The notes beneath the pieces were generated by a model. The model was not told the DNA's origin and searched no databases. It was given only the letters and a program-made list of their open reading frames with translations. Source: Natronoarchaeum philippinense (GTDB lineage: Archaea; Halobacteriota; Halobacteria; Halobacteriales; Natronoarchaeaceae). From it: a stretch of 64,000 nt of DNA. How positions within the stretch are numbered: the stretch's first letter is position 1; the number at the start of each line of letters is the position of its first letter. Position numbers and translations under genes: made by a program. Shown here one piece after another: positions 1-64,000 of this stretch. The stretch lies in the NCBI RefSeq assembly GCF_900215575.1, contig NZ_OBEJ01000003.1:186001-250000 (forward strand). The letters are read 5' to 3'.

Positions 1-54
1 ATTGGGGGAATCGTCATACGAGATTTCTTGTGGCGTCACGACGACCCAGCGACT

Positions 55-450
55 ATGCGAACGAGTTTCAACATCCCCGACGACGTAGTCGAAGAGTTCG
101 ACCGGGTCTGGCAAGAGCAGGACATCGACAACCGGTCGCGGGCCGTCAGAGAGGCGATGTTGGAGTATATCGAAGCCCACTCCCGTCTCGAAGCGACGAG
201 CGGCACCGTCGTCGCGCTCCTCGCGTTCGATTATCGCCACCACGACGTGATTCGAGACCTCCACGCCATCCAGCACGAGTTTCAGGACGTGATCCTCAAC
301 ACCAGTCACACACACCAAGGCGAGTGGTGTCTCGAATCGCTGTTCTGTCGGGGACCAGCCGAGCACGTCCGAGAACTCACGTATCAACTCCGGGACTTCG
401 ACGGCGTTCGCCGGGTCACGGTGATGGTCATCCGGGACGGCGAAGGATGA
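55..450 (+). CDS. NikR/CopG-type ribbon-helix-helix regulator
   Basis: A 131-residue protein with an N-terminal ribbon-helix-helix (about residues 1-45, beginning MRTSFNIPDDVV) followed by an ACT-like ligand domain, the layout of NikR nickel-responsive repressors. Candidate metal ligands are H74, H85, H87 and C92, the last three in HTHQGEWC. In classical NikR the second His and the Cys are six residues apart; here they are five apart, so the metal and its geometry are uncertain. I start at the ATG at 55 because the ribbon-helix-helix strand begins there; an in-frame start lies upstream at 28. No nickel transporter is adjacent. The family is secure, the ligand is not. Confidence 0.8.
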   Translation: MRTSFNIPDDVVEEFDRVWQEQDIDNRSRAVREAMLEYIEAHSRLEATSGTVVALLAFDYRHHDVIRDLHAIQHEFQDVILNTSHTHQGEWCLESLFCRGPAEHVRELTYQLRDFDGVRRVTVMVIRDGEG

Positions 451-465
451 GAAGCGGCCGTCCGC

Positions 466-1815
466 TCACATCGACTCGTGGGGCCACTGAAGCAGTTGCT
501 CGTAGTTGCCCGGAACGACGGGACCGTCGAGCAGCGGGTCGTCGGTTTCGACCATCCACTCGTGTAACTGCCGCGACAGCGCCGCCCGGGCGTCCTGATA
601 CCGCGGCTCCGAAACCACGTTCTCGTCTTCTTGGGGCGTCTCCCGCAGGTCGTACAGTTCTTCGTACCGCCTCGTCGGGACGCCGTAGGTCTCCCGGACC
701 TCCCGGCCGGACTCGCTGGCGAAGATATCGCGCGGGAGATACACCTTCGGCAGGCGCCAGAAACTCCGGACGTACTTGTATCGCTCCGTGCGGATCGCCC
801 GGACCGGGTTGTACATGTCGTGCCACGTCATCTCGGCGAACACGCGCTCGCGGGGCTCGTACTCCCCGCCAGTCAGCAACCCGAGAAAACTCCGTCCCTC
901 GACACGCTCCGGAACGTCGATGTCGAGTAGATCAAGCAGCGTCGGCAACACGTCGACGTTGCTCAGGAGCTCGTCGTAGCGCCGTCCGTCGTCGGCGACG
1001 CCGGGCACGCGCATCACCAGCGCGGCTTCGAGTCCGGCGTCGTAGCAGTTCCCTTTCGCCCGGGGGAACGCGATGCCGTGCTCGGTCGTGAAGACGACGA
1101 CCGTCTCGTCGGCGAGGCCGGCGTCGTCGATGGCGTCGAGAATCGTCCCGACGGCGTCGTCGATGGCGTCAACCATCCCCCGCATCTCGGCGAGGTCGTG
1201 TCTGATACCGGGTCTGTCGGGCAGGTACGGCAGCGGCTGGATGTCCTCGGGGTCGTCGGTGTCGTACTGATCGCCGTGAAAACCAAAGCGGCCGGCTTTC
1301 TCCTCAACGCGGTGGCACTCGAAGAAGCCCACCGACGCGAAAAACGGCGCGTCGAACGCCCCACGCTCCAGAAACGAGTCGACGACCGATGCGACGCTCT
1401 CGGCCCGGTTGGCTTGATGAACTGACGGCGCAACGCCGGGATAGAGGTTGCCCTCAGAGTGGATCTGGTCGTAGCGGAGCCGGTCGGTGTCCTGACTGAT
1501 GTGCTGGAGCCCGAACAGGTGGGTTTCGTACCCGGCGTCGCTGAGATAGTGCGGCAGAATTAGCTCGTCGTCGTGTAGCTCCCAACTCCCGTGTGCCAGC
1601 CCCATCAGCCCGTTGACGTGCGGGTGGCGCCCGGTCATGAAACTGCCGCGACTCGGCGAGCACTGCGGTGCGGTGACGAAGTGGTTCTCGAAGAGCGCTC
1701 CGCCGGCCGCGAGGCGTTCGATCGCCGGCGTCTCGATGTCCCGACCGTAGCACCCGAGATACCGACCGAGGTCGTGGGCGTGGATCAACACCACGTTCGG
1801 TGCCGAGGCGGTCAT
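466..1815 (-). CDS. Sulfatase (formylglycine type)
   Basis: A 449-residue alkaline-phosphatase-superfamily hydrolase. The sulfatase signature is intact: C52-S-P-S-R56, where the Cys would be converted to formylglycine. The N-terminal metal region is the variant IHAHDLG and a later TTEHG supplies further metal ligands. No signal peptide is visible, so it probably acts in the cytoplasm on sulfate esters or related substrates. The intact CxPxR contrasts with the sulfatase-like proteins at 51-56 kb, where Thr/Ser replaces Cys. It is convergent with the NikR-like gene (15-bp gap). The specific substrate cannot be read from sequence. Confidence 0.85.
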   Translation of the reverse strand: MTASAPNVVLIHAHDLGRYLGCYGRDIETPAIERLAAGGALFENHFVTAPQCSPSRGSFMTGRHPHVNGLMGLAHGSWELHDDELILPHYLSDAGYETHLFGLQHISQDTDRLRYDQIHSEGNLYPGVAPSVHQANRAESVASVVDSFLERGAFDAPFFASVGFFECHRVEEKAGRFGFHGDQYDTDDPEDIQPLPYLPDRPGIRHDLAEMRGMVDAIDDAVGTILDAIDDAGLADETVVVFTTEHGIAFPRAKGNCYDAGLEAALVMRVPGVADDGRRYDELLSNVDVLPTLLDLLDIDVPERVEGRSFLGLLTGGEYEPRERVFAEMTWHDMYNPVRAIRTERYKYVRSFWRLPKVYLPRDIFASESGREVRETYGVPTRRYEELYDLRETPQEDENVVSEPRYQDARAALSRQLHEWMVETDDPLLDGPVVPGNYEQLLQWPHESM

Positions 1816-1917
1816 GCGGTTACCGATACGATAGCCCCACGGATAGTCGTTCGATCCCCGGTATCGGCGTCGACCGCGTCAGGACGATCCAGCAGGTCCG
1901 ACGATTCGCAGGAAATG

Positions 1918-1924
1918 TTTATCT
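1918..1924 (+). promoter_or_regulatory. TATA-like box for the DUF5518-like gene
   Basis: TTTATCT centred about 28 nt before the GTG at 1949. This is the spacing expected for a haloarchaeal leaderless transcript and supports the GTG start. Confidence 0.5.
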
Positions 1925-1948
1925 GTTAGATAATCGTAGTTTCTCCCC

Positions 1949-2398
1949 GTGTCACCGATTGGTTCCCCCTTCGACGACTTGAGCGATACGTGGCGGTTCG
2001 CCCTCCTCGGCGGCCTCGCCTCGATCCCGTTCACGGCGTATGGATACTGGCAGACGGGGTCTGAGATGTCTTTCGCACCGGTCTTTTTCGGCGCTATTCT
2101 GGCCGGCTTCGTGGCGAAACGGAAAACAGGAACGGCACGCGGCGTCGGCGTCCGAACCGGCCTCGTCGGCGGACTGCCGGGGCTCTGGGTGGCCGCCGAC
2201 ATCCTGTCGGCCACGTCCGGACTGGCCGGGCCGTCGTGGTTCGTTGCGAGCGGGTTCGTGCTCGCGCTCGGAGCCGCACTGCTGGTCGTCTTGCTCTCGG
2301 CTGGCATCGCCGCGCTCGTCGGCAAAGTCGGCGCTAGTGTCGGTGGGGGGCTCGCCGGCTCTACCGGTCCTCGCCGTCCGCCCGCGGCTTCTAGCTGA
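1949..2398 (+). CDS. DUF5518-like membrane protein
   Basis: A 149-residue hydrophobic protein with about four predicted membrane segments and a Gly-rich C-terminus. The conserved feel of 'FFGAILAGFVA' and the overall length fit the haloarchaeal DUF5518 family, whose function is unknown. It starts with GTG; a TATA-like box sits at leaderless distance and no Shine-Dalgarno is visible. It is divergent from the sulfatase gene. It could also be another small haloarchaeal membrane family. Confidence 0.65.
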   Translation: MSPIGSPFDDLSDTWRFALLGGLASIPFTAYGYWQTGSEMSFAPVFFGAILAGFVAKRKTGTARGVGVRTGLVGGLPGLWVAADILSATSGLAGPSWFVASGFVLALGAALLVVLLSAGIAALVGKVGASVGGGLAGSTGPRRPPAASS

Positions 2399-2451
2399 AC
2401 CACGTCAGCTCCCCTCCAACTTCGACTGTCTCACGGGCGCCCTACGCCCCG

Positions 2452-3642
2452 TTAGAGCGTCTCCGGCGCAACCGACTCGCTCTGCCTGTAGATTTCGACG
2501 CGCCCGGTCTGGGCGTCGCTGTTCTGAATCCCGACGCTCCACGTGCGCCCGTCGGCGGCGATCTCACCGATGGCCGGGCCGATGCCGTAGGCGCGCTCCC
2601 AGACCACGCCGCTTTCTTCGACGACAAAAATCTCTCCCTCGGTGCGGGCCGCAGCGAGCACGCGCGTGCCGTCGTCGGTGACACTCGTATCGTTGCCGAG
2701 TGATGCCCCAGTCTCGGTCGTCCACCGCTCGTCGCCGGTCACCGGATCGTACGCCCGGACGACGCCATCGCTCCCGGTGCTCACGACAGTGCTTCCGTCG
2801 CTAGAGATGCGCGGCCACGTAACGAGCAGTTCGTCTTCCCACACGAGATTTCCGGCCAGATCGAGCGCGAGCAATCGCCCGTCGTAGGTCCCGGCCACGA
2901 CACGTTCCGCTTCGGCGTCGATCTGAACGGCGATGACGTCAACGCCGGTTTCATGTGCCCACTGTTGCGCTCCCGATCCATCGTAGAGCACCACGCCCGG
3001 CTGTCCGGCCAACGCCTCTCCCGTCCCGAGATACTGAGTCGCCCCGACGGCGATGAACTTTCCGGCGGCGCTGATGTCGACGCTACCTCCTGCTGCGTTC
3101 TCGACATCGACGACCCACGATTGGCCAGCCTCGGTCGACAGCATGACGCTTCCTGGCCCCTCGATCGGCGACGACACCGAGGCGATCGCACCGTCCGCGG
3201 CGGCCACGGCGAGATCCCACAGTCCCGGATGTTCGATGACTGGTCCGTCACGGGTGGCGAGGGTGAGCTGTCCGTACACCTCCGCATCCATCCACGCGAC
3301 TGCAGCCGTGTCGGCGGCCCGTTCGAACTCGATGTGGGAGAGCGTCGACCCCACGTCGAACGGGATAGGGGTAGCTTGTCGATTGGCGCCGTAGCTAACC
3401 AGATCGCCGTTTTCGAAGCCAAACAGCACTCGGTCGCCCGACGCCGACACGTCCGTGACGAGGCTGACGGCGTCGTACTCGTCGCTGGCTACTCGGTCGA
3501 CGCTTGCGGACTGTGTCGTGGCGTCGACGCGCCTCTCTTTCGCGCGCTGGGCCGCGCTCGCCGTTCCTGTGACGGTAGCTCCTGCAATCAGTGAAAGTAC
3601 GGAGCGGCGTGTGGTATATGCTGGCACGTATGAATTGGCCAC
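2452..3642 (-). CDS. Tat-exported PQQ-like beta-propeller protein
   Basis: About 396 residues. The N-terminus carries a twin-arginine signal (TTRRSVLSLIAG, R12-R13, then TASA), so it is probably exported folded. The body is a series of short beta-rich repeats of the PQQ/WD40-like propeller type (for example 'LLALDLAGNLVWEDELL', 'VVSTGSDGVVRAYDPVTGD'). These usually make a ligand or protein-binding scaffold rather than an identifiable enzyme. I start at GTG 3642 (GTG 3627 is an alternative) because the open frame upstream would bury the Tat signal more than 60 residues inside. Function unknown. Confidence 0.7.
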   Translation of the reverse strand: MANSYVPAYTTRRSVLSLIAGATVTGTASAAQRAKERRVDATTQSASVDRVASDEYDAVSLVTDVSASGDRVLFGFENGDLVSYGANRQATPIPFDVGSTLSHIEFERAADTAAVAWMDAEVYGQLTLATRDGPVIEHPGLWDLAVAAADGAIASVSSPIEGPGSVMLSTEAGQSWVVDVENAAGGSVDISAAGKFIAVGATQYLGTGEALAGQPGVVLYDGSGAQQWAHETGVDVIAVQIDAEAERVVAGTYDGRLLALDLAGNLVWEDELLVTWPRISSDGSTVVSTGSDGVVRAYDPVTGDERWTTETGASLGNDTSVTDDGTRVLAAARTEGEIFVVEESGVVWERAYGIGPAIGEIAADGRTWSVGIQNSDAQTGRVEIYRQSESVAPETL

Positions 3643-3920
3643 GGGTGGGCTGAAAAACGACGGTTCAGGATCGCTGGAAATACGTTTGCGATGCTGGTGT
3701 TTGCCTCCCACTCCCGTGAGCGTGACTGCTGTCATGGGCGACCACGAGACCAGCATTGCAGGATGAGCAACGCTCTCGCTTGCGTTCGATTCATCGGCGG
3801 ATTCGGGCTTTACTACTCTGTCAGCAGCGATCGCAAGCGAACTCGGATGCCCCACGAGAGGCAGCTATCGCCGCACATTGCGGTCCTTTCCACCCACACG
3901 TTACAGATCGACCTCGGCAC

Positions 3921-5150
3921 TCAGTGCTCCGACTCGGTTACCCCAAGCACACTGGCGATCTGTCTTGCAAGGCCTGCTTCGATGACGACCGTGACGAGAA
4001 TAACGAGAAAGACAGTTCCCAGCAGCACGTTCGCCCCCGAAGGATCCGACGGCGGCGCCGCGGTCCGCAGTCGGACGGCGAACAGCGTTGCGACCGACGC
4101 TGGGATAATTCCACGCGGACCGACGAAACTCACGAACAGTCGTTCGTTCGTCGTGAAGCCGACCCCGACTGTCGAGACGAAGACGGCCAGCGGCCGGATC
4201 ACGGCCATCAGGACCGCGACGACCGCCAGTCCGGCGACGCCAAGCGCGAGTAGTTCATCGAACTCGAGCAACGCCGCGAGCGTGATGAAGACGAACGAGA
4301 GGACCAGCAACGTCACATCCTGCATGAACTGCAGAATTCCCTCCTCGTAGGGTAGCTCGAAGCTTCCGAGGACGGAGCCTGCCGTGGCTGCAGCCACGAT
4401 CCCGGCCTCCGAGAACACCGAGTCAGCAGCGGCGAACGCGATGACGGCTCCAGCCAACGCGAGCAGTCGGGCCGTCTGCGGCGCGGTCTCGGATGGGTGT
4501 TCAACCTGCGTAAGGAGGTACCAGACACCCCCGGCGACGACGAATCCGACGATCACCCCCGTCGCGAGACGCTGTGTGAAGAGCCACACGTACCCACCCG
4601 GTGCGAGCTGCTGGGCCGTCATGGCCTTGAACAGGACGACCGCCAGCACCGCGGCCGTGACATCGTTGACGATCCCTTCGACTTCGAGCGTCGTGGCAAC
4701 CTCCTCACGAACGGGAACCACTGCGAGAATCGGCGCGATGACCGTCGGTCCGGTGGCAACCAGCAGTGCACCGGTGAGAAACGCGATGTCCCAACTCGCT
4801 CCCAGCAGCAGGCGCACGGTCAGTGCCGTCCCGACGAACGCGACGATCGCTCCGATCGTGATCATCCGGCCGACCGCCGTCGACGTCTTCCAGATGGCCT
4901 CGTACTCGAGGCGAAACGTTCCCTCGAAGATGATGATGGCGACGCTCACGCCGACGATGGTCGAGAGCGCATCGCCGGCGGCGTCAGGCGGTATCAACCT
5001 GAGCCCCTCGGGACCGATGGCGATGCCCGTGAGGATGAGAAACAGCACGCTCGGCACGCGGTACTTCGCGGCGAGCAACTGCGCCCCTACACCGAGGCCG
5101 ACGATGGCCGCGATGAGGGCGACGACGTCGAGGCTGACGTGAATGGACAC
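3921..5150 (-). CDS. NhaP-type Na+(K+)/H+ antiporter
   Basis: A polytopic membrane protein of about 409 residues, with roughly 12 hydrophobic segments, of the monovalent cation:proton antiporter-1 family. The ion-site region is visible as 'TGPTVIAPIL' and 'EGIVNDVTAAV' (the Asn-Asp pair typical of electroneutral members), followed by 'FVGPRGIIPAS'. It would exchange cytoplasmic Na+ or K+ for H+, a common need in salt-loving archaea. No regulatory TrkA-C domain follows the membrane part. The GTG at 5150 gives a normal N-terminus; an in-frame start at 5195 would add 15 polar residues. Confidence 0.85.
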   Translation of the reverse strand: MSIHVSLDVVALIAAIVGLGVGAQLLAAKYRVPSVLFLILTGIAIGPEGLRLIPPDAAGDALSTIVGVSVAIIIFEGTFRLEYEAIWKTSTAVGRMITIGAIVAFVGTALTVRLLLGASWDIAFLTGALLVATGPTVIAPILAVVPVREEVATTLEVEGIVNDVTAAVLAVVLFKAMTAQQLAPGGYVWLFTQRLATGVIVGFVVAGGVWYLLTQVEHPSETAPQTARLLALAGAVIAFAAADSVFSEAGIVAAATAGSVLGSFELPYEEGILQFMQDVTLLVLSFVFITLAALLEFDELLALGVAGLAVVAVLMAVIRPLAVFVSTVGVGFTTNERLFVSFVGPRGIIPASVATLFAVRLRTAAPPSDPSGANVLLGTVFLVILVTVVIEAGLARQIASVLGVTESEH

Positions 5151-5456
5151 TGGTTTATTCGCCCCGGGGCCCGAGCGTACGACGGTCCGTGGCATCGAAC
5201 GGGCTATGGTTCTACGGGTCGCTCCCGGCCGCTACGACCGACATGCGACGTACTCCCACAGCCAGTCACAAATATTCGGATGCTCGGGACAACCGATTAC
5301 GGCGGTGTAGCCGAATCTGGACTTCCAGTGTCTTTTCTTGCTGAGACTGTGTCTACACCGGCCGCGGACACCACGTGATCGTCCAGTACAGTTCCTCTGA
5401 TTAGCGGAGGACAAGCAAAAGCGTACTACTAACAGCAACGAGAGCGTGTGTGTTGT
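5151..5456. other. Divergent intergenic region, antiporter / MBL lipoprotein
   Basis: About 300 bp between divergent genes. It should hold both promoters. I see no convincing TATA box, repeat or small gene. Confidence 0.4.
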
Positions 5457-6878
5457 ATGTCTCATCGACGGATTGCTGCGATTCTCGCGGTTGTTGGGCT
5501 TGTCGTGCTGTCTGGCTGTGTCGGCGGGCTTGGCGGGTCGGACACGCAGGGGCCGAGCAACGCGACGAATCCAGACGGGGAAGTCGAAGTGCACGTGTTG
5601 AACGTCGGGCAGGGGTCGAGTACGCTCATCGTGGGGCCGGAGGGAGACACCACATTGATTGACTCCGGCGATTGGACCGACGACGGGGAGGACGTCATCG
5701 CGTATCTCGAAGCGCAGGGGATCTCGCGGATCGACCACCTCCTGACCTCACACCCCGACGCGGACCACATCGGCGGACACGCTGCGGTGATCGAGCACTT
5801 CGAGACCGAACGCGACGGGATCGGGGCGGTGTACGATCCGGGCATCACGTCGACATCGGCGACGTACGACTCGTACCTCGACGCGATCGAGGAACACGAC
5901 GTGCCGCTGTACGAGTCACGTGCAGGGGATTCACTCAACATGAGCGGCGTGACCGTCCAACTGCTTGCACCGCCGGAACCCTATCTCGCCGGCGGAGACC
6001 GGAACGAAAACAGTCTCGTGGTACACGTCCAGTTCGGCGCTTCGAGTTTCCTGCTCCCCGGGGACGGAGAAGCCGCGAGCGAACAGTATCTCCAAGCGAC
6101 GTATGGAGACGACCTCAACTCGACAATCCTTGCGGCTGGACACCACGGAAGCTACTCGAGTACGAGCGAAGCGTTCTTGGAGACCGTGTCGCCGAAAGCG
6201 GTCGTCATTTCGAGCGGGTACGACTCCCAGTACGGACACCCCCACGAGGAAGTGCTCACCCGGCTTGCTGATCGGTCCATCCCGACGGTGTGGACTGCGA
6301 CACACGGAACGATCGTGCTGACGAGCAACGGGTCGGCTGTGACAGTCGGAACACAATACGATGCACCGACGAGCGGGACGGAGCTCAGAGCTGGCGATCC
6401 AGCCGAGCCGGGGACGACGACCGGCATCACGGAGCGGTTCATCATTCCTGCCGGCGGAACAGCGACGCCGTTGGCTCCGGCGGAGGACGGAGACACCAGT
6501 GCGGGAAGCGGGGATGACGACACCGACACCAACGGGAGCATTGCTAGTGGAGCGTTGGCCGTGGCCGATATCAACGCCGACGCCGACGGGAACGACAACG
6601 AGAATTTGAACGGCGAATACGTCGCCTTCGAGAATACGGGCGAGTCGTCGCTCGATCTCTCCGGGTGGGAGGTCGCCGACGAGGCCGGGACCACTTACAC
6701 CGTTCCGAACGGGGTGACGGTCGATCCGGGCGATCAGATCACGCTGTACACTGGCAGCGGAACCGATTCCGACTCGGAACTGTACTGGGGCCAGTCGCGT
6801 GCGGTCTGGAACAACGGCGGCGATACGATTATCGTCCGAGACGACACTGACACACTCGTGATCGAGGAGGCCTACTGA
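5457..6878 (+). CDS. ComEC-like metallo-beta-lactamase lipoprotein with lamin-tail domain
   Basis: A 473-residue secreted protein. The signal peptide ends in a lipobox (LSGC21), so it is probably lipid-anchored outside the cell. The central domain is the metallo-hydrolase of the ComEC/Rec2 type ('VLNVGQGSSTLI', then the metal motif H-P-D-A-D-H in 'SHPDADHIGG', then 'LAAGHHGS'). The C-terminal 100 residues form a lamin-tail-like beta domain ('GWEVADEAGTTYTV'), often seen on secreted nucleases. Nuclease or other phosphodiesterase activity at the cell surface is likely but inferred. The DUF3006 gene follows one base after the stop, so the two are co-transcribed. The ATG at 5457 is preferred because MSHRR directly precedes the hydrophobic core. 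Confidence 0.85.
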   Translation: MSHRRIAAILAVVGLVVLSGCVGGLGGSDTQGPSNATNPDGEVEVHVLNVGQGSSTLIVGPEGDTTLIDSGDWTDDGEDVIAYLEAQGISRIDHLLTSHPDADHIGGHAAVIEHFETERDGIGAVYDPGITSTSATYDSYLDAIEEHDVPLYESRAGDSLNMSGVTVQLLAPPEPYLAGGDRNENSLVVHVQFGASSFLLPGDGEAASEQYLQATYGDDLNSTILAAGHHGSYSSTSEAFLETVSPKAVVISSGYDSQYGHPHEEVLTRLADRSIPTVWTATHGTIVLTSNGSAVTVGTQYDAPTSGTELRAGDPAEPGTTTGITERFIIPAGGTATPLAPAEDGDTSAGSGDDDTDTNGSIASGALAVADINADADGNDNENLNGEYVAFENTGESSLDLSGWEVADEAGTTYTVPNGVTVDPGDQITLYTGSGTDSDSELYWGQSRAVWNNGGDTIIVRDDTDTLVIEEAY

Positions 6879-6879
6879 G

Positions 6880-7164
6880 ATGGATTCGAGACAACTCACC
6901 GGCGTTATCGATCGGTTCGAGGGCGACCTCGCGGTCGTCCTGCTCGAAGCGGATGGCGATGTCGTCGACGAGACGACGGTCGAACGAGACGAACTTCCCG
7001 AGGATGCAGCGCACGCGAATGCGGTGCTTTCGGTCACTCTCGCGGAAGATACCGTCCTCGATGTCACGTACGACGACGAGGAGACGACACAGCGGGAACA
7101 AGACGCCCGAGAGCGGTTCGATCGACTCGCTGAACGACCGCCCAGCGACGAGAACGATAGCTGA
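6880..7164 (+). CDS. DUF3006 family protein
   Basis: A 94-residue acidic protein beginning MDSRQLTGVIDRFEGD, with the beta-rich core and 'ERDELPEDAAHANAVLSV' stretch typical of DUF3006. In bacteria and haloarchaea this small domain is often encoded beside ComEC-like metallo-beta-lactamase proteins, as here, where one base separates the genes. Biochemical role unknown; a partner or accessory of the upstream hydrolase is the natural inference. Confidence 0.8.
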   Translation: MDSRQLTGVIDRFEGDLAVVLLEADGDVVDETTVERDELPEDAAHANAVLSVTLAEDTVLDVTYDDEETTQREQDARERFDRLAERPPSDENDS

Positions 7165-7208
7165 ACTCGGGCGCACGTCGCTGGATCTGCTGACGCCCCG
7201 CCTGTCCG

Positions 7209-8249
7209 TCAGGGTTTCACGAGCACTTTGATCGCCTCGCGTTCGTCCATCGCGCGATACCCCTCCGGGACGCCGTCGAGGTCGACGGTCTTGGTGAAGA
7301 TCGGCGACGGATCGAGCGTTCCTTGGACCACGTCGGACAGCAACTCCTCGGCGTAGTCGCGGACGGGTGCGACGCCGCCGCGAAGCGCGATGTTGTCCGA
7401 GAACATCGAGAACACGTCGAGGCCCTCCTCGTCGACGCCGTAGGGAACGCCGACGTAGCCAACCGTGCCTCCGGGACGAGCGGCCGCGATGGCGGTGTTC
7501 ATCGCCGATGCCGCGCCCACGCACTCCATCACGTGGTTCGCACCGCCGTAGGTCAGCTCTTCGATGCGCTCGGTGGCGTCCTCACCGCGCTCGGTGACCG
7601 TCTCCGTCGCGCCGAATTCTTTTGCGAGTTCGAGGCGATCATCGTGGTGGCCCACCGCAATGATGCGCTCGGCGCCGAGACGCTGGGCGGCGAGCACGCC
7701 ACACAGCCCGACCGCGCCGTCGCCGATGACGACCGCAGTGTCGCCTTCGCTTACACCTGCGCTCACGGCGGCGTGGTGGCCCGTCCCCATCACATCGGTC
7801 AGCGGGAGCAGGGATTCGAGCGTATCCTCGTCGTCTGCGTACCGGTCGGGAACGCGCACGAGTGTCCCATCCGCGAACGGGCATTTCACGTACTCGCCTT
7901 GTGCACCGCCGTTGTCGCCGCTCCACGACTCGTCCTCGACGCAGGATGTATAGAGCCCCTTTCGGCAGAACTCGCACTCCCCGCAGCTGATCGCAAACGG
8001 CGCCAACACTCGGTCGCCGGGAGCGACCGATGTCACGTCGTCGCCGACCGCCTCGACGATCCCCATCGGCTCGTGGCCGACCCGCGACCCCGGCTCGGGC
8101 TCGTTGTCGCCCCGATAAAACCAGAGATCCGAGCCACAGACCGCGGTGTGGGTCACGCGGATCACGGCGTCGGTCGGCGACTCGACTTCGGGTTTCGGAA
8201 CGTCCTCGATAGCGATGTCTCCGGGCCCGCGATAGATCGCTGCTTGCAT
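7209..8249 (-). CDS. Zinc-dependent alcohol dehydrogenase family protein
   Basis: A 346-residue medium-chain dehydrogenase/reductase. Catalytic zinc ligands are visible in 'TAVCGSDLWFYRG' and 'VGHEPMGIVE', and the structural zinc site has four Cys in 'CGECEFCRKGLYTSC'. The Rossmann motif is 'VIGDGAVGLCGVLA'. It would oxidise or reduce an alcohol/aldehyde with NAD(P); the substrate is not evident. The open frame runs 156 codons further upstream, but the family start is the ATG at 8249 (MQAAIYRGPGD). It is divergent from the cryptochrome gene. Confidence 0.88.
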   Translation of the reverse strand: MQAAIYRGPGDIAIEDVPKPEVESPTDAVIRVTHTAVCGSDLWFYRGDNEPEPGSRVGHEPMGIVEAVGDDVTSVAPGDRVLAPFAISCGECEFCRKGLYTSCVEDESWSGDNGGAQGEYVKCPFADGTLVRVPDRYADDEDTLESLLPLTDVMGTGHHAAVSAGVSEGDTAVVIGDGAVGLCGVLAAQRLGAERIIAVGHHDDRLELAKEFGATETVTERGEDATERIEELTYGGANHVMECVGAASAMNTAIAAARPGGTVGYVGVPYGVDEEGLDVFSMFSDNIALRGGVAPVRDYAEELLSDVVQGTLDPSPIFTKTVDLDGVPEGYRAMDEREAIKVLVKP

Positions 8250-8343
8250 ACTCCCGACTGGTGACGACAGGAGAAAAAACGAGGTGGTTGCGTCAGTTTT
8301 CGACCGTCCGGACGTACTTGCCTGACCAGCCCATACCGACGGT

Positions 8344-9774
8344 ATGGACACGGCCGTCATCTGGTTCCGCGACGATCTCAGGGTCGACGACAATCCGACG
8401 CTCGTAGACGCCCTCGGCGACGCCGACGTGGTCGTCCCGCTGTACGTCTTCGATCCTCGCCATCGCGGTGAGACGCGGTACGGCACCGAAAAAATCGGCG
8501 GCCACCGCGCCAGATTCCGCCGTGAGAGCGTCACCGATCTTCGGGCGTCGTTGCGAGCACGTGGCGGCGACCTGGTCGTCAGGTCGGGCCGCGCCGACGA
8601 AGTCGTCCCCGCTATCGTACACGATGTCGGTGCCGACGCCATGTACGCCCAAACCACGCCCGGGACAGAGGAGCGAGACGCCGAAGCGAAGGTCCGCGAG
8701 GCGCTGCCGGAACACACTGCGTTTCACACTCGCGTCACCCACACGCTGTACCATCCCGACGACCTTCCGACGCCGCCCAGCCAGATCGAGGACACCTACA
8801 CGCCGTGGCGCAAGGACGTTGAGGGGAGCGACGCGGCGGTCCGCGATCCGCTCGATCCGCCCGAACGCGTCCCGACACCGGATCTCGATCCCGGCACCGT
8901 CCCGACGCTGTCGGAGCTCGGCATCGACCCGCCGCCAGAAGACGACCGCGCCGTCCTGCCCTTCGAAGGTGGCGAGTCGGCGGGCACGCGCCGACTGGAC
9001 GCGTACCTCTGGGAGCGGGACTGCCTCCGCGAGTACAAGGAAACGCGCAACGGGCTGCTGGGGGCCGATTATTCCTCAAAGTTCTCACCGTGGCTGGCCG
9101 CCGGCTGTCTCTCGCCCCGGCGGATCCACGCCGAGGTGGACCGCTACGAGCGAGAGCGCGTTGCCAACGAGGACACCTACTGGCTCGTCTTCGAGTTGCT
9201 GTGGCGCGATTTCTTCCAGTTTCAGTTTCACAAACACGGCGCCGCGTTCTTCGAGCCGACCGGCATCCGGAATGTTGAGCAGTCGTGGCGTCATGACCGG
9301 GCGGCGTTCGAGCGGTGGGCAGCAGGCGAGACGGGCGTGCCGTTCGTCGACGCGAACATGCGCGAACTCGACCGGACGGGCTACATGTCCAATCGGGGAC
9401 GCCAGAACGTAGCGTCGTTTCTCGCCGACGCGCTGGAGATCGACTGGCGTTGGGGCGCCGCTCATTTCGAGGCGCAACTCGTCGACTACGACGTAGCCTC
9501 TAACTGGGGCAACTGGGCGTATCAGGCCGGCGTGGGCAACGACTCCCGGGACGGATTCTTCGACGTTCTCTCGCAAGCGGAGTACTACGACGAGGACGCG
9601 GCGTACGTACAGACGTGGCTCCCCGAACTGGAAGCGCTTCCGCCGGAGTACGCCCACCGTCCCTGGCGTCTGAGCGAGGACGAACAAGCGACCTACGGCG
9701 TCGAACTCGGCGTCGACTATCCTCGACCGATGCTCGACGTCGAGGCGCGATACGAGGAGTTGGGCGACGGCTGA
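8344..9774 (+). CDS. DASH-family cryptochrome / photolyase
   Basis: A 476-residue flavoprotein of the photolyase/cryptochrome family. The N-terminal Rossmann-like antenna domain begins 'AVIWFRDDLRVDDNPTL'. The FAD-binding domain has 'YSSKFSPWLAAGCLSPR', 'TGYMSNRGRQNVASFL' and 'ASNWGNWAYQAGVGND', with 'QAEYYDEDAAYVQTWLPEL'; the last motifs are characteristic of the DASH subgroup. DASH proteins repair cyclobutane dimers in single-stranded DNA under light and bind folate as antenna. Length and motifs are complete. Likely role: light-driven DNA repair or light sensing. Confidence 0.9.
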   Translation: MDTAVIWFRDDLRVDDNPTLVDALGDADVVVPLYVFDPRHRGETRYGTEKIGGHRARFRRESVTDLRASLRARGGDLVVRSGRADEVVPAIVHDVGADAMYAQTTPGTEERDAEAKVREALPEHTAFHTRVTHTLYHPDDLPTPPSQIEDTYTPWRKDVEGSDAAVRDPLDPPERVPTPDLDPGTVPTLSELGIDPPPEDDRAVLPFEGGESAGTRRLDAYLWERDCLREYKETRNGLLGADYSSKFSPWLAAGCLSPRRIHAEVDRYERERVANEDTYWLVFELLWRDFFQFQFHKHGAAFFEPTGIRNVEQSWRHDRAAFERWAAGETGVPFVDANMRELDRTGYMSNRGRQNVASFLADALEIDWRWGAAHFEAQLVDYDVASNWGNWAYQAGVGNDSRDGFFDVLSQAEYYDEDAAYVQTWLPELEALPPEYAHRPWRLSEDEQATYGVELGVDYPRPMLDVEARYEELGDG

Positions 9775-9878
9775 TCCGCCTTCGGACGCCGGAACTGTGC
9801 TGTCTCGACTTCGGCGTCGTCGACATGTCTTCCCGTCACCGCTACTCGTTTATGCTACTGTGTAACGCACCCTCAACT

Positions 9879-10382
9879 ATGGGGACCACACAGACCACTC
9901 ATATGACCCCGGCCGTGATGAGCGCCGACGAGGGCGAAGCCCTGTGGTCGGTCGGAGCGCTCATGCTCCTCAAAGCCGACGCCGAGCAGACCGACGGCGC
10001 GTTCACGCTGGTCGACCACACCGCACCGCCGGGCTACGAAACGCCCTATCACGTCCATCGCAGGGAGGACGAAGTGTTCTACGTGCTTGAGGGCGAGATC
10101 GACTGCTATCACGGCGAGGACGCCGAAAACGTGGCCCGAGCAGGTCCGGGCGATACCGTCTTCCTTCCTCGTGATATCCCCCACGGCTTTCGCGTCGCTG
10201 GCGACGACGCCTGTCGTATGCTCGTGCAGGTGACGCCAGCCGGCGTGGAGGAACTCTTCAGAGAGGTCGGTACTCCGGCCGAGCGGCTGGAGACGCCGCC
10301 GCCCGCCGAACTAGACGCCGAAGCACTGACCGAGGCCGCCGCCGAGTACGACCTCGAAATCTTGGGACCGATTCCGGCCTGA
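9879..10382 (+). CDS. Cupin-domain protein (quercetin dioxygenase-like)
   Basis: A 167-residue single-domain cupin. The two metal motifs are recognisable: 'YHVHRREDEVFYVLEGEI' (H-x-H...E) and 'PRDIPHGFRV' (His). Such proteins bind a divalent metal and act as small dioxygenases, isomerases or sensors; the substrate is unknown. I start at ATG 9879 (MGTTQTTHMTPA); the open frame continues upstream into the end of the cryptochrome gene and is not needed. Immediately after the stop lies one copy of a 30-bp sequence repeated at 38415. Confidence 0.85.
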   Translation: MGTTQTTHMTPAVMSADEGEALWSVGALMLLKADAEQTDGAFTLVDHTAPPGYETPYHVHRREDEVFYVLEGEIDCYHGEDAENVARAGPGDTVFLPRDIPHGFRVAGDDACRMLVQVTPAGVEELFREVGTPAERLETPPPAELDAEALTEAAAEYDLEILGPIPA

Positions 10383-10383
10383 G

Positions 10384-10413
10384 ACCGCCATTACATTTTG
10401 TCTGGTGGCCGAA
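10384..10413 (+). repeat. Imperfect 30-bp direct repeat, copy 1 (possible element end)
   Basis: Matches 38415-38444 at 26 of 30 positions in the same orientation; shared core CCATTACATTT. It lies right after the cupin stop and overlaps the 3' end of the TnpB-like remnant. It could be a diverged attachment-site duplication, an insertion-sequence end, or a shared promoter motif. Confidence 0.45.
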
Positions 10414-10780
10414 TAGAAGGAGTTTGTTCGGCCGTGTCGATCGGGGTCGTCGCCCCTGCGTCTGTGTTCTCGACTTCGGCACCTCCGACCGACTCGTTTA
10501 GCACAGAGAGCAGCCTGTATCTCTCCCGATGTTTCTTGACGCCCATCCTGTCCTGCAGGACTGGAGCAGTCAACTACCCACCTACTTTGCTCACCCAGAT
10601 GGGTTTGCTCGTCGAGGGGGAGCTTGTCCGTGGACCCGGCCTTGATCCCGTCCGCCGACGCGCCTGTTGGCCCCGACGACTGTCCCGTATCCCGATGTTC
10701 TTTGCCACGCTGTCATTCCCACGTGTCTTCGATTCACACTTCTGACACCGGAACTCGTTGCGTGTCAGCGCGCCAAGCAA
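10391..10780 (-). pseudogene. 3' remnant of a TnpB (IS200/IS605-type) gene
   Basis: Read on the minus strand, the translation contains 'TRNEFRCQKCESK' followed by 'NDSVAKNIGIRDSRRGQ'. This matches the C-terminal zinc-ribbon end of haloarchaeal TnpB proteins (C-x-x-C ... N-x-A-x-N-I-G), but the second CxxC pair is partly lost. The frame is interrupted by a stop at 10574-10576 and continues to about 10391 (ending IRPPDKM). No upstream catalytic part remains. It is a worn fragment of a mobile element at the left edge of the accessory region. Confidence 0.55.
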
Positions 10781-11644
10781 TACACGGTTTTCTCTACGAT
10801 CCCATAATCGGTTCTGGGGGCTTAGAACGTTCTATAGGGGATTTAATCTGATAATGGGGCGTTTCATCTTGATCATATCTGTCCAGATCGACCGCTAAAT
10901 ACTGTGTAGAGAGCTATCGTACGTGAACTAGGACGGGCCCTTGATACCCGGTCCCCATTCGGGGAGATGCAAGCAGAACGCCGACAGCGGGTGTCTATCG
11001 CTCAGTCGTGATCGACGGCGACGCGCTCGATGGCATCGAATAGCGGGCCGTATCGCATCATAATCGACTCTCGTCTTGCGATTGCATGCCCATTCAGCGG
11101 CGTCGACAACGCAAGGCCATCATCCCCAGTCTACAAAACAGTCCATAACACACACTACACGCGCTCTCAACCGATCTTCACCTTGATAGCGACGCCGCGC
11201 CCACGGCGCGATCGCTTCCTAGTTCACCCTCACAAACCCCGTTCAACACCGCTCTTGCGGCCCGTCGGGCCGATTATGAACGTCCTATGACTGGTTCAAA
11301 TCGGTCCAGATGTCGTTTTGGAACTGTACGGTGTCTCAAAGCACATATGATCCGAACCGCATTGATTCTCGCCCACGATGAAGACAACTGCCCGACGTGG
11401 TGCCAGAACTCGTGCTGCACAAGCGATACGCCAAAGCACTGAGTACATGGATCAATTACATCCTCAGCGCTGATTATGCTACTCAATACTATGACCGCTC
11501 TTCGGAGGCTTCACAACTGCTGACCAGAGTGGTCGGTCGGTATTGAGTCTATATCTCTCGTGAGGAGCTGCAGACCTCGCTTTTCCCAGCCGACGACGGG
11601 CGCCGCACTGAAACTCTTATCAGTTTCCCCGCCAAAAATAGAAC
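10781..11644. other. Gene-free stretch, 864 bp
   Basis: Between the TnpB remnant and the HAD gene. Only short frames without recognisable motifs or start signals are present. The sequence is less GC-biased than flanking genes and looks like decayed mobile-element DNA. The only signal I can support is the TATA-like box before 11645. Confidence 0.4.
11616..11621 (+). promoter_or_regulatory. TATA-like box for the HAD gene
   Basis: CTTATC preceded by a purine-rich GAAACT (BRE-like), centred about 27 nt before the ATG at 11645, which is leaderless spacing. Confidence 0.45.
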
Positions 11645-12304
11645 ATGACATACGATGCCGTCATCTTCGACAACGACGGCGTCCTCGTCGAGCGTACGGA
11701 CTTCGATATTCTTCGGGAGGCGACCCGCGAGACGTTTTCGCAGTTCGGCGTGACCGACTTGGACCCCGACCACATCGACGACATGACTGTGGGAGCTACT
11801 CCTCGGCAAGTAGATGCGATCTGCGACACGTACGACCTCGATCCGGAGACGTTCTGGCGGACTCGCGATGGCACGCTGTCGCGCGCTCAGCAGGCGGAGA
11901 TCCGCGCCGGACGGAAGCCGCTCTACGACGACATCGGGACGCTGACCGACCTCGATGTCGAGATGGGGATCGTCAGCTCGAACCAGCAAGAGACCGTCGA
12001 CTACGTGCTCGATCACTTCGACATCTCCCACCAGTTCGCCACCGCCTACGGCCGTGAGCCGACCATCGAGAGCCTCGATTTCCGGAAGCCCAACCCCTAC
12101 TACCTCGAGCAGGCGCTGGCCGACATCGACGCCGACTCCGCGCTGTTCGTCGGCGACAACGAGTCCGACATCAGGGCCGCCGACAACGCCGGCATCGACT
12201 CGGCGTTCATCCGCCGTCCACACCGCTCGGACTGGTACCTCAACTCGTGGCCCACGTGGGAAATCGACTCGCTGGAGGACCTCCACGGCGTTGTCAGCGC
12301 CTAA
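11645..12304 (+). CDS. HAD-family hydrolase (phosphoglycolate phosphatase-like)
   Basis: A 219-residue haloacid dehalogenase-like phosphatase. Motif I is D9-N-D-G-V-L ('FDNDGVLVE'), motif II is the Ser-Ser in 'MGIVSSNQQET', the motif III Lys is in 'FRKPNPYYLEQAL', and motif IV is 'FVGDNESDIRAADNAG'. All catalytic elements are present, with a helical cap between motifs I and II. It would hydrolyse a small phosphomonoester; many haloarchaeal copies are annotated as phosphoglycolate phosphatase. It is leaderless by spacing. It sits inside the putative accessory element but has ordinary haloarchaeal codon use. Confidence 0.85.
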   Translation: MTYDAVIFDNDGVLVERTDFDILREATRETFSQFGVTDLDPDHIDDMTVGATPRQVDAICDTYDLDPETFWRTRDGTLSRAQQAEIRAGRKPLYDDIGTLTDLDVEMGIVSSNQQETVDYVLDHFDISHQFATAYGREPTIESLDFRKPNPYYLEQALADIDADSALFVGDNESDIRAADNAGIDSAFIRRPHRSDWYLNSWPTWEIDSLEDLHGVVSA

Positions 12305-12386
12305 TTATGCATCTGCGACGTGCTGCAGACGCGCGCTGTATCTATCGCTCCATCCCTTCTCACAACGACTCGGCACCTACACGCCG

Positions 12387-15300
12387 CTACTGATCCGAGG
12401 CCTCCGCAAACGAATCCCGTAACCACTCAACGGGATACACCGCCGTCAGTCCGGGCGTGTCGATATTGAATTGCTGTGGCGGCGTCGTCTTCGCGTAGGT
12501 CTTCTCAACGCGCGGTTCGCCCTCCACGGGATCGTTCAGCGCCGAGAGTACCTTGTGCCCGTCACGTTGTTTCATCACGACCCAGATCGCCTCCTCGACG
12601 CCGCAGTCAGCGATCTTGTCGAAGTCGTCGGGAACCGCACGATGCACGTCGTTGTTGATCCGCTCGACCTCGACGGCGACGACGACTTTCCCCTCTTCGT
12701 CGAGCGCCGCAACGTCCAGCCGACGCTGATCGTACGCGTCGGTCGCGTCTTCGACATCCTCCTCATCACTGCCCATGAACACCGAGGCGGGAAGCGTCAC
12801 CTCATCGAGGTCGTAGTACGGCAGCACGTCGACGACCGACGAGTCGGGGTCAGCAAGGTACTCGTGACAGAGATAGCGCCGCGCGATCTCGACGGCAAGC
12901 ACGTGCTGGCTCGACTCTTCGAGATCACCCTTTCCGTGTCCGTAATCGACGCCGAGACGGTAGCTCTCGCCGATGAGAGATCGACCATCCGGCGTGACCG
13001 TGTACACTCGATGGGGGTGGTCCGTATCGTGACGAAGCAACTCCGCATCGAGGAGCGGCTCGATATCGGCAGCGTCGATTCCGACGTACTCCTGCAGGCG
13101 GATCATCGAGTCTGTCGTGAGATCGTATTCGAGCGGATCGTAGCGAAGCTGCTGGGCGTTGTACACTGCTTGGAGGAACATGAGCTGCGTGCCGGTACAG
13201 CCGATCGCCGCCCGCTCCTCTGGGGTGAGTTTGAGATTCACCGAACAGATCGGAACATCGTCCTGATCGACCTCATCGAGCGAGCTACAACACTCGATCG
13301 CGCGCTTCATCCCCGCAATATCGGGGTTGTATCGGTTCTCACACTCTGTACAGCACAGCGCGTCCGTCGGTTCGTCGTACTCAACAGTGGGAGGCATCCG
13401 CTTGGTCGTCTTGAACGGCGTCTCGGTGGTCGCCGAGGGAACGTCAGAATCGACGGCCGCGTCGGTCTGGCCGTCGGCGTCAGCACTGCCTGTCGTGTTC
13501 GGCGATCCGAGTGTAAGCCCGCTCGTCTCGCTCGTCCGTGTGCGAAGCTCGGTGAGCTGTGACTCGAACACTGCTTCCTGTGTGCGTTCGAGTGGGGCGG
13601 GGCCGTTGGGGTCGCCCGGTGGCGGCGCGACAGACTCGACGAGGAACGGCCGTGGCTCAGGCTCGTCGAACGGCGCGGGGAGGCTGACGAGCCACTGACC
13701 ACGGTGGAGCGCACGCAATCTGTTCCCGACCTCACGAGCGTCCATCTCTTCGGTCGCAAGGCGTTCGGCAAGCCTGCGGTCGACGGGGATGTTCCCCGTG
13801 ACGAACGTCGAAATGTTGTTGAGGATCTCGTCGTAGACGCCGTCGTGGGCTTTGAGCTGGGCGGGGAACTGCATTGCAAGCGTGATCGAACACCCGAAGC
13901 TTCGGGACTGGGCGAGCAGTTCTTTGAGAAGGTCGGAGACCGCGACGCTCGCAGCCTCTTCGACGTAGAGATTCACGAGCGGGGCGTCGTCGGACTGTTG
14001 GGACGAAGTGGCCGTTTGGTCGTCGTTATCTCCGGGATTGCTCTCACGCCGCTTGCGACGCCGAAGGGCCGTCCAGAGATTCGAGAGCACGACGAGCGTG
14101 AGCACGCGCTGGGCTTCCGACCGGAGTCCACCCGTATCGAAGAGAATCACCACATCGTCGTCGAGATGCGAGGCGAGATCGAACTGCGGGCCGTCCTCGT
14201 CAGCGACGTGATTGAAGATCCGCGCGAGACGGCGATCGGCGGGGATCTTCTCGACCCGGTTCGAGACGCCGCCCATGAGCTTGTCGAACGTGCGCTTGCC
14301 GTTGTTGAGAATCCCCGAGAGCATGCGTTCGAGGTCAGGATCGGAGACGGGATGGACCGACTGGCGGTCGTGCATCGTCCGGATTTCCGAGTGGAAGTCT
14401 CGATGGGAGAACGCATCGTCGCCGTGGACCGGATCGAACATCGCCTTGAGGACGTAGCGGATGATGTCTGGCGACCGAACGGCCTGCTCGAAGCGTTCGC
14501 GTCCCATGATCTGCATCAGGATCTCGATGTAGTGATCGACGGTGTCCTCGACGGCCGTGTCGCGCGGGACGCCGGCGTCGAGTTCGTCTCGGATGTCGAA
14601 AAACGAGAAGGCGGGAAGCATCTCCGCACAATCGAAATACAGCACGTTCTCGACGTGCCCGTATGTCGCGTAGTGCGCGCGAAGGTACTCGATCGCCATG
14701 CCATCGCCCTTCGGGTCGATGAGTATGTCGGCGCCCTCGGTGGCGGCGTGGTTGTCGAGGATCGCGTTGATGAGCGAGGTGGACTTGCCCGACCCCGTCT
14801 TGCCGAACCAGCCGACGTGCATCGGTTGCAGGGCTGGTGGGAGTTTGAGGACTTCGGGATCGGTCGAGCCGTCGTGCGTGCGCGGATGACCGAGGACGAG
14901 CCCGTCGTCTCGGTAGCGTGCGAGTATGTCGGTCGGTGGTCTGGGGAGTGCCGTTCGTTCGCCCGGGGTTGTCGAAATCGCTCGTGCGCCTGCCGTGGTG
15001 AGTGCTGGCCCGCCGACGAGACAGAAACTGGGCGCCTCGCTTGGGTCGGCGACGATACCTTTCGGGGTGTCGTTCCAAGGGAGTCGATTCCGGAGGCCCC
15101 TCGCTTCTGGGGGATGGACAGTTCTCGTGAAGAGGTCGTTGGCCACGGTTTCGGCGTCCTGACCGGTGCGCGTTCGACCGTCGATCTCGTAGGTGGTGCG
15201 ATCGAGTTCTGTGAACGCCCCCGCGAGTTCTCGAAACGTGGCCGAGTCAGGGTGGTCCTCGGGCGTGACGCCGACGACACGAGCGTTCACCACGAAGGAA

Positions 15301-16145
15301 TGGCGGGCATCCTTCGCTTCTAGTTCTTCGAGACGTGCTTCGTCGGCCGCTGTATAGGGGATATCGTCGTCTGCGTCGGGCGCTCCAACAATCGTATTCG
15401 TGAGCGTGTCTCCGAACGTGTCGCTGTGGGCCTCAATATCGAGTCGGCGTTCGTCGGCTTGGGTGCTCCAGTCCGGTTTCGGCTGGAACAGCGCTTGATA
15501 GACGAGCGGCCCGGGATGGACGGCCATCGTCTCGACGACCGACGCGAGGGGAACCCGATCATCGGCATCCGTCTGACCCGCCTCGAATGGTGTGAGGCGG
15601 GTCTGCCAGTCGTTGCGGCGGTCGGGGTTGCCGACGTACTCGACCGCTCGAAGTGCGTCTCGTTCGAGGCCGTCGGTTTCTGATGACCGTTCCGTGAGCA
15701 TCGCCTCGAAGTGGTCCGGATGGACTGTGCGGTGTTCGAACTCGTAGCTATCGGGGAAGATACCCCGGAGGACGCGTTCGAGTGTTGACGTCGCAGCCGG
15801 ATTGTCGACGCCGAACCAATACGAGAGCGAGGCGTCGGGTGAGCCGTCTGTAAAGAGCAGACACTCGACCGTGGGTAGGTCGGCTGTGGCGGACGTGAGC
15901 GAGCGGAGTTGGGAGACGAGGCCGTCTGGCGGCGTGTCTGTCCCGATCCGGTGGAGGCGCTTGAAGTGCTTCGGCGTCGACGCCGGCCGAAGCGGCGTCT
16001 CGGTCGGTGTGATCTGAATGTACTCGCGGCTGTCGTCGACTGGAACGGGGAGGTTCGAGCTATCTTCGGACAGAGACGAGCTAGTGGTCGGTGACTCGGT
16101 ACGCGAGGCGTTGATGGGAGAATTGGTATCGTCAGAGGGAGGCAT
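12387..16145 (-). CDS. VirD4/HerA-like conjugation ATPase with C-terminal nuclease-like domain
   Basis: A 1252-residue protein. The ATPase has Walker A GKTGSGKS (448-455) and an acidic Walker B-like strand in 'LVNLYVEEAASV' (about 723-734), followed by 'FGCSITLAMQFPAQL'; this is the VirD4/TraD/HerA pattern of hexameric DNA pumps. A zinc-finger-like Cys cluster lies near 931-953 and a winged-helix-like segment near 985-1065. The C-terminus has D1144 and E1159-V-E1161 on predicted strands ('RLDVAAL', 'VVVAVEVER'), resembling a PD-(D/E)xK nuclease core with Lys replaced. Likely role: coupling protein that delivers DNA to the secretion machinery encoded at 31.9-38.4 kb. It is transcribed away from origin 1. 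Confidence 0.75.
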   Translation of the reverse strand: MPPSDDTNSPINASRTESPTTSSSLSEDSSNLPVPVDDSREYIQITPTETPLRPASTPKHFKRLHRIGTDTPPDGLVSQLRSLTSATADLPTVECLLFTDGSPDASLSYWFGVDNPAATSTLERVLRGIFPDSYEFEHRTVHPDHFEAMLTERSSETDGLERDALRAVEYVGNPDRRNDWQTRLTPFEAGQTDADDRVPLASVVETMAVHPGPLVYQALFQPKPDWSTQADERRLDIEAHSDTFGDTLTNTIVGAPDADDDIPYTAADEARLEELEAKDARHSFVVNARVVGVTPEDHPDSATFRELAGAFTELDRTTYEIDGRTRTGQDAETVANDLFTRTVHPPEARGLRNRLPWNDTPKGIVADPSEAPSFCLVGGPALTTAGARAISTTPGERTALPRPPTDILARYRDDGLVLGHPRTHDGSTDPEVLKLPPALQPMHVGWFGKTGSGKSTSLINAILDNHAATEGADILIDPKGDGMAIEYLRAHYATYGHVENVLYFDCAEMLPAFSFFDIRDELDAGVPRDTAVEDTVDHYIEILMQIMGRERFEQAVRSPDIIRYVLKAMFDPVHGDDAFSHRDFHSEIRTMHDRQSVHPVSDPDLERMLSGILNNGKRTFDKLMGGVSNRVEKIPADRRLARIFNHVADEDGPQFDLASHLDDDVVILFDTGGLRSEAQRVLTLVVLSNLWTALRRRKRRESNPGDNDDQTATSSQQSDDAPLVNLYVEEAASVAVSDLLKELLAQSRSFGCSITLAMQFPAQLKAHDGVYDEILNNISTFVTGNIPVDRRLAERLATEEMDAREVGNRLRALHRGQWLVSLPAPFDEPEPRPFLVESVAPPPGDPNGPAPLERTQEAVFESQLTELRTRTSETSGLTLGSPNTTGSADADGQTDAAVDSDVPSATTETPFKTTKRMPPTVEYDEPTDALCCTECENRYNPDIAGMKRAIECCSSLDEVDQDDVPICSVNLKLTPEERAAIGCTGTQLMFLQAVYNAQQLRYDPLEYDLTTDSMIRLQEYVGIDAADIEPLLDAELLRHDTDHPHRVYTVTPDGRSLIGESYRLGVDYGHGKGDLEESSQHVLAVEIARRYLCHEYLADPDSSVVDVLPYYDLDEVTLPASVFMGSDEEDVEDATDAYDQRRLDVAALDEEGKVVVAVEVERINNDVHRAVPDDFDKIADCGVEEAIWVVMKQRDGHKVLSALNDPVEGEPRVEKTYAKTTPPQQFNIDTPGLTAVYPVEWLRDSFAEASDQ

Positions 16146-16426
16146 GGGACAGTGAGGGTCGTAGCTGTTCGAGCCGACCGGGGATCGTCATGTATCGGCC
16201 GGTGAGTATCCCAGCCTTGACCGACTGGTTCATAAACCGCAACGAAAGTATCGAGGTATCTACTGTCCGGCGAGTATTCTCTCCCGTGGATACGACGGTT
16301 TCGCTGTGAGAACTCCTGTTATGGCCGATCAACGGCGCCGTTGATGCCTTCGAAGGACTCGTCTTGGTACGCGTTTCGCCACAGCTTCTGGACCGCACGA
16401 GCTCAGTCCGGGGAGTGAGCGGGGGG

Positions 16427-16452
16427 ACACACCCGTCACTTCCGCTGTTCTT
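16427..16452 (-). repeat. ORB-like repeat 1a
   Basis: Reverse-oriented copy of AACAGCGGAAACGACGGGTG with one change in the core (GAAGTGACGG). Confidence 0.6.
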
Positions 16453-16495
16453 GGCTCTGACTATGGTCTCCGAACTGTTCACTGTGGGTATGGAG

Positions 16496-16520
16496 ACACA
16501 CCCGTCGTTTCCGCTGTTCT
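16496..16520 (-). repeat. ORB-like repeat 1b
   Basis: Reverse-oriented, exact copy of the 20-nt core AACAGCGGAAACGACGGGTG, 69 bp from copy 1a. Confidence 0.65.
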
Positions 16521-16586
16521 TTGCTCCGGATGACAGGGCCTCAGGACTATGGAAACAGAGTGAGCAGACTGGGGTCTCAACCGTTC

Positions 16587-16600
16587 GGCTCTGTTGAGAG
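16587..16600 (+). repeat. IS6-like terminal repeat, left copy of element 1
   Basis: GGCTCTGTTGAGAG, facing inward. It resembles IS6-family ends (IS26 ends GGCACTGTTGCAAA). Preceded by AACCGTTC (16579-16586), which matches the 8 bases after the right copy at 7 of 8 positions. Confidence 0.55.
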
Positions 16601-16683
16601 CAGTAGTCGGTGATCGGTTCTGTCCCGTGGCGGTCAATATAGGGAATAGAGTTTTCACTCTCAACTCTACTTCTACACAGTGT

Positions 16684-16938
16684 ATGTCTGGAAGTTCTAC
16701 AATTCAGGGAAAATTACAGCAGGTACAGGAGGGTGACTACTTGTTGTGGAATGGAAGAACGAGCCCCCAGCCAGTTGCAACAGTTGACGATGACTCCTTT
16801 GTGGTTGAGGGGAGACAGGGAGGGCGCTATAGATTCTATACTACCGGCATCCCCAAACTGACCAACCTGACCAGCCAGAACGAGTTTGATGTTGACGAAT
16901 TAACGGTTCTACGTCCGATATCCTCTATTGATCAATAA
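16684..16938 (+). CDS. Small hypothetical protein inside an IS6-like repeat pair
   Basis: 84 residues, beginning MSGSSTIQGKLQQVQEGDYLLWNG. The pattern looks like a small beta-barrel: 'GDYLLWNGRTSPQPVATVDDDSFVVEG' then 'YRFYTTGIPKLTN'. I do not recognise the family. The start at ATG 16684 is chosen because the protein-like sequence begins there; an open frame runs further upstream. The gene is enclosed by inverted 14-bp repeats (16587 and 16989), so it may be a passenger of a miniature transposable unit, and it also lies within origin 1. Confidence 0.6.
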   Translation: MSGSSTIQGKLQQVQEGDYLLWNGRTSPQPVATVDDDSFVVEGRQGGRYRFYTTGIPKLTNLTSQNEFDVDELTVLRPISSIDQ

Positions 16939-16988
16939 GCACATCTACTGAACTGACGTTTCACTCTCAATTGTATCTGGATAAGAGG

Positions 16989-17002
16989 ATTTCAACAGAG
17001 CC
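16989..17002 (-). repeat. IS6-like terminal repeat, right copy of element 1
   Basis: Reverse complement reads GGCTCTGTTGAAAT, facing inward toward the copy at 16587. With three more bases (CCT) it is identical to the copy at 22184. Followed by AACCGTCC (17003-17010), the near-matching 8-bp target duplication. Confidence 0.55.
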
Positions 17003-17031
17003 AACCGTCCCGGAGCATTGCGGTACTCGCT

Positions 17032-17055
17032 GAACAGCGGAAATGACGGGTGTGG
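17032..17055 (+). repeat. ORB-like repeat 1c
   Basis: Forward copy of the ORB-like core (GAACAGCGGAAATGACGGGT), one change from copy 1b, and inverted relative to 1a/1b. Confidence 0.6.
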
Positions 17056-17073
17056 ATATATATAAACATTTGC

Positions 17074-17099
17074 GAACAGCGGAAACAGCGGAACGGTGG
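17074..17099 (+). repeat. ORB-like repeat 1d (degenerate)
   Basis: GAACAGCGGAAACAGCGGAA: the left half matches the ORB-like core, while the G-rich right half has diverged. It lies directly before the orc1 TATA box, a position from which the initiator could repress its own gene. Confidence 0.45.
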
Positions 17100-17108
17100 T
17101 ATAATATA
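17100..17108 (+). promoter_or_regulatory. TATA box of orc1/cdc6
   Basis: TATAATATA centred about 27 nt before the GTG at 17131, which supports that leaderless start over the GTG at 17110. Confidence 0.5.
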
Positions 17109-17130
17109 GGTGCACCACAAAGATGAGTGT

Positions 17131-18345
17131 GTGACACGAGGATCTCCCTTTACTACTTCTCAGAATATCTTCACCGATCGGGACGTCTTCGACGTCGAGG
17201 GGTTCCAGCCTGCAGAACTGATCGAACGGGAAGACCAGATCGACGAGTATGCCTCAGCGCTCGAACCCGTCCTCAACGGCTGGAACCCGAACAATATCTT
17301 CATCTACGGGAAGACGGGGACCGGAAAAACGGCCACGACACAGTATCTGCTCGAGTGGCTTCGGAAAGACATCGCGGAACATACTGCAGAGCACGGCACC
17401 GATATCGACCTCTCGATCATCTATCTCAACTGCGAGGCGCTGACGTCATCGTACCAGATCGCGGTCGAACTCCTCAACGAACTCCGAGACGAACACAACC
17501 AAGTTGCGACGCGGGGCCACGCCCCAAGTGATATCTATAATTGGCTCTTCGAGGAACTCGACGCGACCGGTGGGGTGACACTCGTCGTTCTCGACGAGAT
17601 CGACAACGTCGGCGAGGACGATACCGTGTTGTACAAACTCGCTCGTCCGGAGATCGAGGACGCAACACTTGGCGTGATCGGGATCAGCAACGACTTTTCG
17701 TTTCGTGACGAGCTGTCCGCGAAAGTCAGAGATTCTCTCTGTGAAAAAGAGATCCTGTTCCCGGCCTACGAGTCAGACGAACTCCGGGAGATCCTCCGTC
17801 AGCGTGCTGAGAACGGGCTCCGAGAGGACGCATACGATAACGCTTCCATCGCGCTGTCTGCTGCGTACGCCGCTCAGGATAAGGGCAGTGCTCGACAGGC
17901 GATCGATATCATGCGCGAAGCTGGGGACATCGCTCGCCGGGAGGACGCAGAGACCATCACCGAAGCCCACGTCGAGGCAGCCAAGGGCATCGTCGAGCGC
18001 GGGCGAGTTTCCGAGATGATCGGCGGTCTGTCGCCGCACGGCAAGTACGCACTCCACGCGCTCGCAACCGCTGACCGTGAAGGAGAGACACCGATTCGAA
18101 CCAAAGACCTCTACGAGATTTACGGCATCGTGTGTGACCAACACGCCACTGATCCGCTCTCTGACCGAGCCCTCCGCGACCATCTGTCAGAACTCGATCT
18201 CATCGGGTTGGCTACTATCAATAGAAAGAACGCTGGCCGAGCAGGTGGGAAATACAAACAGTACGAACTCGATGTGAACGCTGAACGAGTCATCGAGGCA
18301 TTCGCAACAACGGATTCCGTGGATGTCTCTTCGACCTCTCCCTGA
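17131..18345 (+). CDS. orc1/cdc6: Orc1/Cdc6 replication initiator 1
   Basis: A 404-residue AAA+ initiator. Walker A is GKTGTGK (60-66), Walker B is 'LVVLDEIDNV', sensor 1 is 'GISND', and 'GSARQAIDIMREAGDIA' carries the sensor-2 Arg. A C-terminal winged-helix domain follows from about residue 290 ('GLSPHGKYALHAL', 'TKDLYEIYGIVC'). It should bind the ORB-like repeats on both sides (16427-17099 and 18353) and load the replicative helicase. The TATA position supports GTG 17131; GTG 17110 is possible. The protein is complete. Confidence 0.92.
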   Translation: MTRGSPFTTSQNIFTDRDVFDVEGFQPAELIEREDQIDEYASALEPVLNGWNPNNIFIYGKTGTGKTATTQYLLEWLRKDIAEHTAEHGTDIDLSIIYLNCEALTSSYQIAVELLNELRDEHNQVATRGHAPSDIYNWLFEELDATGGVTLVVLDEIDNVGEDDTVLYKLARPEIEDATLGVIGISNDFSFRDELSAKVRDSLCEKEILFPAYESDELREILRQRAENGLREDAYDNASIALSAAYAAQDKGSARQAIDIMREAGDIARREDAETITEAHVEAAKGIVERGRVSEMIGGLSPHGKYALHALATADREGETPIRTKDLYEIYGIVCDQHATDPLSDRALRDHLSELDLIGLATINRKNAGRAGGKYKQYELDVNAERVIEAFATTDSVDVSSTSP

Positions 18346-18352
18346 TCTCGCT

Positions 18353-18380
18353 GAGAACAGCGGAAACGACGGGTGGGTGT
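18353..18380 (+). repeat. ORB-like repeat 1e, downstream of orc1
   Basis: Contains the exact 20-nt core AACAGCGGAAACGACGGGTG just after the orc1 stop codon. Confidence 0.6.
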
Positions 18381-18510
18381 CCTTTATTTGTAGCTGGGAG
18401 ACACGTAGTCGATTGGTGTTTGAGTTAGGGATCAGTCATTCGAAAAGCCCCTGGCGCGGTCGACCACTCCGGGGCTCGCTGCCTCCAAAAATCAGGGATT
18501 TTCGGGATGA

Positions 18511-18535
18511 CGAAAGAGCGCTTTGCGCTCTTTCG
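18511..18535. repeat. Perfect 11-bp inverted repeat with 3-nt loop
   Basis: CGAAAGAGCGC, TTT, then its exact complement. Stable hairpin in RNA or cruciform in DNA. It may terminate orc1 transcription. Confidence 0.6.
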
Positions 18536-18886
18536 AGCCTGTGTTCACTTTGCTCACACAGATGCCAGCCCCTTTTATTCCCACCCGGAGCGGTTGTGTC
18601 GGGGCTATAGCACGGCACGCCCCGCTCGCCGCGTGCTGCCCTCCGCTTGCTCACAGGTCGTATACTCCCCGTTCGCATCGAGACGCTCCCTTCAGTCGCG
18701 CCTCGCTTCGATCACGACTGACCATTCCGGGTGCGCCGAGTACGCTCGGCGTACCGGGCATATGGCTTCGACGCCAGCATTAAGCGCGCTTTCGGGCCTC
18801 GCAGGCTCGGCCCGGAAACCGGCTTAAAGCTGAGCGCTCGCGTCGGGTCACCCTGGCGCGCGGTGCTGGTTGTTCGCCCCTCGAAA

Positions 18887-18934
18887 GCGCGCTGCTCGCG
18901 CCCAAGGGCGCTCGTGAAGGCGCGAGCAGCGCGC
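18887..18934. repeat. Perfect 16-bp inverted repeat with 16-nt spacer
   Basis: Left arm GCGCGCTGCTCGCGCC (18887-18902) and exact reverse complement at 18919-18934. No coding function explains it. Confidence 0.65.
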
Positions 18935-19024
18935 GGATGTGTCGTCGACGATGAGAGCTACGACTGGTGAGTTGTAGTGTTGGAAAAAGACGCTGTGTGG
19001 GCGCCTTCGGAGCTCAGGACTCCA

Positions 19025-19921
19025 ATGAGTACTAACTACACTACGGTAGATGAAGCTTCGGTTGACGAACAGACGGACGAGTGCCAAACGACGGTAGACG
19101 AATGGGCGAGCGAAGTAGAGGATCAGTGGACCATTGAAGGGACGCCGGAGCTGCGAGCAAGCGTCGAGCAGGACATTCAAGCGAAAGTCGATTATGCGGA
19201 TGATCAGGAAATCGAGGGGCGACTGTTCGGCCAAACGCTGGAAGCCCAAGAACGCCTGGAAGCGAGAGAGTGGGAGATTGAGCAGACACACGGACGGTGG
19301 GATCGAGGGCAAGATTCGAGGCGGGAAGAACAGGCGCACATTGTAGTCAGTGAAGGAAGCAAGCGACGACGGCGGGAATTTGAGCGGCGTGCGGCAAGCG
19401 TGGACCCCCGGTGTGATCCGGATGCTCCCGATCCCAGAGCGCAACTGAGCAGGGAGGAGTTGGCAATGGTGAACCAGCAGGCGAGGCGGGTAGAAGCGAA
19501 GCTCGATGGGTGGTCCAGAGCGGCGATCAGTCGGCGGTTGGCTGAGCGCGGCGTGGATGGCTGTAGTGTTCTGGGCGCGGTCGTGGGCGTGTTCGAGGAG
19601 CTAGAGCAAGCGGCCGGGACGGTGATTCCGATCGCGGCGGTTGAGGAGGTCGATAGAGGTGAGGTGTGTATCGCAGGCACAGTGACGAAACTGTGGGAAC
19701 CAAGCCATCGCACCATTGCGCAAGTCGGGTTGCTCGAAGATGAGTCAGCGAGAATCAGATTCACAGTCTGGGAAAAGAGCGGACAACCAATCGTTCGGGA
19801 AGGTGAGACAGTCACGTTCAGAGGTGTGGCCAAGAGTTGGTACGAGGGCCGATGTTCGGTCGCGCTCACAGGGTGGAGTCGCGTCGGCTTCCCGGATCGG
19901 CGAGGACGGTCTCTCGAATAG
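19025..19921 (+). CDS. OB-fold DNA-binding protein (RPA-like, element-borne)
   Basis: 298 residues. The N-terminal half is charged and helical (coiled-coil-like around 'EIEGRLFGQTLEAQERLEAREWE'). The C-terminal 100 residues look like a single-strand-binding OB fold: 'GEVCIAGTVTKLWEPSHRTIAQVGLLEDES', 'RIRFTVWEKS', 'GETVTFRGVAKSWYEGRCSVAL'. Similar proteins are common on haloarchaeal plasmids, and the location beside orc1 suggests a replication or DNA-protection role. The ATG at 19025 begins the protein-like sequence. Exact family not certain. Confidence 0.7.
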   Translation: MSTNYTTVDEASVDEQTDECQTTVDEWASEVEDQWTIEGTPELRASVEQDIQAKVDYADDQEIEGRLFGQTLEAQERLEAREWEIEQTHGRWDRGQDSRREEQAHIVVSEGSKRRRREFERRAASVDPRCDPDAPDPRAQLSREELAMVNQQARRVEAKLDGWSRAAISRRLAERGVDGCSVLGAVVGVFEELEQAAGTVIPIAAVEEVDRGEVCIAGTVTKLWEPSHRTIAQVGLLEDESARIRFTVWEKSGQPIVREGETVTFRGVAKSWYEGRCSVALTGWSRVGFPDRRGRSLE

Positions 19922-19929
19922 GTCGGCCT

Positions 19930-19943
19930 GACTCTGTTGAGAT
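19930..19943 (+). repeat. IS6-like terminal repeat, left copy of element 2
   Basis: GACTCTGTTGAGAT, one base from the GGCTCTGTTGA consensus, inward-facing and inverted relative to 20368-20382. No matching target duplication is visible. Confidence 0.45.
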
Positions 19944-19999
19944 CGTATTGGTTGGGTCTCTTCAGAGTGAAACAGCCACTATTTAGGATTGCGGAGTAA

Positions 20000-20287
20000 C
20001 TACTCAATTTCTAACTGACCACTTTTGCTGCTCTCCTCACCGTCGTTCTCGTCCCATTCGAGTTCGAACTCGATACTGCGTTCAGTCATGTTGCCAGCCG
20101 GACCTTCGCGTTCAGCTTTGACCTCGAAGGTTGGCCGGGCAGGGGGATTCAGTGTTACAGACTCGGAGCCTGCTTTCAGGTTGATAGGGTCTCCGCTTTC
20201 GAGATTGTCCGCGACTTTCCGGAGGTACGATGCAATCTCCTCTCGACTCTGGTCGCTCTCTGATTTGAACAGGACTTCTTCAGGCAT
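20000..20287 (-). CDS. amphi-Trp domain protein
   Basis: 95 residues, beginning MPEEVLFKSESDQSREEIASY with 'LRKVADNLESGDPINL' and 'FEVKAER...FELEWDE', the pattern of the small archaeal amphi-Trp domain, whose function is unknown. The ATG at 20287 is the domain start; 24 more in-frame codons upstream include a Cys-rich stretch and are probably not translated. The gene lies inside an inverted IS6-like repeat pair (19930/20368), like the small gene at 16684. Confidence 0.75.
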   Translation of the reverse strand: MPEEVLFKSESDQSREEIASYLRKVADNLESGDPINLKAGSESVTLNPPARPTFEVKAEREGPAGNMTERSIEFELEWDENDGEESSKSGQLEIE

Positions 20288-20367
20288 ACAGGAGAACGTA
20301 CACAGCCTGCACCGATAAATGCGCCCGCTATACTCACCAATCATCTCCAAATCTGTCACGGGTTGTG

Positions 20368-20382
20368 GGTTTCAACAGAGCC
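20368..20382 (-). repeat. IS6-like terminal repeat, right copy of element 2
   Basis: Reverse complement GGCTCTGTTGAAACC; same 12-nt core as copies at 16989 and 22184. Confidence 0.5.
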
Positions 20383-20456
20383 ATATCTCTCAATGTAGAT
20401 CGGTGGTGATCAACCAGAATACCTAACCGACAGCGTAATAATAGACAATAGTCACG

Positions 20457-22154
20457 ATGGAGTTCATCTTTTTAGCCTACGTTGTTCTCTTTGCGGCCTC
20501 GGGCCTGGCGTGTCTCGGGAGTATTCCACGGGCACGCGCGATCCAGCACCCAGGCACACGAAAGGCGTTTGTGGCGTTTCTCGCGTCGGTTTCGCTTTGG
20601 TGTGGCGGATACCTCGGCTACTTGCTTGCGCCGACGAAAACGGGGAAAGCCGCGCTGTACATCACCGGGTTCATTTTCGCGTTCGTCGCCGTCGGCGCGT
20701 GGGTCTGGTTCTGTGCCGAATACACCGGCCGATCACTACAGAACACGCCATTCCGCTACCCAGCACTGGCCGTGTTTCTGTTCTTCATCGCGCTCAAAAT
20801 CACGAACCCACTTCACAACCTCTACTTCACAACTCAGTGGACGACACAGCCCTTCCCTCATCTCGCAATCAACCACCAGATACTGTACTGGATCGTTCTC
20901 GGACTCTCGTACGCGGTTATCATGGTCGGATTCTTCATGCTCGCCGAACGCCTATACCATACCGGCACCGATAGCCGTCCTCTCGTCCTTCTCTTCGGTG
21001 TCACTGGTGTCCCAGCAATCGCTACGATCCTCAGCGAACTGTCCGGAACCCTACTTCCCCTGATGTACGAACCGCCGGGTGTCGCCATCTTTGCTGTCGG
21101 GACACTCTTCGTCTATTTCGACCGGTTCGAAGCGATTCGACTGACCACCGGGACGTCGAAACCAGCAATCTACCTCGACCAATCGAATCAGATTCGAGAC
21201 TACAACCAAGCTGCAGCAATGATCTTCCCAGACCTCCCAAATGCCATCGGCGACTCGATTGCCGTCCTCAGCGATACACTTGCCGAACACATCTCCGAAC
21301 CGGGAGTTGTGCCGGTTTCTGGGGATGGTGAGACGCAGTATTACGAGGTTGCTACGACACCGTTTCTCTCAGGGGAAGTACGGACTGGACAACTCGTGAC
21401 AATCACGGATGTCACTGAGCGTGAGTCCTATCGGCAGGAACTCGAAGAGAAGACTGAGCAACTCGAAGCGCTGAATCGAGTCGTCAGACACGACATCCAA
21501 AACGATATGACGGTGGTACTCGGGTGGGCAGAATTACTGGAGGACCACGTGGATACGGAGGGAGAGGAGGCTCTCGAACGTGTGATTCAGAGTTCTGAGC
21601 AGGTCGTAGAGTTGACTGAGGCAGCGCGGACATTCGTCGAATCGCTTACCGACGAGTCTGTTGCGGATCTGAAACCGATCGATCTCCGCGCAGTAGTTGA
21701 ATCGGAGGTGGGGACAGTCCGGGAACGGCATTCGAGCGCGCACTTCGAGATGGCTGGTGAGTTACCAGCTGACTCTGTTCAGGCGAATGAGATGCTGTCG
21801 TCGGTGTTCCGGAACCTTTTGGAGAACGCTGTCCGGCATAACGATAGCACAACCCCCCACGTCACGGTCAGTGGGGCAGAACACGGTGATACCGTGCAGG
21901 TACGAGTTGCAGATGATGGGCCGGGGGTGCCAGACAGTCAGAAAGACCAGATCTTCGGAAAAGGCGAGAAGGGAGTTGATAGTCCAGGCACAGGGATCGG
22001 CTTGTATCTCGTTCACACGCTACTGAAACAGTACGGGGGTGCGGTGTGGGTCGAAGACAACGACCCAACCGGCGCAGTGTTCGTCGTCGAACTTCCACTG
22101 GACGGTGACACAGCGTCAGGGATGGCACAAACTCAAATCGAGACCAGCCCATAG
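20457..22154 (+). CDS. Seven-TM sensor histidine kinase with PAS domain
   Basis: 565 residues. About seven membrane helices in residues 1-230 match the histidine-kinase 7TM sensor domain ('YLLAPTKTGKAALYITGFIF', 'MLAERLYHTG'). A PAS-like region follows (about 235-330). The dimerisation H-box is 'LNRVVRHDIQNDM' (phospho-accepting His). The ATPase has an N-box 'NLLENAVRHND', G1 'VADDGPGVP' and G2 'GTGIGLYLVHTLL'. It is a complete membrane sensor kinase. No response regulator is adjacent, so its output is unknown. Confidence 0.9.
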   Translation: MEFIFLAYVVLFAASGLACLGSIPRARAIQHPGTRKAFVAFLASVSLWCGGYLGYLLAPTKTGKAALYITGFIFAFVAVGAWVWFCAEYTGRSLQNTPFRYPALAVFLFFIALKITNPLHNLYFTTQWTTQPFPHLAINHQILYWIVLGLSYAVIMVGFFMLAERLYHTGTDSRPLVLLFGVTGVPAIATILSELSGTLLPLMYEPPGVAIFAVGTLFVYFDRFEAIRLTTGTSKPAIYLDQSNQIRDYNQAAAMIFPDLPNAIGDSIAVLSDTLAEHISEPGVVPVSGDGETQYYEVATTPFLSGEVRTGQLVTITDVTERESYRQELEEKTEQLEALNRVVRHDIQNDMTVVLGWAELLEDHVDTEGEEALERVIQSSEQVVELTEAARTFVESLTDESVADLKPIDLRAVVESEVGTVRERHSSAHFEMAGELPADSVQANEMLSSVFRNLLENAVRHNDSTTPHVTVSGAEHGDTVQVRVADDGPGVPDSQKDQIFGKGEKGVDSPGTGIGLYLVHTLLKQYGGAVWVEDNDPTGAVFVVELPLDGDTASGMAQTQIETSP

Positions 22155-22183
22155 TAACAGCATACCAAATTTTATCATATTTG

Positions 22184-22200
22184 GCTCTGTTGAAATCCTA
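22184..22200 (+). repeat. Solo IS6-like terminal repeat
   Basis: GGCTCTGTTGAAATCCT, identical over 17 nt to the complement of 16986-17002. No inverted partner was found within 3 kb downstream, so it may be the surviving end of a lost element. Confidence 0.45.
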
Positions 22201-22348
22201 TCGTTCCAACAGTTGTCTCGCTGAAATAGCCGTTAGGTAGGTGTGCGCATTGAACACTAGTATTTTCATCGTGACAAAGGATGACCGGTGAGTTCCGACG
22301 AACAGGTAGCACACCCCTTGCCGGCGACTGGCCATCCAGGTCGTATTG

Positions 22349-22624
22349 CTAAATTATGAAGTACATCAGGAGGTACAGCAAAGCAAGAAAGACGCCGAAG
22401 ATGAGGGCGGTCTTGAGGGTCGATCCCGACGAATCGCCCTCCCTGTACATTCCGGCTCCGTCGTTAGTATATCCCAGAGAATCGAGGACCGCCTCGTTAG
22501 AATCACCAGCCTCTTCGTCCATACCTTGCACCACACGTTGACTACCCGCGTTCGCGCTGAAGGCCCCCAACCCTACTTCACCGCCGTCTCCATCGCCGCC
22601 TCCATCGCCTCCATCTCCGGCCAT
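22349..22624 (-). CDS. Small tail-anchored membrane protein
   Basis: 91 residues: a Gly/Asp-rich N-terminus, an acidic middle and a single C-terminal membrane helix ('LIFGVFLALLYLLMYFII'). No family recognised. Reality is supported by a TATA box at leaderless distance (22647-22654) and by the clear amphipathic/hydrophobic partition. Possible roles in the element include a small membrane accessory or an exclusion-type protein; these are guesses. Confidence 0.6.
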   Translation of the reverse strand: MAGDGGDGGGDGDGGEVGLGAFSANAGSQRVVQGMDEEAGDSNEAVLDSLGYTNDGAGMYREGDSSGSTLKTALIFGVFLALLYLLMYFII

Positions 22625-22646
22625 GTTTCATTACAAATTTCCTACA

Positions 22647-22654
22647 CGTATAAT
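22647..22654 (-). promoter_or_regulatory. TATA box of the small membrane gene
   Basis: ATTATACG on the minus strand, centred about 26 nt upstream of the ATG at 22624. Confidence 0.5.
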
Positions 22655-22772
22655 GTTTCTCCATAATTCGAGCTGAATCCACCGTTGTCGTCCATTTCCC
22701 TTCTATACTCACCAATCAAGGACAGGATGAAATAGTAGTTGAGCACCTCAGCAGCGCCTGCAGCCTCTTTGT

Positions 22773-22798
22773 TGCGCCCCTCACGAGTGCGGGGCGCA
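22773..22798 (+). promoter_or_regulatory. Leader stem-loop A
   Basis: Stem TGCGCCCC / GGGGCGCA with a 10-nt loop TCACGAGTGC; it ends 21 nt before the ATG at 22820. First member of the stem-loop family also seen at 23973, 28487, 29663 and 30706. Confidence 0.6.
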
Positions 22799-22819
22799 GT
22801 GCCTTGCAGGAAACACAGA

Positions 22820-23440
22820 ATGGGACATAGAGCACTCATTGCATACGAACGGTGCGATGAATTGTACAATCTGCATTACTCTCACTGGGGCGCACTCAAC
22901 CTCCAGTTGAAACACGATGTCGATGACGAGACGCCCTTTGGGGGAACTGAGGCTCACACCGAGTGGGCAGCCGAGATCTTCGAGCAAAGCTGTGAGCAGG
23001 ATGCCCTCGATACCCTTCTACAAGGAGAGGAGCGACCTCGAACGACGGTCGATCCAGACCCAGAAGCGACCGGCCTCACCAAAGAAGAGATCATCGCCCA
23101 GCATCTCGATTTCGAGTATCACGAGGCGTTCTACGTCGTGACGACCGAGTTTGACATCACAGCGTACCGGACGCTCTGGTTTGGGCTCCAGAACGTCTGT
23201 AAGGGTGTCAGCGATGGCCCGAAGTTCGGAAATGGGGCACTCCAGACGGTACGCTGGTACGACGGCGAGCCCGTCGGGGATGGCCCGCTCCGTGGACGTT
23301 TCGAGGCGCTCAAAGATGTCGTGGGCGATCTGATCGACGACGACGTTCTCACACACGAGGTGGCGACCGAGTACATGATTGAGAAGCTCACCGCGTGGTG
23401 TGGCGAAGAACAGGAGTTGATCGTGAGGACGTCCAGTTAG
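22820..23440 (+). CDS. DUF6735-like haloarchaeal protein
   Basis: 206 residues, beginning MGHRALIAYERCDELYNLHYSHWGA, a start typical of a haloarchaeal accessory-gene family I believe is DUF6735. 'HLDFEYHEAFYVVTTEFDITAYRTLWFGL' is a second conserved-looking block. Function unknown. The ATG at 22820 follows stem-loop A by 21 nt; in-frame codons upstream cross the hairpin and are probably leader. Members tend to lie on plasmids and integrated elements. Confidence 0.65.
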   Translation: MGHRALIAYERCDELYNLHYSHWGALNLQLKHDVDDETPFGGTEAHTEWAAEIFEQSCEQDALDTLLQGEERPRTTVDPDPEATGLTKEEIIAQHLDFEYHEAFYVVTTEFDITAYRTLWFGLQNVCKGVSDGPKFGNGALQTVRWYDGEPVGDGPLRGRFEALKDVVGDLIDDDVLTHEVATEYMIEKLTAWCGEEQELIVRTSS

Positions 23441-23549
23441 CGCTCCTGCATTCTATATGCGCCTGCAGGGGTGCCTTTGGGCAGTGGATCGCTGGTCCGC
23501 AGCGGCATATACTGCCCCGGGGCATTCGCAGGAAGATCGTATCCGTTTT

Positions 23550-23855
23550 TCATAGATCGGCGAGCTCGTCGACGAAGCCTTCATCAAGCTGCTGTTTCAA
23601 TACCCGGAGGTTGGCGGCCTCTTCGGCACCGACGAGCCCTTTGAGCTGCTCGTAGGTGATTTCGTCGTCGTAATAGGCAGCCGCTATTTCTTGCGTGAGT
23701 GCGTCGTCGTGTGCGGCATCCTGTAGATACTCCCGAAGTGCCGTCACGAGGACGTCCGTTCGATCCTCTCCGAGGACATCGGCGAGTGCATCGGCCCGGT
23801 CAATGAGCCGATCTGGGGCTCGGAACTGGACGCGTTTCTTATCGGCGCTCATCAT
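23550..23855 (-). CDS. Ribbon-helix-helix DNA-binding protein
   Basis: About 101 residues. The N-terminus 'KKRVQFRAPDRLIDRADAL' with 'EDRTDVLVTALREYL' is a CopG/Arc-type ribbon-helix-helix; the C-terminal helical tail ('LVGAEEAANLRVLKQQLDE') resembles antitoxin tails. Start is the first of two consecutive ATGs (23855, 23852). Two near-identical 16-bp repeats directly upstream look like its own operators, suggesting autorepression. No toxin is encoded next to it, so it could be a plasmid copy-control or orphan antitoxin-like regulator. Confidence 0.7.
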   Translation of the reverse strand: MMSADKKRVQFRAPDRLIDRADALADVLGEDRTDVLVTALREYLQDAAHDDALTQEIAAAYYDDEITYEQLKGLVGAEEAANLRVLKQQLDEGFVDELADL

Positions 23856-23870
23856 GTGTACATTGTGAGC
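23855..23870. promoter_or_regulatory. Operator-like repeat 1 of the RHH gene
   Basis: TGTGTACATTGTGAGC, overlapping the start codon; 15 of 16 identical to 23892-23907, 37 bp centre to centre. Confidence 0.55.
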
Positions 23871-23891
23871 CAGCGTACGTAGCCGTTTTCG

Positions 23892-23907
23892 TGTGTACAA
23901 TGTGAGC
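23892..23907. promoter_or_regulatory. Operator-like repeat 2 of the RHH gene
   Basis: TGTGTACAATGTGAGC, in direct orientation with repeat 1 and placed where the promoter of the minus-strand gene should lie. Confidence 0.55.
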
Positions 23908-23972
23908 TATTACGAGTAGGGTGGACTAGACTCCTGTTGGCCCAATTCAGGCGATTTCTCATGCCATTTTTG

Positions 23973-23998
23973 AGTGCCCCTTGCGGGCGCGGGGCACT
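23973..23998 (+). promoter_or_regulatory. Leader stem-loop B (orphan)
   Basis: Stem AGTGCCCC / GGGGCACT with loop TTGCGGGCGC. The surrounding ~38 nt are nearly identical to stem-loop C at 28487, including the preceding CATTTTTG. No gene starts just downstream, so this may be a duplicated leader whose gene was lost. Confidence 0.55.
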
Positions 23999-24020
23999 AC
24001 TCCTTGATTCTCATCTACCC

Positions 24021-24043
24021 CCGCCCCTGATTCAGAGTGAGCT
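24021..24043 (+). repeat. ORB-like repeat 2a
   Basis: CCGCCCCTGATTCAGAGTGA, a variant of the origin 2 repeat family, located past the 3' end of the second orc gene. Confidence 0.45.
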
Positions 24044-24087
24044 CCCCCTATAGTGTGGGCAGTTCGATATCGTTCCGTCGACCTACA

Positions 24088-25470
24088 TCAGATTTCGTAG
24101 TTTCCATTGTGAAGCTTCAAAAGGCGATCATCGCTTTCAACAACAGCTTTCATAATAACATCTGTGTCCTTGATCAACTGATGTTCCAAGTAGACTCCCT
24201 GCTTGTGCCCTCCACCGACCTGTTGTGATTCAGAGATTCCTAATAGTGCAAGGGTGCTGAGAATCTGGCCCACCCTATCATATGAGAGAACGTCCGCACC
24301 GACATCACCACAAGTCGTCTCATAGTGTGAATAGATCTCAGAGGTGCGAAAGCGCCGATCATTCGAGCTGGTCAAGCGACCGAATGTGTAGAGAACAAGC
24401 TTCGACTGCGGAGAGGTGCTCTCGATAGTCTCTTTGACGCGGTTAACCTCTGCACGCTTTACTGCTTTATCAACGTGTTCTGGTCTAACGGCCCCTGCTT
24501 CGGCATCATCAGCAATGTCACCAGCAATCCGTAGGACATCAACAGCCTTTCTTGCGTCACCATGTTCATCCGCTGACCGATCAGCAGTCTCAGGAATAAC
24601 GTCTTTCTGTACGACGCCGTTTTGGAATGCATCCCGTCTGTACTCTAGAATTTGCTCGATCTGACCACTTTGATAGGGCTCAAACACAAAGTCTGTCGTC
24701 CGCATCGAACTTTGCACGCGAGCATTGAGCTTTTGCCCGAAATCGATGTCATTGCTGATCGCAATGATTCCAATATACGCATCTGTGTGACCTGCTTCTC
24801 GAGCCCGCGAGAGTTCATGTAAGAGCCCCTCTGCGTTATCGACCATATCAATTTCATCGAGAATGACAATGATCCCATCGTAGTGGTCTTCGATGATGTC
24901 ATAGGCGTAATCGTAGTACTCTGCAGAGCCCAACCCAATGCGAGGAATGTCTATGTCAGAATTCGATTTGTTACTGAGGGTGCGAGCAATTGTTCGGGCG
25001 ACTCGCGTCTCAGTATTATTCTTCTTGCACTCGACATACACACTCGTAGCGGGAACGTTACGTGCCGTAGCAGTATCAACAAGACGCTGAGAGACGTGAC
25101 GGCTAACCAGCGATTTTCCAGTTCCAGTCTCGCCATAGATGACGACATGGTTAGGTTGTGATCCGTGAACCAGGTGTCGGATTTCTCCAGCAACCGATTT
25201 GATCTCTGCGTCACGACCGACGATGCGATCTGGGCTGGGAACAGTCCCAATTGAGAGCAGATCTCTATCTGCCCAGATCTGGCTTGTAGAACCGTCTTCA
25301 TCACCTTCACGAATGAACAAGGGATCGTTTGCTGGATCGTTTGGGTCTTGTTGAACCCCTTCTGCCGTTGCTGAATTACCGCGAACGTCACCATTTTTCG
25401 TATTTGCTTCTGGAGAATTTAAGTGGTGACCCCTGCAATTGCCTCCTTCACTTTCCCCGCTGTCAGTCAT
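24088..25470 (-). CDS. orc1/cdc6: Orc1/Cdc6 replication initiator 2
   Basis: A 460-residue AAA+ initiator distinct from the one at 17131. Walker A is GETGTGKS (113-120), Walker B is 'IIVILDEIDMV', sensor 1 is 'AISNDIDF', and 'HGDARKAVDVLRIAGDIA' holds sensor 2. The C-terminal winged helix includes 'SPQSKLVLYTFGRL' and 'RTSEIYSHYETTC'. An 80-residue polar N-terminal extension precedes the AAA+ domain. Codon use is noticeably less GC-rich than neighbours, a sign of separate origin. A different repeat family (2a-2e) surrounds it, so it probably serves its own origin. Confidence 0.9.
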   Translation of the reverse strand: MTDSGESEGGNCRGHHLNSPEANTKNGDVRGNSATAEGVQQDPNDPANDPLFIREGDEDGSTSQIWADRDLLSIGTVPSPDRIVGRDAEIKSVAGEIRHLVHGSQPNHVVIYGETGTGKSLVSRHVSQRLVDTATARNVPATSVYVECKKNNTETRVARTIARTLSNKSNSDIDIPRIGLGSAEYYDYAYDIIEDHYDGIIVILDEIDMVDNAEGLLHELSRAREAGHTDAYIGIIAISNDIDFGQKLNARVQSSMRTTDFVFEPYQSGQIEQILEYRRDAFQNGVVQKDVIPETADRSADEHGDARKAVDVLRIAGDIADDAEAGAVRPEHVDKAVKRAEVNRVKETIESTSPQSKLVLYTFGRLTSSNDRRFRTSEIYSHYETTCGDVGADVLSYDRVGQILSTLALLGISESQQVGGGHKQGVYLEHQLIKDTDVIMKAVVESDDRLLKLHNGNYEI

Positions 25471-25507
25471 GAACCCATCAAGGTGAAGGTGCTATTTAGG
25501 TGTTCTC

Positions 25508-25529
25508 AAACCCTGTTCTGAATGAGTAT
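25508..25529 (+). repeat. ORB-like repeat 2b (weak)
   Basis: AAACCCTGTTCTGAATGAGT: shares the CCCTN2TTCNGAATGAG core with the stronger copies. Confidence 0.4.
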
Positions 25530-25632
25530 ATGAATTAAATCTAGTTATTGAGCCGTATTACGGCTGTCTAGTAGGTAGATTTAGAACCTAGCTCTAAATG
25601 AAACTGGCTTTGAGGATCGTCCTGTCATGATC

Positions 25633-25657
25633 ACACCCCTCGTTCGGAATGAGATCT
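25633..25657 (+). repeat. ORB-like repeat 2c
   Basis: ACACCCCTCGTTCGGAATGA followed by GATCT; strong match to copies 2d and 2e. Confidence 0.55.
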
Positions 25658-25840
25658 GGGAGCAGGTGCAATAGCCACCAGTAGCCAAAATGAGCGCCTG
25701 CTCTCGATTAACACCGCAAAAAACTCTTGATGACCATGTGACAAGATCTGGTATTGTTGTAGTTCGCTGATTCAGGATGGGCGGCTCTTAATCGATTTTC
25801 CGACTCACTAAGCGTTTGTGCGGCGAAGAGTTGGCCGGAC

Positions 25841-25865
25841 ACACCCCTGATTCAGAATGAGATTT
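25841..25865 (+). repeat. ORB-like repeat 2d
   Basis: ACACCCCTGATTCAGAATGA followed by GATTT. Confidence 0.55.
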
Positions 25866-26047
25866 CTTTTGGAGTTGCTCTCTAGAGGGTGCTCTGCTTT
25901 CATTCACGAACCCCCCGCGTGGTAACCCCCTCCCCAAGTAGCTACCACACCCCCACGTCAATCCAGTGACGGTATGACCACCAGCCATTCAGCACGCTCG
26001 CAAGAGCCGGGCCAAACTACATTATCCGGACCGTGGTTCGTTCAACC

Positions 26048-27139
26048 ATGGCAAAGATATTCGCATCTCCCGCGAACTACACACAGGGCCGTGACATCGC
26101 TGCGGAGATCGGAACACACGCCGAGGATCTCGGAAATAGCGCCGTCCTCCTCGCGGATGACATTGTGCTGGACATCGTGGGGGATCCCGTCACGGAGAGC
26201 CTCGACGACCACGGGTTCGCCACCGAGACAGTGGAGTTCAATGGCGAGTGCTCGGAACAGGAGATCGACCGCGTCGCTGACCGGACGAGTGAGTCTGGGA
26301 GTGACGTTATCGTCGGCGCCGGTGGGGGCAAGGCGCTCGATGCGGCCAAGGCAGTCGCAGAACAGCTCGACATCGCAATGGTCTCGATGCCGACTATCGC
26401 ATCGACGGACGCCCCCACGAGTTCGCTCTCGGTGATCTACACCGAACACGGCGAGTTCGAGGAGTACTGGTTCCACTCGAAGAACCCGGAACTCGTTCTC
26501 GTCGATACGGCAATCATCGCGGCGGCGCCGACTCGGACGTTTCGGTCGGGGATCGCCGACGCACTTGCAACGTGGTTCGAAGCCGACGCGACCTACCGCT
26601 CGCACGGCGAGAACATCCTCGGTGGGACCTCAACGCGGGCCGGGAACGCCCTTGCCGAACTCTGCTATGAAACGTTGCGTAGGCACGGCGTCTCGGCCGT
26701 CCACGCCGTCGAGAACGACGCCGTAACCGAAAGCGTCGAAGCCGTGACCGAGGCGAACACGCTCCTCAGCGGGCTCGGATTCGAGAGCGGCGGGCTTGCA
26801 GCAGCCCACTCGATCCACAATGGGCTCACGCAACTCGAGGCAACCCACGATGCGGCTCATGGAGAGAAGGTCAACATTGGTACACTCTCCCAACTCGTCC
26901 TTGAGGGCAAAGACGACGAGTTCGTCGACGAGATCATCGAGTTCTCACTCGACATTGGGCTGCCAGTCTCGCTTGCGGACATCGGTCTCGACGATCCCAC
27001 GGAAGACCAACTCGAGACGGTTGCCGAGGCGGCTTGCGTCGAAGAGGAGACAATCCACAACGAGCCGTTCCCGGTCGAACCCGCGATGGTCAGGGACGCG
27101 CTGGTGACAGTGGACAAGCTCGGTAAACGCCACAAGTAG
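26048..27139 (+). CDS. gldA: Glycerol dehydrogenase
   Basis: 363 residues of the iron-containing alcohol dehydrogenase superfamily, GldA branch. NAD binding is at 'VIVGAGGGKALDAAKAVA', with 'STDAPTSSLSVIYTEHGEFEEY' next. Metal ligands are visible as the Asp in 'SGIADALATWFEA' and the His residues in 'AAAHSIHNGLTQL' and 'HDAAHGEKV'. It oxidises glycerol to dihydroxyacetone with NAD+. Start is ATG 26048 (MAKIFASPANY). It is a metabolic cargo gene lying between the ORB-like repeats of origin 2 (25841 and 27335). The closely related sn-glycerol-1-phosphate dehydrogenase is less likely given the GldA motifs. Confidence 0.85.
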   Translation: MAKIFASPANYTQGRDIAAEIGTHAEDLGNSAVLLADDIVLDIVGDPVTESLDDHGFATETVEFNGECSEQEIDRVADRTSESGSDVIVGAGGGKALDAAKAVAEQLDIAMVSMPTIASTDAPTSSLSVIYTEHGEFEEYWFHSKNPELVLVDTAIIAAAPTRTFRSGIADALATWFEADATYRSHGENILGGTSTRAGNALAELCYETLRRHGVSAVHAVENDAVTESVEAVTEANTLLSGLGFESGGLAAAHSIHNGLTQLEATHDAAHGEKVNIGTLSQLVLEGKDDEFVDEIIEFSLDIGLPVSLADIGLDDPTEDQLETVAEAACVEEETIHNEPFPVEPAMVRDALVTVDKLGKRHK

Positions 27140-27334
27140 TGCATCCACCCACCGAGGCGGAATCACCTGTCAGTCGGTTCGGTCTATCGTCCGTATTGTC
27201 TGTCACAGAGAATTTCAACCCCCTTTCTCAGACCTTTTGACAGAAGCATACAATTCGAAATGCCTGACTCGGGGGGTTCTCTCCAAGTTCCCAAGAGATG
27301 GAATACTACTTCCATTCCGACGGACATTGTGTGG

Positions 27335-27360
27335 GATCTCATTCCGAATGAGGGGTGTGT
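27335..27360 (-). repeat. ORB-like repeat 2e (inverted, palindromic core)
   Basis: Contains the perfect palindrome CTCATTCCGAATGAG followed by GGGTGTGT, i.e. the reverse orientation of copies 2c/2d, on the far side of gldA. Confidence 0.55.
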
Positions 27361-27418
27361 GTTCCCCCATCATCCCATAGCAACCGACACGCAATCGCAG
27401 ATATCTGAGCGATCCAAA

Positions 27419-27427
27419 GATATATTG
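27419..27427 (+). promoter_or_regulatory. TATA box of the winged-helix gene
   Basis: GATATATTG centred about 28 nt before the ATG at 27451. Confidence 0.5.
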
Positions 27428-27450
27428 AAGCAAGCGACCTACAGGCAGGT

Positions 27451-27978
27451 ATGACCGATTTCGATCCGACCCCTGAATCCGACGCCGCCCAGCAACGGTG
27501 GCAGGCGGGAACAGACACGTTTGGCCGTGTCTATGATGTAGTCCTCGGGATCACGTCTCCGACTGCGTATACCGATATCGCTGAACGTGCAGATTGCTCC
27601 CCGAACGCCGCAAAAAAGCATCTCAATCGCTTGGCAGAGATGGGTATCGCCCACGCTGATACAGAGAGTCGCCCGTCGACCTACGAACGAAACGAGGGCT
27701 ATCTCGAATGGCAAGACGCCAGCCGGATCGCAACCGAACTCTCTCTCGAAGAGATACTCGAGCGTGTCGAGAAACTTGAACAGCGCCGCAACGAATACGA
27801 AGCACAGTTTGGAACGACAGATCCAACAGCAGCTTCCGTGTTTGAATCCGGCGATCACGACACCATCCACGAGCGGATGACTGCAGTCAGCGAGTGGCAG
27901 GGCGTGATTCGAGACATTCGACTCTATGAACTGGCCCGACAGCTCTCCCAGAACGACGGCCATCTGATTCCCGCATAG
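27451..27978 (+). CDS. Winged-helix DNA-binding protein (first of a two-gene unit)
   Basis: 175 residues. A winged-helix domain occupies about 25-80 ('VYDVVLGITSPTAYTDIAERA', 'SPNAAKKHLNRLAEMGIAH'), followed by a coiled-coil-like segment ('LEEILERVEKLEQRRNEYEAQF') and a helical tail. It resembles a haloarchaeal family I believe is DUF7342. Its stop codon abuts the ATG of the next gene, so the pair is one operon. The pairing of a DNA-binding protein with a small conserved partner suggests a toxin-antitoxin-like or regulatory module; not proven. Confidence 0.7.
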   Translation: MTDFDPTPESDAAQQRWQAGTDTFGRVYDVVLGITSPTAYTDIAERADCSPNAAKKHLNRLAEMGIAHADTESRPSTYERNEGYLEWQDASRIATELSLEEILERVEKLEQRRNEYEAQFGTTDPTAASVFESGDHDTIHERMTAVSEWQGVIRDIRLYELARQLSQNDGHLIPA

Positions 27979-28443
27979 ATGGGACAGCCACCAGAAAATT
28001 CAGGCTCCAAATCGGCAGGACCGCCGGATCGACAGACGCTACGTCTCATTGAGCGACACCTCGAATCGGATCCCCTCGTCGCCGAGACTGTGTTCGATCC
28101 GGATTCGTACGAACCGCGACTCCTGCACGTACGCCTCGATACTGGGCGATATCCGGAAGCGGTGACGGCTGCGCGAATCGATATTCGGTGGTTCATGACC
28201 GGTGACTTCTCGATTCACTACGTCGAAGACCGAGGGCAGGGGCAACAGTGGGAATGTCGCTGGGATCGTCACCCAAACACTCACAACTCGCGGTTGCACT
28301 TTCACGAACCGCCGACTGCAACCGAAATTACTGACCTCGATCTTTCGTCGGTCCACCCACTAGACGTATACTCGACGGTACTCACTGCGATCGAACAGCG
28401 CCTTGAGAATCTGTGGGCTACGAGGAACCAATCTACTGAGTGA
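27979..28443 (+). CDS. Small His/Trp-rich partner protein (possible TumE-like)
   Basis: 154 residues. The core has alternating strands with conserved-looking polar residues: 'RIDIRWFMTGDFSIHYVE', 'WECRWDRHPNTHNSRLHFH', then a helical tail 'STVLTAIEQRLENLW'. The H-x-H ending and layout recall TumE-type (DUF6516) toxins, but the similarity is by eye only. It begins on the base after the upstream stop codon, so translation is coupled. This pair recurs in haloarchaeal accessory regions as far as I recall; the biochemical role is unknown. Confidence 0.6.
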   Translation: MGQPPENSGSKSAGPPDRQTLRLIERHLESDPLVAETVFDPDSYEPRLLHVRLDTGRYPEAVTAARIDIRWFMTGDFSIHYVEDRGQGQQWECRWDRHPNTHNSRLHFHEPPTATEITDLDLSSVHPLDVYSTVLTAIEQRLENLWATRNQSTE

Positions 28444-28486
28444 CTACCTCCACGTTTAGCCGGCGGCAGTCAACATGGCATTTTTG

Positions 28487-28512
28487 AGTGCCCCTTTCGG
28501 GCGCGGGGCACT
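28487..28512 (+). promoter_or_regulatory. Leader stem-loop C
   Basis: Stem AGTGCCCC / GGGGCACT, loop TTTCGGGCGC, ending 25 nt before the ATG at 28538. Nearly identical to stem-loop B. Confidence 0.6.
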
Positions 28513-28537
28513 ATTCATAGTGCTCTGTGTCCAACCG

Positions 28538-29458
28538 ATGACGACAGAGACTCAACTGGTGTCGTTCGACGAGAGCGCGACCAGACGCGAGGAGATGCAC
28601 AGCACGATCGAAGCCTGGCTCGACGACCTCCAGTCCTTGGTCGACGAGGCAACAGCCAGCCGGGAGTTCCAAGAATGGCTCGACGTCCAGAGTCGGTTCC
28701 ACGACTATTCTCATCGGAATACGCTCCTGATCAAGCAACAGTGTCCGGACGCGACGCGCGTCGCTGGATATCGAACGTGGCAGAGTGAGTTCGATCGCCA
28801 CGTCACGGAGGGCGAGCAGGCCATCTGGATCTGGGCGCCGATCATCGCCAAGCAATGCCCGAACTGTGGGAACTCGTCCTCGTATCACAAGCAAAGCGAC
28901 TGTGAGTATGACGAGACGCCACCAGCAGAGTGGTCGAAAGGGTTCGTCGGCTTCCGCCCAGCTCCAGTCTTCGATGTCTCCCAGACTGAGGGCGAGGAAC
29001 TACCCGAACTCGACACCGCTGCAGAAGGCGATGCAGATGCTCTCTTTCCCGCACTCCGTGAAGCGGCGTCGGAGATCGATGTTTCGGTCAGCGTCGTCGG
29101 TCCCGATAACTGGGCCTACGGCGAGGCGACGGGTATCTGTCGACAGGCGCCGGGCGACGATCAGCCGACGATCGAACTACTCGATCAGGACGATCCAGCC
29201 GCACTTGCAGGTGTGCTCATCCACGAGTATGCTCACGCACTGCTTCACATCGGCGTCGACGATCAGGCTGAACAATCGAAGCGAGAAGTCGAGGCTGAAG
29301 ACGTGGCGTATCTTGTCGGACGCCATTTCGGGCTTGACACAAGTGGCTCGGCCTTTTACCTCGCGGCGTGGAACGACGACGAGACGGACACACTGCTGGA
29401 GCGTCTCGGTCGGATCTCGCGAACTGCAACGGAGATTGTCGACACAGCCGTGTACTGA
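28538..29458 (+). CDS. ArdC-like antirestriction protein with metallopeptidase motif
   Basis: 306 residues. The N-terminal part is ArdC-like: 'ATASREFQEWLDVQSRFHDY', then 'SHRNTLLIKQQCPDATRVAGY' and 'WQSEFDRHVTEGEQAIWIWAP'. An inserted Cys-rich stretch ('CPNCGNSSSYHKQSDCEYD') may bind zinc. The C-terminal part is an IrrE/ImmA-type peptidase with H-E-Y-A-H. ArdC proteins enter the recipient during conjugation and protect incoming DNA, which fits the nearby secretion operon. The ATG at 28538 (MTTETQLVSF) is preferred; the longer frame from 28475 would translate stem-loop C. Confidence 0.8.
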   Translation: MTTETQLVSFDESATRREEMHSTIEAWLDDLQSLVDEATASREFQEWLDVQSRFHDYSHRNTLLIKQQCPDATRVAGYRTWQSEFDRHVTEGEQAIWIWAPIIAKQCPNCGNSSSYHKQSDCEYDETPPAEWSKGFVGFRPAPVFDVSQTEGEELPELDTAAEGDADALFPALREAASEIDVSVSVVGPDNWAYGEATGICRQAPGDDQPTIELLDQDDPAALAGVLIHEYAHALLHIGVDDQAEQSKREVEAEDVAYLVGRHFGLDTSGSAFYLAAWNDDETDTLLERLGRISRTATEIVDTAVY

Positions 29459-29662
29459 GTATAGTTGGTGAGAAGACGAACTAGCGAGGACTGTACTGAT
29501 GTCGTTTTCTCGATATCGTGGCGTCCGAATGACCTCCAACTCGATGTCTGCTAAGTCGTCTCTATACTGAGACCGATCTAAAGAAATCCCAATTTCTGAA
29601 ATCATGATTTCCAAAATCACGCCCATCGTCGACTGTGTGTTTCTCAACACGCTCTTTTTTAG

Positions 29663-29684
29663 GCGCCTGCACGGGTGCAGGCGC
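29663..29684 (+). promoter_or_regulatory. Leader stem-loop D
   Basis: Stem GCGCCTGCA / TGCAGGCGC around CGGG, preceded by T6. It ends 27 nt before the GTG at 29712. Compared with A, B, C and E the stem bases differ but pairing and the CGGG loop are kept. Confidence 0.6.
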
Positions 29685-29711
29685 TCAGTAGAGAGCCTGT
29701 GTGAGAAGTCC

Positions 29712-29915
29712 GTGAATACGACGACTAACGAGCAGTTGACCGATGCACAGCAAGCGCTCGAATGGTGGCTCTGTAGCCACGCCGAAGCGGGTATTCCAGA
29801 ACTCGCCCTGATCGAAGTCCTGCGAACATACGCGGATACGATCGAGTACGTCGGCTACGTGCCGCGGTCGTGGGGACCGACCAACCAGCCCGGCCAACTC
29901 CGGAGACGAGAGTGA
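29712..29915 (+). CDS. Small hypothetical protein
   Basis: 67 residues from GTG 29712: 'NEQLTDAQQALEWWLCSHA', then 'ELALIEVLRTYADTIEYVGY' and 'VPRSWGP'. It looks like a helical protein and resembles short haloarchaeal plasmid proteins, but I cannot name the family. It follows stem-loop D and precedes the zinc-ribbon gene by 5 bp, so it belongs to the small-gene operon between the ArdC-like and SWIM genes. Confidence 0.6.
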   Translation: MNTTTNEQLTDAQQALEWWLCSHAEAGIPELALIEVLRTYADTIEYVGYVPRSWGPTNQPGQLRRRE

Positions 29916-29920
29916 GAACG

Positions 29921-30076
29921 ATGTCGATGCCATCGTTGCGAGCCCTCGTGTCGAGAATCTACTGTACAGACACCCACGTCTATGAGTGTCGACAGTGCGG
30001 AATGACCGTTCCTGACGAAGACGCCACGTGTCCGTACTGTGGTCAGACAGAGGTTCTCGTCTACGAGATTCCCTGA
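29921..30076 (+). CDS. Small zinc-ribbon protein
   Basis: 51 residues with two CxxC pairs: 'YECRQCGMTVPDEDATCPYC', a rubredoxin-like zinc ribbon. Start at ATG 29921, 5 bp after the previous gene. Proteins of this size and shape are common in haloarchaea, probably as nucleic-acid or protein-binding adaptors; function unknown. Confidence 0.7.
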   Translation: MSMPSLRALVSRIYCTDTHVYECRQCGMTVPDEDATCPYCGQTEVLVYEIP

Positions 30077-30149
30077 CTGATTCACTCCCCCTTCGATCGA
30101 TTCTCGATCTTCTGCTGGCGGCTACCGATCCTGAGAAGATAACAGACGC

Positions 30150-30632
30150 ATGAATTCACCATTCGCACACCTAGAGACGACAAGTAGAGTCATCAAACGC
30201 GCCCAGTACGAGGCCTTCGAGTTCACGATCGGCGTCGACGGCGTCGTCGTGAGAAACGCCAGCCACGCAAACCCGGACGAACACGAGTACGTCGTCACCG
30301 TCGAGGACGGGCTGCCAACCGAGTGTAATTGCCCGGCCGATGCGAACTACGACGGAGCGTGCAAACACCGCGTTGCCGTTGCGATCAGACGGCCGATTCT
30401 CGACGCAGCCGTCGACCGACAAGTTGCTGCTGACGGAGGAACCCCCATTTCGACAGCAGACGACTCTGACGACACTATCAACGCACCGGAGACGCCGTCG
30501 ACGAAGGAATTAGACGACTCGACAGTAGCCGATGATGTCGAGGATGCCGAGCCGGACGCCTGTGACTGCGATGAGCTTCCAGATGGATTTCCTTGTTGGG
30601 AGTGTGTCCGAACTGGTCGACGAGTCCTGTAA
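30150..30632 (+). CDS. SWIM zinc-finger protein
   Basis: 160 residues. The SWIM motif CxC...CxH is present as 'CNCPADANYDGACKH' after a beta-rich 'EYVVTVEDGLPTE' segment. An acidic linker and a C-terminal Cys cluster ('CDCDELPDGFPCWEC') follow. SWIM domains bind DNA or proteins and are frequent on haloarchaeal plasmids. Sits in the accessory operon upstream of tfb. Confidence 0.8.
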   Translation: MNSPFAHLETTSRVIKRAQYEAFEFTIGVDGVVVRNASHANPDEHEYVVTVEDGLPTECNCPADANYDGACKHRVAVAIRRPILDAAVDRQVAADGGTPISTADDSDDTINAPETPSTKELDDSTVADDVEDAEPDACDCDELPDGFPCWECVRTGRRVL

Positions 30633-30646
30633 TCGTACTTCAAAGT

Positions 30647-30666
30647 ATGATACTCTAGAGTATCAT
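30647..30666. promoter_or_regulatory. 20-bp perfect palindrome upstream of tfb
   Basis: ATGATACTCTAGAGTATCAT, perfectly self-complementary, between the SWIM gene stop and stem-loop E, about 95 nt before the tfb start. Candidate operator for a dimeric regulator, or terminator of the SWIM gene. Confidence 0.6.
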
Positions 30667-30705
30667 CTGGAACCAGATTCTGACCCTCAGCTATGCCAAT
30701 TGTAT

Positions 30706-30728
30706 CGCCCCCTGACGGGTGCGGGGCG
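30706..30728 (+). promoter_or_regulatory. Leader stem-loop E
   Basis: Stem CGCCCC / GGGGCG with loop CTGACGGGTGC, ending 32 nt before the tfb ATG. A GAGGAG Shine-Dalgarno-like run lies between hairpin and start. Confidence 0.6.
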
Positions 30729-30760
30729 TTCTGAAGAATGTCCTGCGAGGAGTGAATACA

Positions 30761-31699
30761 ATGTCGCTGAGAGATATCTACGAAACTGGCTTCGACGAAG
30801 ACGATGGAAAGAGCATCAACCAGACGTGCTGTATCGAATGCGGTGGCTCCCTCCAGACAGAGGGTGGCGAAACGGCGTGTACCGAGTGCGGACTGGTGCT
30901 GTCGGACTGTCGCATCGACTACGGCGCGACGCCGCTATCGTTCGAGGATGAGGAATCCAACCGGAAACAGACAGGCGCGCCCATCACGCCGGCGAGACAC
31001 GATCGCGGGATTTCGAGTGAGATCGGGCGGTACAGAGATGCGAACGGAACCGTGCTCTCTTCGGCGAAACGCCGACAGGTACGTCGATTCCGCAGAGAAC
31101 ACAACCGGGCGCGCTGGTCGAGCAAGAAAGAACGAAACCTCGCTACTGCCTGTCTCGAAATCGCGCGACTGACGAGTGCGCTCGAGTTGCCACACTCCGT
31201 TCGGGAACGAGCGAGCACGTACTACAGATCAGCCAGTTCCGACGACCTGATTCAGGGTCGGTCGATCGAAGCGATGGTCGCCGCCTGCGTGTACGCTGCG
31301 TGTCGCTGTGGCGGCTACACACGACAGATCGACGAGGTCGCGGCCGTTGCACACTGTGACCAACAGGCGCTGACAAACTGCTACGGACTGTTGAACAAAG
31401 AACTCGGCCTGAAAGCACTCGTGCCGACGCCGAAGACGCTCCTTCCACGACTCCTCGCGGCGTTCGATATCCCGGAGACAGTACAGTACCGAGCAACCGA
31501 ACTCGCAGACGTTGCTACCGAAGCTGGCACCGCAAACGGCTGTCGTCCCGCTGGCGTCGCCGCGGCGTGTCTGTACCTCGCAAGTACAGAGGCCGAGTGT
31601 GCACTTCGCCAGACCGATATCGCGTCCGTTGCAGGCACGAGCCCAGTCACGCTCCGCAAGCGATACACGGAGTTGCGTGAGGAAACGGCCGATCGGTGA
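30761..31699 (+). CDS. tfb: Transcription initiation factor TFB (accessory copy)
   Basis: 312 residues. The N-terminal zinc ribbon has C24-x2-C27 and C40-x2-C43, followed by the B-finger region and two cyclin-like repeats ('IEAMVAACVYAACRCGGYTRQ' and 'RPAGVAAACLYLASTEAECAL'), the second ending in a helix-turn-helix ('SPVTLRKRYTELR'). TFB recruits RNA polymerase with TBP; haloarchaea have several TFBs used as sigma-like selectors. This copy lies on the accessory element directly upstream of the secretion operon, so it may direct expression of element genes. The ATG at 30761 has GAGGAG upstream. Confidence 0.9.
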   Translation: MSLRDIYETGFDEDDGKSINQTCCIECGGSLQTEGGETACTECGLVLSDCRIDYGATPLSFEDEESNRKQTGAPITPARHDRGISSEIGRYRDANGTVLSSAKRRQVRRFRREHNRARWSSKKERNLATACLEIARLTSALELPHSVRERASTYYRSASSDDLIQGRSIEAMVAACVYAACRCGGYTRQIDEVAAVAHCDQQALTNCYGLLNKELGLKALVPTPKTLLPRLLAAFDIPETVQYRATELADVATEAGTANGCRPAGVAAACLYLASTEAECALRQTDIASVAGTSPVTLRKRYTELREETADR

Positions 31700-31930
31700 T
31701 CGGCGACGACAGCTGACGAACACAGGTATGATGCTTCGATCACGAGTGTAAACAGAAATTTCCCAAATAGTTTAGAAAACATGCTGATTTCTACTATTCA
31801 CAGATGGTTTGTAGGATATTAACGCTTATTTGCGACTACTCAAAGATATGGCTACGAGCGCTCTCGTATAATTCGATCTGTGGTGTCGTCGTGATGCCGT
31901 ATCGGGTTTTTGCGGCTCGCTCTCGTTCGC

Positions 31931-32362
31931 ATGTCTGCTACGACCGCCCCCAACACCAAGTCGCATCGATCGGGTACTGACGATGAACAGGACACATCCC
32001 GTTCTCGACGTACTCTGAACAGCCGCTCGCTCTTCGGCGCTGGACTCCTCTTGAGTCTCGTCGCTGTCGATCCTGCTCTCGCCCAGACCAGCGGCGAGGC
32101 CTTTTGTGAGACGGACATGGCGCTGACGATCAAGAACATCTTCTCGATCATCCAGTTCGGCGGCCCGCTGATCGGAGCCGTCGTTGCCCTCGGCACCACG
32201 GTGACGATGACGACCGTGCGTCGCGCCGACCTCAAAAAGGAGATGAAAGAGGCACGCAATCAGGCGGTCCTCTGGGGCATCATCGTCGCCCCGCTCGGGA
32301 CTGCGATCGTGCAGTTCATCCTCAACAACGTCGTCGTCGGCGCGACGAGCTGTGGGTTCTGA
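31931..32362 (+). CDS. VirB2/TrbC-like small membrane (pilin-like) protein
   Basis: 143 residues. A polar N-terminus and a hydrophobic signal segment ending PALA (about residue 51) precede two membrane helices ('IIQFGGPLIGAVVALGTTVTM' and 'AVLWGIIVAPLGTAIVQFIL') separated by a charged loop. That is the two-helix layout of VirB2/TrbC pilins. First gene of a five-gene operon with VirB6-, PrgI- and VirB4-like products. The start at ATG 31931 is chosen over an in-frame start 21 nt upstream. The pilin role is inferred from size, topology and context. Confidence 0.65.
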   Translation: MSATTAPNTKSHRSGTDDEQDTSRSRRTLNSRSLFGAGLLLSLVAVDPALAQTSGEAFCETDMALTIKNIFSIIQFGGPLIGAVVALGTTVTMTTVRRADLKKEMKEARNQAVLWGIIVAPLGTAIVQFILNNVVVGATSCGF

Positions 32363-32366
32363 GCGG

Positions 32367-34055
32367 ATGGCCCGCGCCGTTCGAGTCTGTGTCGCCCTTG
32401 GACTTCTCGCGGCTGTCGGTAGCGTGCCGCTCGTCAGCGGCGATCCTCCATCGGATCCCGCCCACGGCGTCAACGAGACAACCTTCCCGTTGCTCTGGTC
32501 GGGTGACGCCGATGGTGAGGCTGCCGTGACGACCGGTGAGAACGCGACGAGTGCGTATGAGGAACTGGCGGCGTACACGGACGTGCCATTTGCCGAGCCT
32601 CCCGATGACGTCACACGATGGAATCGCGGCGAGCATGCTGCGTTCCCGGAGACCTCCCACAATACGTCGATTCATCCCCCGACAGCGGAGTTGGCACACG
32701 GCGCATTCCTGAAAGACGCCTACGTCGATGTCTTCGCCATCTCTCCGTCGACTCGTGCGAGACTCGCTCCCGACGAGCGGCCGCTGTACGTCGCTCCTGA
32801 CGGGCGCGTGCTCGCCACGATCGACTACCGCGTGGCGACGCCGTCGACGCGTCTCGATAACGAGACGAGAACGACGTGGACGGTGAGCGATCACCATATC
32901 GACGACACGCGCTTGCTCGTCGATGACACGCTCGAAACCTCACGTGCAGGCAGTCACACGCCGACACTCGGCTACGATTCCCTCGACGAGTACGACGGGA
33001 CGACCCACACGCTGCGCGTCGAGGCGGACATCTCCGTGACGCTCAGGCGCGAAACCGAGACGTGTACTGACGGCGAGACTGCGAGCACGTGTGAACTCGA
33101 ACAGTCCACTGTCGAGTTTCCGGTCGAACAGTTGACGGTCAGTCACACCGTCGATGTCTCGGTCCAAGAACTCACGATCTCGGGCGTTCGTACGCGCTAT
33201 CCGAACGGTGACCTCGGCATCGCCACGTTTACGAGTGATCCGTGGCGCGGGTTCACGATTGGTGAGAGCACCGTTACGGGCGTCTGGCAGTTCTACTCGG
33301 CCCGTGACGAGTCATGGGAGTCGCTGGTGTGGAGCACTGGCGATGGCGACGAGATTCAGCACTCGCCAGTGCATCCACTCCACGTCGCTGCGTTCCCCAG
33401 TGCAACGGGCCCGAGCGCGACACCACGGGCGACGAGCACGCTGCTGGATACCTACGGCATCGAGCGCAACCCGCCCGAGCTTCCACCTGACGTGGCGCTC
33501 GATGTCGTTGCACGACCCTATACGGCGAGCTACGGCATCGTCACGCGGATTGACGCCTCCGATAGCACGCCAGACGTGCTCACGAGTGCGGGCTTGGTCA
33601 GTGGCGTCGAGACCGACAATCCAGTCGACTCGGTCTACGAAGTCCCGACCAACGAAAGCACGCTCTCGCTTGCCGTCGAGAACGCGACCGACGAACAGGT
33701 CACAGTCACCGTTACCCTCGAAGACGCCGAGACAGGCGTGCCGATCAACACGACTGGCGAACTCGATTCGGTCGTCATCAACGGCCAGCCCGTCAACACC
33801 GACGACGAGGGGACCGCGACGCTCACCATGCCACGAACGGCGGGCGGAATCACGGCTCGCTACGAACCGGGCCCGTGGTGGCGAACGTCCCACGCCTACG
33901 TCGGCGACACGGACACCGTCTACGTCGACGGCGGTGCGATCGCATTGCTCCAGACGCTGTACCGGATGGCGATCCCGATCGTCTCGATCCTCTTTGCGGT
34001 CTACCTGCTCGAACGAACGACTGGCTGGCGAATCCTACGCTCTCGGAGGCCCTGA
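32367..34055 (+). CDS. Large secreted, membrane-anchored protein of the conjugation operon
   Basis: 562 residues. An N-terminal signal peptide ('VCVALGLLAAVGSVPLVSG') and one C-terminal membrane helix ('MAIPIVSILFAVYLL') bracket a large acidic, beta-rich extracellular domain with several N-x-S/T sequons. The ectodomain has no motif I recognise. It starts 4 nt after the pilin-like stop, within the secretion operon, so it probably forms the cell-surface part of the apparatus (adhesin or channel component). Confidence 0.65.
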   Translation: MARAVRVCVALGLLAAVGSVPLVSGDPPSDPAHGVNETTFPLLWSGDADGEAAVTTGENATSAYEELAAYTDVPFAEPPDDVTRWNRGEHAAFPETSHNTSIHPPTAELAHGAFLKDAYVDVFAISPSTRARLAPDERPLYVAPDGRVLATIDYRVATPSTRLDNETRTTWTVSDHHIDDTRLLVDDTLETSRAGSHTPTLGYDSLDEYDGTTHTLRVEADISVTLRRETETCTDGETASTCELEQSTVEFPVEQLTVSHTVDVSVQELTISGVRTRYPNGDLGIATFTSDPWRGFTIGESTVTGVWQFYSARDESWESLVWSTGDGDEIQHSPVHPLHVAAFPSATGPSATPRATSTLLDTYGIERNPPELPPDVALDVVARPYTASYGIVTRIDASDSTPDVLTSAGLVSGVETDNPVDSVYEVPTNESTLSLAVENATDEQVTVTVTLEDAETGVPINTTGELDSVVINGQPVNTDDEGTATLTMPRTAGGITARYEPGPWWRTSHAYVGDTDTVYVDGGAIALLQTLYRMAIPIVSILFAVYLLERTTGWRILRSRRP

Positions 34056-34058
34056 CAG

Positions 34059-35369
34059 ATGGGCGCCCTTTCGGAGGCGATCGTCAACGCTCTCGAAGAG
34101 TTCCTTCGCGTCCTCTTTGGCCCAATCACTGGTCTCATCGAACGCTATGCGAACGACCTCGTTCGCGTCGTCGTCGAGACGCCCCACCCCAATGCCGTGT
34201 TCGGCGCACCGACAAACGGCGTCTGGCCGGATCTCTACGCGTACTACTGGGATGCGATCGTCCCGCTCTCCTTACTTCTGTGGGGACTGATGATCGGACT
34301 CGTCATCCTGCTCGAATCGATGAGCTACCTCTTTAGCAACTACCACCGCTCGAAACTCAAAAAGCGGGCCGTCACCGGATTGCTGGGTATCCTCTCGTGG
34401 TGGTGGATCGCGGCGCTCTCGATGCAGTTCATGAGCGGCCTCGCCGGCTTCCTGGTGCCCGACCTGAGCACCATCTCGCTCTTCGAGACGCTGTCCTTTG
34501 GCGCGCTCGGCGTCCTCGGCCTCTCGCTGACGCTGACGATCGATCTCGTGTTGTTCCTCCTGCTGGCGTTGATCTACTTCACGCGCCACGTCGTGTTGTA
34601 TCTCTTCGTCCTGCTGACGCCGCTGCTCATCGTGTTCTGGATTCCCGGCGTCGGGCCGTTCTCGCTCATGTCGGGATTCATGAAGCGCCTCGCCGGGTTT
34701 TACGTCCCGTTCTTGTTTATGACCGTCCCCGTTGCACTCCTCTTCCGACTGGGTGCGATCTTCGGGGAGAGCTTCGGCCTCTCGATGGGCGGGCTGGGTG
34801 CGTGGCTGACCGCACTCGTGATCCCCTTCGCGGCGCTCGTCTCGCCGATTATCCTCTTCTGGCAAGCAGGTGCGCTGTTTTTCGTCGGCGATCGCATCGC
34901 CCATCGAACGTCGAGACAGCGAGCAACGTCGCGTGTCCAGACAGCACAGGGCCACGGCCAAACGGCAGCCCACGGCGGACAGAACTTCGCTCGAGGCCTC
35001 CGTGGCGAGCCAGCACAGACGCACGGCGGTCAGACCACGCTTGGCTCTGGCCAATCACGAGCCCACGCTGCGGGCTCACGATTGAACGCCACCGGAACGC
35101 GACTACACGACGCGTACAGCAATCGCGGTGGTGGCGGGGCTGTCGCTGGTTCGTCGACTCAACAGGGAGGGTCGGGAGCCAGCCAGCAGCATTCTGGTTC
35201 ACCATCGACGGGCACCGCTTCCACTGGAACCGATGGCCAGTCCCCGATCACCATCGAACCCTCTTCGGAGCAATTCGACACCCTGCGGAACAGGAACCAG
35301 TCCCCGGACGACCAGTCCACGCACCGCGACGACACCGACCGCGGAGCGAGCGAGCGCAGAGAGAACTGA
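34059..35369 (+). CDS. VirB6/TrbL-like polytopic membrane protein
   Basis: 436 residues. About six to seven membrane helices in residues 60-300, followed by a long Gly/Gln/Ser/His-rich, disordered cytoplasmic tail. This topology matches VirB6/TrbL inner-membrane channel subunits. It starts 3 nt after the upstream stop and is followed at 1 nt by the PrgI-like gene, so it is tightly co-transcribed. Role in the translocation channel is inferred from context and topology. Confidence 0.7.
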   Translation: MGALSEAIVNALEEFLRVLFGPITGLIERYANDLVRVVVETPHPNAVFGAPTNGVWPDLYAYYWDAIVPLSLLLWGLMIGLVILLESMSYLFSNYHRSKLKKRAVTGLLGILSWWWIAALSMQFMSGLAGFLVPDLSTISLFETLSFGALGVLGLSLTLTIDLVLFLLLALIYFTRHVVLYLFVLLTPLLIVFWIPGVGPFSLMSGFMKRLAGFYVPFLFMTVPVALLFRLGAIFGESFGLSMGGLGAWLTALVIPFAALVSPIILFWQAGALFFVGDRIAHRTSRQRATSRVQTAQGHGQTAAHGGQNFARGLRGEPAQTHGGQTTLGSGQSRAHAAGSRLNATGTRLHDAYSNRGGGGAVAGSSTQQGGSGASQQHSGSPSTGTASTGTDGQSPITIEPSSEQFDTLRNRNQSPDDQSTHRDDTDRGASERREN

Positions 35370-35370
35370 G

Positions 35371-36387
35371 ATGAGTACGAACGATCCAACCAAACGAATT
35401 CCGTCTTCGATCGGCACAGACACACAACTATTCGGGAAATATACGCTGAGCGACCTCGCAGTCGGGCTCTTCCCCGGCGTCGTGGTGATCCTGTTGGCAC
35501 AGGTCGTCGTGCCACCCGAGGCGAGTCTCGCGGGCATCTCCGTCCAGACGCTGACACTCCCGTTCGCAGGCGCCGGGATCGCCGTCGGCGCGCTGTTCGT
35601 CTACCTCACGCCGACCTACACGACGAGCATGGACTGGATCGGGACGTTCCTCGGCTTCCAGCGACGTGAGACACAACACGCCCACGTGGAGACAACGGAG
35701 TACACGCACCTCAAACGCGTCTACCCCGACGACGGCGTCCTCGAACGAACAGATGGAACGCTGTTCGGGCTCGTGCAAGTTGATCCCCCATCGATGGCGC
35801 TTGCGACGACCGACCAGTGGCGCACACAGTCACGTGCCTTTGCGGACTTTCTCGATACCGTCATCGAGTTTCCCATCCAGCTCTACTCGACCACACGAGA
35901 CTTCCCGGTCGAGGAGTACCTCGCTCACTACGAGGACAGACGTACGGATCCCGACGTACAGGCGAATCCACAACTGGAGGCGCTGATCGACGAGTACGTC
36001 GAGTGGTACCGGACCGATCTCGAAGAGCGTCGCATGACGATCCGAGATCACTACGTCATCGTCTCTGTCGCGCCCGAAGAAGTCCAGTTCGAGCGAGAAA
36101 GCCTCACGCAGAAGGTCGCACGTATTCCAGTGATCGGGCTTCTACTCAGAGCGTGGTTCGCCCCACGTTCTGCGGAACGCCACGAGGCGATGCTCACCGC
36201 GCTGTCCGGACGGCTCCAGCGCGTCGAAGCCGGTCTTCGGGAGATGGACGGCTGTGGTGCCCACCAAATCGACGCTGACGATGCGACGCAACTCCTCGGC
36301 GAGTTCTGGTCCGGAGAACCTATCGAGTACGGCAATCTGCGTTCGGCGCTTCGGACGCGTCCAGTCGTTGGAGGGAAGTCCGAATGA
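35371..36387 (+). CDS. PrgI/VirB3-like membrane protein
   Basis: 338 residues. Two membrane helices near the N-terminus ('LAVGLFPGVVVILLAQVVV' and 'LPFAGAGIAVGALFVYLT') and a large soluble C-terminal domain ('YTHLKRVYPDDGVLERTDGT', 'VEEYLAHYEDR') resembling the N-terminal region of VirB4-type ATPases. Two N-terminal helices preceding a VirB4 partner is the PrgI/VirB3 pattern. It overlaps the VirB4-like gene by 4 nt, consistent with a stoichiometric complex. ATG 35371 is preferred; the frame is open upstream. Confidence 0.7.
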   Translation: MSTNDPTKRIPSSIGTDTQLFGKYTLSDLAVGLFPGVVVILLAQVVVPPEASLAGISVQTLTLPFAGAGIAVGALFVYLTPTYTTSMDWIGTFLGFQRRETQHAHVETTEYTHLKRVYPDDGVLERTDGTLFGLVQVDPPSMALATTDQWRTQSRAFADFLDTVIEFPIQLYSTTRDFPVEEYLAHYEDRRTDPDVQANPQLEALIDEYVEWYRTDLEERRMTIRDHYVIVSVAPEEVQFERESLTQKVARIPVIGLLLRAWFAPRSAERHEAMLTALSGRLQRVEAGLREMDGCGAHQIDADDATQLLGEFWSGEPIEYGNLRSALRTRPVVGGKSE

Positions 36388-38384
36388 TCCGCTCACTGCT
36401 ATCGTCGATTCGGCCGGGTGTGTCGGCCGATCCAGACGATGCCGACGAGACTACCGACCAAGACACCGCGACAACCGAGGATGCCTCTGAGGAGACGAGC
36501 GAGACCACCGAACGTTCTCCGTCTCGCACTGACACCACGGTCGAGTACGACCCGAGCCAGCGCCCGCTCACGGACGTGTCCGCGACGCATCAATCGGTCG
36601 TCGCACCGTCGAGTATCGAGGAACGTGCAAACGCCGTCAGAACGGGCGACCACTGGACGAAGACGCTCTGGATCACCGAGTTTCCGGACGCCCCGACCGA
36701 CGGCCTCTACGAGACGCTCTATTCCTCACCCGAGACGAGAACGACCGACATCTCGATCCATCTCGACCCGCGCGAGACACACGCCACGCTCGACTCACTG
36801 GAGAACCAGATCGAGGACCTCGAAGCGGATTATGAGTATCTGAACGAAAAGCGCAGGGCGGGTGCCCGTGGCGTCAGGAAGGATCTCGACGACTACCGCG
36901 AACTCTACGACGTGCTTCGGAATACGTCGACGCGGGCCTTTGACGCCTCGATGTATCTCACGGCTCGCGGGGACGCCCCCGAGGAGGTCGATACGCGATC
37001 GGTCGAACAGCTCGCACGAAGCTCGCCGGCGAATCTCACGCCCGTGACGCCGCGGTGGTCCCAACTCGACACGCTCACGTCGGCAAGTCCCGTCGGCGTC
37101 GATCAACTCAATCACTCGCTCGACGCGAAGACGCCGATGCTCAGCGGCGCCGTCGGCGCGATGTTCCCCTTCGTCGCGGGGACGTTCGCCGAACCCGGCA
37201 TCGAGTACGGGACATATGCGCTCAACGAGAGCCCGATGATTCTCGATCGGTTCAACCGCGAAACCGGCTACTGTACGATGGTCATCGGGAAACTCGGCGC
37301 CGGGAAATCGTTCTCGACGAAACTTCAACTCGTCCGTCGAGCGATGTACGATCCGGACACCGTGATCGTCATGCTCGATCCCCTTGCTGGCTTTGCCGGC
37401 GTCAACGATGCGTTGGGTGGCGAACGTATCACCGTCGGCGGGACGCGTGGATTCAACCCGCTCGATATACAGGCGACGCCCGAGCACGTCCTGCAGTCGG
37501 TGTCTGACTTGGATCCGTGGGCCGAACAGATTTCGTGGGTACTCACGTTCTTCGAGACGTTCTTCACCCACGTCGCTACGAACCCACTCGCCGAGCGAAA
37601 GCAGACGCTGCGCCGGGCAGTGCAAGTCGCCTACGAGCGGTATGGGATCACACGCGATCCAGAGACCCACGGCAACGACTCACCGACGATCAGGGATGTC
37701 ATCGGCGTCCTCGAAACGTTCCTCGAGAACCCCAGTGAGTTCGGATATGCGACTGACGCCGAACGAGAAAGCGTCAAGGACGACGCCAAATCGCTGTTGA
37801 AGGATCTCCGGCCCTCCTTTTCCGAGAACGGCGACCTCTCCAATCTCGCCCAACCGACATCGTTCGACCTCGACTCGCCAGTGATCTACCTCGACCTCCA
37901 CCAGGACGAAGGAACCCGTGGGCGCTCTGAGACGAGTCTGATGATGCAGGTGCTGTTCAACGCCGTCTACGAGCGTGCGAAGGGCACCGAGAAGAACGTC
38001 ATCTTCGCCATCGACGAGGCCCACTATCTGATGGCCGATGCGACATCGTTGTCGTTCTTAGAGACCGCAGTTCGACACTCTCGCCACTACGACCTCTCCT
38101 TGCACTTCATTACGCAGACTGGCGGCGAGTTCTCCTTGACGCCGGAGGCGCGCACGATTGCCAGTCTCTGTTCGATGACGCTGTTGCATCGCGTCGACGA
38201 GGAAGCCGGGAAGTTGGCTGAGTGGTTCGGGTTGAGTGAGCGCGAGGTGAACTGGATTCGGACTGCCAAGGCAGGGAATGATGAAGACGGATATTCGGAG
38301 GCGTTGCTGGGGATCGACGAGGAGGGGTGGTTTCCGCTACGGGTTCGTGCCAGTGAGTACGAGGCGAACGTGATCAGTAGGTGA
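36384..38384 (+). CDS. VirB4-like secretion ATPase
   Basis: 666 residues. After an acidic, low-complexity N-terminus, Walker A is GKLGAGKS (302-309), with 'VIVMLDPLAGF' next. Walker B is 'VIFAIDEAHYLM' near 545, followed by 'LSLHFITQTGG' (the conserved Gln motif of VirB4/TraC/HerA ATPases). It would energise pilus assembly or DNA export together with the VirD4-like ATPase at 12387. Last gene of the operon, overlapping the previous stop by 4 nt. Complete. Confidence 0.85.
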   Translation: MIRSLLSSIRPGVSADPDDADETTDQDTATTEDASEETSETTERSPSRTDTTVEYDPSQRPLTDVSATHQSVVAPSSIEERANAVRTGDHWTKTLWITEFPDAPTDGLYETLYSSPETRTTDISIHLDPRETHATLDSLENQIEDLEADYEYLNEKRRAGARGVRKDLDDYRELYDVLRNTSTRAFDASMYLTARGDAPEEVDTRSVEQLARSSPANLTPVTPRWSQLDTLTSASPVGVDQLNHSLDAKTPMLSGAVGAMFPFVAGTFAEPGIEYGTYALNESPMILDRFNRETGYCTMVIGKLGAGKSFSTKLQLVRRAMYDPDTVIVMLDPLAGFAGVNDALGGERITVGGTRGFNPLDIQATPEHVLQSVSDLDPWAEQISWVLTFFETFFTHVATNPLAERKQTLRRAVQVAYERYGITRDPETHGNDSPTIRDVIGVLETFLENPSEFGYATDAERESVKDDAKSLLKDLRPSFSENGDLSNLAQPTSFDLDSPVIYLDLHQDEGTRGRSETSLMMQVLFNAVYERAKGTEKNVIFAIDEAHYLMADATSLSFLETAVRHSRHYDLSLHFITQTGGEFSLTPEARTIASLCSMTLLHRVDEEAGKLAEWFGLSEREVNWIRTAKAGNDEDGYSEALLGIDEEGWFPLRVRASEYEANVISR

Positions 38385-38414
38385 GTATTCGAGAGTAAAC
38401 TCGTCTACTCCTGA

Positions 38415-38444
38415 ACCACCATTACATTTGGTCTGGCGACCGAA
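38415..38444 (+). repeat. Imperfect 30-bp direct repeat, copy 2 (possible element end)
   Basis: 26 of 30 identical to 10384-10413. It lies between the last secretion gene and a chromosomal-looking membrane gene and may mark the right end of the accessory element. Confidence 0.45.
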
Positions 38445-38453
38445 CGACCGGGC

Positions 38454-38963
38454 ATGTTCCGCCGCGCCCGCGAATTCGGACCGTCACTGTTGGTACCGCT
38501 CGCGTGGATGTTCGTCGCCGCTGCGCAGGTCGGCGTCGTCGCAGACCGCACGATCTTCATCGCGCTGGTCGTGATGAGCGTCCTGCTCGCTGGCTTCGCG
38601 GTGACTGGGCGTCCTGACATGCGATCGGGAACGCTCCTCGTCTGGTGGCGTGTCATCGCCCTCGGGACGGTCGTCACGCTCTCGGGCGTCGTCGGATTCT
38701 TGCTCGACCCGGATAGCGGGGTCCTCCTGACCGTCGCGCTGGTCGGCTGGATGGTGCTCCCTGCGATCGGGTTCGTCGACACCGGTCGGCGCGTTACTGA
38801 GGGGACGTGGGTCTACACGGGCGGCGCGATCGGGAGCATGCTCGGTACTGTACTGTACCTTGGCGGGCTCGTCGCGTCGACGGAGTGGGCGCTGCTCGCA
38901 GGCCTCGTACTCGTCGGGATCGGACAGACTGCAGGTATTCTGGATGCGACGATTCGATACTGA
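38454..38963 (+). CDS. Hypothetical polytopic membrane protein
   Basis: 169 residues with about six hydrophobic segments, beginning MFRRAREFGPSLLVPLAW. No family recognised. It starts 10 nt after the 30-bp repeat at 38415, and if that repeat marks an insertion, this gene originally followed the cupin gene. GC-rich codon use fits the chromosome-like flank. Confidence 0.6.
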   Translation: MFRRAREFGPSLLVPLAWMFVAAAQVGVVADRTIFIALVVMSVLLAGFAVTGRPDMRSGTLLVWWRVIALGTVVTLSGVVGFLLDPDSGVLLTVALVGWMVLPAIGFVDTGRRVTEGTWVYTGGAIGSMLGTVLYLGGLVASTEWALLAGLVLVGIGQTAGILDATIRY

Positions 38964-39054
38964 CGGCGGCGCTTCCTCTCGAAAGTAGTGACAGGTTCTC
39001 CGTCTCTCTCGCAGTGACGGCGGAGAAAAGACCACTCGGTAGGCGCTTTCGTGT

Positions 39055-40041
39055 TTATGAGTTCAGCACGAGCGGCTCGTACCACTCGCGGTTGTCCTGA
39101 TACCACTCGATGAACTGCGCGACCCCCTCGCGGATGTCGACGGTCGGCTCGTAGCCAAGCAGGGCGTTAGCCTTCGAGACGTTGGCGTGGGTGTGCTCGG
39201 CGTCGCCCGTTCGGGCTTCGTCGTACTCCAGTTCGAGTTCGGGTGCGAGCTCGTCCTGAACCACTTCCGCGAGCGTCTCGATGTCGATGTTGTCCGTGCT
39301 GCCGACGTTTATGATCTCGCCGTCGGCGCTGTCGTCGGTCAGGAGTTGCTGATTGACCCGGACGATATCGTCGATGTACGTGAAATCGCGCGTCTGCTCG
39401 CCATCGCCGTAGATCACGGGCGGTTTCCCGTTCAGGCAGCGCGAGACGAAGTTCGTCATCGCCATATTCGGGCGCATTCGTGGGCCATAGACGGTGAAGT
39501 AGCGCAGCGAGACGGTCGGGAGGTCGTACAGTTCGGCGTAGACGCGCGCGTACTGCTCGGCCGCGAGCTTCGAGACGCCGTAGGGACTGACCGGATTCGT
39601 CGGGTGGTCCTCGTCGTAGGGGAGGTATTCGGGTTTGCCGTACACAGAAGAGGAACTGGCGAGTACGACACGTTCGATGTCGCTGTCGCGTGCGGCGTCG
39701 AGGACGTTGAGCGTCCCGTCGACGTTGATATCGTGCGGTTTGCGGGGGTTGTCGACGCTCGTCCGGACGCCGGCCTGTGCGGCCTGGTGGTAGATCGCGT
39801 CGGTATCGTCGACGAGGTCAGTGACGGTGTCTTGGTCGGTGACGCTGCCCTCTACGAACTCGTAACTGCCCCCTGAGTTGTTCGCTGCCTGTTGTGAGGC
39901 GTCGATATTGTGTTGCTTGATGCCCGTATCGTAGTAGGGATCGAGGTTGTCGAGAACGGTGACATCGTGGCCCGCGCCGGCGAAGGACTCGGCGAGATGG
40001 CCGCCGATGAAGCCCGCGCCGCCCGTGACGAGAATTTGCAT
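39055..40041 (-). CDS. UDP-glucuronate epimerase-like SDR protein
   Basis: 328 residues of the extended short-chain dehydrogenase family. The NAD motif is 'MQILVTGGAGFIGGHLAE', the catalytic Y-x3-K is in 'SPYGVSKLAAEQ', and the Ser is in 'LASSSSVYGKPEYLP'. 'LDNLDPYYDTGIKQHN' is the signature seen in UDP-glucuronate 4-epimerases. It supplies an epimerised nucleotide sugar for the glycan locus. The ATG at 40041 is the family start; the longer frame upstream is spurious. Confidence 0.85.
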   Translation of the reverse strand: MQILVTGGAGFIGGHLAESFAGAGHDVTVLDNLDPYYDTGIKQHNIDASQQAANNSGGSYEFVEGSVTDQDTVTDLVDDTDAIYHQAAQAGVRTSVDNPRKPHDINVDGTLNVLDAARDSDIERVVLASSSSVYGKPEYLPYDEDHPTNPVSPYGVSKLAAEQYARVYAELYDLPTVSLRYFTVYGPRMRPNMAMTNFVSRCLNGKPPVIYGDGEQTRDFTYIDDIVRVNQQLLTDDSADGEIINVGSTDNIDIETLAEVVQDELAPELELEYDEARTGDAEHTHANVSKANALLGYEPTVDIREGVAQFIEWYQDNREWYEPLVLNS

Positions 40042-40150
40042 TAGTGATCTGTGTTGTTGTGTCCAAGAAAAGGATGTTGGAACACTTGCAGTCAACACCT
40101 GCGTGTTCTCGTGCCAAAGCAAGTGGCAACGAGATGATTCGGGTTAGTGA

Positions 40151-41284
40151 TTACTGGAACTCGGTGATCTCGGCGTCGAACGTCCGATCCGGAAGGTCAA
40201 GTGTGATTGTGTTGCCTTCCTGAATCGGGCGACCGTGGAAGCGCAGCGTAGAGTCTGTCTGTCGCGTCGTCAACTCGACCGTGAGCGTGACGTCCTTTTT
40301 GGTGGGGTGATCGCGCAGGTAGATGTTGCCGTCGTTACTCTTCAGTATGACTCCCGCGGGCTGGATACCGACGCTCTGGATCGTCGCCAGCGTCTCATTT
40401 CGCTCAGCTTCGGCCATTCCTGCCTCCAAACTCTCTGCGAATTCGGGACTGATGCTTTCGAGTTGGAGTGTCGCGGTTGTCGTGGTTGGGTCGCCGTATT
40501 CTACGGTGCTTCCGCGTCGGACCACAGTTCCGGCTAGGTCGTACGCGTCAGTTCGGAATGCGACGTTTGTTCCAAGACTAACTTCTTGACCGGCGTACGA
40601 CGGAGCGTCTCCGCGTTCGATCGTTGCGAGTTCGAGCCCGACGAACACCCGGCGGGTGTTCTCGGCTATGGGATAGGCGGTGACGTTTCGTACCGTAGCG
40701 ATCGTCTCATTTTTCAGTCGGTGTTCGTCGCCGACCTCGATCGCCTCGGAAGTAGCGGCATCGAGTTTCGTCTCAAGCACGACGGGCGTCCGGTCGATCT
40801 CGATCGATCCGTTTTCGGAGGCGAGTGCGGTGACGCTGCCCTTGACCGAGTAGTCACTTGTGTCGAGCGTGAGACTCTGTCCGAGCTGAAGCCGTTTTTC
40901 CCCGAAGACGAATCCGTCGCTATTCTCGGTGCCGGTGAGTCTCGCGCGGATGGTCAGATGTGTATCTTTGTTGTTCCCGATATTGGCGACCGGCGTCGCA
41001 TGTACGTCAGTGATCGTGAGGTTGCTGGGCCCGTTGACATCCATGTTATCGCCTGTCTCGAGGCCATCGACAATTTCGTCCGGCTGATTGCCGAGATCAA
41101 GCGTCGCGTATCGGATCGTGGTGTTCGGCGTCGAATCGCCGTCTGCACCGCCAGTTGGCTCGGAGCTGACACCGAGTACAAGCGTCGCGCCGGCGGTTGC
41201 CACAGCGAGGACTACCAGCACGACGAGCGCGTCGACGACGTTGACACGGCCGAAGAGATTGCCGTTCTCGTCGAGGATCTTCAT
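40151..41284 (-). CDS. DUF4330-like anchored protein
   Basis: 377 residues. The start MKILDENGNLFGRVNVVDAL plus one membrane helix ('VVLVVLAVATAGATLVLG') matches the DUF4330 N-terminus. The remaining 330 residues form repeated beta-barrel-like units, three times containing 'G...L.L......GTV' patterns, outside the membrane. Function unknown; DUF4330 genes are often found beside polysaccharide or S-layer export genes, as here. Convergent/divergent arrangement isolates it from neighbours. Confidence 0.75.
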   Translation of the reverse strand: MKILDENGNLFGRVNVVDALVVLVVLAVATAGATLVLGVSSEPTGGADGDSTPNTTIRYATLDLGNQPDEIVDGLETGDNMDVNGPSNLTITDVHATPVANIGNNKDTHLTIRARLTGTENSDGFVFGEKRLQLGQSLTLDTSDYSVKGSVTALASENGSIEIDRTPVVLETKLDAATSEAIEVGDEHRLKNETIATVRNVTAYPIAENTRRVFVGLELATIERGDAPSYAGQEVSLGTNVAFRTDAYDLAGTVVRRGSTVEYGDPTTTTATLQLESISPEFAESLEAGMAEAERNETLATIQSVGIQPAGVILKSNDGNIYLRDHPTKKDVTLTVELTTRQTDSTLRFHGRPIQEGNTITLDLPDRTFDAEITEFQ

Positions 41285-41505
41285 TGTTCACCAGCGTCGT
41301 TCATAGCCGATGCTTTTTCGGGCCCATTAAATGCTTTCCAGATTCGAGTGCCGTGCCACGAGAGGGGTCGGTGTCGATCACGAATTTCGCACGATCGTTT
41401 CGGATGAAGAACACTCGCTCCTAATCACCTGAGCCGTTCACGTGACGGTGCGTTGGTCAGTATTTTCAAAGACGTTATAGTAGCCCGACACGGTTGAACG
41501 ATTGA

Positions 41506-42918
41506 ATGCTCACTGGATGGCGCTACCGGATCACTGCGGTGACCGGAGCGCTGTTGCTTACTGTTGGGGCCGTTTTCGTCTCGAATACGCCCGCTTTGCA
41601 GGAACTCGCAACGGCGTCCGTCCCGCTGATGAGTCGGTTCAGTCCAGTCTCTCAGAACGGTGTTCCTTTCGTCCAAACGCTCTCACTGACGGCTCTCGTG
41701 GTTCTCGCCAGTCTGCTCCCGCTGTATCGGCCTCGCCCACGGCGGAGTCTCGACACAGTTTCCATCTCGCTCAAGCGGGTCGTCGTCGCCGGCCTCGCGC
41801 TTGCGACGGTGGGCTTTTTCGACTGGGTGTCCGGCATTCCACGGACGACCCTTCTCCTCACCGTCAGTGCGCTGTCGGTCGCCATCCCTGCGTGGTTCGT
41901 GTGGATCCACCGATGGCCACACGGCGATGCCGAACGCGTCTTGATCGTCGGTGACGATCCTAATCAGATCTCGACGCTTTCGGCCGAAACGTCACTGCCG
42001 CTACTAGGGTATCTTTCCCCGACGAGCGTGTTCGCCAGCGGCGATGGGACAGCCACCGAGAACGTCACAGCATCGAAGGCTATCGCTGACGGCGGCGTGG
42101 AAGATCTTGAACGACTTGGTGGCCTGTCTCGACTTGAAGACGCACTCGTGGATCTTGATATCGACACCGTCGTGTTGGCCTTCCACGAACCCGACCGAGC
42201 CGAGTGTTTCGGGGTGCTCGATACCTGCCACGAGTACGGCGTCACAGCGAAGGTCCACCGCGAGTTCGCCGACACGATACTGACCGAAGAGGATGCTGTC
42301 GGTACGCTGGCCGATGTCGAACTGGAACCGTGGAACGCACAGGACTACCTGTTCAAGCGGGTGTTCGACATTGCGTTCGCTGGAACTGCGCTGGTGGTGC
42401 TCTCTCCGATGATTGGCCTCATCATTCTGGCGATCAATTTCGAAGGTGAGGGGCCAGTTTTCTTCAATCAAGAACGAACTTGCCTATACGGAAATACGTT
42501 CACAGTCCGAAAGTTTCGAACACTCAAGCCAGTTGACGACGATGTCGACCTCGATATTGACCAAGACAGGCGCACTCCTCTCGGAGAATTCCTCCGAACA
42601 ACGCACTTCGACGAGATTCCTCAGCTGTGGTCGATTTTAGTCGGCGACATGAGTGTTGTCGGACCACGTCCTGCGATCACCGAACTGGAACCAGAGTACG
42701 AAGCCGAGGCTGATGCGTGGCGACAGCGGTGGTTCGTGAAACCTGGCCTGACTGGTCGTGCTCAAATCAACGATGCCACCGGTCACGAGCCAAAAAAGAA
42801 ACTTCAACACGATCTCCAGTACGTACGGAATCAGTCGTTCTTTTACGACCTTCGGATCGTCGTGCGACAGATCTCGAAGGTGGTTGCCGATCTTGTCTCG
42901 TTTGGTGGTTCTAATTAA
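41506..42918 (+). CDS. Polyprenyl-phosphate sugar-1-phosphate transferase
   Basis: 470 residues. The N-terminal half has several membrane helices and a Rossmann-like middle domain. The C-terminal 190 residues are the bacterial sugar-transferase domain: 'KRVFDIAFAGTALVVLSP', 'GPVFFNQERTCLYG', 'FRTLKPV', 'LRTTHFDEIPQLWSILVGDM' with 'VGPRPA', and 'KPGLTGRAQIND'. It transfers a sugar-1-phosphate from a nucleotide sugar to a lipid phosphate, the first committed step of glycan assembly. The first half is strongly GC-rich and the 3' part less so, which hints at recombination within the gene. Confidence 0.88.
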   Translation: MLTGWRYRITAVTGALLLTVGAVFVSNTPALQELATASVPLMSRFSPVSQNGVPFVQTLSLTALVVLASLLPLYRPRPRRSLDTVSISLKRVVVAGLALATVGFFDWVSGIPRTTLLLTVSALSVAIPAWFVWIHRWPHGDAERVLIVGDDPNQISTLSAETSLPLLGYLSPTSVFASGDGTATENVTASKAIADGGVEDLERLGGLSRLEDALVDLDIDTVVLAFHEPDRAECFGVLDTCHEYGVTAKVHREFADTILTEEDAVGTLADVELEPWNAQDYLFKRVFDIAFAGTALVVLSPMIGLIILAINFEGEGPVFFNQERTCLYGNTFTVRKFRTLKPVDDDVDLDIDQDRRTPLGEFLRTTHFDEIPQLWSILVGDMSVVGPRPAITELEPEYEAEADAWRQRWFVKPGLTGRAQINDATGHEPKKKLQHDLQYVRNQSFFYDLRIVVRQISKVVADLVSFGGSN

Positions 42919-42962
42919 GAGAGGCAGCACTTTCTAGGGAGTTACATTCAACTAAATTATTA

Positions 42963-43883
42963 TTACTCGTCGATAAGCGACTCTAACCCTTCTCTCAGAG
43001 TCGTCCTTGGATCGAATCCGAGCTTTGTCTGTGCTTTGTCGATCTCTGCTCTGCTTTCACCGATATCTCCAGAACGCGGATCGACGTGAACGATATCAGA
43101 ATTCGACTTAGCGACCTCTTGAATCATGTCAGACAGTTCTCGAATCGTGACGCTAGAACCAGTACCGATGTTGAATGCTTCACCGACCGCGTCGGTTCGT
43201 GCTGCGAGTAGATTTGCGCGAACTACGTCGTCGACGTGTACGAAGTCTCTCGTCTGTTCTCCGTCGCCTTCTACTGTAATGTCGTCTCCCTCTGTTGCTT
43301 GATCGACGAAGATGCTGATCACGCCGCTGTAATCTCCTGCTGTCTGACGAGGGCCGTACACGTTGAAGTAGCGGAGTGCAACCGTCTCGACACCGTAGAG
43401 GTCGTTATAGAGTCGGGCATACCGATCGATAGTCAGCTTTTCCAGTCCGTACGGCGAACTGGGTGAGGGCGGATGCTCCTCGTCGATCGGCACGTAGTCG
43501 GGGTCGCCATAAATCGCGCAACTGGAGGCAAGTATCACTCTGATATCGTCTGTTCGTGCTCGCTCGAGAATCTGAAGTGTCGGCCGAGTGTTGATCTCGA
43601 AGCTCTTTTCGGGAACTTCGACAGATCGCTGAACGCTCACCTGTGCTGCTTCGTGGAAGACGAGGTCGATGTCCGAGAGCGCGGTTTCGAGCGTTTCTCC
43701 GTCTCGGATATCGCCTTCGACTAATGTAGCCTCTGAATGAACGTTGTCCCTCTGACCGGTCGAGAGGTTATCGAGCACGCGAACGTCGTTGTTCTCGACG
43801 AGCGCATCAACGAGATGGCTTCCGATGAATCCAGCTCCTCCCGTAACAAGAATTCGTTGCCCCTCTGGGGCGATTTCCTGCAT
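42963..43883 (-). CDS. NAD-dependent nucleotide-sugar epimerase (GalE-like)
   Basis: 306 residues, extended SDR. 'RILVTGGAGFIGSHLVDAL', Ser in 'LASSCAIYGDPDYVP', Y-x3-K variant in 'SSPYGLEKLTIDRYA', 'LRYFNVYGPRQ'. Resembles UDP-glucose or UDP-N-acetylglucosamine 4-epimerases. Provides a precursor for the locus; substrate not determinable. Confidence 0.85.
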   Translation of the reverse strand: MQEIAPEGQRILVTGGAGFIGSHLVDALVENNDVRVLDNLSTGQRDNVHSEATLVEGDIRDGETLETALSDIDLVFHEAAQVSVQRSVEVPEKSFEINTRPTLQILERARTDDIRVILASSCAIYGDPDYVPIDEEHPPSPSSPYGLEKLTIDRYARLYNDLYGVETVALRYFNVYGPRQTAGDYSGVISIFVDQATEGDDITVEGDGEQTRDFVHVDDVVRANLLAARTDAVGEAFNIGTGSSVTIRELSDMIQEVAKSNSDIVHVDPRSGDIGESRAEIDKAQTKLGFDPRTTLREGLESLIDE

Positions 43884-43961
43884 ACACGTCCTGATTCGAA
43901 CGCGGTGAAAAGACTTCTTCTTCTGACCTTTTGGGCTATGTGATTTCTATACTGTTGGTCG

Positions 43962-45320
43962 TCACTTTGATGATGTCTGCGGTGCAGTCGAGACCTGTTC
44001 AGAACGCCACTCGGTAGTGCGACCGTCTCCCAACCGGACGACAGCCCCGCCGAATTCGTCAGGTATCACCGCTTGTGTATCCACTACGAGTTCGGCACCA
44101 CTGATTGTCTCGTACTCGAATGTATCGTGATCGACAAGGAGCAGTACGGTGTCTACTTCTTGGACTGTCTCAGGATCTATTTGATTATCGGGTTCGATAG
44201 TCGCCCCGTCGATTGTAACTCGGTCAACCTGTGGATCAACCAGTTTTGTGGTCGCTCCACGACTTGACAACGAATTAGTAATATCGAGCGCTGGCGAGTT
44301 CCGAACGTCACCGACATTCGGTTTGTAGCTAACACCGAGAACCAGCAGAGATGACCCGTCCAGCGACTGTCCCCGTGCTGCAAGAGCGGTTTCGACGCTG
44401 TCGACGACGTGATTCGGCATCGATTCGTTGATAGCGTGTGCTTGTTCGACCAGATCGAGCTTCCGACCGTCTTGGCGGCCTTGCCAAGTAAGGAATTGCG
44501 GGTCGACCGGGATGCAGTGACCGCCGACGCCGGGGCCCGGGGAGAACGCTTGAAAGCCAAACGGCTTCGTTCCGGCGGCTTCGATCGCTCCACGGGCGTC
44601 GATCCCAATCTCCTCGGCGTGCTTTGCGACCTCGTTGACCAGCGCAATGTTCACCATTCGGTAGGTATTTTCAACGACCTTTGTCAGCTCGGCCGCGCCA
44701 GTCGACTCGACTGGAACCGTCTCTTCGACGACGGCCTCAAGCAGCGTCGTCGCAGCGTCTCGTTCCTCGTCGGAGTCCCCTCCAACCACAATGGGAATTT
44801 CTTCGAAGTCGTACGATCCGCCAGGATTGATTCGTTCAGGCGCGAACGCGACGAGCGTGTCTTCTCCAGGCCTCCGGCCGTTTTCACGGAGAGTCGGTCG
44901 GATGATCTCCTCGGTTGCTCCGGGATACACGGTACTACAGCCAACGAACAGCACCTCGCGGTCGGGAGCATTTTCTGCAACGCTCTTTGTTGCCTTCCGT
45001 ACAGCGCTCATATCTGGCTCTGACTGTTCTACGCCTGTCGGTACGGCAACGAGGAATGCGTCTGATTCTTCGAGAGCATTCGCGTACGTCGTGGGCTCGA
45101 ACCCCTGATCGATCGCCTGCTGTACTGTCTCGTCGTCGATGTCTTCGACGTACGAGGTGCCGTCACGTAGCTGTTCGACGCGGTCGAGATCGATGTCGAA
45201 TCCGACGACATCGAAGCCGGCCTCCGAGAAGTGACACGCGAGCGGGAGACCGACGTATCCGAGACCGACAACTGCGACTGTCGCGTCGGCACGAATGATC
45301 CGATCCCGGACGCCGTTCAT
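43962..45320 (-). CDS. Nucleotide-sugar dehydrogenase (WecC/VipA type)
   Basis: 452 residues of the UDP-glucose/GDP-mannose dehydrogenase family. NAD site 'VAVVGLGYVGLPLACHFSE', catalytic Cys in 'GVGGHCIPVDPQFLTW', C-terminal NAD domain 'LLVLGVSYKPNVGDVRNSP'. The 'GHCIPVDP' form is typical of UDP-N-acetyl-mannosamine/-galactosamine dehydrogenases rather than UDP-glucose dehydrogenase. It makes an acidic nucleotide sugar by two-step oxidation. Its start overlaps the stop of the upstream epimerase gene by 4 nt, so the two are co-expressed. Confidence 0.88.
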   Translation of the reverse strand: MNGVRDRIIRADATVAVVGLGYVGLPLACHFSEAGFDVVGFDIDLDRVEQLRDGTSYVEDIDDETVQQAIDQGFEPTTYANALEESDAFLVAVPTGVEQSEPDMSAVRKATKSVAENAPDREVLFVGCSTVYPGATEEIIRPTLRENGRRPGEDTLVAFAPERINPGGSYDFEEIPIVVGGDSDEERDAATTLLEAVVEETVPVESTGAAELTKVVENTYRMVNIALVNEVAKHAEEIGIDARGAIEAAGTKPFGFQAFSPGPGVGGHCIPVDPQFLTWQGRQDGRKLDLVEQAHAINESMPNHVVDSVETALAARGQSLDGSSLLVLGVSYKPNVGDVRNSPALDITNSLSSRGATTKLVDPQVDRVTIDGATIEPDNQIDPETVQEVDTVLLLVDHDTFEYETISGAELVVDTQAVIPDEFGGAVVRLGDGRTTEWRSEQVSTAPQTSSK

Positions 45321-46294
45321 TCTGCTGCCTCCGGAACCGTCGGCTCTCGGCGTTCTTCGATGACGTCTTCGAGGATGCGATCGAGCTCCGTCTCGGGACG
45401 CCAGCCGAGCGTCGCTTCGAGCTGCGATACGTCGGGCTCTCGCTGCTGGGGCTCCTCGAAGTCCTCGTCGTAGGCGACCTCGTAGGGAATGTGTTCGATC
45501 TCGGACTCTGAGCCCGTGAGTTCGATCACGCGCTCTGCGAGGTCGTTGATGCTCGTCGGTTGTGGTGCGCCGACGTTGAACACCTCGCCGTGGGCGTCGG
45601 GGTCGTGCAGCAGCTCGTAGGTCGCGCGAACGGCCTCCTCGACGTGGGTGAAACTACGCGTCTGCGTGCCGTCACCGTAGACAGTCAGTGGCTCGCCCGC
45701 GAGGGCCTGCTCGACGAACGTCGGAATCACCATGCCGTATTGGCCGGATTGGCGCGGCCCGACGATGTTGAAGTATCGACCGACGACGACCGGCAGGTCT
45801 TCGGCGTCGTGATATGCCAGCCCGTAGGCCTCGTCGACGGCCTTCGCGGAAGCGTAACTCCACCGCGGGCTCGTCGTCGGTCCGAGGATGCGGTTGTCGG
45901 ATTCGGCAAACGGGACTGCAGTCGATTTACCGTACACTTCTGACGACGATGCGATGAACGTCGGGACCTGATGCTCGGCAGCGGCTTCGAGGACGTTTTC
46001 GGTCCCCTCCAGATTCGTCTGGAGCGAATCGAGAGGATTGTCGACAATCTTCTCGACACCGACCGCAGCAGCGAGATGATACACTTCAGTCGCTCGTGAT
46101 ACGGCGCCATCGACGATATCTGATTCACAGACGCTACCGTTGATGACTTCAACACGGTCGAATCCGGCAATATTATCTTTTGTTCCGGTAGAAAAATTAT
46201 CAAGAATAATAATGGATTCGTTAGTTTCTTCGCGTAATAAGTCGACAAGGTGGGAGCCAATGAAACCCCCTCCTCCGGTAATAAGAGTAGCCAT
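45317..46294 (-). CDS. NAD-dependent epimerase/dehydratase (decarboxylase-like)
   Basis: 325 residues, extended SDR. 'MATLITGGGGFIGSHLVDLL', 'ASSSEVYGKSTAVPF', Y-x3-K in 'RWSYASAKAVDEAYG', 'GRYFNIVGPRQSGQYGMVIP'. The last motifs recall UDP-glucuronate decarboxylases and their epimerase relatives. The part coding for the first ~65 residues is clearly AT-richer than the rest (24 G+C in 46201-46260 against 40 in 45601-45660), so a recombination joint may lie inside the gene. Overlaps the dehydrogenase gene by 4 nt. Confidence 0.85.
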   Translation of the reverse strand: MATLITGGGGFIGSHLVDLLREETNESIIILDNFSTGTKDNIAGFDRVEVINGSVCESDIVDGAVSRATEVYHLAAAVGVEKIVDNPLDSLQTNLEGTENVLEAAAEHQVPTFIASSSEVYGKSTAVPFAESDNRILGPTTSPRWSYASAKAVDEAYGLAYHDAEDLPVVVGRYFNIVGPRQSGQYGMVIPTFVEQALAGEPLTVYGDGTQTRSFTHVEEAVRATYELLHDPDAHGEVFNVGAPQPTSINDLAERVIELTGSESEIEHIPYEVAYDEDFEEPQQREPDVSQLEATLGWRPETELDRILEDVIEERREPTVPEAAE

Positions 46295-46432
46295 TTCTTA
46301 ACAACTGAAAGGGCGTTTCTTCGTAATAATTCTTCTGCTCTGAGGTTTACTCTCTGATATTCCATAACTGGATTCGAGATACCAGCTTTATTTGTTCTTG
46401 TACTACAGACGCTCTTCGGCCGACCATACCAT

Positions 46433-46440
46433 CTTTATTG
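46433..46440 (+). promoter_or_regulatory. TATA-like box of the first GT4 gene
   Basis: CTTTATTG centred about 27 nt before ATG 46463. Confidence 0.45.
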
Positions 46441-46462
46441 ATGGAATCCCGAGACTGGCTTG

Positions 46463-47584
46463 ATGTCGTCGAATCCACGTATTTTTCATCTTATTACGAG
46501 ACTTATCGGCGGAGGCGCAGTTAATGGTCTCATACCAATTGCTACCGAATTGGACGGATACAACGTCACTGTCGGGTACGGGTCTGAGGTTGATCACCAG
46601 TACGTCGAACTTCTTCAGAAAGAAGGCGCCGACACTAAACAGTTCAACCTGATCAGGCATTACAATCCGATTACGGCAGCGCCTGCAGTGCTTTCTGTGG
46701 CCAACTTCATTCGCCAGAACGACTTTGATATCGTTCACACTCACAGTACTGAAGCCGGAATTATCGGACGGGCAGCAGCTAGACTCGCTGGGACATCAAA
46801 TGTGGTCCACACCATCCATGGTGTGCCATTCTCAGAGGACCGAAATAACCTCCTCAACTGGTTTGTCGAACGCTCCGAGGTTGCTGCAGCTCCTTGGACC
46901 GATGCGATAATATCAATAGCCGATATTATCTCTGAGGAGTACCTTTCCCGTGGGATCGGTCGCCCCGAACAGTATCAAACGATTCGGTATGGGATCGATC
47001 TCGACAAGTTTAGCAGCGGTTATCCAGCATCAGATCTTCCAGACTCGGAGGTCCAAGTACTGATGGTCAGCCGGCTAGCTCGTGGGAAAGGGTTTGAGGT
47101 CCTCCTCGATGCCACCGAAGAGCTTGCTGTGGATGGTGTTTCTATTTTGATTGCCGGTGATGGGCCATTGTCTGACGAACTTTCGTCCGAAATTGAGGCG
47201 CGCGGACTTGAGGAAACAGTCCACTTGCTTGGTTACCGCGACGACATACCTGCTGTCATGGCCGCTTGCGATATGCTGGTGCTCCCGTCATTTCGGGAAG
47301 GCACGCCGTTCGTCATTATCGAGGCGATGGCAGCCGGGTTACCGGTTGTGGCGACCGACATCGCTGGAATTCCGGAACAGGTAGATCCCGAAACAAATGG
47401 TATTCTGATCGAACCTGGAAACACAAACGCTCTCTCAGACGCAATTGCCCGCCTTGCTACCTCTCCAGAGTTACGTGAGCGCTTTGGCATGGCCAGTCGG
47501 AAGCGAGCACAACAGTTCTCTATGACTCGGATGCAGGACGATTACGCATCGGTATATGCTGACCTTTTGGATTCGAATCGGTGA
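46463..47584 (+). CDS. Glycosyltransferase family 4
   Basis: 373 residues, GT-B fold. The Gly-rich N-terminal loop is 'LITRLIGGGAVNGLIPIA', with 'DIVHTHSTEAGIIGRAAARL' next. The C-terminal nucleotide-sugar site is 'VSRLARGKGFEVLLDA' and the E-x7-E motif is in 'SFREGTPFVIIEAMAAGLPV'. It adds a sugar to the lipid-linked glycan on the cytoplasmic side. Lower GC than genes to its left. Confidence 0.88.
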   Translation: MSSNPRIFHLITRLIGGGAVNGLIPIATELDGYNVTVGYGSEVDHQYVELLQKEGADTKQFNLIRHYNPITAAPAVLSVANFIRQNDFDIVHTHSTEAGIIGRAAARLAGTSNVVHTIHGVPFSEDRNNLLNWFVERSEVAAAPWTDAIISIADIISEEYLSRGIGRPEQYQTIRYGIDLDKFSSGYPASDLPDSEVQVLMVSRLARGKGFEVLLDATEELAVDGVSILIAGDGPLSDELSSEIEARGLEETVHLLGYRDDIPAVMAACDMLVLPSFREGTPFVIIEAMAAGLPVVATDIAGIPEQVDPETNGILIEPGNTNALSDAIARLATSPELRERFGMASRKRAQQFSMTRMQDDYASVYADLLDSNR

Positions 47585-47587
47585 GCA

Positions 47588-48508
47588 TCATGCACGCTCT
47601 GCGAGGTCCGCCATAGTCTGGACCTGTATTTTCCCTTCGGAACGAAGCTGCGCCGCATATTTGAGAACTTCCTCAAACAACTGCAAGTGCCGTTCAAGTT
47701 CGGTAGCGACGTTGAACGGATGAAACCATAAATGAAAAATTTTCCCAGTTTTGGCAGCTCTATCGAGTCCCTTCTTTGCTCGCTTGACTTGTGTGCGTGC
47801 GGGTGTGTATTGCCACTTATCGTTGACTGGTCGGAATATCTGAGACCCTGGCACCTCTACTAAACCTGATTTTTTCTGAGGTGTCACTACTGGTGGAGTT
47901 CGACAAAAGAACTCATCTCCAAATCGTAACGGACGGCGGAGTGGCCCAGGGATGCGATATTCGTACCAACGGTCGTCCTTACCACGGTAGCTCTGGATCC
48001 CATGCTCTGCTAAAATGTCTATATGGCCAATTTTGTTTCTGGGAAAAATAAACGTCTGTGGCGAAATTCCCGCCTCCTCAGCGACCGCTACAGCCTTTTG
48101 TATCTCTGCTTCTGCTGCCTCACGTGTGCAGCCTGGCTCTCCTAGGATCATGTGTGAGTATCCGTGAAGACCGATTTCGTGGTCCACTTCACGGGATCTC
48201 AACTCGGTTAGGACATCTGGGGCATACCAAAGTTCCTTCTCGATACCTGAGCTGCAAGGAGAAGCATCGAACCAATCATCAACCCGATCTATCTCCGGAG
48301 ATATCATCTCTTCGTGTCCGGAGCAATCTTCCAACAGGTGCATTACGAGTGCCCAAGTTGCCGGAACCTCGTACTGATCAAAAAGGTCACAGAGACTGGT
48401 AATGGCGCTTCGAGTGTTTCTATAGGCCTGTTTGTAACGATCGACATCTCCTGTGTCGAAGCAGCCCCAACTGAACTCGGTATCCAGCGAGACGACGAAT
48501 GTTCCCAT
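47588..48508 (-). CDS. Polysaccharide deacetylase-family protein
   Basis: About 306 residues of the carbohydrate esterase 4 (NodB) fold. Metal-site candidates: the Asp in 'FVVSLDTEFSWG' and the His pair in 'HEIGLHGYSH'; 'FIFPRNKIGHIDIL' is the RxxxN-like substrate strand. It would remove acetyl groups from an N-acetylated sugar of the glycan. The start at ATG 48508 is favoured by a TATA-like ATATCAAATAG at leaderless distance; ATG 48556 is possible. Convergent with the GT4 gene, 3 bp apart. Confidence 0.75.
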   Translation of the reverse strand: MGTFVVSLDTEFSWGCFDTGDVDRYKQAYRNTRSAITSLCDLFDQYEVPATWALVMHLLEDCSGHEEMISPEIDRVDDWFDASPCSSGIEKELWYAPDVLTELRSREVDHEIGLHGYSHMILGEPGCTREAAEAEIQKAVAVAEEAGISPQTFIFPRNKIGHIDILAEHGIQSYRGKDDRWYEYRIPGPLRRPLRFGDEFFCRTPPVVTPQKKSGLVEVPGSQIFRPVNDKWQYTPARTQVKRAKKGLDRAAKTGKIFHLWFHPFNVATELERHLQLFEEVLKYAAQLRSEGKIQVQTMADLAERA

Positions 48509-48665
48509 TGTCGACTGGTCCCGACTATTTGATATCGGCTCTATTTCTTGTTCCATATCACTCTTCTCTTGCTATTTTATTGTCTGCTCTCACGACGCGT
48601 CTGACAACCGCCACTCGTCAAGCGAATCGGTATAGTTACGTAGGTATATCTGAAATGACCCCGCA

Positions 48666-50219
48666 ATGACTACGGTTGTTGTTGGATTGGATGGAGCTTC
48701 ATTTGAACTCATCGATCGATGGATCGATGAGGGAGAGCTTCCTGCAATCGAACAGCTCGTCGAAGACGGCGTTTCATCTGATCTCCAGAGTTGCGTTCCC
48801 CCGGTCACGTGTCCCAATTGGCAAGCTTACGCTACGGGAACGAATCCCGGAAAGTTGGGCGTTTTCTGGTGGGAGTACATTGATCGCGAGGAACATGACA
48901 TCTATAGTACCAGCTCCGCTGAGAACTTCAACGGCACTCACTACTGGAACTACCTTGATGGACGCTCTGCTGTCGTGAACCTCCCAACGAGTTATCCACC
49001 GTCTGATATCGATGGGATTCACATCGCTGGTGGTCCCGGCGCCGAGCAAAGCGGGTACACGTCTCCTGCTGAACTCGAGACGGAACTACAGGAGGAGTAC
49101 GACTACAAAGTACATCCTGAGAAACTTGGAGAACTGTCGGTAGATAGCCCGGATAGTGACTGCATCGATGAAATCTACGAGTTAATCGATAATCGATTTG
49201 ATATCGTGGAAGACTTGCTTACTGACGGCGAGTACGAACTCATCCACGTCACCGTCTTTTATCTGAACGTTCTGCATCACTTCTTCTGGGACGACGAGAT
49301 CGTCAAAGCGGCTTGGACTAAAATTGACCAGCGACTCGAACGTCTACTTGAGACTGACGAGATGGATCGGTTGTTTGTAATGTCTGATCACGGTTCTAAC
49401 GAGATTCAGGTTAGCTTCCGTATCAATGCGTGGCTAGAAGAGCAAGGATACCTCGAAACAACCGGTGGAATTGCTGATCTTCTCTATCGATTTGGCCTGA
49501 CACGCGAGCGTGTTCGTCCGATTCTCGCTAACGCCGGGATTGAGTGGTTCATGCGAACCCTCCTTCCCTCCCGGATACAGAACGCCCTCCCTGATGAATC
49601 TGGAGCAGTAACCCAAGGTGCGAAAGCTTCTGTCATTGACTGGGATGCTTCGAAGGCAGTTGCCAGTGGCCAAGGTCCGGTATACGTCCTTTCTGAAGAC
49701 GAAACGGAACGAGAGAAAATCACAGACGAATTGATAAGCAAGCTAGATGGTCTTGAGCACGAGGGCACTGAAATAGTCTCTGCCGTCCCCTCTAGCGAGG
49801 TTTACGATGGCCCAGCTCGTGCCGACGGTCCGGACATTCTCCTTCGGCAGGCTCCTGGCGTTCACATTGAAGGAAAAATCGGCGACGTAGCTCCGTTTGG
49901 AACACCTGATCGATGGCGGGGAGAAAACAAAGAAACTGGACTATTCATTGCGTCTGGACCAGATATCAAAGCCGGTGAACAACTAGGTAGCATGGATATT
50001 ACAGAGATTGCTCCAACTCTTTTACATCTACACGGCCAATCTATCCCCCAGAATCTTGATGACGATCCTCGAGTTGACATCTTTCAGGAAGGAACTGCCC
50101 CGGCTGAGACGGACGTTACGACAGCTCGTGCAGGGAAGATAGACAGTGATCAGGGAGCAACCGCCCACGAGGAGAGTGAAGTCAGTGACCGTCTTGCGGA
50201 CCTCGGCTACCTAGAATGA
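48666..50219 (+). CDS. Type I phosphodiesterase/nucleotide pyrophosphatase-like protein
   Basis: 517 residues, alkaline-phosphatase superfamily. Metal ligands 'VVVGLDGASFELID' and 'LFVMSDHGSNEIQ', with the nucleophile probably the Thr in 'VTCPNWQAYATG', as in NPP enzymes. No signal peptide. It ends with RLADLGYLE, a tail shared with three other proteins of this locus. It may hydrolyse or transfer a phosphodiester on the glycan or its carrier. First gene of a run 48.7-52.9 kb on the plus strand. Confidence 0.8.
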   Translation: MTTVVVGLDGASFELIDRWIDEGELPAIEQLVEDGVSSDLQSCVPPVTCPNWQAYATGTNPGKLGVFWWEYIDREEHDIYSTSSAENFNGTHYWNYLDGRSAVVNLPTSYPPSDIDGIHIAGGPGAEQSGYTSPAELETELQEEYDYKVHPEKLGELSVDSPDSDCIDEIYELIDNRFDIVEDLLTDGEYELIHVTVFYLNVLHHFFWDDEIVKAAWTKIDQRLERLLETDEMDRLFVMSDHGSNEIQVSFRINAWLEEQGYLETTGGIADLLYRFGLTRERVRPILANAGIEWFMRTLLPSRIQNALPDESGAVTQGAKASVIDWDASKAVASGQGPVYVLSEDETEREKITDELISKLDGLEHEGTEIVSAVPSSEVYDGPARADGPDILLRQAPGVHIEGKIGDVAPFGTPDRWRGENKETGLFIASGPDIKAGEQLGSMDITEIAPTLLHLHGQSIPQNLDDDPRVDIFQEGTAPAETDVTTARAGKIDSDQGATAHEESEVSDRLADLGYLE

Positions 50220-50273
50220 CTGCCGGTATCCGTCTGCATCGTTCTGTAAACTGCTTGGTGAACAGCATAAACG

Positions 50274-51422
50274 ATGAGTGAATCCACTGTCGTCTTTTTC
50301 CACATTGCTTCAGGATCTTATGGAGGGGGTTCCCACATGCTGTATCGGCTCCTTTCGTCCATCGATCAGGGGTCGATCAATCCTGTTGTGCTCGCTCAAC
50401 GAGACGACACACTCACCCGAAAGCTAAGGAAAGAGGGTATCCGCGTCGAAATTGTTCCCTTCCGCGGCAGCCTTGACTCGTACAATGAAGCACTTTTGAC
50501 CGGGTCGATCAGCCTGAAAACTCGTTCTGCTTTTCGACTGCTTCAGTTCAACGCTGAAGCTCGATCCGTGCTACGGGACGCAGACGTGATCTGGTGTAAG
50601 AATCTCCGGGCGCTATTGTCGATTATCCCGTATTCGATACTGTCTGATGCACGGCTCCTCTGGAACATCGGGCTTGGAAACCCTTCAACTGGTTTCAGAC
50701 GATATCTCAATACAACTGCAATTCGTGCAACCGACGAAATTCTGATTGAATCCCCCGTTCAGGCAGAACGGATCTTCACGGAGTCTCAGCTTCGGCGTGC
50801 CAGAGATAAATTGACTATTATAAGTAAAGGTATAGACACTGACCGATTTTCTCCATCCCCGAACCCTAAGCAGAATGAATTTCGGGTGGGTATGGCCTCC
50901 TTGATTACTCCGCGCAAACGAGTCGAGGATTTCATATCGGCGGCCACACGCATCAACGAAAGCGATCCAGATATTCGCTTCTCAATTGCCGGCTCACCGC
51001 CCGACGTGGACGACACCGAGTATCTCGATCGTCTTGAACGACTCGTCGCATCGAATGGTATAGAGGACGTGGTTACGTTTGAGGGGTGGGTTGACGATAT
51101 GCCGAGCTTCTACAATTCGATCGATGTGTTTGTTCTCCCATCTCAAAATGAGGGCATACCTGGCTCAGTCAAGGAAGCTATGGCCACTGAGACTCCCGTT
51201 ATCGCCACGAACGTCGGAGGAGTACCGGAGATCGTCGATCACCAAACGACTGGGTATCTCGTCAAGCCGAAATCGCCGTCACAGATTGCAGACTATCTTC
51301 TAGAACTCCGTGAGAACCCCGATCTAATGGACGAAATTGGACAGAATAGTCGCCAACGAATCGTAAATGAATACTCTATGGAAGCATATCTGCAACAGTA
51401 CGAGACAATTCTTCAACGATAA
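50274..51422 (+). CDS. Glycosyltransferase family 4
   Basis: 382 residues, GT-B fold. N-terminal 'HIASGSYGGGSHMLYRLLSS', C-terminal 'GMASLITPRKRVEDFISAA' and the E-x7-E motif region 'SQNEGIPGSVKEAMATETPV'. Second GT4 of the locus, adding another residue to the lipid-linked chain. It is 2 nt from the following sulfatase-like gene, so that pair is co-translated. Confidence 0.87.
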   Translation: MSESTVVFFHIASGSYGGGSHMLYRLLSSIDQGSINPVVLAQRDDTLTRKLRKEGIRVEIVPFRGSLDSYNEALLTGSISLKTRSAFRLLQFNAEARSVLRDADVIWCKNLRALLSIIPYSILSDARLLWNIGLGNPSTGFRRYLNTTAIRATDEILIESPVQAERIFTESQLRRARDKLTIISKGIDTDRFSPSPNPKQNEFRVGMASLITPRKRVEDFISAATRINESDPDIRFSIAGSPPDVDDTEYLDRLERLVASNGIEDVVTFEGWVDDMPSFYNSIDVFVLPSQNEGIPGSVKEAMATETPVIATNVGGVPEIVDHQTTGYLVKPKSPSQIADYLLELRENPDLMDEIGQNSRQRIVNEYSMEAYLQQYETILQR

Positions 51423-51424
51423 GC

Positions 51425-52885
51425 ATGGCTACGACACCCAATATTCTATTTATTGTGATGGATACGGCCCGGGCAAAAACGGTCTATAATGATCCAGAGG
51501 TGATGCCTAACTTCTACCGGATTGCCGAAGATGGTACGCTGTTTACGAACGCCTTCAGCACCGCTCCGTGGACACTACCATCTCACGCCTCGATGTTCTC
51601 TGGTCGGTATACTTCTGACCATGGAACACATGCAGGATCGACATCATTTGACCCAGACTACCCCCCATTAGCTCAACTCCTCAACAGGTCCGGATATCGC
51701 ACTGCTGCATTCTCCAGTAACACATGGGTTGCTCCAGAATTCGGATTTCAACGGGGGTTCGAACACTTCAGCACGTGGTTAAAGATCGTCAACGGCGGCG
51801 TGGATCTCGAAGCGATCGCGAAGGAGAAAAACGGTCTCGTTGAACAAGGGGTGGCAGTCGGCAAGAGTTTGTTCAGGCGCGATGCCCACCGAACGATTCT
51901 CAACGCCCTTTACGCGAAGTTTTTCAAGGAGCGCTATGACTCAGGTGCAAGACTAAAGAATTGGAAGATTCGACGCTGGCTATCTTCTTACGGCAGCGAC
52001 GACCGACCATTCTTTATTTTCGCCAATTATCTGGAGCCGCACTTAGAGTACGATCCGCCTGAGAAATTCCGGCCGAGGTTCTTACCCGAACATCTTGATC
52101 AGTCAGATTTCGACGGCCTCAACCAGAACGCTTGGGAGTATATCTGTGATCAAGTGCAAATGGATAATTCCGATTTTGAACTGCTGGAAGCGTTGTACAA
52201 GGCAGAACTCAATTATCTCGATTATCGGCTCGGAAATCTGTACGACTACCTTGATACGAGTGGATTACTTGAGGAGACCATGATCGTGATTGCTGGAGAT
52301 CATGGCGAAAACATTGGTGATCATGGGCTGATGGATCATCAGTATTGTCTCTACGATTCGTTACTTCATGTTCCGCTGCTCGTTCGGTATCCGGACAAAT
52401 TCCCGGCAGGTAAGCGATTTGATGGTCTCGTTGAGGTCCGGGATCTGTTTCCGACACTACTGGAAGTCGCGGACGCATCAACTGACGATGAAGCCGCTTC
52501 AAGCCGAAGTTTACAGCAAGCGCTTGAGCGTGGGGGACGTGAATACGTGCATGGAGAGTACGCCACTCCCCAACCATCCATAGAAGCACTGGAACAACGT
52601 GTCGGGCAAGTTCCTGCGGACGTGAAAGAGTACGATCGATCGTTGCGATCAGTTAGGTCGGATGAGTGGAAACTTATCGAAGGATTGGATGGAACAATAG
52701 AATTGTATAATATCGATTCAGATCCTAGCGAACAAAATGATGTCTCAAACGATTATTTAGATACCGTTGATGAACTCTCACAGCTATTGCGCAATCGTTT
52801 CTCAGAATTCTCAGATATACCACGTGAATCAGTTCAAATGAACTCATCGACAAAAGATAGACTCGAAGATCTTGGTTATTTGTAA
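51425..52885 (+). CDS. Sulfatase-like protein with Thr nucleophile
   Basis: 486 residues of the alkaline-phosphatase superfamily, sulfatase branch. Metal ligands: D13 in 'FIVMDTARA' and 'IAGDHGENIGDHG'. The formylglycine motif CxPxR is replaced by T50-L-P-S-H54 ('PWTLPSHASMF'), so it cannot be a classical sulfatase. A Thr nucleophile is used by LtaS/phosphoethanolamine-transferase relatives, so a phospho-group transferase or phosphatase is more plausible. No signal peptide. Ends in RLEDLGYL. Downstream partner of the GT4 gene. Strikingly AT-rich near its 3' end. Confidence 0.82.
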   Translation: MATTPNILFIVMDTARAKTVYNDPEVMPNFYRIAEDGTLFTNAFSTAPWTLPSHASMFSGRYTSDHGTHAGSTSFDPDYPPLAQLLNRSGYRTAAFSSNTWVAPEFGFQRGFEHFSTWLKIVNGGVDLEAIAKEKNGLVEQGVAVGKSLFRRDAHRTILNALYAKFFKERYDSGARLKNWKIRRWLSSYGSDDRPFFIFANYLEPHLEYDPPEKFRPRFLPEHLDQSDFDGLNQNAWEYICDQVQMDNSDFELLEALYKAELNYLDYRLGNLYDYLDTSGLLEETMIVIAGDHGENIGDHGLMDHQYCLYDSLLHVPLLVRYPDKFPAGKRFDGLVEVRDLFPTLLEVADASTDDEAASSRSLQQALERGGREYVHGEYATPQPSIEALEQRVGQVPADVKEYDRSLRSVRSDEWKLIEGLDGTIELYNIDSDPSEQNDVSNDYLDTVDELSQLLRNRFSEFSDIPRESVQMNSSTKDRLEDLGYL

Positions 52886-52911
52886 CTAACTAGTAAATAT
52901 AAAAGAACCGT

Positions 52912-53706
52912 CTATTTGTATTTACTCACATCCAGACCTAATATTTTAAATAAGAGAAATATTACGCTGATACAAAGAGCAGCAACGGTTTTTGGACGCA
53001 CCCTAATTCGAGTGGCTATTATCAGATATGATATTGCTTCACGGAAGTTGCCTTCTGTATGTTTTAGACGCCCGTGGCGGTGATATAGTTGGTGAACGAA
53101 CTCACTGAAATGCAGTTTATATTCTGAAATACGCTGCCAGCCAAGCCAGAGAAAATGTAAATCTGCTTCAAATCGTAGTGAGGAGTCCGTAGTAGCTGAT
53201 ACTCCGCTCTCTTGCTTTCGAACCGTTACTATGTCCTCACAGAAACAGACACCAGCATCTTGCGCTGCTTCGAGCATGAAGAGGTGATCCTCTCGTCGCT
53301 GAAGTGATTCTTCAAATTGTACGTCCGTTTGATGGGTATCAAGTAGGATGGAGGGGGTTAGCGACCCGATCTGGCCAACAAATAGCTTCTGAATGAAATC
53401 TCCTGTCGTCATCTGCTGCCCTTCGACACACAGTCCGGCCCCGGTTTCGTGCATTCGCTTTAGCTGCCGTTCGAGTTTGTCGGGTTCCCATAGATCGTCC
53501 GCGTCGAGAAAGGCAACGTATCTCGTGTCGGCCCGCTCAAGGCCGACGTTGCGAGCCCATGCCGGCCCACGCTGGTCTGTGTCTTCCACGACTATCAATT
53601 CTGTCTGAACGGATTGCTGTTTAACCGATTCTTTCGCCTCTAATAACATGTTCTTTGGGGTATGAGTAGAACTATATGGAATAATAACAGAGACGGTAGT
53701 ATTCAT
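52912..53706 (-). CDS. Glycosyltransferase family 2
   Basis: 264 residues, GT-A fold. 'VSVIIPYSSTHTP' start, 'QTELIVVEDTDQRGPAWARN', DxD-type motif in 'YVAFLDADDLWEPDKL', and acceptor-side 'RREDHLFMLEAA'. A hydrophobic C-terminal segment may hold it at the membrane. Start at ATG 53706. Adds a sugar to the growing chain. Confidence 0.85.
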   Translation of the reverse strand: MNTTVSVIIPYSSTHTPKNMLLEAKESVKQQSVQTELIVVEDTDQRGPAWARNVGLERADTRYVAFLDADDLWEPDKLERQLKRMHETGAGLCVEGQQMTTGDFIQKLFVGQIGSLTPSILLDTHQTDVQFEESLQRREDHLFMLEAAQDAGVCFCEDIVTVRKQESGVSATTDSSLRFEADLHFLWLGWQRISEYKLHFSEFVHQLYHRHGRLKHTEGNFREAISYLIIATRIRVRPKTVAALCISVIFLLFKILGLDVSKYK

Positions 53707-53821
53707 GCTCAGGTCTGGGGGCAGCGATAAAATAAACCTGTTCCTCAAGTAACGGCCACACAACGGCTTGATGACATTGGCTTCCTGACTGTCACTCAGA
53801 CTGTAGACGGGATCAGCGTGA

Positions 53822-55123
53822 TCAAGCGTATCCGAGATCTTTCAGCCTACTTTTTACTGTTTCGTCAGGCTCTACCGCGGTATTATCAACTTCATCTAAG
53901 TACTTTCGCTTTTCATGTAGTGTTTCTTCAAAGGAGCTGATGGATTCTCCAACGAATTGTACTCCTGCGTCATGATCTTGGTAGCCGTACCGCCCGTCAG
54001 GAGTGACCATGCCGTACAGCGGACTGTCCCGCTTGTCGAACGTTTCGAGTGCGGCCCCCTCCCGTTTGAATTGCTCCCGGTGAGAGTTCATGAACCCATG
54101 ATACTCGACGAGACGATGACGGGGCTGAAAATCGTCATCAAGTAGATTCTGGCCGCGCCCGCCAACGTCAATTCCGGTGAGTGATCCAATCGTTGCGTGG
54201 ACATCCAGAATACTCACCGGCTCTGATCTGGTAGTATCGGGAATCTCAGAGCCGCTAATAACCAGCGGAATTTGGGTTAGCTCCGGATATAAACCGTATC
54301 CGTGGTTCCAGAGACCATGTTCGCCAAGCATTTCGCCGTGATCTCCGAGAGTAATGACGTAATCAAAATCCTTGTTGAGCTGTTCGTATATCCGTTCATA
54401 AACCGACGATAGATAGATAACTGACTGCTCGTACGCCGAACAGACCTTGGCTGGCTCTGTCACATTCTCGGCGAAAGCTTGGCCGATGGAAACTCGGATG
54501 GGATTTGCTTCATTTGATGGCGGGTAATAGGGCGTGTGCGTTTCCATGATATTCACCGCAAGAAACTCTCCGTTGTTCTGGAAGTTCGTCTTCTGTAGTC
54601 GATCCAGAATAGCTTCTCCCCCTCCATCGGCGTTTGATTTTTTGAAACGGCGGTAGCCGTGTTTTAAACTTCTGAACGTCGGTGAATCAGCGGTTACACA
54701 GTACCACAGTCCATGGAGATACCGGCTTAGACCGCTTGCGTTGATTCTCTGGTCGAACGCATCCCAGTCAACTGAATTTTCAAACTGTGGGTCTAGGTCC
54801 CGCGGCTTAACAAAATGATCGAAACCTCGCTCCCACCCTGGCCATGCAGTGATATTTCCGTTTCCAGTAAAAAACCGAGTTTTATAGCCCTCTTGACGGA
54901 GGTGTTCCGCAAGAACAGTCGTGTCGCACTCTAAGCTCGGCGACTTCGCGTGAGTACCAGCCTCAGACGGATACAGGCCTGTGAATAAAGATGCGTGGGC
55001 AGGTATTGTCCAGTGCGAAGTGGAGTATGCTGTTGTAAATCGTGTACCGTCTAGCCAGCCGAAATAGTCCTCGAAGTAATCATACCTGAGCGTATCCAAG
55101 ACCACTACTGCTACATTCGTCAT
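53822..55123 (-). CDS. Sulfatase-like protein with Thr nucleophile
   Basis: 433 residues. Metal ligands D10 ('AVVVLDTLRYD') and 'ITLGDHGEMLGEHG'. The CxPxR position reads T39-I-P-A-H43 ('HWTIPAHASLF'), so there is no formylglycine precursor. Ends in RLKDLGYA like its relatives. Cytoplasmic by lack of signal. As for 51425, a phosphotransfer or phosphatase role on the glycan is more likely than sulfate hydrolysis. Confidence 0.82.
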   Translation of the reverse strand: MTNVAVVVLDTLRYDYFEDYFGWLDGTRFTTAYSTSHWTIPAHASLFTGLYPSEAGTHAKSPSLECDTTVLAEHLRQEGYKTRFFTGNGNITAWPGWERGFDHFVKPRDLDPQFENSVDWDAFDQRINASGLSRYLHGLWYCVTADSPTFRSLKHGYRRFKKSNADGGGEAILDRLQKTNFQNNGEFLAVNIMETHTPYYPPSNEANPIRVSIGQAFAENVTEPAKVCSAYEQSVIYLSSVYERIYEQLNKDFDYVITLGDHGEMLGEHGLWNHGYGLYPELTQIPLVISGSEIPDTTRSEPVSILDVHATIGSLTGIDVGGRGQNLLDDDFQPRHRLVEYHGFMNSHREQFKREGAALETFDKRDSPLYGMVTPDGRYGYQDHDAGVQFVGESISSFEETLHEKRKYLDEVDNTAVEPDETVKSRLKDLGYA

Positions 55124-55180
55124 TGGATATTCACGACCTCGGCACAGCCCTTGAAGCTATCGTTGCTCTGTCTCGATTGC

Positions 55181-56122
55181 TTATTTGTACCCAAGGTTAT
55201 CGAGCCGTTGCTCAACTATTTCGGAGTCAAGATCTTCACTGTTCACCGGTGGGTCAGCGGTGATCGACCGTCGCTCCGATGATTCGATGACGTGCCACGG
55301 AACTTCACGCAATTCCTCGGCGTGTAACCCGCGAGGATGGCCGTATCCCCGAGCTGGGATTGGTCCAGTTCGCTCTCCGAGAAGATTCCCGTGATCAGAC
55401 GTAATCACGGTTTTACCAGGAATTGACTCCATAACACGCTCTGCGTGAGGGAGCACCACTTCGAGATTTTCACGGTACGCTTTCCAGACTAATTCTTTGT
55501 CCGCCCGATTGTACTTCAAATTCATCCACACTTGTGCGTCAGTGCTTTCTCGTCCTTCGCGGTGGAGATCGATCCCTTTGTGCTCCAGGTCGTCTCCGGT
55601 ATCTCCGATGAACGGGAAGTGTGGCTGCATGAAGTGGACGATCAACCGCTTGTCTGGATACTCTTGGTATATTTCAATCGCGGCGTCGGCGACGTCCTCT
55701 GGGCGCACTGTTTGGTGCTCCGCGTCCCAGTATTCATCGAGGAGATTTTCGACTGCGTGGAACGTGTCCGAGTCAAGCTTGGGCGCGTGAGGGTTCGCTG
55801 TCACGTACACCGTATCGTGGTGTTGCTCTCCTTGGAAGTTATTCTGGAGGAACTCCCAGCTTTCACTCCCCGAGGAACGGCACTTTTCTAGTTCCCCCTC
55901 GATATTGCAGTGTTCGGCATACATGTCGTAGCGACAACCATCCAAAATAATGAGATTGTCCCAATCGCGTCCCGGGATATCAGTTCCACTCGGGTAGTTA
56001 AGCTTATCTTGAAGGTTGATATTCAATTTGGTGCCGAGAGCATTTGCTTCAGACAGCACAAGTGACGGCCGTTTCAAAGCTGTGAGAAGGTTTTCGAGGG
56101 AGTATCGATCCGGGATCTTCAT
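55181..56122 (-). CDS. Sulfatase-like short protein
   Basis: 313 residues, a compact alkaline-phosphatase-superfamily member. 'NLIILDGCRYDMYAEHC' gives the first metal Asp; a Ser-rich 'CRSSGSESWEFLQNNF' occupies the nucleophile position (no CxPxR); 'KTVITSDHGNLLGER' supplies later metal ligands. Ends in RLDNLGYK. This haloarchaeal subtype is often found in glycosylation loci. Substrate unknown. Confidence 0.78.
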   Translation of the reverse strand: MKIPDRYSLENLLTALKRPSLVLSEANALGTKLNINLQDKLNYPSGTDIPGRDWDNLIILDGCRYDMYAEHCNIEGELEKCRSSGSESWEFLQNNFQGEQHHDTVYVTANPHAPKLDSDTFHAVENLLDEYWDAEHQTVRPEDVADAAIEIYQEYPDKRLIVHFMQPHFPFIGDTGDDLEHKGIDLHREGRESTDAQVWMNLKYNRADKELVWKAYRENLEVVLPHAERVMESIPGKTVITSDHGNLLGERTGPIPARGYGHPRGLHAEELREVPWHVIESSERRSITADPPVNSEDLDSEIVEQRLDNLGYK

Positions 56123-56169
56123 TAGTCAGTACTATTTTTGTCCACACCTGAATCCTGTGCTTCTCGTAT

Positions 56170-57654
56170 TTAGTTGATTATCTCTTCTCTGACAAACGAT
56201 TCGTCCTCTTCTTCTATTCCAAACACATATAGTAAGAGTAAGAACGTTACTCCACCAACAGTTCCACCGAACAGTAGTTGTGAGTACCCGGTAAACAACG
56301 GCTTGACCATCACCATCAGGAGCGTTGCTATGATGCAAGCGGCGATCGGCTTAGCAAATTGCCAAGAGTACGGCACGATCTTCTCAAGATACCATACTTG
56401 TATGACTCGAACGACATTAAGAAGTGACAGGCTCGTCATCGTCCCGATAGCAGCCCCGATCAGTCCGAACTGAGTGAGCAAAACATAATTGAGTGCTACG
56501 TTGAGCAGACCGAACGCCCACTGATTAATCATCGTGAGGTACTGATGGTCGGCCATCATTAGCACGTAATTGCTAGGGCCTGCTGTCGCATTCACGAGAT
56601 GACCTAACACGAGCAGCGAAAACAAGGCTGTCGCAGCGGTGACCTCGTCTCCGAACAGCGAAAGCACTGTAGTCCGGTGAACGACGAGAAGGGCTGCACC
56701 AAAGGCCGCAATCGTAAACGCCCAGCGAGTCACAATCTGATACACCGATTCGAGCCGGTCGATTTTTCCATTCGTATATAATTCAGATGCGATAGGTGGG
56801 AACAGCTGATTGATCCCGCTAAGCGGGATCACGATTGCAGTTGCAAGTAGCGCCGCGATATTGTAGATCCCAACATCAGCTGATGTCAAAAAGATACCAA
56901 CCATGAAAACGTCGATCCGTTTGTATAGAAACGTCCCAGCCCGCGAAAACATCAACGGGAACGAGAAGTTGTATAGACTGAACGCAGTTTCTCGTTCTAT
57001 TCCCGTCCGTGCTCTGATGTCCGTCTTAGCGAGAAACACTGTGACTGCAACTGCGAAGACGAGAGCACTCGCCACTGCCAGCGCGACGACAGTTTCAACA
57101 AGCGTATATCCGAGGAGCAGTCCTACCACCGCTGCGAGTAAACGAGCAATGCGAGGGAACACCTTCGACAAGAGTGCGTCGTACTCAACAATCGTCATAC
57201 TCCGAAACACTGCGCCTAGCAGCGTCGTGAGTGTGTAAAATGGGACTGTGATGGCAAGGATTTGGAGGACATCAGGCAACAGATTATTCTGTAGTGTAAG
57301 TTGGTTGATGATTGGTGCGAAGAGATATAGGCAGACCGCAATCAGAACGCTAAACACAAACACAGTCCCGAGAGCGACGCTTACGATCTGATCTCGTCGC
57401 TCGTCGTCAGCGTTTGCGGGAACGTACTTGAGCACTCCCTTGTCCATTCCTGCAGCGGTGATCGTCATTGTCGTAGCTGTAATCAGTCGCGCATATGCGT
57501 AGATTCCATACAGTGCCGTGCCAAGCGCCTGGATGAGAACCCAATTAAGCAGGAAGCCTGCGGCGTTCGTAATCACCTTTGCAAGTACGAATATAGATCC
57601 ACCTCTGAGAATTTCTCGTAGCGAGGTGTTCACTGACGAAGAATCGCTCGACAT
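56170..57654 (-). CDS. Polysaccharide flippase (Wzx/MOP superfamily)
   Basis: 494 residues with 12-14 membrane helices. 'GGSIFVLAKVITNAAGFLLN' at the N-terminus and 'RIDVFMVGIFLTSADVGIYN' in the middle are typical of Wzx/oligosaccharide flippases. It would move the lipid-linked glycan across the cytoplasmic membrane. 35 bp from the Wzy-like gene, suggesting shared transcription. Confidence 0.87.
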   Translation of the reverse strand: MSSDSSSVNTSLREILRGGSIFVLAKVITNAAGFLLNWVLIQALGTALYGIYAYARLITATTMTITAAGMDKGVLKYVPANADDERRDQIVSVALGTVFVFSVLIAVCLYLFAPIINQLTLQNNLLPDVLQILAITVPFYTLTTLLGAVFRSMTIVEYDALLSKVFPRIARLLAAVVGLLLGYTLVETVVALAVASALVFAVAVTVFLAKTDIRARTGIERETAFSLYNFSFPLMFSRAGTFLYKRIDVFMVGIFLTSADVGIYNIAALLATAIVIPLSGINQLFPPIASELYTNGKIDRLESVYQIVTRWAFTIAAFGAALLVVHRTTVLSLFGDEVTAATALFSLLVLGHLVNATAGPSNYVLMMADHQYLTMINQWAFGLLNVALNYVLLTQFGLIGAAIGTMTSLSLLNVVRVIQVWYLEKIVPYSWQFAKPIAACIIATLLMVMVKPLFTGYSQLLFGGTVGGVTFLLLLYVFGIEEEDESFVREEIIN

Positions 57655-57689
57655 GGCGATTTCGTGCCGAGCAATCCACCTAACGCTTG

Positions 57690-59564
57690 CTATTCAGTGT
57701 CGGCTCGTCCACCTCGTGAGACAACACTCGTGTCGTGATACTTCGCGCCGACAATTATGCCGTTCAAGAGCCAGAGCACGCTGTAAGCGACTGCACTATG
57801 ATAAATCGATGTCCAGAATGCGTACGCGTGGAATGCAAGCAACCCAAACGCGAACGACCACCAGAGAAACGCATCGCTCGCCTCGGACTCTTGTGATAAC
57901 TGGATCGCAATTATGATCGGGAGAGTGACTGAGATAACGAATGCGAGAGCACCAAGAATGCCGACCTCGGCAAGGTGTGCTAAGTAGGTGTTGTGGATTA
58001 CTCTTGGCTTATCAAACCCATATGATTCTGAAACCATCACGAAATTCCAGCCACCGATCCCAAAGAGCGGGTACTGAGCCCCGAGATCAACCGCTGCGGC
58101 GTACTGTTGGAGGCGTATCAGAAGAGTGTTCGACTGGAATCCAGGAATGCCTTGGAAGAGTTCCAGAATTTCTTTCTGAAGTCCTGTTGGTGAGGAATCA
58201 GCTCCTATCTGATTTCCTCCACCTTCCGATGAGCCGTTGGTTGGCCCAGTTGAGGATGAGCCGTTGGTTGGCCCAGTTGAGGATGAGCCGTTGGTTGGCC
58301 CAGTTGAGGATGAGCCGTTGGTTGGCCCAGTTGAGGATGAGCCGTTGGTTGGCCCAGTTGAGGATGAGCCGTTGGTTGGCCCAGTTGAGGATGAGCCGTT
58401 GGTTGGCCCAGTTGAGGATGAGCCGTTGGTTGGCGAACCGTCCGACTGATTCGTCGTCCCAGCACCCACTCCCGCGGAACCGCTCTGCCGACCGGTTGGG
58501 CTTTTTTCTCTACCCAACATAAACAACAGGAGTGTCAAAGCGATCCCTGAAACTGTTCCGTACACTGATGTCTTAAACCGCCTATTGCCTCTGACAAATA
58601 ACGAATATCCACTGAATATGATGATCAAGCCAAATACGAGAATCATTGCACCGAGCCCAGCATCAGTATCACTGATCTGCACCATTACTATAGTGAATGG
58701 AGGAAAAGCCAGTGCGGCGAATTTTAGCAGCCGAGTACGTTCTTCAGCTATTGTGACGGCAACTGCGAGTGGCGTTACGATAAGTAATAGCGAAATTAGA
58801 ATTCGCGACGATCCGCTGAATCCCCCGGCAAAGAGTCCAGACGTAAATTCGACAAACCAGAGGTCAAATTCTCCAAGAGGGCTGCCTGTAGCATCACCGA
58901 GTCGCGTAAATCCGTATGCCTTCCCGCGATGCGATTCCGCGATCGCTACGACGGTGTGCCCGGCGGTAGCCACGAGGAGCGGGTATATCGCGTCAAGTAC
59001 TGAAACCCATCGGATGAGTAGAGCCGCGAAGATGAAGTAGAATAAATATCTTGTAACTGACAATGAGAAGGCGATGGCGTTCACAGATGATGGGCCGTTA
59101 GAAATTGCGGCTGATATATATGACCAAAAAACAAAAAATGACAGTGCTCCAGCCGTGTACTTGCTATACGCCCCGAAACTGAGGTCATGTCGTTCCACAT
59201 AGAGCAGTCCAACAATACAGGGGAAGATCACAAGATCTGCCAGCAGGATTCCGAACTCCGCGCCTCCCGGTCCAGAAAGTACCGGCACATCAGCGCTGTA
59301 CGTTGTTAAAACGACGGCCGCGCTAACGATACCTTCTCCAATACTCCCGTTGATAATAATGAAAGCGAAGTATGCGCACATCACGATCCCAACCGAGACG
59401 AGAAGTGGGATCGGCGAGAACACTGCAACTGCTGGCGCAAGAATATTAAGCAGTACGACCAGTGCCACAGAAGAAACAATGATGTCCTTTGTCGATACTG
59501 TGATTTGACTTGGTAATAGGTCTTGGCCTATTATTGATCTTGACCCGGAAAGTGCAGATTTCAT
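57690..59564 (-). CDS. O-antigen polymerase/ligase-like protein with NGS-repeat loop
   Basis: 624 residues, about 12 membrane helices, Wzy/WaaL-like ('QYAAAVDLGAQYPLFGIGGW', then 'RVIHNTYLAHLAEVGILGAL', the conserved C-terminal loop motifs). A loop between helices carries eight copies of TNGSS, encoded by a 27-bp minisatellite (58228-58434); each unit holds an N-G-S glycosylation sequon. It would polymerise or ligate glycan units outside the membrane. A TATA box sits at 59585-59594. Confidence 0.82.
   Translation of the reverse strand: MKSALSGSRSIIGQDLLPSQITVSTKDIIVSSVALVVLLNILAPAVAVFSPIPLLVSVGIVMCAYFAFIIINGSIGEGIVSAAVVLTTYSADVPVLSGPGGAEFGILLADLVIFPCIVGLLYVERHDLSFGAYSKYTAGALSFFVFWSYISAAISNGPSSVNAIAFSLSVTRYLFYFIFAALLIRWVSVLDAIYPLLVATAGHTVVAIAESHRGKAYGFTRLGDATGSPLGEFDLWFVEFTSGLFAGGFSGSSRILISLLLIVTPLAVAVTIAEERTRLLKFAALAFPPFTIVMVQISDTDAGLGAMILVFGLIIIFSGYSLFVRGNRRFKTSVYGTVSGIALTLLLFMLGREKSPTGRQSGSAGVGAGTTNQSDGSPTNGSSSTGPTNGSSSTGPTNGSSSTGPTNGSSSTGPTNGSSSTGPTNGSSSTGPTNGSSSTGPTNGSSEGGGNQIGADSSPTGLQKEILELFQGIPGFQSNTLLIRLQQYAAAVDLGAQYPLFGIGGWNFVMVSESYGFDKPRVIHNTYLAHLAEVGILGALAFVISVTLPIIIAIQLSQESEASDAFLWWSFAFGLLAFHAYAFWTSIYHSAVAYSVLWLLNGIIVGAKYHDTSVVSRGGRADTE
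58228..58434. repeat. 27-bp minisatellite, about 7.7 copies
   Basis: Unit begins GATGAGCCGTTGGTTGGCCC. Copies appear identical. Encodes (on the minus strand) TNGSSSTGP repeats in the Wzy-like protein. Likely length-variable by slippage in steps of nine residues. Confidence 0.9.
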
Positions 59565-59584
59565 ATCTCTTGTTTATTAATTGG

Positions 59585-59594
59585 TTTATAATAA
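59585..59594 (-). promoter_or_regulatory. TATA box of the Wzy-like gene
   Basis: TTATTATAAA on the minus strand, centred about 26 nt before ATG 59564. Confidence 0.5.
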
Positions 59595-59624
59595 GCTACT
59601 GGACATAGACTGACAACTGCAAAC

Positions 59625-61829
59625 TCATTCTTGCTGTCTCACTGCGTATACCGCCACTTCTCGATTTTCGCTAATGAATATTTGTTGATGGTTCGTGTCT
59701 GTTGACTCTCCGCCGTTGGTACTCTGCCCACCAATTGCCGATGATTCCACTTCACCAGTGACTACGATATATCCTATCTTCCTTTCGGACTGTTCGTACC
59801 ACTGATCCAGACTTTTGCTCGCCCAGAAGTCGTCGTAGTTTCGCTCGGCGTACCCATACGTCTCAGCCTCCCCATTGACCACGTAATTGAACATCCTGTT
59901 CTCATCCCACTCGCTCAGCACGTAGTTTTCAGGATACGTCCGGTTTGTACTCTCCGCATGCTCGTCCATCGCCACCGCAGCCTGATACTCGGCATCGCTG
60001 TAGGTCACTTGGCTGACCAGCGAGGGAACTAACACCATTCCCAGCCCGGCGAACAACACGAAGATACCGACCAGATAAGATAACTGTGCCTGGTCGTCTG
60101 GCACCCCAACCGAGATCGAGCGCCGTCCGTCAGCTGTCCCCGATCCAAGTAACGATCCTGTATCCGGGCCTTCCTCTTGAAACGGAAGCGGCGTCCGAGC
60201 CAAATCGACCGCCGACAGCACGTACACCAGCCCGAGGCCCCCCAGCACCGAGACGAACAGCGCTAACTGCCCGGTAAACCGCATCTGAATTCCTGCGAGC
60301 GCGGTGAAGTACCAGGTACACACCGCCATCAACAGCCACCCGGGTTCGTAGCGCCGATACGCGACCCACGTCGCCCAGCCCAACGGCACCAGCGCGAGGT
60401 AGAATGCAAGCCCGGTCTGGGTCAGTGGCCCGAAGACGAACCCGTATTCGGCAGCGAACAGCGAGTTCGCCTCGGTCATCCCGTCACGGAAGAACAGATC
60501 GTCGACACGAGTTTGCAACTGCGCTACGTCCTCGGGGCGCAGTCGTCGGAACAACCACAGCCCCGCGCCGGCCACGCCCGCTTCGAGCACGACGAGCGCG
60601 CTGAGCGGCCAGTCGAAGCGACGCCAGACCTCGCCCAGCACGAGCACCGCGATCGTCCCGCCGAACACCAGAAGCGGCGTGTACGCGGCGAACGATTCCT
60701 GCCAACCCCAGCGCGCGTGCAGTAGGTACGAAATCACGCTTCCCAGTCCGACGCCGACAACGAGCGGAATGTTCGCCACTGCCGGCGACACGTCCGCACG
60801 GGCGTCCATCAGCGCGCGGAGACCGATATACCCCGCGAGCGGGATGAACACGAGCGGTGACCCGCCCCACGCGTGCGCCGAGAAGCCGACGCCGATCCCG
60901 AGCGCTACAGCAGTGACCCACGTCCAGCCTGCGCTCAGGTGTGCCCGAATTGCGGCGTCGTTCGACGCGTTCACGTCGCGTCGTTCTTGGAGATCGACCG
61001 CCAACCACGCCAGCGACAGCACCGTCACGCCGAGCCAGAAATACTGGTGGATCTGATGATCTATGAAGCCAATCCCCGTATAGACGGCGTGGGCCGGAAT
61101 CGTCGCCAGCACGGCGACCGAGGCGATGCCCACACGTGGATCGTCGGTCAGCACGGTCGCGAGCTTGTACAGCACGACGCCGAGCGCGAGCGTGGCGACG
61201 ACGGGCAACCACGCCGCGACGGTCGTCGCCGCCTGCTGTCCACCGCCTAGCAACTCGGCGACGAACCAGTTCGTCGCGTGCGAGAGCGGTCGGGTCCCCT
61301 CCATCCCTTCGGGAAGGGTCGCAATCACGCCCCAGTCGGTCGGCCCCGACGATCGGGTGAGCAACTCCTCCATCCAGTAGCGAAAGAAGTAGGGGTCGTT
61401 CCCCGGCGAAATGACGTGCTCGTCGCGCATCACCGACCCGTACGCGGTGATTCGCATCACGAGCAAAAAGACGAGCGCGCCGGCGAGGCCGGCCATCGCC
61501 CGGGGGTCGACGGAAACGTCCAGATTGAACTCGAAGCTCTCCCAGAACGAATCACCCTGTTCGACCGTCTCGGCGTCCCCGGACACCGCGGCGACGACGG
61601 CGTCCCGATCGGCAAGCCGGTACTCGCCGTCGGCCTTCTCGACGATTCCCTGAGAGACGAGCTCACCGAACGTTCCCGAGTCTGCAGGAATGTCCTCGAA
61701 CGTCCACGTTTCGCGCTCGGCGTCGACATCGAGAATCGCTTCGAGCGTCGCTTCGGCGTCGGGTCGATCATCGAGGAACGAGTGGACGGCCTCACGGTCC
61801 GTCTGGGACTGGCCGGCCTCCGGTGGCAT
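59625..61829 (-). CDS. AglB/STT3-like oligosaccharyltransferase, degenerate WWDYG
   Basis: 734 residues. Residues 1-105 look like a winged-helix-type soluble domain ('TWTFEDIPADSGTFGELVSQ'). About 12 membrane helices follow, with STT3 loop motifs 'NDPYFFRYWME' and 'IGFIDHQIHQYFW' (DHQ where DHH is common). The C-terminal soluble domain should carry WWDYG for sequon binding but reads S-E640-W-D-E-N644. Overall fold fits AglB (transfer of lipid-linked glycan to Asn), but the acceptor may differ. The last ~160 codons are AT-richer than the rest (25 G+C in 59641-59700 against 44 in 61201-61260). TATA-like CTATAAC is 25 nt upstream. Confidence 0.78.
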   Translation of the reverse strand: MPPEAGQSQTDREAVHSFLDDRPDAEATLEAILDVDAERETWTFEDIPADSGTFGELVSQGIVEKADGEYRLADRDAVVAAVSGDAETVEQGDSFWESFEFNLDVSVDPRAMAGLAGALVFLLVMRITAYGSVMRDEHVISPGNDPYFFRYWMEELLTRSSGPTDWGVIATLPEGMEGTRPLSHATNWFVAELLGGGQQAATTVAAWLPVVATLALGVVLYKLATVLTDDPRVGIASVAVLATIPAHAVYTGIGFIDHQIHQYFWLGVTVLSLAWLAVDLQERRDVNASNDAAIRAHLSAGWTWVTAVALGIGVGFSAHAWGGSPLVFIPLAGYIGLRALMDARADVSPAVANIPLVVGVGLGSVISYLLHARWGWQESFAAYTPLLVFGGTIAVLVLGEVWRRFDWPLSALVVLEAGVAGAGLWLFRRLRPEDVAQLQTRVDDLFFRDGMTEANSLFAAEYGFVFGPLTQTGLAFYLALVPLGWATWVAYRRYEPGWLLMAVCTWYFTALAGIQMRFTGQLALFVSVLGGLGLVYVLSAVDLARTPLPFQEEGPDTGSLLGSGTADGRRSISVGVPDDQAQLSYLVGIFVLFAGLGMVLVPSLVSQVTYSDAEYQAAVAMDEHAESTNRTYPENYVLSEWDENRMFNYVVNGEAETYGYAERNYDDFWASKSLDQWYEQSERKIGYIVVTGEVESSAIGGQSTNGGESTDTNHQQIFISENREVAVYAVRQQE

Positions 61830-61907
61830 TGCTACGAAAGGTTATAGGCGGCGCCCATGGTCCTTTCGCTTACGCGACGCCCACTGACAACGAAGCAATA
61901 TATGGAC

Positions 61908-62090
61908 TCAGTCCGCTCCCGAATTCATCCTGGGCGTTTGAGTGTCCGTCTCGGTAGCCAGCGCGGCGGCGTCGTCGGTCGCCTCTAGCGCTTCGATGAT
62001 CTTATCGGCAACGTGTGGCTCGTCTTCGAGATCGACGCGTTCGAACGCGACTTCGAGTGATGCCGACAGCGCTAAGAGTATGGATATGAT
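61908..62090 (-). pseudogene. 3' remnant of a truncated gene
   Basis: An open minus-strand frame ending at TGA 61908-61910 reads like a protein C-terminus: 'SLEVAFERVDLEDEPHVADK' then 'IIEALEATDDAAALATETDT'. It has no start codon and runs into the promoter of the plus-strand MazEF-like pair. The missing 5' part suggests truncation by insertion or deletion. The parent family is not recognised. Confidence 0.45.
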
Positions 62091-62100
62091 ATGAGTATGT

Positions 62101-62367
62101 ATGCCCGGCGCAGAGAAACGTACAGTCGGCGAACGCGGTCAAGTGACCCTTCCGAAAGAGTTCCGCGAGGAATTTGGTCTCCACGGCGGCGACGAAGTCA
62201 CGATCCGAAAGGAATCAGGACAGATCGTCATCGAGAAACCGGTTTCACGTGAGGACCTCGCAGAGGGATACCGTCGTCGTGCCGAACAGCACCAAGCGCT
62301 GGCCGACGAGATGGCTGATGTCTCTCAGGAAGCTAACGACACCCTCGGCGACGTGCCGGAGTGGTAG
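62101..62367 (+). CDS. AbrB/MazE-type antitoxin
   Basis: 88 residues with a SpoVT/AbrB swapped-hairpin domain: 'RTVGERGQVTLPKEFREEFG' and 'GDEVTIRKESGQIVIEKPV'. An acidic, helical tail would neutralise the toxin. The stop lies just before or overlaps the start of the MazF-like gene. Expected to autorepress the operon. Confidence 0.85.
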   Translation: MPGAEKRTVGERGQVTLPKEFREEFGLHGGDEVTIRKESGQIVIEKPVSREDLAEGYRRRAEQHQALADEMADVSQEANDTLGDVPEW

Positions 62368-62375
62368 TGGTTTCG

Positions 62376-62729
62376 ATGCACGTTCACCGTGGCGATATTG
62401 CCATTGTCGAGCTAGACCCAACGCAAGGATCTGAGCAGCGTGGTACGCGCCCCTGTCTCGTTGTCCAGAACGATGTTGGAAACGAGAACGCCCCGACGAC
62501 CATTGTCGTCCCGTTCACGACCTCTTTCGGTGATGAACTCTATCCGTTCGAAGTGCTGGTTCCTGCCGACGAGTGTGCGCTTCGAGAGGATTCAGTCGCT
62601 GTCTGTAGTCAGATTCGGACTGTCTCGGTTGATCATCGCGTCTCCGATGTGATTGGCTCCATCCCGGATGACCGGATGGCAGAGGTCGATACCGCCCTCG
62701 AGTACAGTCTCGGGCTTCGTGATGTGTAG
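62376..62729 (+). CDS. MazF/PemK-type toxin
   Basis: 117 residues: 'HRGDIAIVELDPTQGSEQRG' with 'RPCLVVQNDVGNENAPTTIV', then 'SQIRTVSVDHRVSDVIGSI', the endoribonuclease fold of MazF/PemK. It would cleave mRNA when freed from the upstream AbrB-type partner. ATG 62376 gives the usual short N-terminus; GTG codons at 62361 and 62367 are alternatives that overlap the antitoxin stop. Confidence 0.85.
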   Translation: MHVHRGDIAIVELDPTQGSEQRGTRPCLVVQNDVGNENAPTTIVVPFTTSFGDELYPFEVLVPADECALREDSVAVCSQIRTVSVDHRVSDVIGSIPDDRMAEVDTALEYSLGLRDV

Positions 62730-62750
62730 CGAGTCGGTCAGCTCACGTCA

Positions 62751-64000
62751 CTACCAGGTCAGCCCTTCATACGTAATCCCCTCACCGCGCTCCACGACAC
62801 GCCGCCCATCCACCACGACGGACTCTTCCATCGCGTCGAACGCTTCGTCGAGCGCCGCGAACTCGTCCCAGTCGGTCACCACGAGCGCTCCCGAGGCCCA
62901 CTCCAGCGCCTCACCAGCGGAGTCCGCGTACTCGATCTCCGGGAACTGCTCGCGCATGTTCTCGGTTGCGACCGGATCGTACCCTACCACGTCGGCTCCG
63001 CGCTCTTTGAGCCCCTCGATCACCGGAATCGCCCGCGAGTTGCGCGTGTCGTCCGTCCCGGGCTTGAACGCTAGGCCGAGCACGGCGACACGCTTACCTT
63101 CCACGTCGACGTGCTCGTCGAGCAACTCCAGCAGTCGTTCTGGCTGGCGGTCGTTGACCTCGACGGCGGCGTCTAACACTGCGGGATCGTAGCCGGCCTC
63201 CCGCGCCGCGGCGATGATCGCTGCGACGTCTTTGGGAAAACACGACCCGCCCCAGCCGACGCCCGAACGCAAGAACTGCTCGCCGATGCGGTCGTCGAGA
63301 CCGATCGCGTCGGCGACCTCGTAGGCGTCGATGCCGAACTCCTTGCAGACGTTCCCCAAGTCGTTGATCAGCGAGATTTTCGTCGCCAAGAAGGCGTTGT
63401 TGGCGTACTTGATCATCGTCGCCGTCTCGGGGCCCGTCTGGACGACGTGAGTGTCGTGGTCGGCAAGTAGCGGTGCGTACACGGCCTCCAGCCGATCGGT
63501 CGCCCACGCCGAGTCAGTCCCGAAGACGACCTTCTGGGGTGCCAGAAAGTCCTCAACTGCAGTCCCCTCGCGCAGGAACTCGGGGTTCGTCGCCACCTCG
63601 ACGCGCGATGACGACTCGCCCAGTCCCTCGGCGACGGCGTCCCGAATCTCGTCGACCTTCGGCGGCGTGATCGTGCTCTTGACGATCACCAGATGATCGC
63701 TGTCGGCGTCCGCGAGCGCCTCGCCAGTCATCTCGGCGGCCGCTTCCAGCGGCGCCACGTCGATGCTGCCGTCCTCGCGCGATGGCGTCTGGATGGCGAG
63801 GAACGTCGCCTCGGCGTCAGCGACATTCTCGTAGGCTGTCGTCGCCTGCAAGTTCTCGCCGGCGTGCTCGGCGACCAGCTCGTCCAGTCCGGGCTCGTGG
63901 ATCGGCGCTCGCCCCGCGTTCAGTTCGGCGACGACGTCTTCGTCGATGTCGATCGCCGTTACGTCGTGACCCAGATCGGCGAGACAGGCCGCGAGCGTCG
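62751..64000 (-). CDS. aglM: UDP-glucose 6-dehydrogenase (cut by window edge)
   Basis: Partial: the C-terminal ~415 residues; the frame runs off the right edge without a start. NAD-domain remnants '[20 protein letters not shown]', catalytic region '[13 protein letters not shown]' (active Cys), and C-terminal '[18 protein letters not shown]' are those of UDP-glucose 6-dehydrogenase (AglM in Haloferax protein N-glycosylation). It makes UDP-glucuronate, the substrate for the epimerase encoded at 39055. Gene symbol by analogy. Confidence 0.85.

Follow-up and report, generated by a model that had tools for sequence, protein, structure and literature searches.

The locus lies on the minus strand near one end of a 64,000 nt stretch of the Natronoarchaeum philippinense genome (NZ_OBEJ01000003.1, positions 186,001-250,000; hereafter the window). 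It comprises a gene for a putative glycan ligase/polymerase carrying an in-frame array of 27-bp repeats, an adjoining flippase-like gene, and an upstream gene for a divergent AglB/STT3-like protein. The features are as follows, with positions counted from the first base of the window.

56170..57654 (-), Wzx/flippase-like gene (PF01943), adjoining the ligase gene
57690..59564 (-), putative Wzy_C/WaaL-fold glycan ligase-polymerase gene, 624 amino acids (PF04932; 7TPG top in both fold searches)
57936..58142 (-), Wzy_C domain match, residues 475-543
57993..57995 (-), H524, on WaaL His313 in the alignment
58113..58115 (-), R484, on WaaL Arg265 in the alignment
58173..58514 (-), disordered loop, predicted to be extracytoplasmic, residues 351-464, pLDDT under 50 in the model, containing the array
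58228..58434 (-), array of 7.7 identical 27-bp copies, (TNGSSSTGP)7 plus a partial TNGSS, eight N-G-S sequons
58443..58451 (-), extra N-Q-S sequon, residue 372, just upstream of the array
58509..58583 (-), predicted transmembrane helix (residues 328-352) ahead of the loop; RGNRRFK lies at the end predicted to be inside
59625..61829 (-), gene upstream of the ligase gene, for a divergent AglB/STT3-like protein (TIGR04154, 93.9 bits, below the cut-off of 450)

An in-frame array of identical 27-bp copies

Tandem Repeats Finder (TRF) reports a period of 27, 7.7 copies, a 100% match and no indels for positions 58228-58434, and the period-27 identity is exact across the 207 bases. The exact run at this period measures 180, compared with a longest run of 9 in 200 single-base shuffles of the 2-kb stretch around the array. 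The repeats run head to tail and in frame within the 624-residue open reading frame (ORF), as in a coding tandem repeat, and give seven full TNGSSSTGP units (residues 379-441) followed by the partial TNGSS. The original prediction had described near-perfect repeats encoding TNGSSSTGP with an N-G-S sequon in every unit; the copies turn out to be identical, and the sequon is present throughout, including the partial unit. A further N-G-S sequon of the same protein is found at residue 72. Since the copies are identical also at third codon positions, their expansion or homogenisation looks recent.

All seven copies of the exact 27-mer in the N. philippinense genome are located inside the array and, with no mismatch allowed, the 27-mer has no match in 390 other genomes of the class; a dispersed repeat family was set aside on these grounds. 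A degenerate founder unit in the flank was also considered and rejected, as the neighbouring 27-mer (encoding TTNQSDGSP), aligned in register, shares 10 of its 27 bases with the unit, and the antisense ORF that runs through the array (57941-58522, plus strand) has no support of its own. Searches of phages and plasmids with the repeat peptide gave no match, although repeats of this kind may be masked by the low-complexity filter; a 36-base repeat pattern had no match in viral_contigs. In a TRF survey covering 464 kb, made up of the window and a 400-kb sample of the genome (20 stretches, 20 kb each), the array has the most copies among the 70 rows obtained and the second highest score, the top score belonging to a 156-bp repeat present in 2.3 copies.

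Predicted fold and membrane side of the repeat-bearing protein

The protein had been proposed to be a Wzy-like glycan polymerase/ligase, and both family and fold searches support this assignment. Its PF04932 (Wzy_C) score of 35.2 bits passes the Pfam gathering cut-off of 31.7, and a profile built from the C-terminal parts of 20 homologues has the O-antigen ligase WaaL (7TPG) as its best sequence match among solved structures, albeit with a weak E-value of 0.0029. An AlphaFold2 model built from nine input sequences (mean pLDDT 57.3, pTM 0.64) returns 7TPG first in Foldseek (E 3e-4, the sole match under 1e-3), and in VIA-align 7TPG has a Z of 21.7 over 347 residues with an rmsd of 4.4, the next entries (FtsW) reaching Z 13.3. 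According to PMC10920833, WaaL belongs to CAZy GT121, has 12 helices and carries a long loop on the periplasmic side in which several residues are conserved; Arg265 binds undecaprenyl diphosphate and His313 is proposed to activate the acceptor. The archaeal R484 and H524 fall on these two positions and are invariant in two alignments of homologues (A1 and A3). R254, in a G-x-x-R motif, is kept in each of the eight A3 rows (nine in total) that cover the position and would be a candidate counterpart of Arg191, the first diphosphate-binding arginine of WaaL. The likeness to WaaL lies in the fold and in the equivalents of Arg265 and His313, whereas identity in the structural alignment is 12%, about 14 helices can be read from the archaeal model compared with the 12 stated for WaaL, and a long disordered repeat stretch precedes the second arginine in the archaeal protein. 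Together, sequence and model support the view that the ORF at 57690-59564 encodes a WaaL/Wzy_C-type enzyme with putative ligase/polymerase activity.

In the model, helix 328-352 is followed by the unstructured residues 351-464 and then by the helix with R484, and the array residues have block mean pLDDT values of 21-29 and no secondary structure. The array would hence open the same large extracytoplasmic loop that holds the WaaL-equivalent Arg and His. The basic segments EERTRLLK, after helix 248-273, and RGNRRFK, before helix 328-352, fit the inner side of the membrane, which places the array on the outer side together with the predicted catalytic residues. With R484 and H524 on Arg265 and His313, and the array in that loop, the repeat loop very probably faces the outside of the cell, with its N-X-S/T sequons within reach of an oligosaccharyltransferase. 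A cytoplasmic loop, one of the outcomes that would have contradicted the original prediction, is therefore not what the WaaL alignment, the model and the fold match predict.

The corresponding loop in haloarchaeal homologues

Among 43 homologues scoring over 80 bits (17 weaker proteins were set aside) the loop before the arginine varies between 13 and 132 residues, with a median of 59. The loop set used for repeat detection was derived from 98 ORFs, of which 56 were distinct, and consisted of 46 representatives at 80% identity over the 110 residues after the arginine. To enter the set, an ORF had to have an arginine no more than 4 residues from where it was expected and a hydrophobic segment upstream. 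Loop cores were defined as the loop minus its last six residues before the arginine and minus any leading hydrophobic stretch. The 32 representatives with a core of at least 30 residues were tested for repeats and the 14 with a core under 30 were excluded.

Internal repeats at a shuffle p of ≤0.01 are present in eight of the 32 loops, i.e. in the window protein and seven homologues (an earlier version based on the 43 proteins gave repeats in 7/30 loops of at least 40 residues). For six of the eight, TRF gives main DNA periods of 27, 63, 78, 39, 42 and 48, all multiples of 3, and in the remaining two the repeats are visible in the protein alone. Judged by eye, the units of the eight loops are unlike one another: TNGSSSTGP occupies the loop in N. 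philippinense, whereas other lineages have unlike units at the same place. Every unit carries a sequon in three of the eight, namely the window protein, L141 (period 11, N-A-T in the unit) and a homologue from Halostella pelagica with a 63-bp repeat in 2.4 copies and a 21-residue unit, each with N-V-S. The latter gene was recovered twice:

L017:1504-3267 (-), Halostella pelagica homologue, the same gene as L095:3657-5420 (+)

In the other five of the seven repeat-bearing homologues, some or all units lack a sequon; four (L020, L032, L065 and L072) have repeats without any sequon and in L029 the sequons are present in the second copy and absent from the first. In L010, the closest homologue, the 56-residue loop core lacks sequons, and one N-F-S lies among the six final loop residues that were trimmed away. 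On a tree of the homologues, which was a quick one with several long branches and without a shuffled-label control, no fewer than eight changes of the repeat label are required to account for the eight repeat-bearing rows. These changes, and the occurrence of unlike repeats in several homologues, suggest that this loop site is prone to or tolerant of repeats, and that the sequon is not a constant part of them. In two near relatives, L096 and L151, both N-N-S-S sequon pairs are kept while the surrounding residues differ; this observation concerns few sequences.

We consider it probable that the array represents a coding minisatellite, in frame, within a disordered extracytoplasmic spacer. The spacer, with which the large catalytic loop of this haloarchaeal ligase/polymerase of the WaaL fold begins, would gain repeats and may be glycosylated by default. 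The array itself, its frame, the identity of its copies, the variation in loop length and the unlike repeats in homologues can be read directly from the sequences, and the fold, the catalytic Arg and His and the outer location are supported by alignment and model. Units would multiply by slippage or unequal crossing-over, and since the unit length, 27, is divisible by 3 and the loop lacks structure, changes in copy number would be tolerated and leave the enzyme working. Being outside and accessible, some of the N-G-S sites would then probably be glycosylated by the oligosaccharyltransferase of the cell. Most simply, the sequon in each unit would be a by-product of copying a unit rich in N, S, T and G.

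The recent look of the array and the confinement of its exact unit to this genome among those searched would also agree with an instability that has no role, i.e. a recent expansion by the same mechanism but of no use to the cell, the length of which may even be wrong in the assembly (the species is represented by one assembly). We regard this as possible though doubtful, given that unlike repeats at the same loop in homologues point to a permissive or useful place.

Sequons, possible glycan occupancy and gene neighbourhood

The spacer reading has to accommodate the number of sequons in the homologous loops. With the window protein left out, 31 loop cores contain 31 sequons, where shuffling within each loop gives 21.1 ± 3.8 (p 0.0086); the mirror motif occurs 23 times in the same cores. 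When all repeat loops are removed from this set, 20 sequons remain compared with 14.9 in the shuffles (p 0.08). In the earlier set the sequons numbered 30, with 21.1 expected (p 0.016), and on removal of L017 they numbered 26, with 19.2 expected (p 0.05). The number of loops that have at least one sequon does not exceed expectation, at 16/31 where the shuffles give 14.9 (p 0.40, again without the window protein). Based on loop composition, the chance of a sequon in a nine-residue unit is approximately 0.105, so that at least three of eight units with a sequon would arise by chance with a probability of 0.15, and at least two of seven, without the window protein, with one of 0.38. The excess is modest and a weak signal at most, and the related sequences are not fully independent.

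We counted this excess against the spacer reading, together with two further proteins from the sampled 400 kb of the same genome:

L108:2434-3066 (+), PF00127 protein with a linker of repeated GGNQSG (N-Q-S)
L110:10675-11208 (-), PF00127 protein with a linker of repeated N-Q-T units

Both belong to the plastocyanin/azurin family, and we take them to be halocyanin-like. They resemble the ligase in having short in-frame sequon repeats in a linker and a secretion-type N-terminus, and differ from it in that the linker precedes a small copper-binding domain and that the DNA copies are less alike than those of the ligase array. Strict protein tandem repeats were found in 4/446 picked ORFs, i.e. the window protein, L110, L119 and L124 (the set took an overlapping ORF in place of the L108 protein); sequons occur throughout the repeats in the window protein and L110, with one in L119 and none in L124. 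Sequon-bearing linkers hence recur in the N. philippinense genome.

The genome also encodes an oligosaccharyltransferase with a full score elsewhere:

G000:C1:223608-226193, full-score archaeal STT3/AglB (L158, L159), 794 bits compared with the cut-off of 450

For Haloferax volcanii, one glycoproteomic data set comprises 39 N-glycoproteins (PMC8241124). The table in which all data sets are combined assigns two N-glycosites to AglB, which like the ligase is a membrane enzyme of the glycosylation pathway bearing N-glycan sites. The sites of AglB are confirmed, while the eight repeated sequons of the ligase array are predicted ones. The same source describes S-layer residues N274 and N279, five residues apart, as both modified on one peptide (21 residues), which shares the string SSTGPT with the TNGSSSTGP repeat (PMC8241124). 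The full-score STT3, the precedent of AglB and the S-layer, and the sequon linkers in the genome together make occupancy of the N-G-S sites in the ligase loop plausible.

These same observations, the presence of eight sequons in an accessible loop and the modest sequon excess in homologues could be taken to mean that the array is a selected glycan brush, in which each N-G-S is glycosylated beside the active-site loop, and access, stability or activity is adjusted through the number of copies. We find this unlikely: a sequon in every unit of just three of the eight repeat loops is within what chance delivers, with or without the window protein, loops with any sequon match the shuffles in number, the loop core of the closest homologue has none, 14 of the 46 representatives have loop cores under 30 residues, and five of the seven other homologues with unlike repeats in this loop do without a sequon in every unit. 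Of the original interpretation, in which a glycan polymerase/ligase presents a loop that is a target of its own pathway and adjustable in steps of nine residues, the WaaL/Wzy_C kind of the enzyme and, by prediction, the outside position of the loop have stood, glycosylation of the loop by the cell's own pathway is plausible, with AglB as a precedent, and the tuning belongs to the reading we find unlikely. A wider proposal, that haloarchaea repeatedly evolve sequon minisatellites in extracytoplasmic linkers, with the one in the WaaL-type ligase forming a copy-number-adjustable N-glycan brush by the active-site loop and hence a self-referential, tunable control of surface-glycan assembly, appears very unlikely to us.

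The repeat could instead carry short O-linked glycans on its Ser and Thr (five of nine residues), the N-sequons being incidental, which is compatible with a spacer. Homologous loop cores consist of 28.5% Ser plus Thr (window left out), and PMC8241124 mentions O-linked disaccharides on S-layer glycoproteins, both in Hbt. salinarum and in Hfx. volcanii, yet we judge O-glycosylation of the array quite improbable.

Under the preferred spacer reading, the locus provides a comparative case of a membrane glycosyltransferase loop with unlike in-frame repeats in several haloarchaeal lineages and, if the sites are occupied, of a glycan-assembly enzyme that its own pathway would modify by way of a quickly evolving element. 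Judged by title or the start of the abstract, none of the papers among the matches listed describes repeats in an archaeal Wzy/WaaL loop.

The ligase gene is patchily distributed. Its C-terminal part is matched in 27/292 genomes of the class and the homologue profile in 76/381 (both at 1e-6); G001, the second genome of the genus, gave no match under the thresholds applied, a single-protein search of genome_contigs confirmed no relative, and a whole-protein search of plasmids gave one weak match, in Haladaptatus. A flippase-like gene adjoins the homologue also in Halococcus thailandensis (40% identical to the product of 56170..57654) and in Halostella pelagica (29%), the latter having in addition a 313-residue neighbour at 48% identity. 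The eight genes at 48666-59564, which include flippase-like, glycosyltransferase, sulfatase/phosphodiesterase-family and ligase genes, have a GC content of 0.47-0.52, and the two genes measured beyond them (59.6-64 kb) 0.63-0.66. We infer that the neighbourhood forms an exchangeable island for glycan assembly and that it contains a Wzx/Wzy-like pair.

The STT3-like protein encoded upstream is matched in 8/9 genomes of the family, the own genome included, and is kept in G001 (74%), where the relative has an AglB_L1 domain match; the 20 kb beside the G001 gene differ and include asparagine synthase and another flippase-like gene. The divergent STT3-like protein beside the island is thus a second one, besides the full-score STT3 elsewhere in the genome. 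Finally, a PemK/MazF-like toxin gene (62361-62729, plus strand; PF02452, 108 bits) is located between the STT3-like gene and aglM.

Follow-up and report, generated by a model that had tools for sequence, protein, structure and literature searches.

A haloarchaeal STT3-like family with an alternative acceptor motif: candidate for a second, sequon-relaxed oligosaccharyltransferase

What does a further STT3/AglB-like protein transfer, and to what, in an archaeon that already has an ordinary AglB? The question is raised by P0001, a gene on the minus strand (59625..61829, an open reading frame of 734 residues) of the window, the 64,000-nucleotide stretch of Natronoarchaeum philippinense DNA that we analysed. 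The same genome carries exactly one ordinary AglB, at another locus and with its SWWDYGHW intact, which scores 684.9 bits against TIGR04154 (archaeo_STT3), or 794.3 bits with the neighbouring segment added. P0001 reaches 93.9 bits, far under the curated cutoff of 450, and its sequence has no match to PF02516. The original prediction described it as an STT3-type transferase with a degenerate WWDYG and an N-terminal winged-helix-like domain, perhaps acting on an altered acceptor or transferring a polymeric glycan.

Searched alone against the PDB with phmmer, P0001 yields no match; a profile of its family was required, and this finds AglB of A. fulgidus (3WAJ/5GMY) at E 7.6e-21. By the family profile, D47, D161-H162, the glutamate of the TIXE motif and R426 of A. 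fulgidus AglB align with D145, D257-H258, E453 and R517 of P0001. The best structural match of the AlphaFold (AF2) model of P0001 (pLDDT 81) is again A. fulgidus AglB, with Z 33 over 565 residues; STT3 (Z 30), PglB (Z 23), ArnT (Z 23) and PMT (Z 18) are matched as well. According to the model, P0001 has a GT-C fold of the STT3/AglB type, and the family to which the original prediction assigned it stands on the TIGR04154 score, the profile match and the model together.

With archaeal AglB (TIGR04154; A. fulgidus AglB-L, 3WAJ/5GMY/7E9S) the protein shares the GT-C fold, both metal motifs, the loop-5 glutamate and the transmembrane arginine, and its relatives share the C-terminal peripheral domain AglB_L1 (PF18079), found in 19/25 of them and not in P0001. 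Unlike AglB, the family lacks WWDYG, has an extra N-terminal domain, is linked to genes of the PGT/BacA/Wzx/Wzy type (PGT, polyprenyl-phosphate sugar-1-phosphate transferase), and shares its genome with a normal AglB. Campylobacter PglB and eukaryotic STT3 resemble it in fold and catalytic layout, PglB also in using pyrophosphate-linked donors; they differ from the family, which is devoid of the WWDYG acceptor motif and, on the S-layer evidence given below, of the N-x-S/T restriction.

The catalytic residues lie on a single uninterrupted frame, with no frameshift or internal stop. The first metal motif, GND (residues 143-145; 61395..61403, minus strand, as are all motifs of this gene), has its ND invariant in 111/111 family members. 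The second, DHQ (residues 257-259; 61053..61061), reads D/E-H-H/R/Q across the family: D or E at 257 in 110/111, H258 in 111/111, and H, R or Q at the third position. E453 (60471..60473), the loop-5 residue aligned to the glutamate of TIAE, the form that the TIXE motif takes in A. fulgidus AglB, is kept in 110/111, and R517 (60279..60281) in 111/111. Altogether N144, D145, H258, R517, V637, R645 and N648 are invariant in the 111 members. EWDEN occupies the WWDYG position (residues 640-644; 59898..59912); both it and DHQ are located where the original prediction placed them.

No WWDYG-like motif occurs anywhere in the alignment of the family (0/111); one at another site would have refuted the original prediction. 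At its site the members share a consensus of their own, S-x-W-G-x-N-R-M-Y-N-Y, in long form S-x-W-G-x-N-R-M-Y-N-Y-F-V-N-G-E-S: the second tryptophan of WWDYG is kept in 108/111, and the first tryptophan, the aspartate and the glycine are replaced family-wide. Since all 111 members are without WWDYG and yet share this consensus and keep the catalytic residues, the motif is altered rather than decayed. "Degenerate" was thus a misleading word for it, and degeneration of EWDEN in one genome is ruled out, the change being common to the family. Nor does DHQ signal altered function, as had been argued: among the 111 members it is an ordinary variant, found in 25, next to DHH in 49 and EHR in 32. WWDYG is present in 31/31 AglBs from related genomes; these were collected by that very motif, so the count holds by construction, and no AglB locus that we fetched was without it.

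The STT3-like family is widespread, uncharacterised and found throughout one haloarchaeal order. P0001 has matches, mostly full length, in 50/98 related genomes. When 292 genomes sampled from the class were searched with the family profile, about half gave full-length scores; the 44 family matches among 393 genomes sampled from the phylum belong without exception to one order, that of the window genome. An alignment-based scan found 146 relatives, of which 80 were kept; a single-sequence pattern scan of genome contigs gave no matches. In a FastTree tree a long branch separates the family from AglB (the tree has no outgroup, and support for the node adjacent to the root carries no information). 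Some relatives bear the NCBI name "STT3 domain-containing protein": the fold has been recognised, the role has not. Three members (L024, L029 and L030) are about 1000 residues long owing to a long C-terminal extension, and Haladaptatus relatives that resemble them are annotated by NCBI as LamG-like jellyroll proteins. Two genomes hold, beside an intact copy, a second one with internal stops (G076:C1:1092096-1092995 and G133:C1:2937876-2940290).

The N-terminal cytoplasmic domain (residues 10-85; 61575..61802, minus strand) is a general feature of the family. It is arranged as helix-helix-strand-strand-helix, and Foldseek returns no match for it at E <= 0.001; the top structural hits, none with an E lower than 0.2, comprise winged-helix regulators and other proteins. 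The domain proposed originally is present, and its winged-helix assignment is weakly supported by such hits. In sequence it is related to the N-terminus of a haloarchaeal EMC3/TMCO1-type insertase, which matches the domain in a profile comparison with probability 95 and E 2.3e-8, the rest of that protein being PF01956 (E 1.8e-43). The insertase of the window genome itself (L003 868-1806) carries the domain as well. Sharing it with an insertase suggests that the STT3-like enzyme may be located at the translocon or ribosome.

Around P0001 the window contains linked genes for a PGT, a flippase and a polymerase, the components of a PGT-initiated, Wzx/Wzy-dependent pathway. Directly downstream and on the same strand lie a Wzy/O-antigen-ligase-like polymerase of 624 residues (57690..59564, minus strand; PF04932, Wzy_C, E 1.3e-8) and a Wzx-type flippase (56170..57654, minus strand; PF01943, E 8e-23), the two neighbours already recognised in the original prediction. 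Farther away are the PGT (41506..42918, plus strand; PF02397), two nucleotide-sugar epimerases around a UDP-glucose/GDP-mannose dehydrogenase (42963..46294, minus strand), two GT1-type glycosyltransferases (46460..47584 and 50274..51422, both plus strand) and a GT2 glycosyltransferase (52912..53763, minus strand). On the other side, the UDP-glucose 6-dehydrogenase gene aglM (62751..63998, minus strand) runs off the window, and a MazE/MazF-type toxin-antitoxin pair (62101-62729) lies between it and P0001. Within the Wzy-like gene, a perfect 27-bp tandem repeat of 7.7 identical copies (58228-58434) encodes (GSSSTGPTN)n, probably in an extracytoplasmic loop. Three genes of the alkaline-phosphatase superfamily lie within 48666-55123, namely a phosphodiesterase (48666-50219), a further member (51425-52885) and a sulfatase (53822-55123). 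Their products end in a common C-terminal motif, RL.DLGY, and an unassigned protein (55181-56122) has a similar tail, RLDNLGY; the three perhaps serve phospho- or sulfo-modification of the glycan. The window also encodes a DUF4330 protein (40151-41284); genes with this domain (our cluster 7) occur near the family gene in 14/81 loci and are candidate components of the pathway.

In a nucleotide comparison with the sister genome G001, similarity ends at 59833, inside the 3' end of P0001, and resumes at 46303. The intervening 13.5 kb (46303..59833), for which the compared region of G001 has no counterpart in nucleotide sequence, is thus a glycan cassette that differs in the sister. It is flanked by the PGT, dehydrogenase and epimerase genes on one side and by P0001 and aglM on the other, and looks like a cassette exchanged between conserved flanks. 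P0001 is the sole member of the 111 shorter than 755 residues and, having lost the C-terminal domain of its relatives, a feature that the original prediction did not mention, may be impaired.

Linkage to the same kinds of gene recurs across genomes. The commonest neighbour of the family gene is a PF02397 PGT, in 44/81 loci, in 18 of which it is the next gene downstream; after it in frequency come epimerases, nucleotidyltransferases, GT1 enzymes, GlmS, UDP-glucose dehydrogenase, PAP2, Wzx and BacA. Among 79 genomes that are at least 90% complete, a PGT is present in 42/44 with the family and in 16/35 without it (Fisher p 8e-7, uncorrected for phylogeny). Of the 45 genomes that hold a PGT, the family gene and AglB, 29 have the PGT no more than 25 kb from the family gene, and none has it that close to AglB; for BacA within 5 kb, the counts are 10/39 for the family gene and 0/39 for AglB. 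The product of a PGT is a pyrophosphate-linked sugar, and BacA serves to recycle the pyrophosphate carrier; the glycans that haloarchaeal AglB uses are monophosphate-linked. The position of the family gene beside PGT, BacA, Wzx and Wzy points to glycans that are pyrophosphate-linked and polymerised, and the donor of the STT3-like enzyme would be a DolPP-linked polymer.

As to the acceptor, the S-layer glycoprotein is the probable one. For the best S-layer hit in each genome we recorded which polar residue comes first after the signal-peptide core, the cleavage sites being deduced from sequence. This residue is asparagine in 63/96 genomes with the family versus 11/63 without it. The first set gave 29/41 versus 5/27; the second, out of sample and scored by a rule fixed in writing beforehand, gave 34/55 versus 6/36 (p 3e-5, with an odds ratio of 8.1). 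When family presence is permuted inside each of the 10 genera where it is mixed, p=0.002, a within-genus signal that comes mostly from one genus, the Halorubrum-like g7 (9/13 versus 2/12). A stricter definition of the asparagine (58/96 versus 4/63) was chosen post hoc and is not our main figure. The correlation has exceptions on both sides: about a third of the genomes with the family are without the rule-defined asparagine, and the 11 above have it without the family. Only 17/63 of these asparagines stand in N-x-S/T, and 46/63 are non-sequon. As a small and weak control, other secreted proteins in random 20-kb regions have the asparagine in 1/12 cases. These regions were used because the count for secreted proteins in family neighbourhoods (13/31), which we discarded, consists mostly of the N-terminal membrane segment of PGTs, together with two or three proteins of S-layer type that the clustering had missed.

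The S-layer gene is also a physical neighbour. At most 6.5 kb separate it from the family gene in 5/41 genomes and in a further 11 from the second set, these genomes coming from at least 5 genera; AglB is that close to it in 0/41. In several Halorubrum loci the two genes adjoin, and the predicted mature N-termini of S-layer proteins encoded next to the family gene have an asparagine at about position 2, usually with no serine or threonine at +2. In the window genome the mature S-layer protein (L203) is predicted to begin ANHDGNS, its gene being on a different contig from P0001. One genome, G066, is H. salinarum-like: its bacteriorhodopsin is identical to that of H. salinarum over residues 9-267, it has four rhodopsins, and its plasmid replication region is 96% identical to pHS1. 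There the gene order is S-layer protein, COG1361-like protein, ABC ATPase, ABC permease, STT3-like protein, GlmS, two GlmU-like proteins and PGT, with 3.3 kb between the family gene and the S-layer gene, and the mature S-layer protein is predicted to begin A-N-A-D.

No glycoprotein had been demonstrated outside eukaryotes before the S-layer protein of H. salinarum. The glycan at its Asn-2, one of its two N-glycans, is attached through GalNAc and tolerates replacement of Ser-4; its repeating units are built on DolPP in a bacitracin-sensitive manner (PMC2952790, PMC4335974). According to a 2010 review, this had not been explained, and the genomes had only one transferase gene (PMC2952790); whether AglB processes the Asn-2 glycan was still left open in 2019 (PMC6591318). 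In the literature that we searched, no second transferase is reported; work on Hfx. volcanii and one Halorubrum study discuss AglB-independent glycans only. A tie between the Asn-2 pathway and the family is suggested by the H. salinarum-like genome. That genome has the candidate gene by the S-layer, GlmS/GlmU and PGT genes, and the acceptor tolerance agrees, so that the STT3-like family may include the long-missing enzyme for the Asn-2 sugar polymer. The low-salt glycosylation of Hfx. volcanii Asn-498 is similarly AglB-independent and needs a transferase other than AglB (PMC3871713), and the family was considered for this role too. That transferase probably belongs to some other family: neither of the partners PF02397 and BacA is present in the control genome of Hfx. 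volcanii, and there is no Haloferax among 80 named family loci.

We now propose, on a modest balance of probability, that the family is a second, sequon-relaxed oligosaccharyltransferase for DolPP-linked polymers, with an S-layer asparagine at about position 2 as its main acceptor. The PF02397 PGT would load a sugar-1-phosphate onto dolichyl phosphate, giving a pyrophosphate-linked sugar, on which cassette glycosyltransferases would assemble the repeat unit; the Wzx-type flippase would export it and the Wzy-like enzyme polymerise it. The STT3-like enzyme would then transfer the glycan to protein, the proposed direction of transfer, and BacA or PAP2 would recycle the lipid pyrophosphate. As the serine/threonine pocket formed by WWDYG is replaced by S-x-W-G-x-N-R-M-Y-N-Y, N-x-S/T would not be needed, and the enzyme would probably act chiefly on the asparagine at about position 2 of the mature S-layer glycoprotein. 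The domain in common with EMC3-type insertases may hold the enzyme near the translocon or ribosome. A broader scheme, for which the balance tips slightly the other way, has two parallel N-glycosylation systems in many haloarchaea: AglB with DolP-linked glycans at N-x-S/T, and the STT3-like enzyme with DolPP-linked polymers at a sequon-free S-layer asparagine by the cleavage site, this second enzyme perhaps docked at the translocon through its insertase-type domain and acting once the N-terminus is freed. The altered acceptor and polymeric glycan of the original prediction are partly supported. For them speak the replaced motif with catalytic residues kept, the linkage to PGT, BacA, Wzx and Wzy, and the covariation with a non-sequon asparagine; on the other side, acceptor and donor are deduced from genome data, the family has an alternative motif rather than a degenerate one, and DHQ adds nothing to the argument.

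Other readings have to be weighed against this one. An STT3-fold ligase for capsule or exopolysaccharide, which would take Wzy-type polymers off lipid pyrophosphate and pass them to a lipid or to another acceptor that is not a protein, would fit neighbours like those of bacterial Wzx/Wzy loci, a variable cassette typical of capsule loci and the loss of the sequon pocket. It leaves unexplained the recurrent adjacency to S-layer genes and the asparagine covariation; the AglB-type AglB_L1 domain retained by most relatives also speaks against it, and we consider it unlikely. An ordinary N-x-S/T enzyme, set apart by its donor alone and recognising serine or threonine through other side chains than AglB does, would account for the second tryptophan and the catalytic core being kept, and for those asparagines that are sequons; the non-sequon majority, in spite of the asparagine enrichment, and the family-wide loss of three WWDYG residues make it distinctly improbable. 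The GT-C fold is common to ArnT and PMT too, so a monosaccharide transferase (ArnT/PMT/AglS-like) adding DolP-linked sugars to lipid-linked or protein-linked glycans comes into question. AglB and STT3 match well above these enzymes, and the family keeps both metal motifs, the loop-5 glutamate, R517 and the C-terminal domain of AglB, which renders this reading very improbable.

A last possibility concerns the window copy, which could be a non-functional gene in decay, truncated by cassette exchange, in a family that is itself functional. Its lost C-terminal domain and the break of G001 similarity inside it speak for this; its 734-residue open frame and intact catalytic motifs speak against, and we hold decay to be quite unlikely. 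The second, DolPP-dependent oligosaccharyltransferase that we favour has evidence against it as well: PGTs in genomes without the family, the two-sided exceptions to the asparagine correlation, a within-genus signal drawn mostly from one genus, the S-layer gene of the window genome lying on another contig, and a window copy without AglB_L1 that may be impaired.

Altogether, this work supplies a candidate gene for polymer transfer of the H. salinarum Asn-2 type, and replacement of WWDYG would account for a transfer that no longer depends on the sequon. The acceptor site can be tested in dozens of species. If the proposal is true, the family would be an N-glycosyltransferase that is free of the N-x-S/T requirement and joins protein glycosylation with polymers of the Wzy type, which would matter both for enzyme engineering and for archaeal surface biology.
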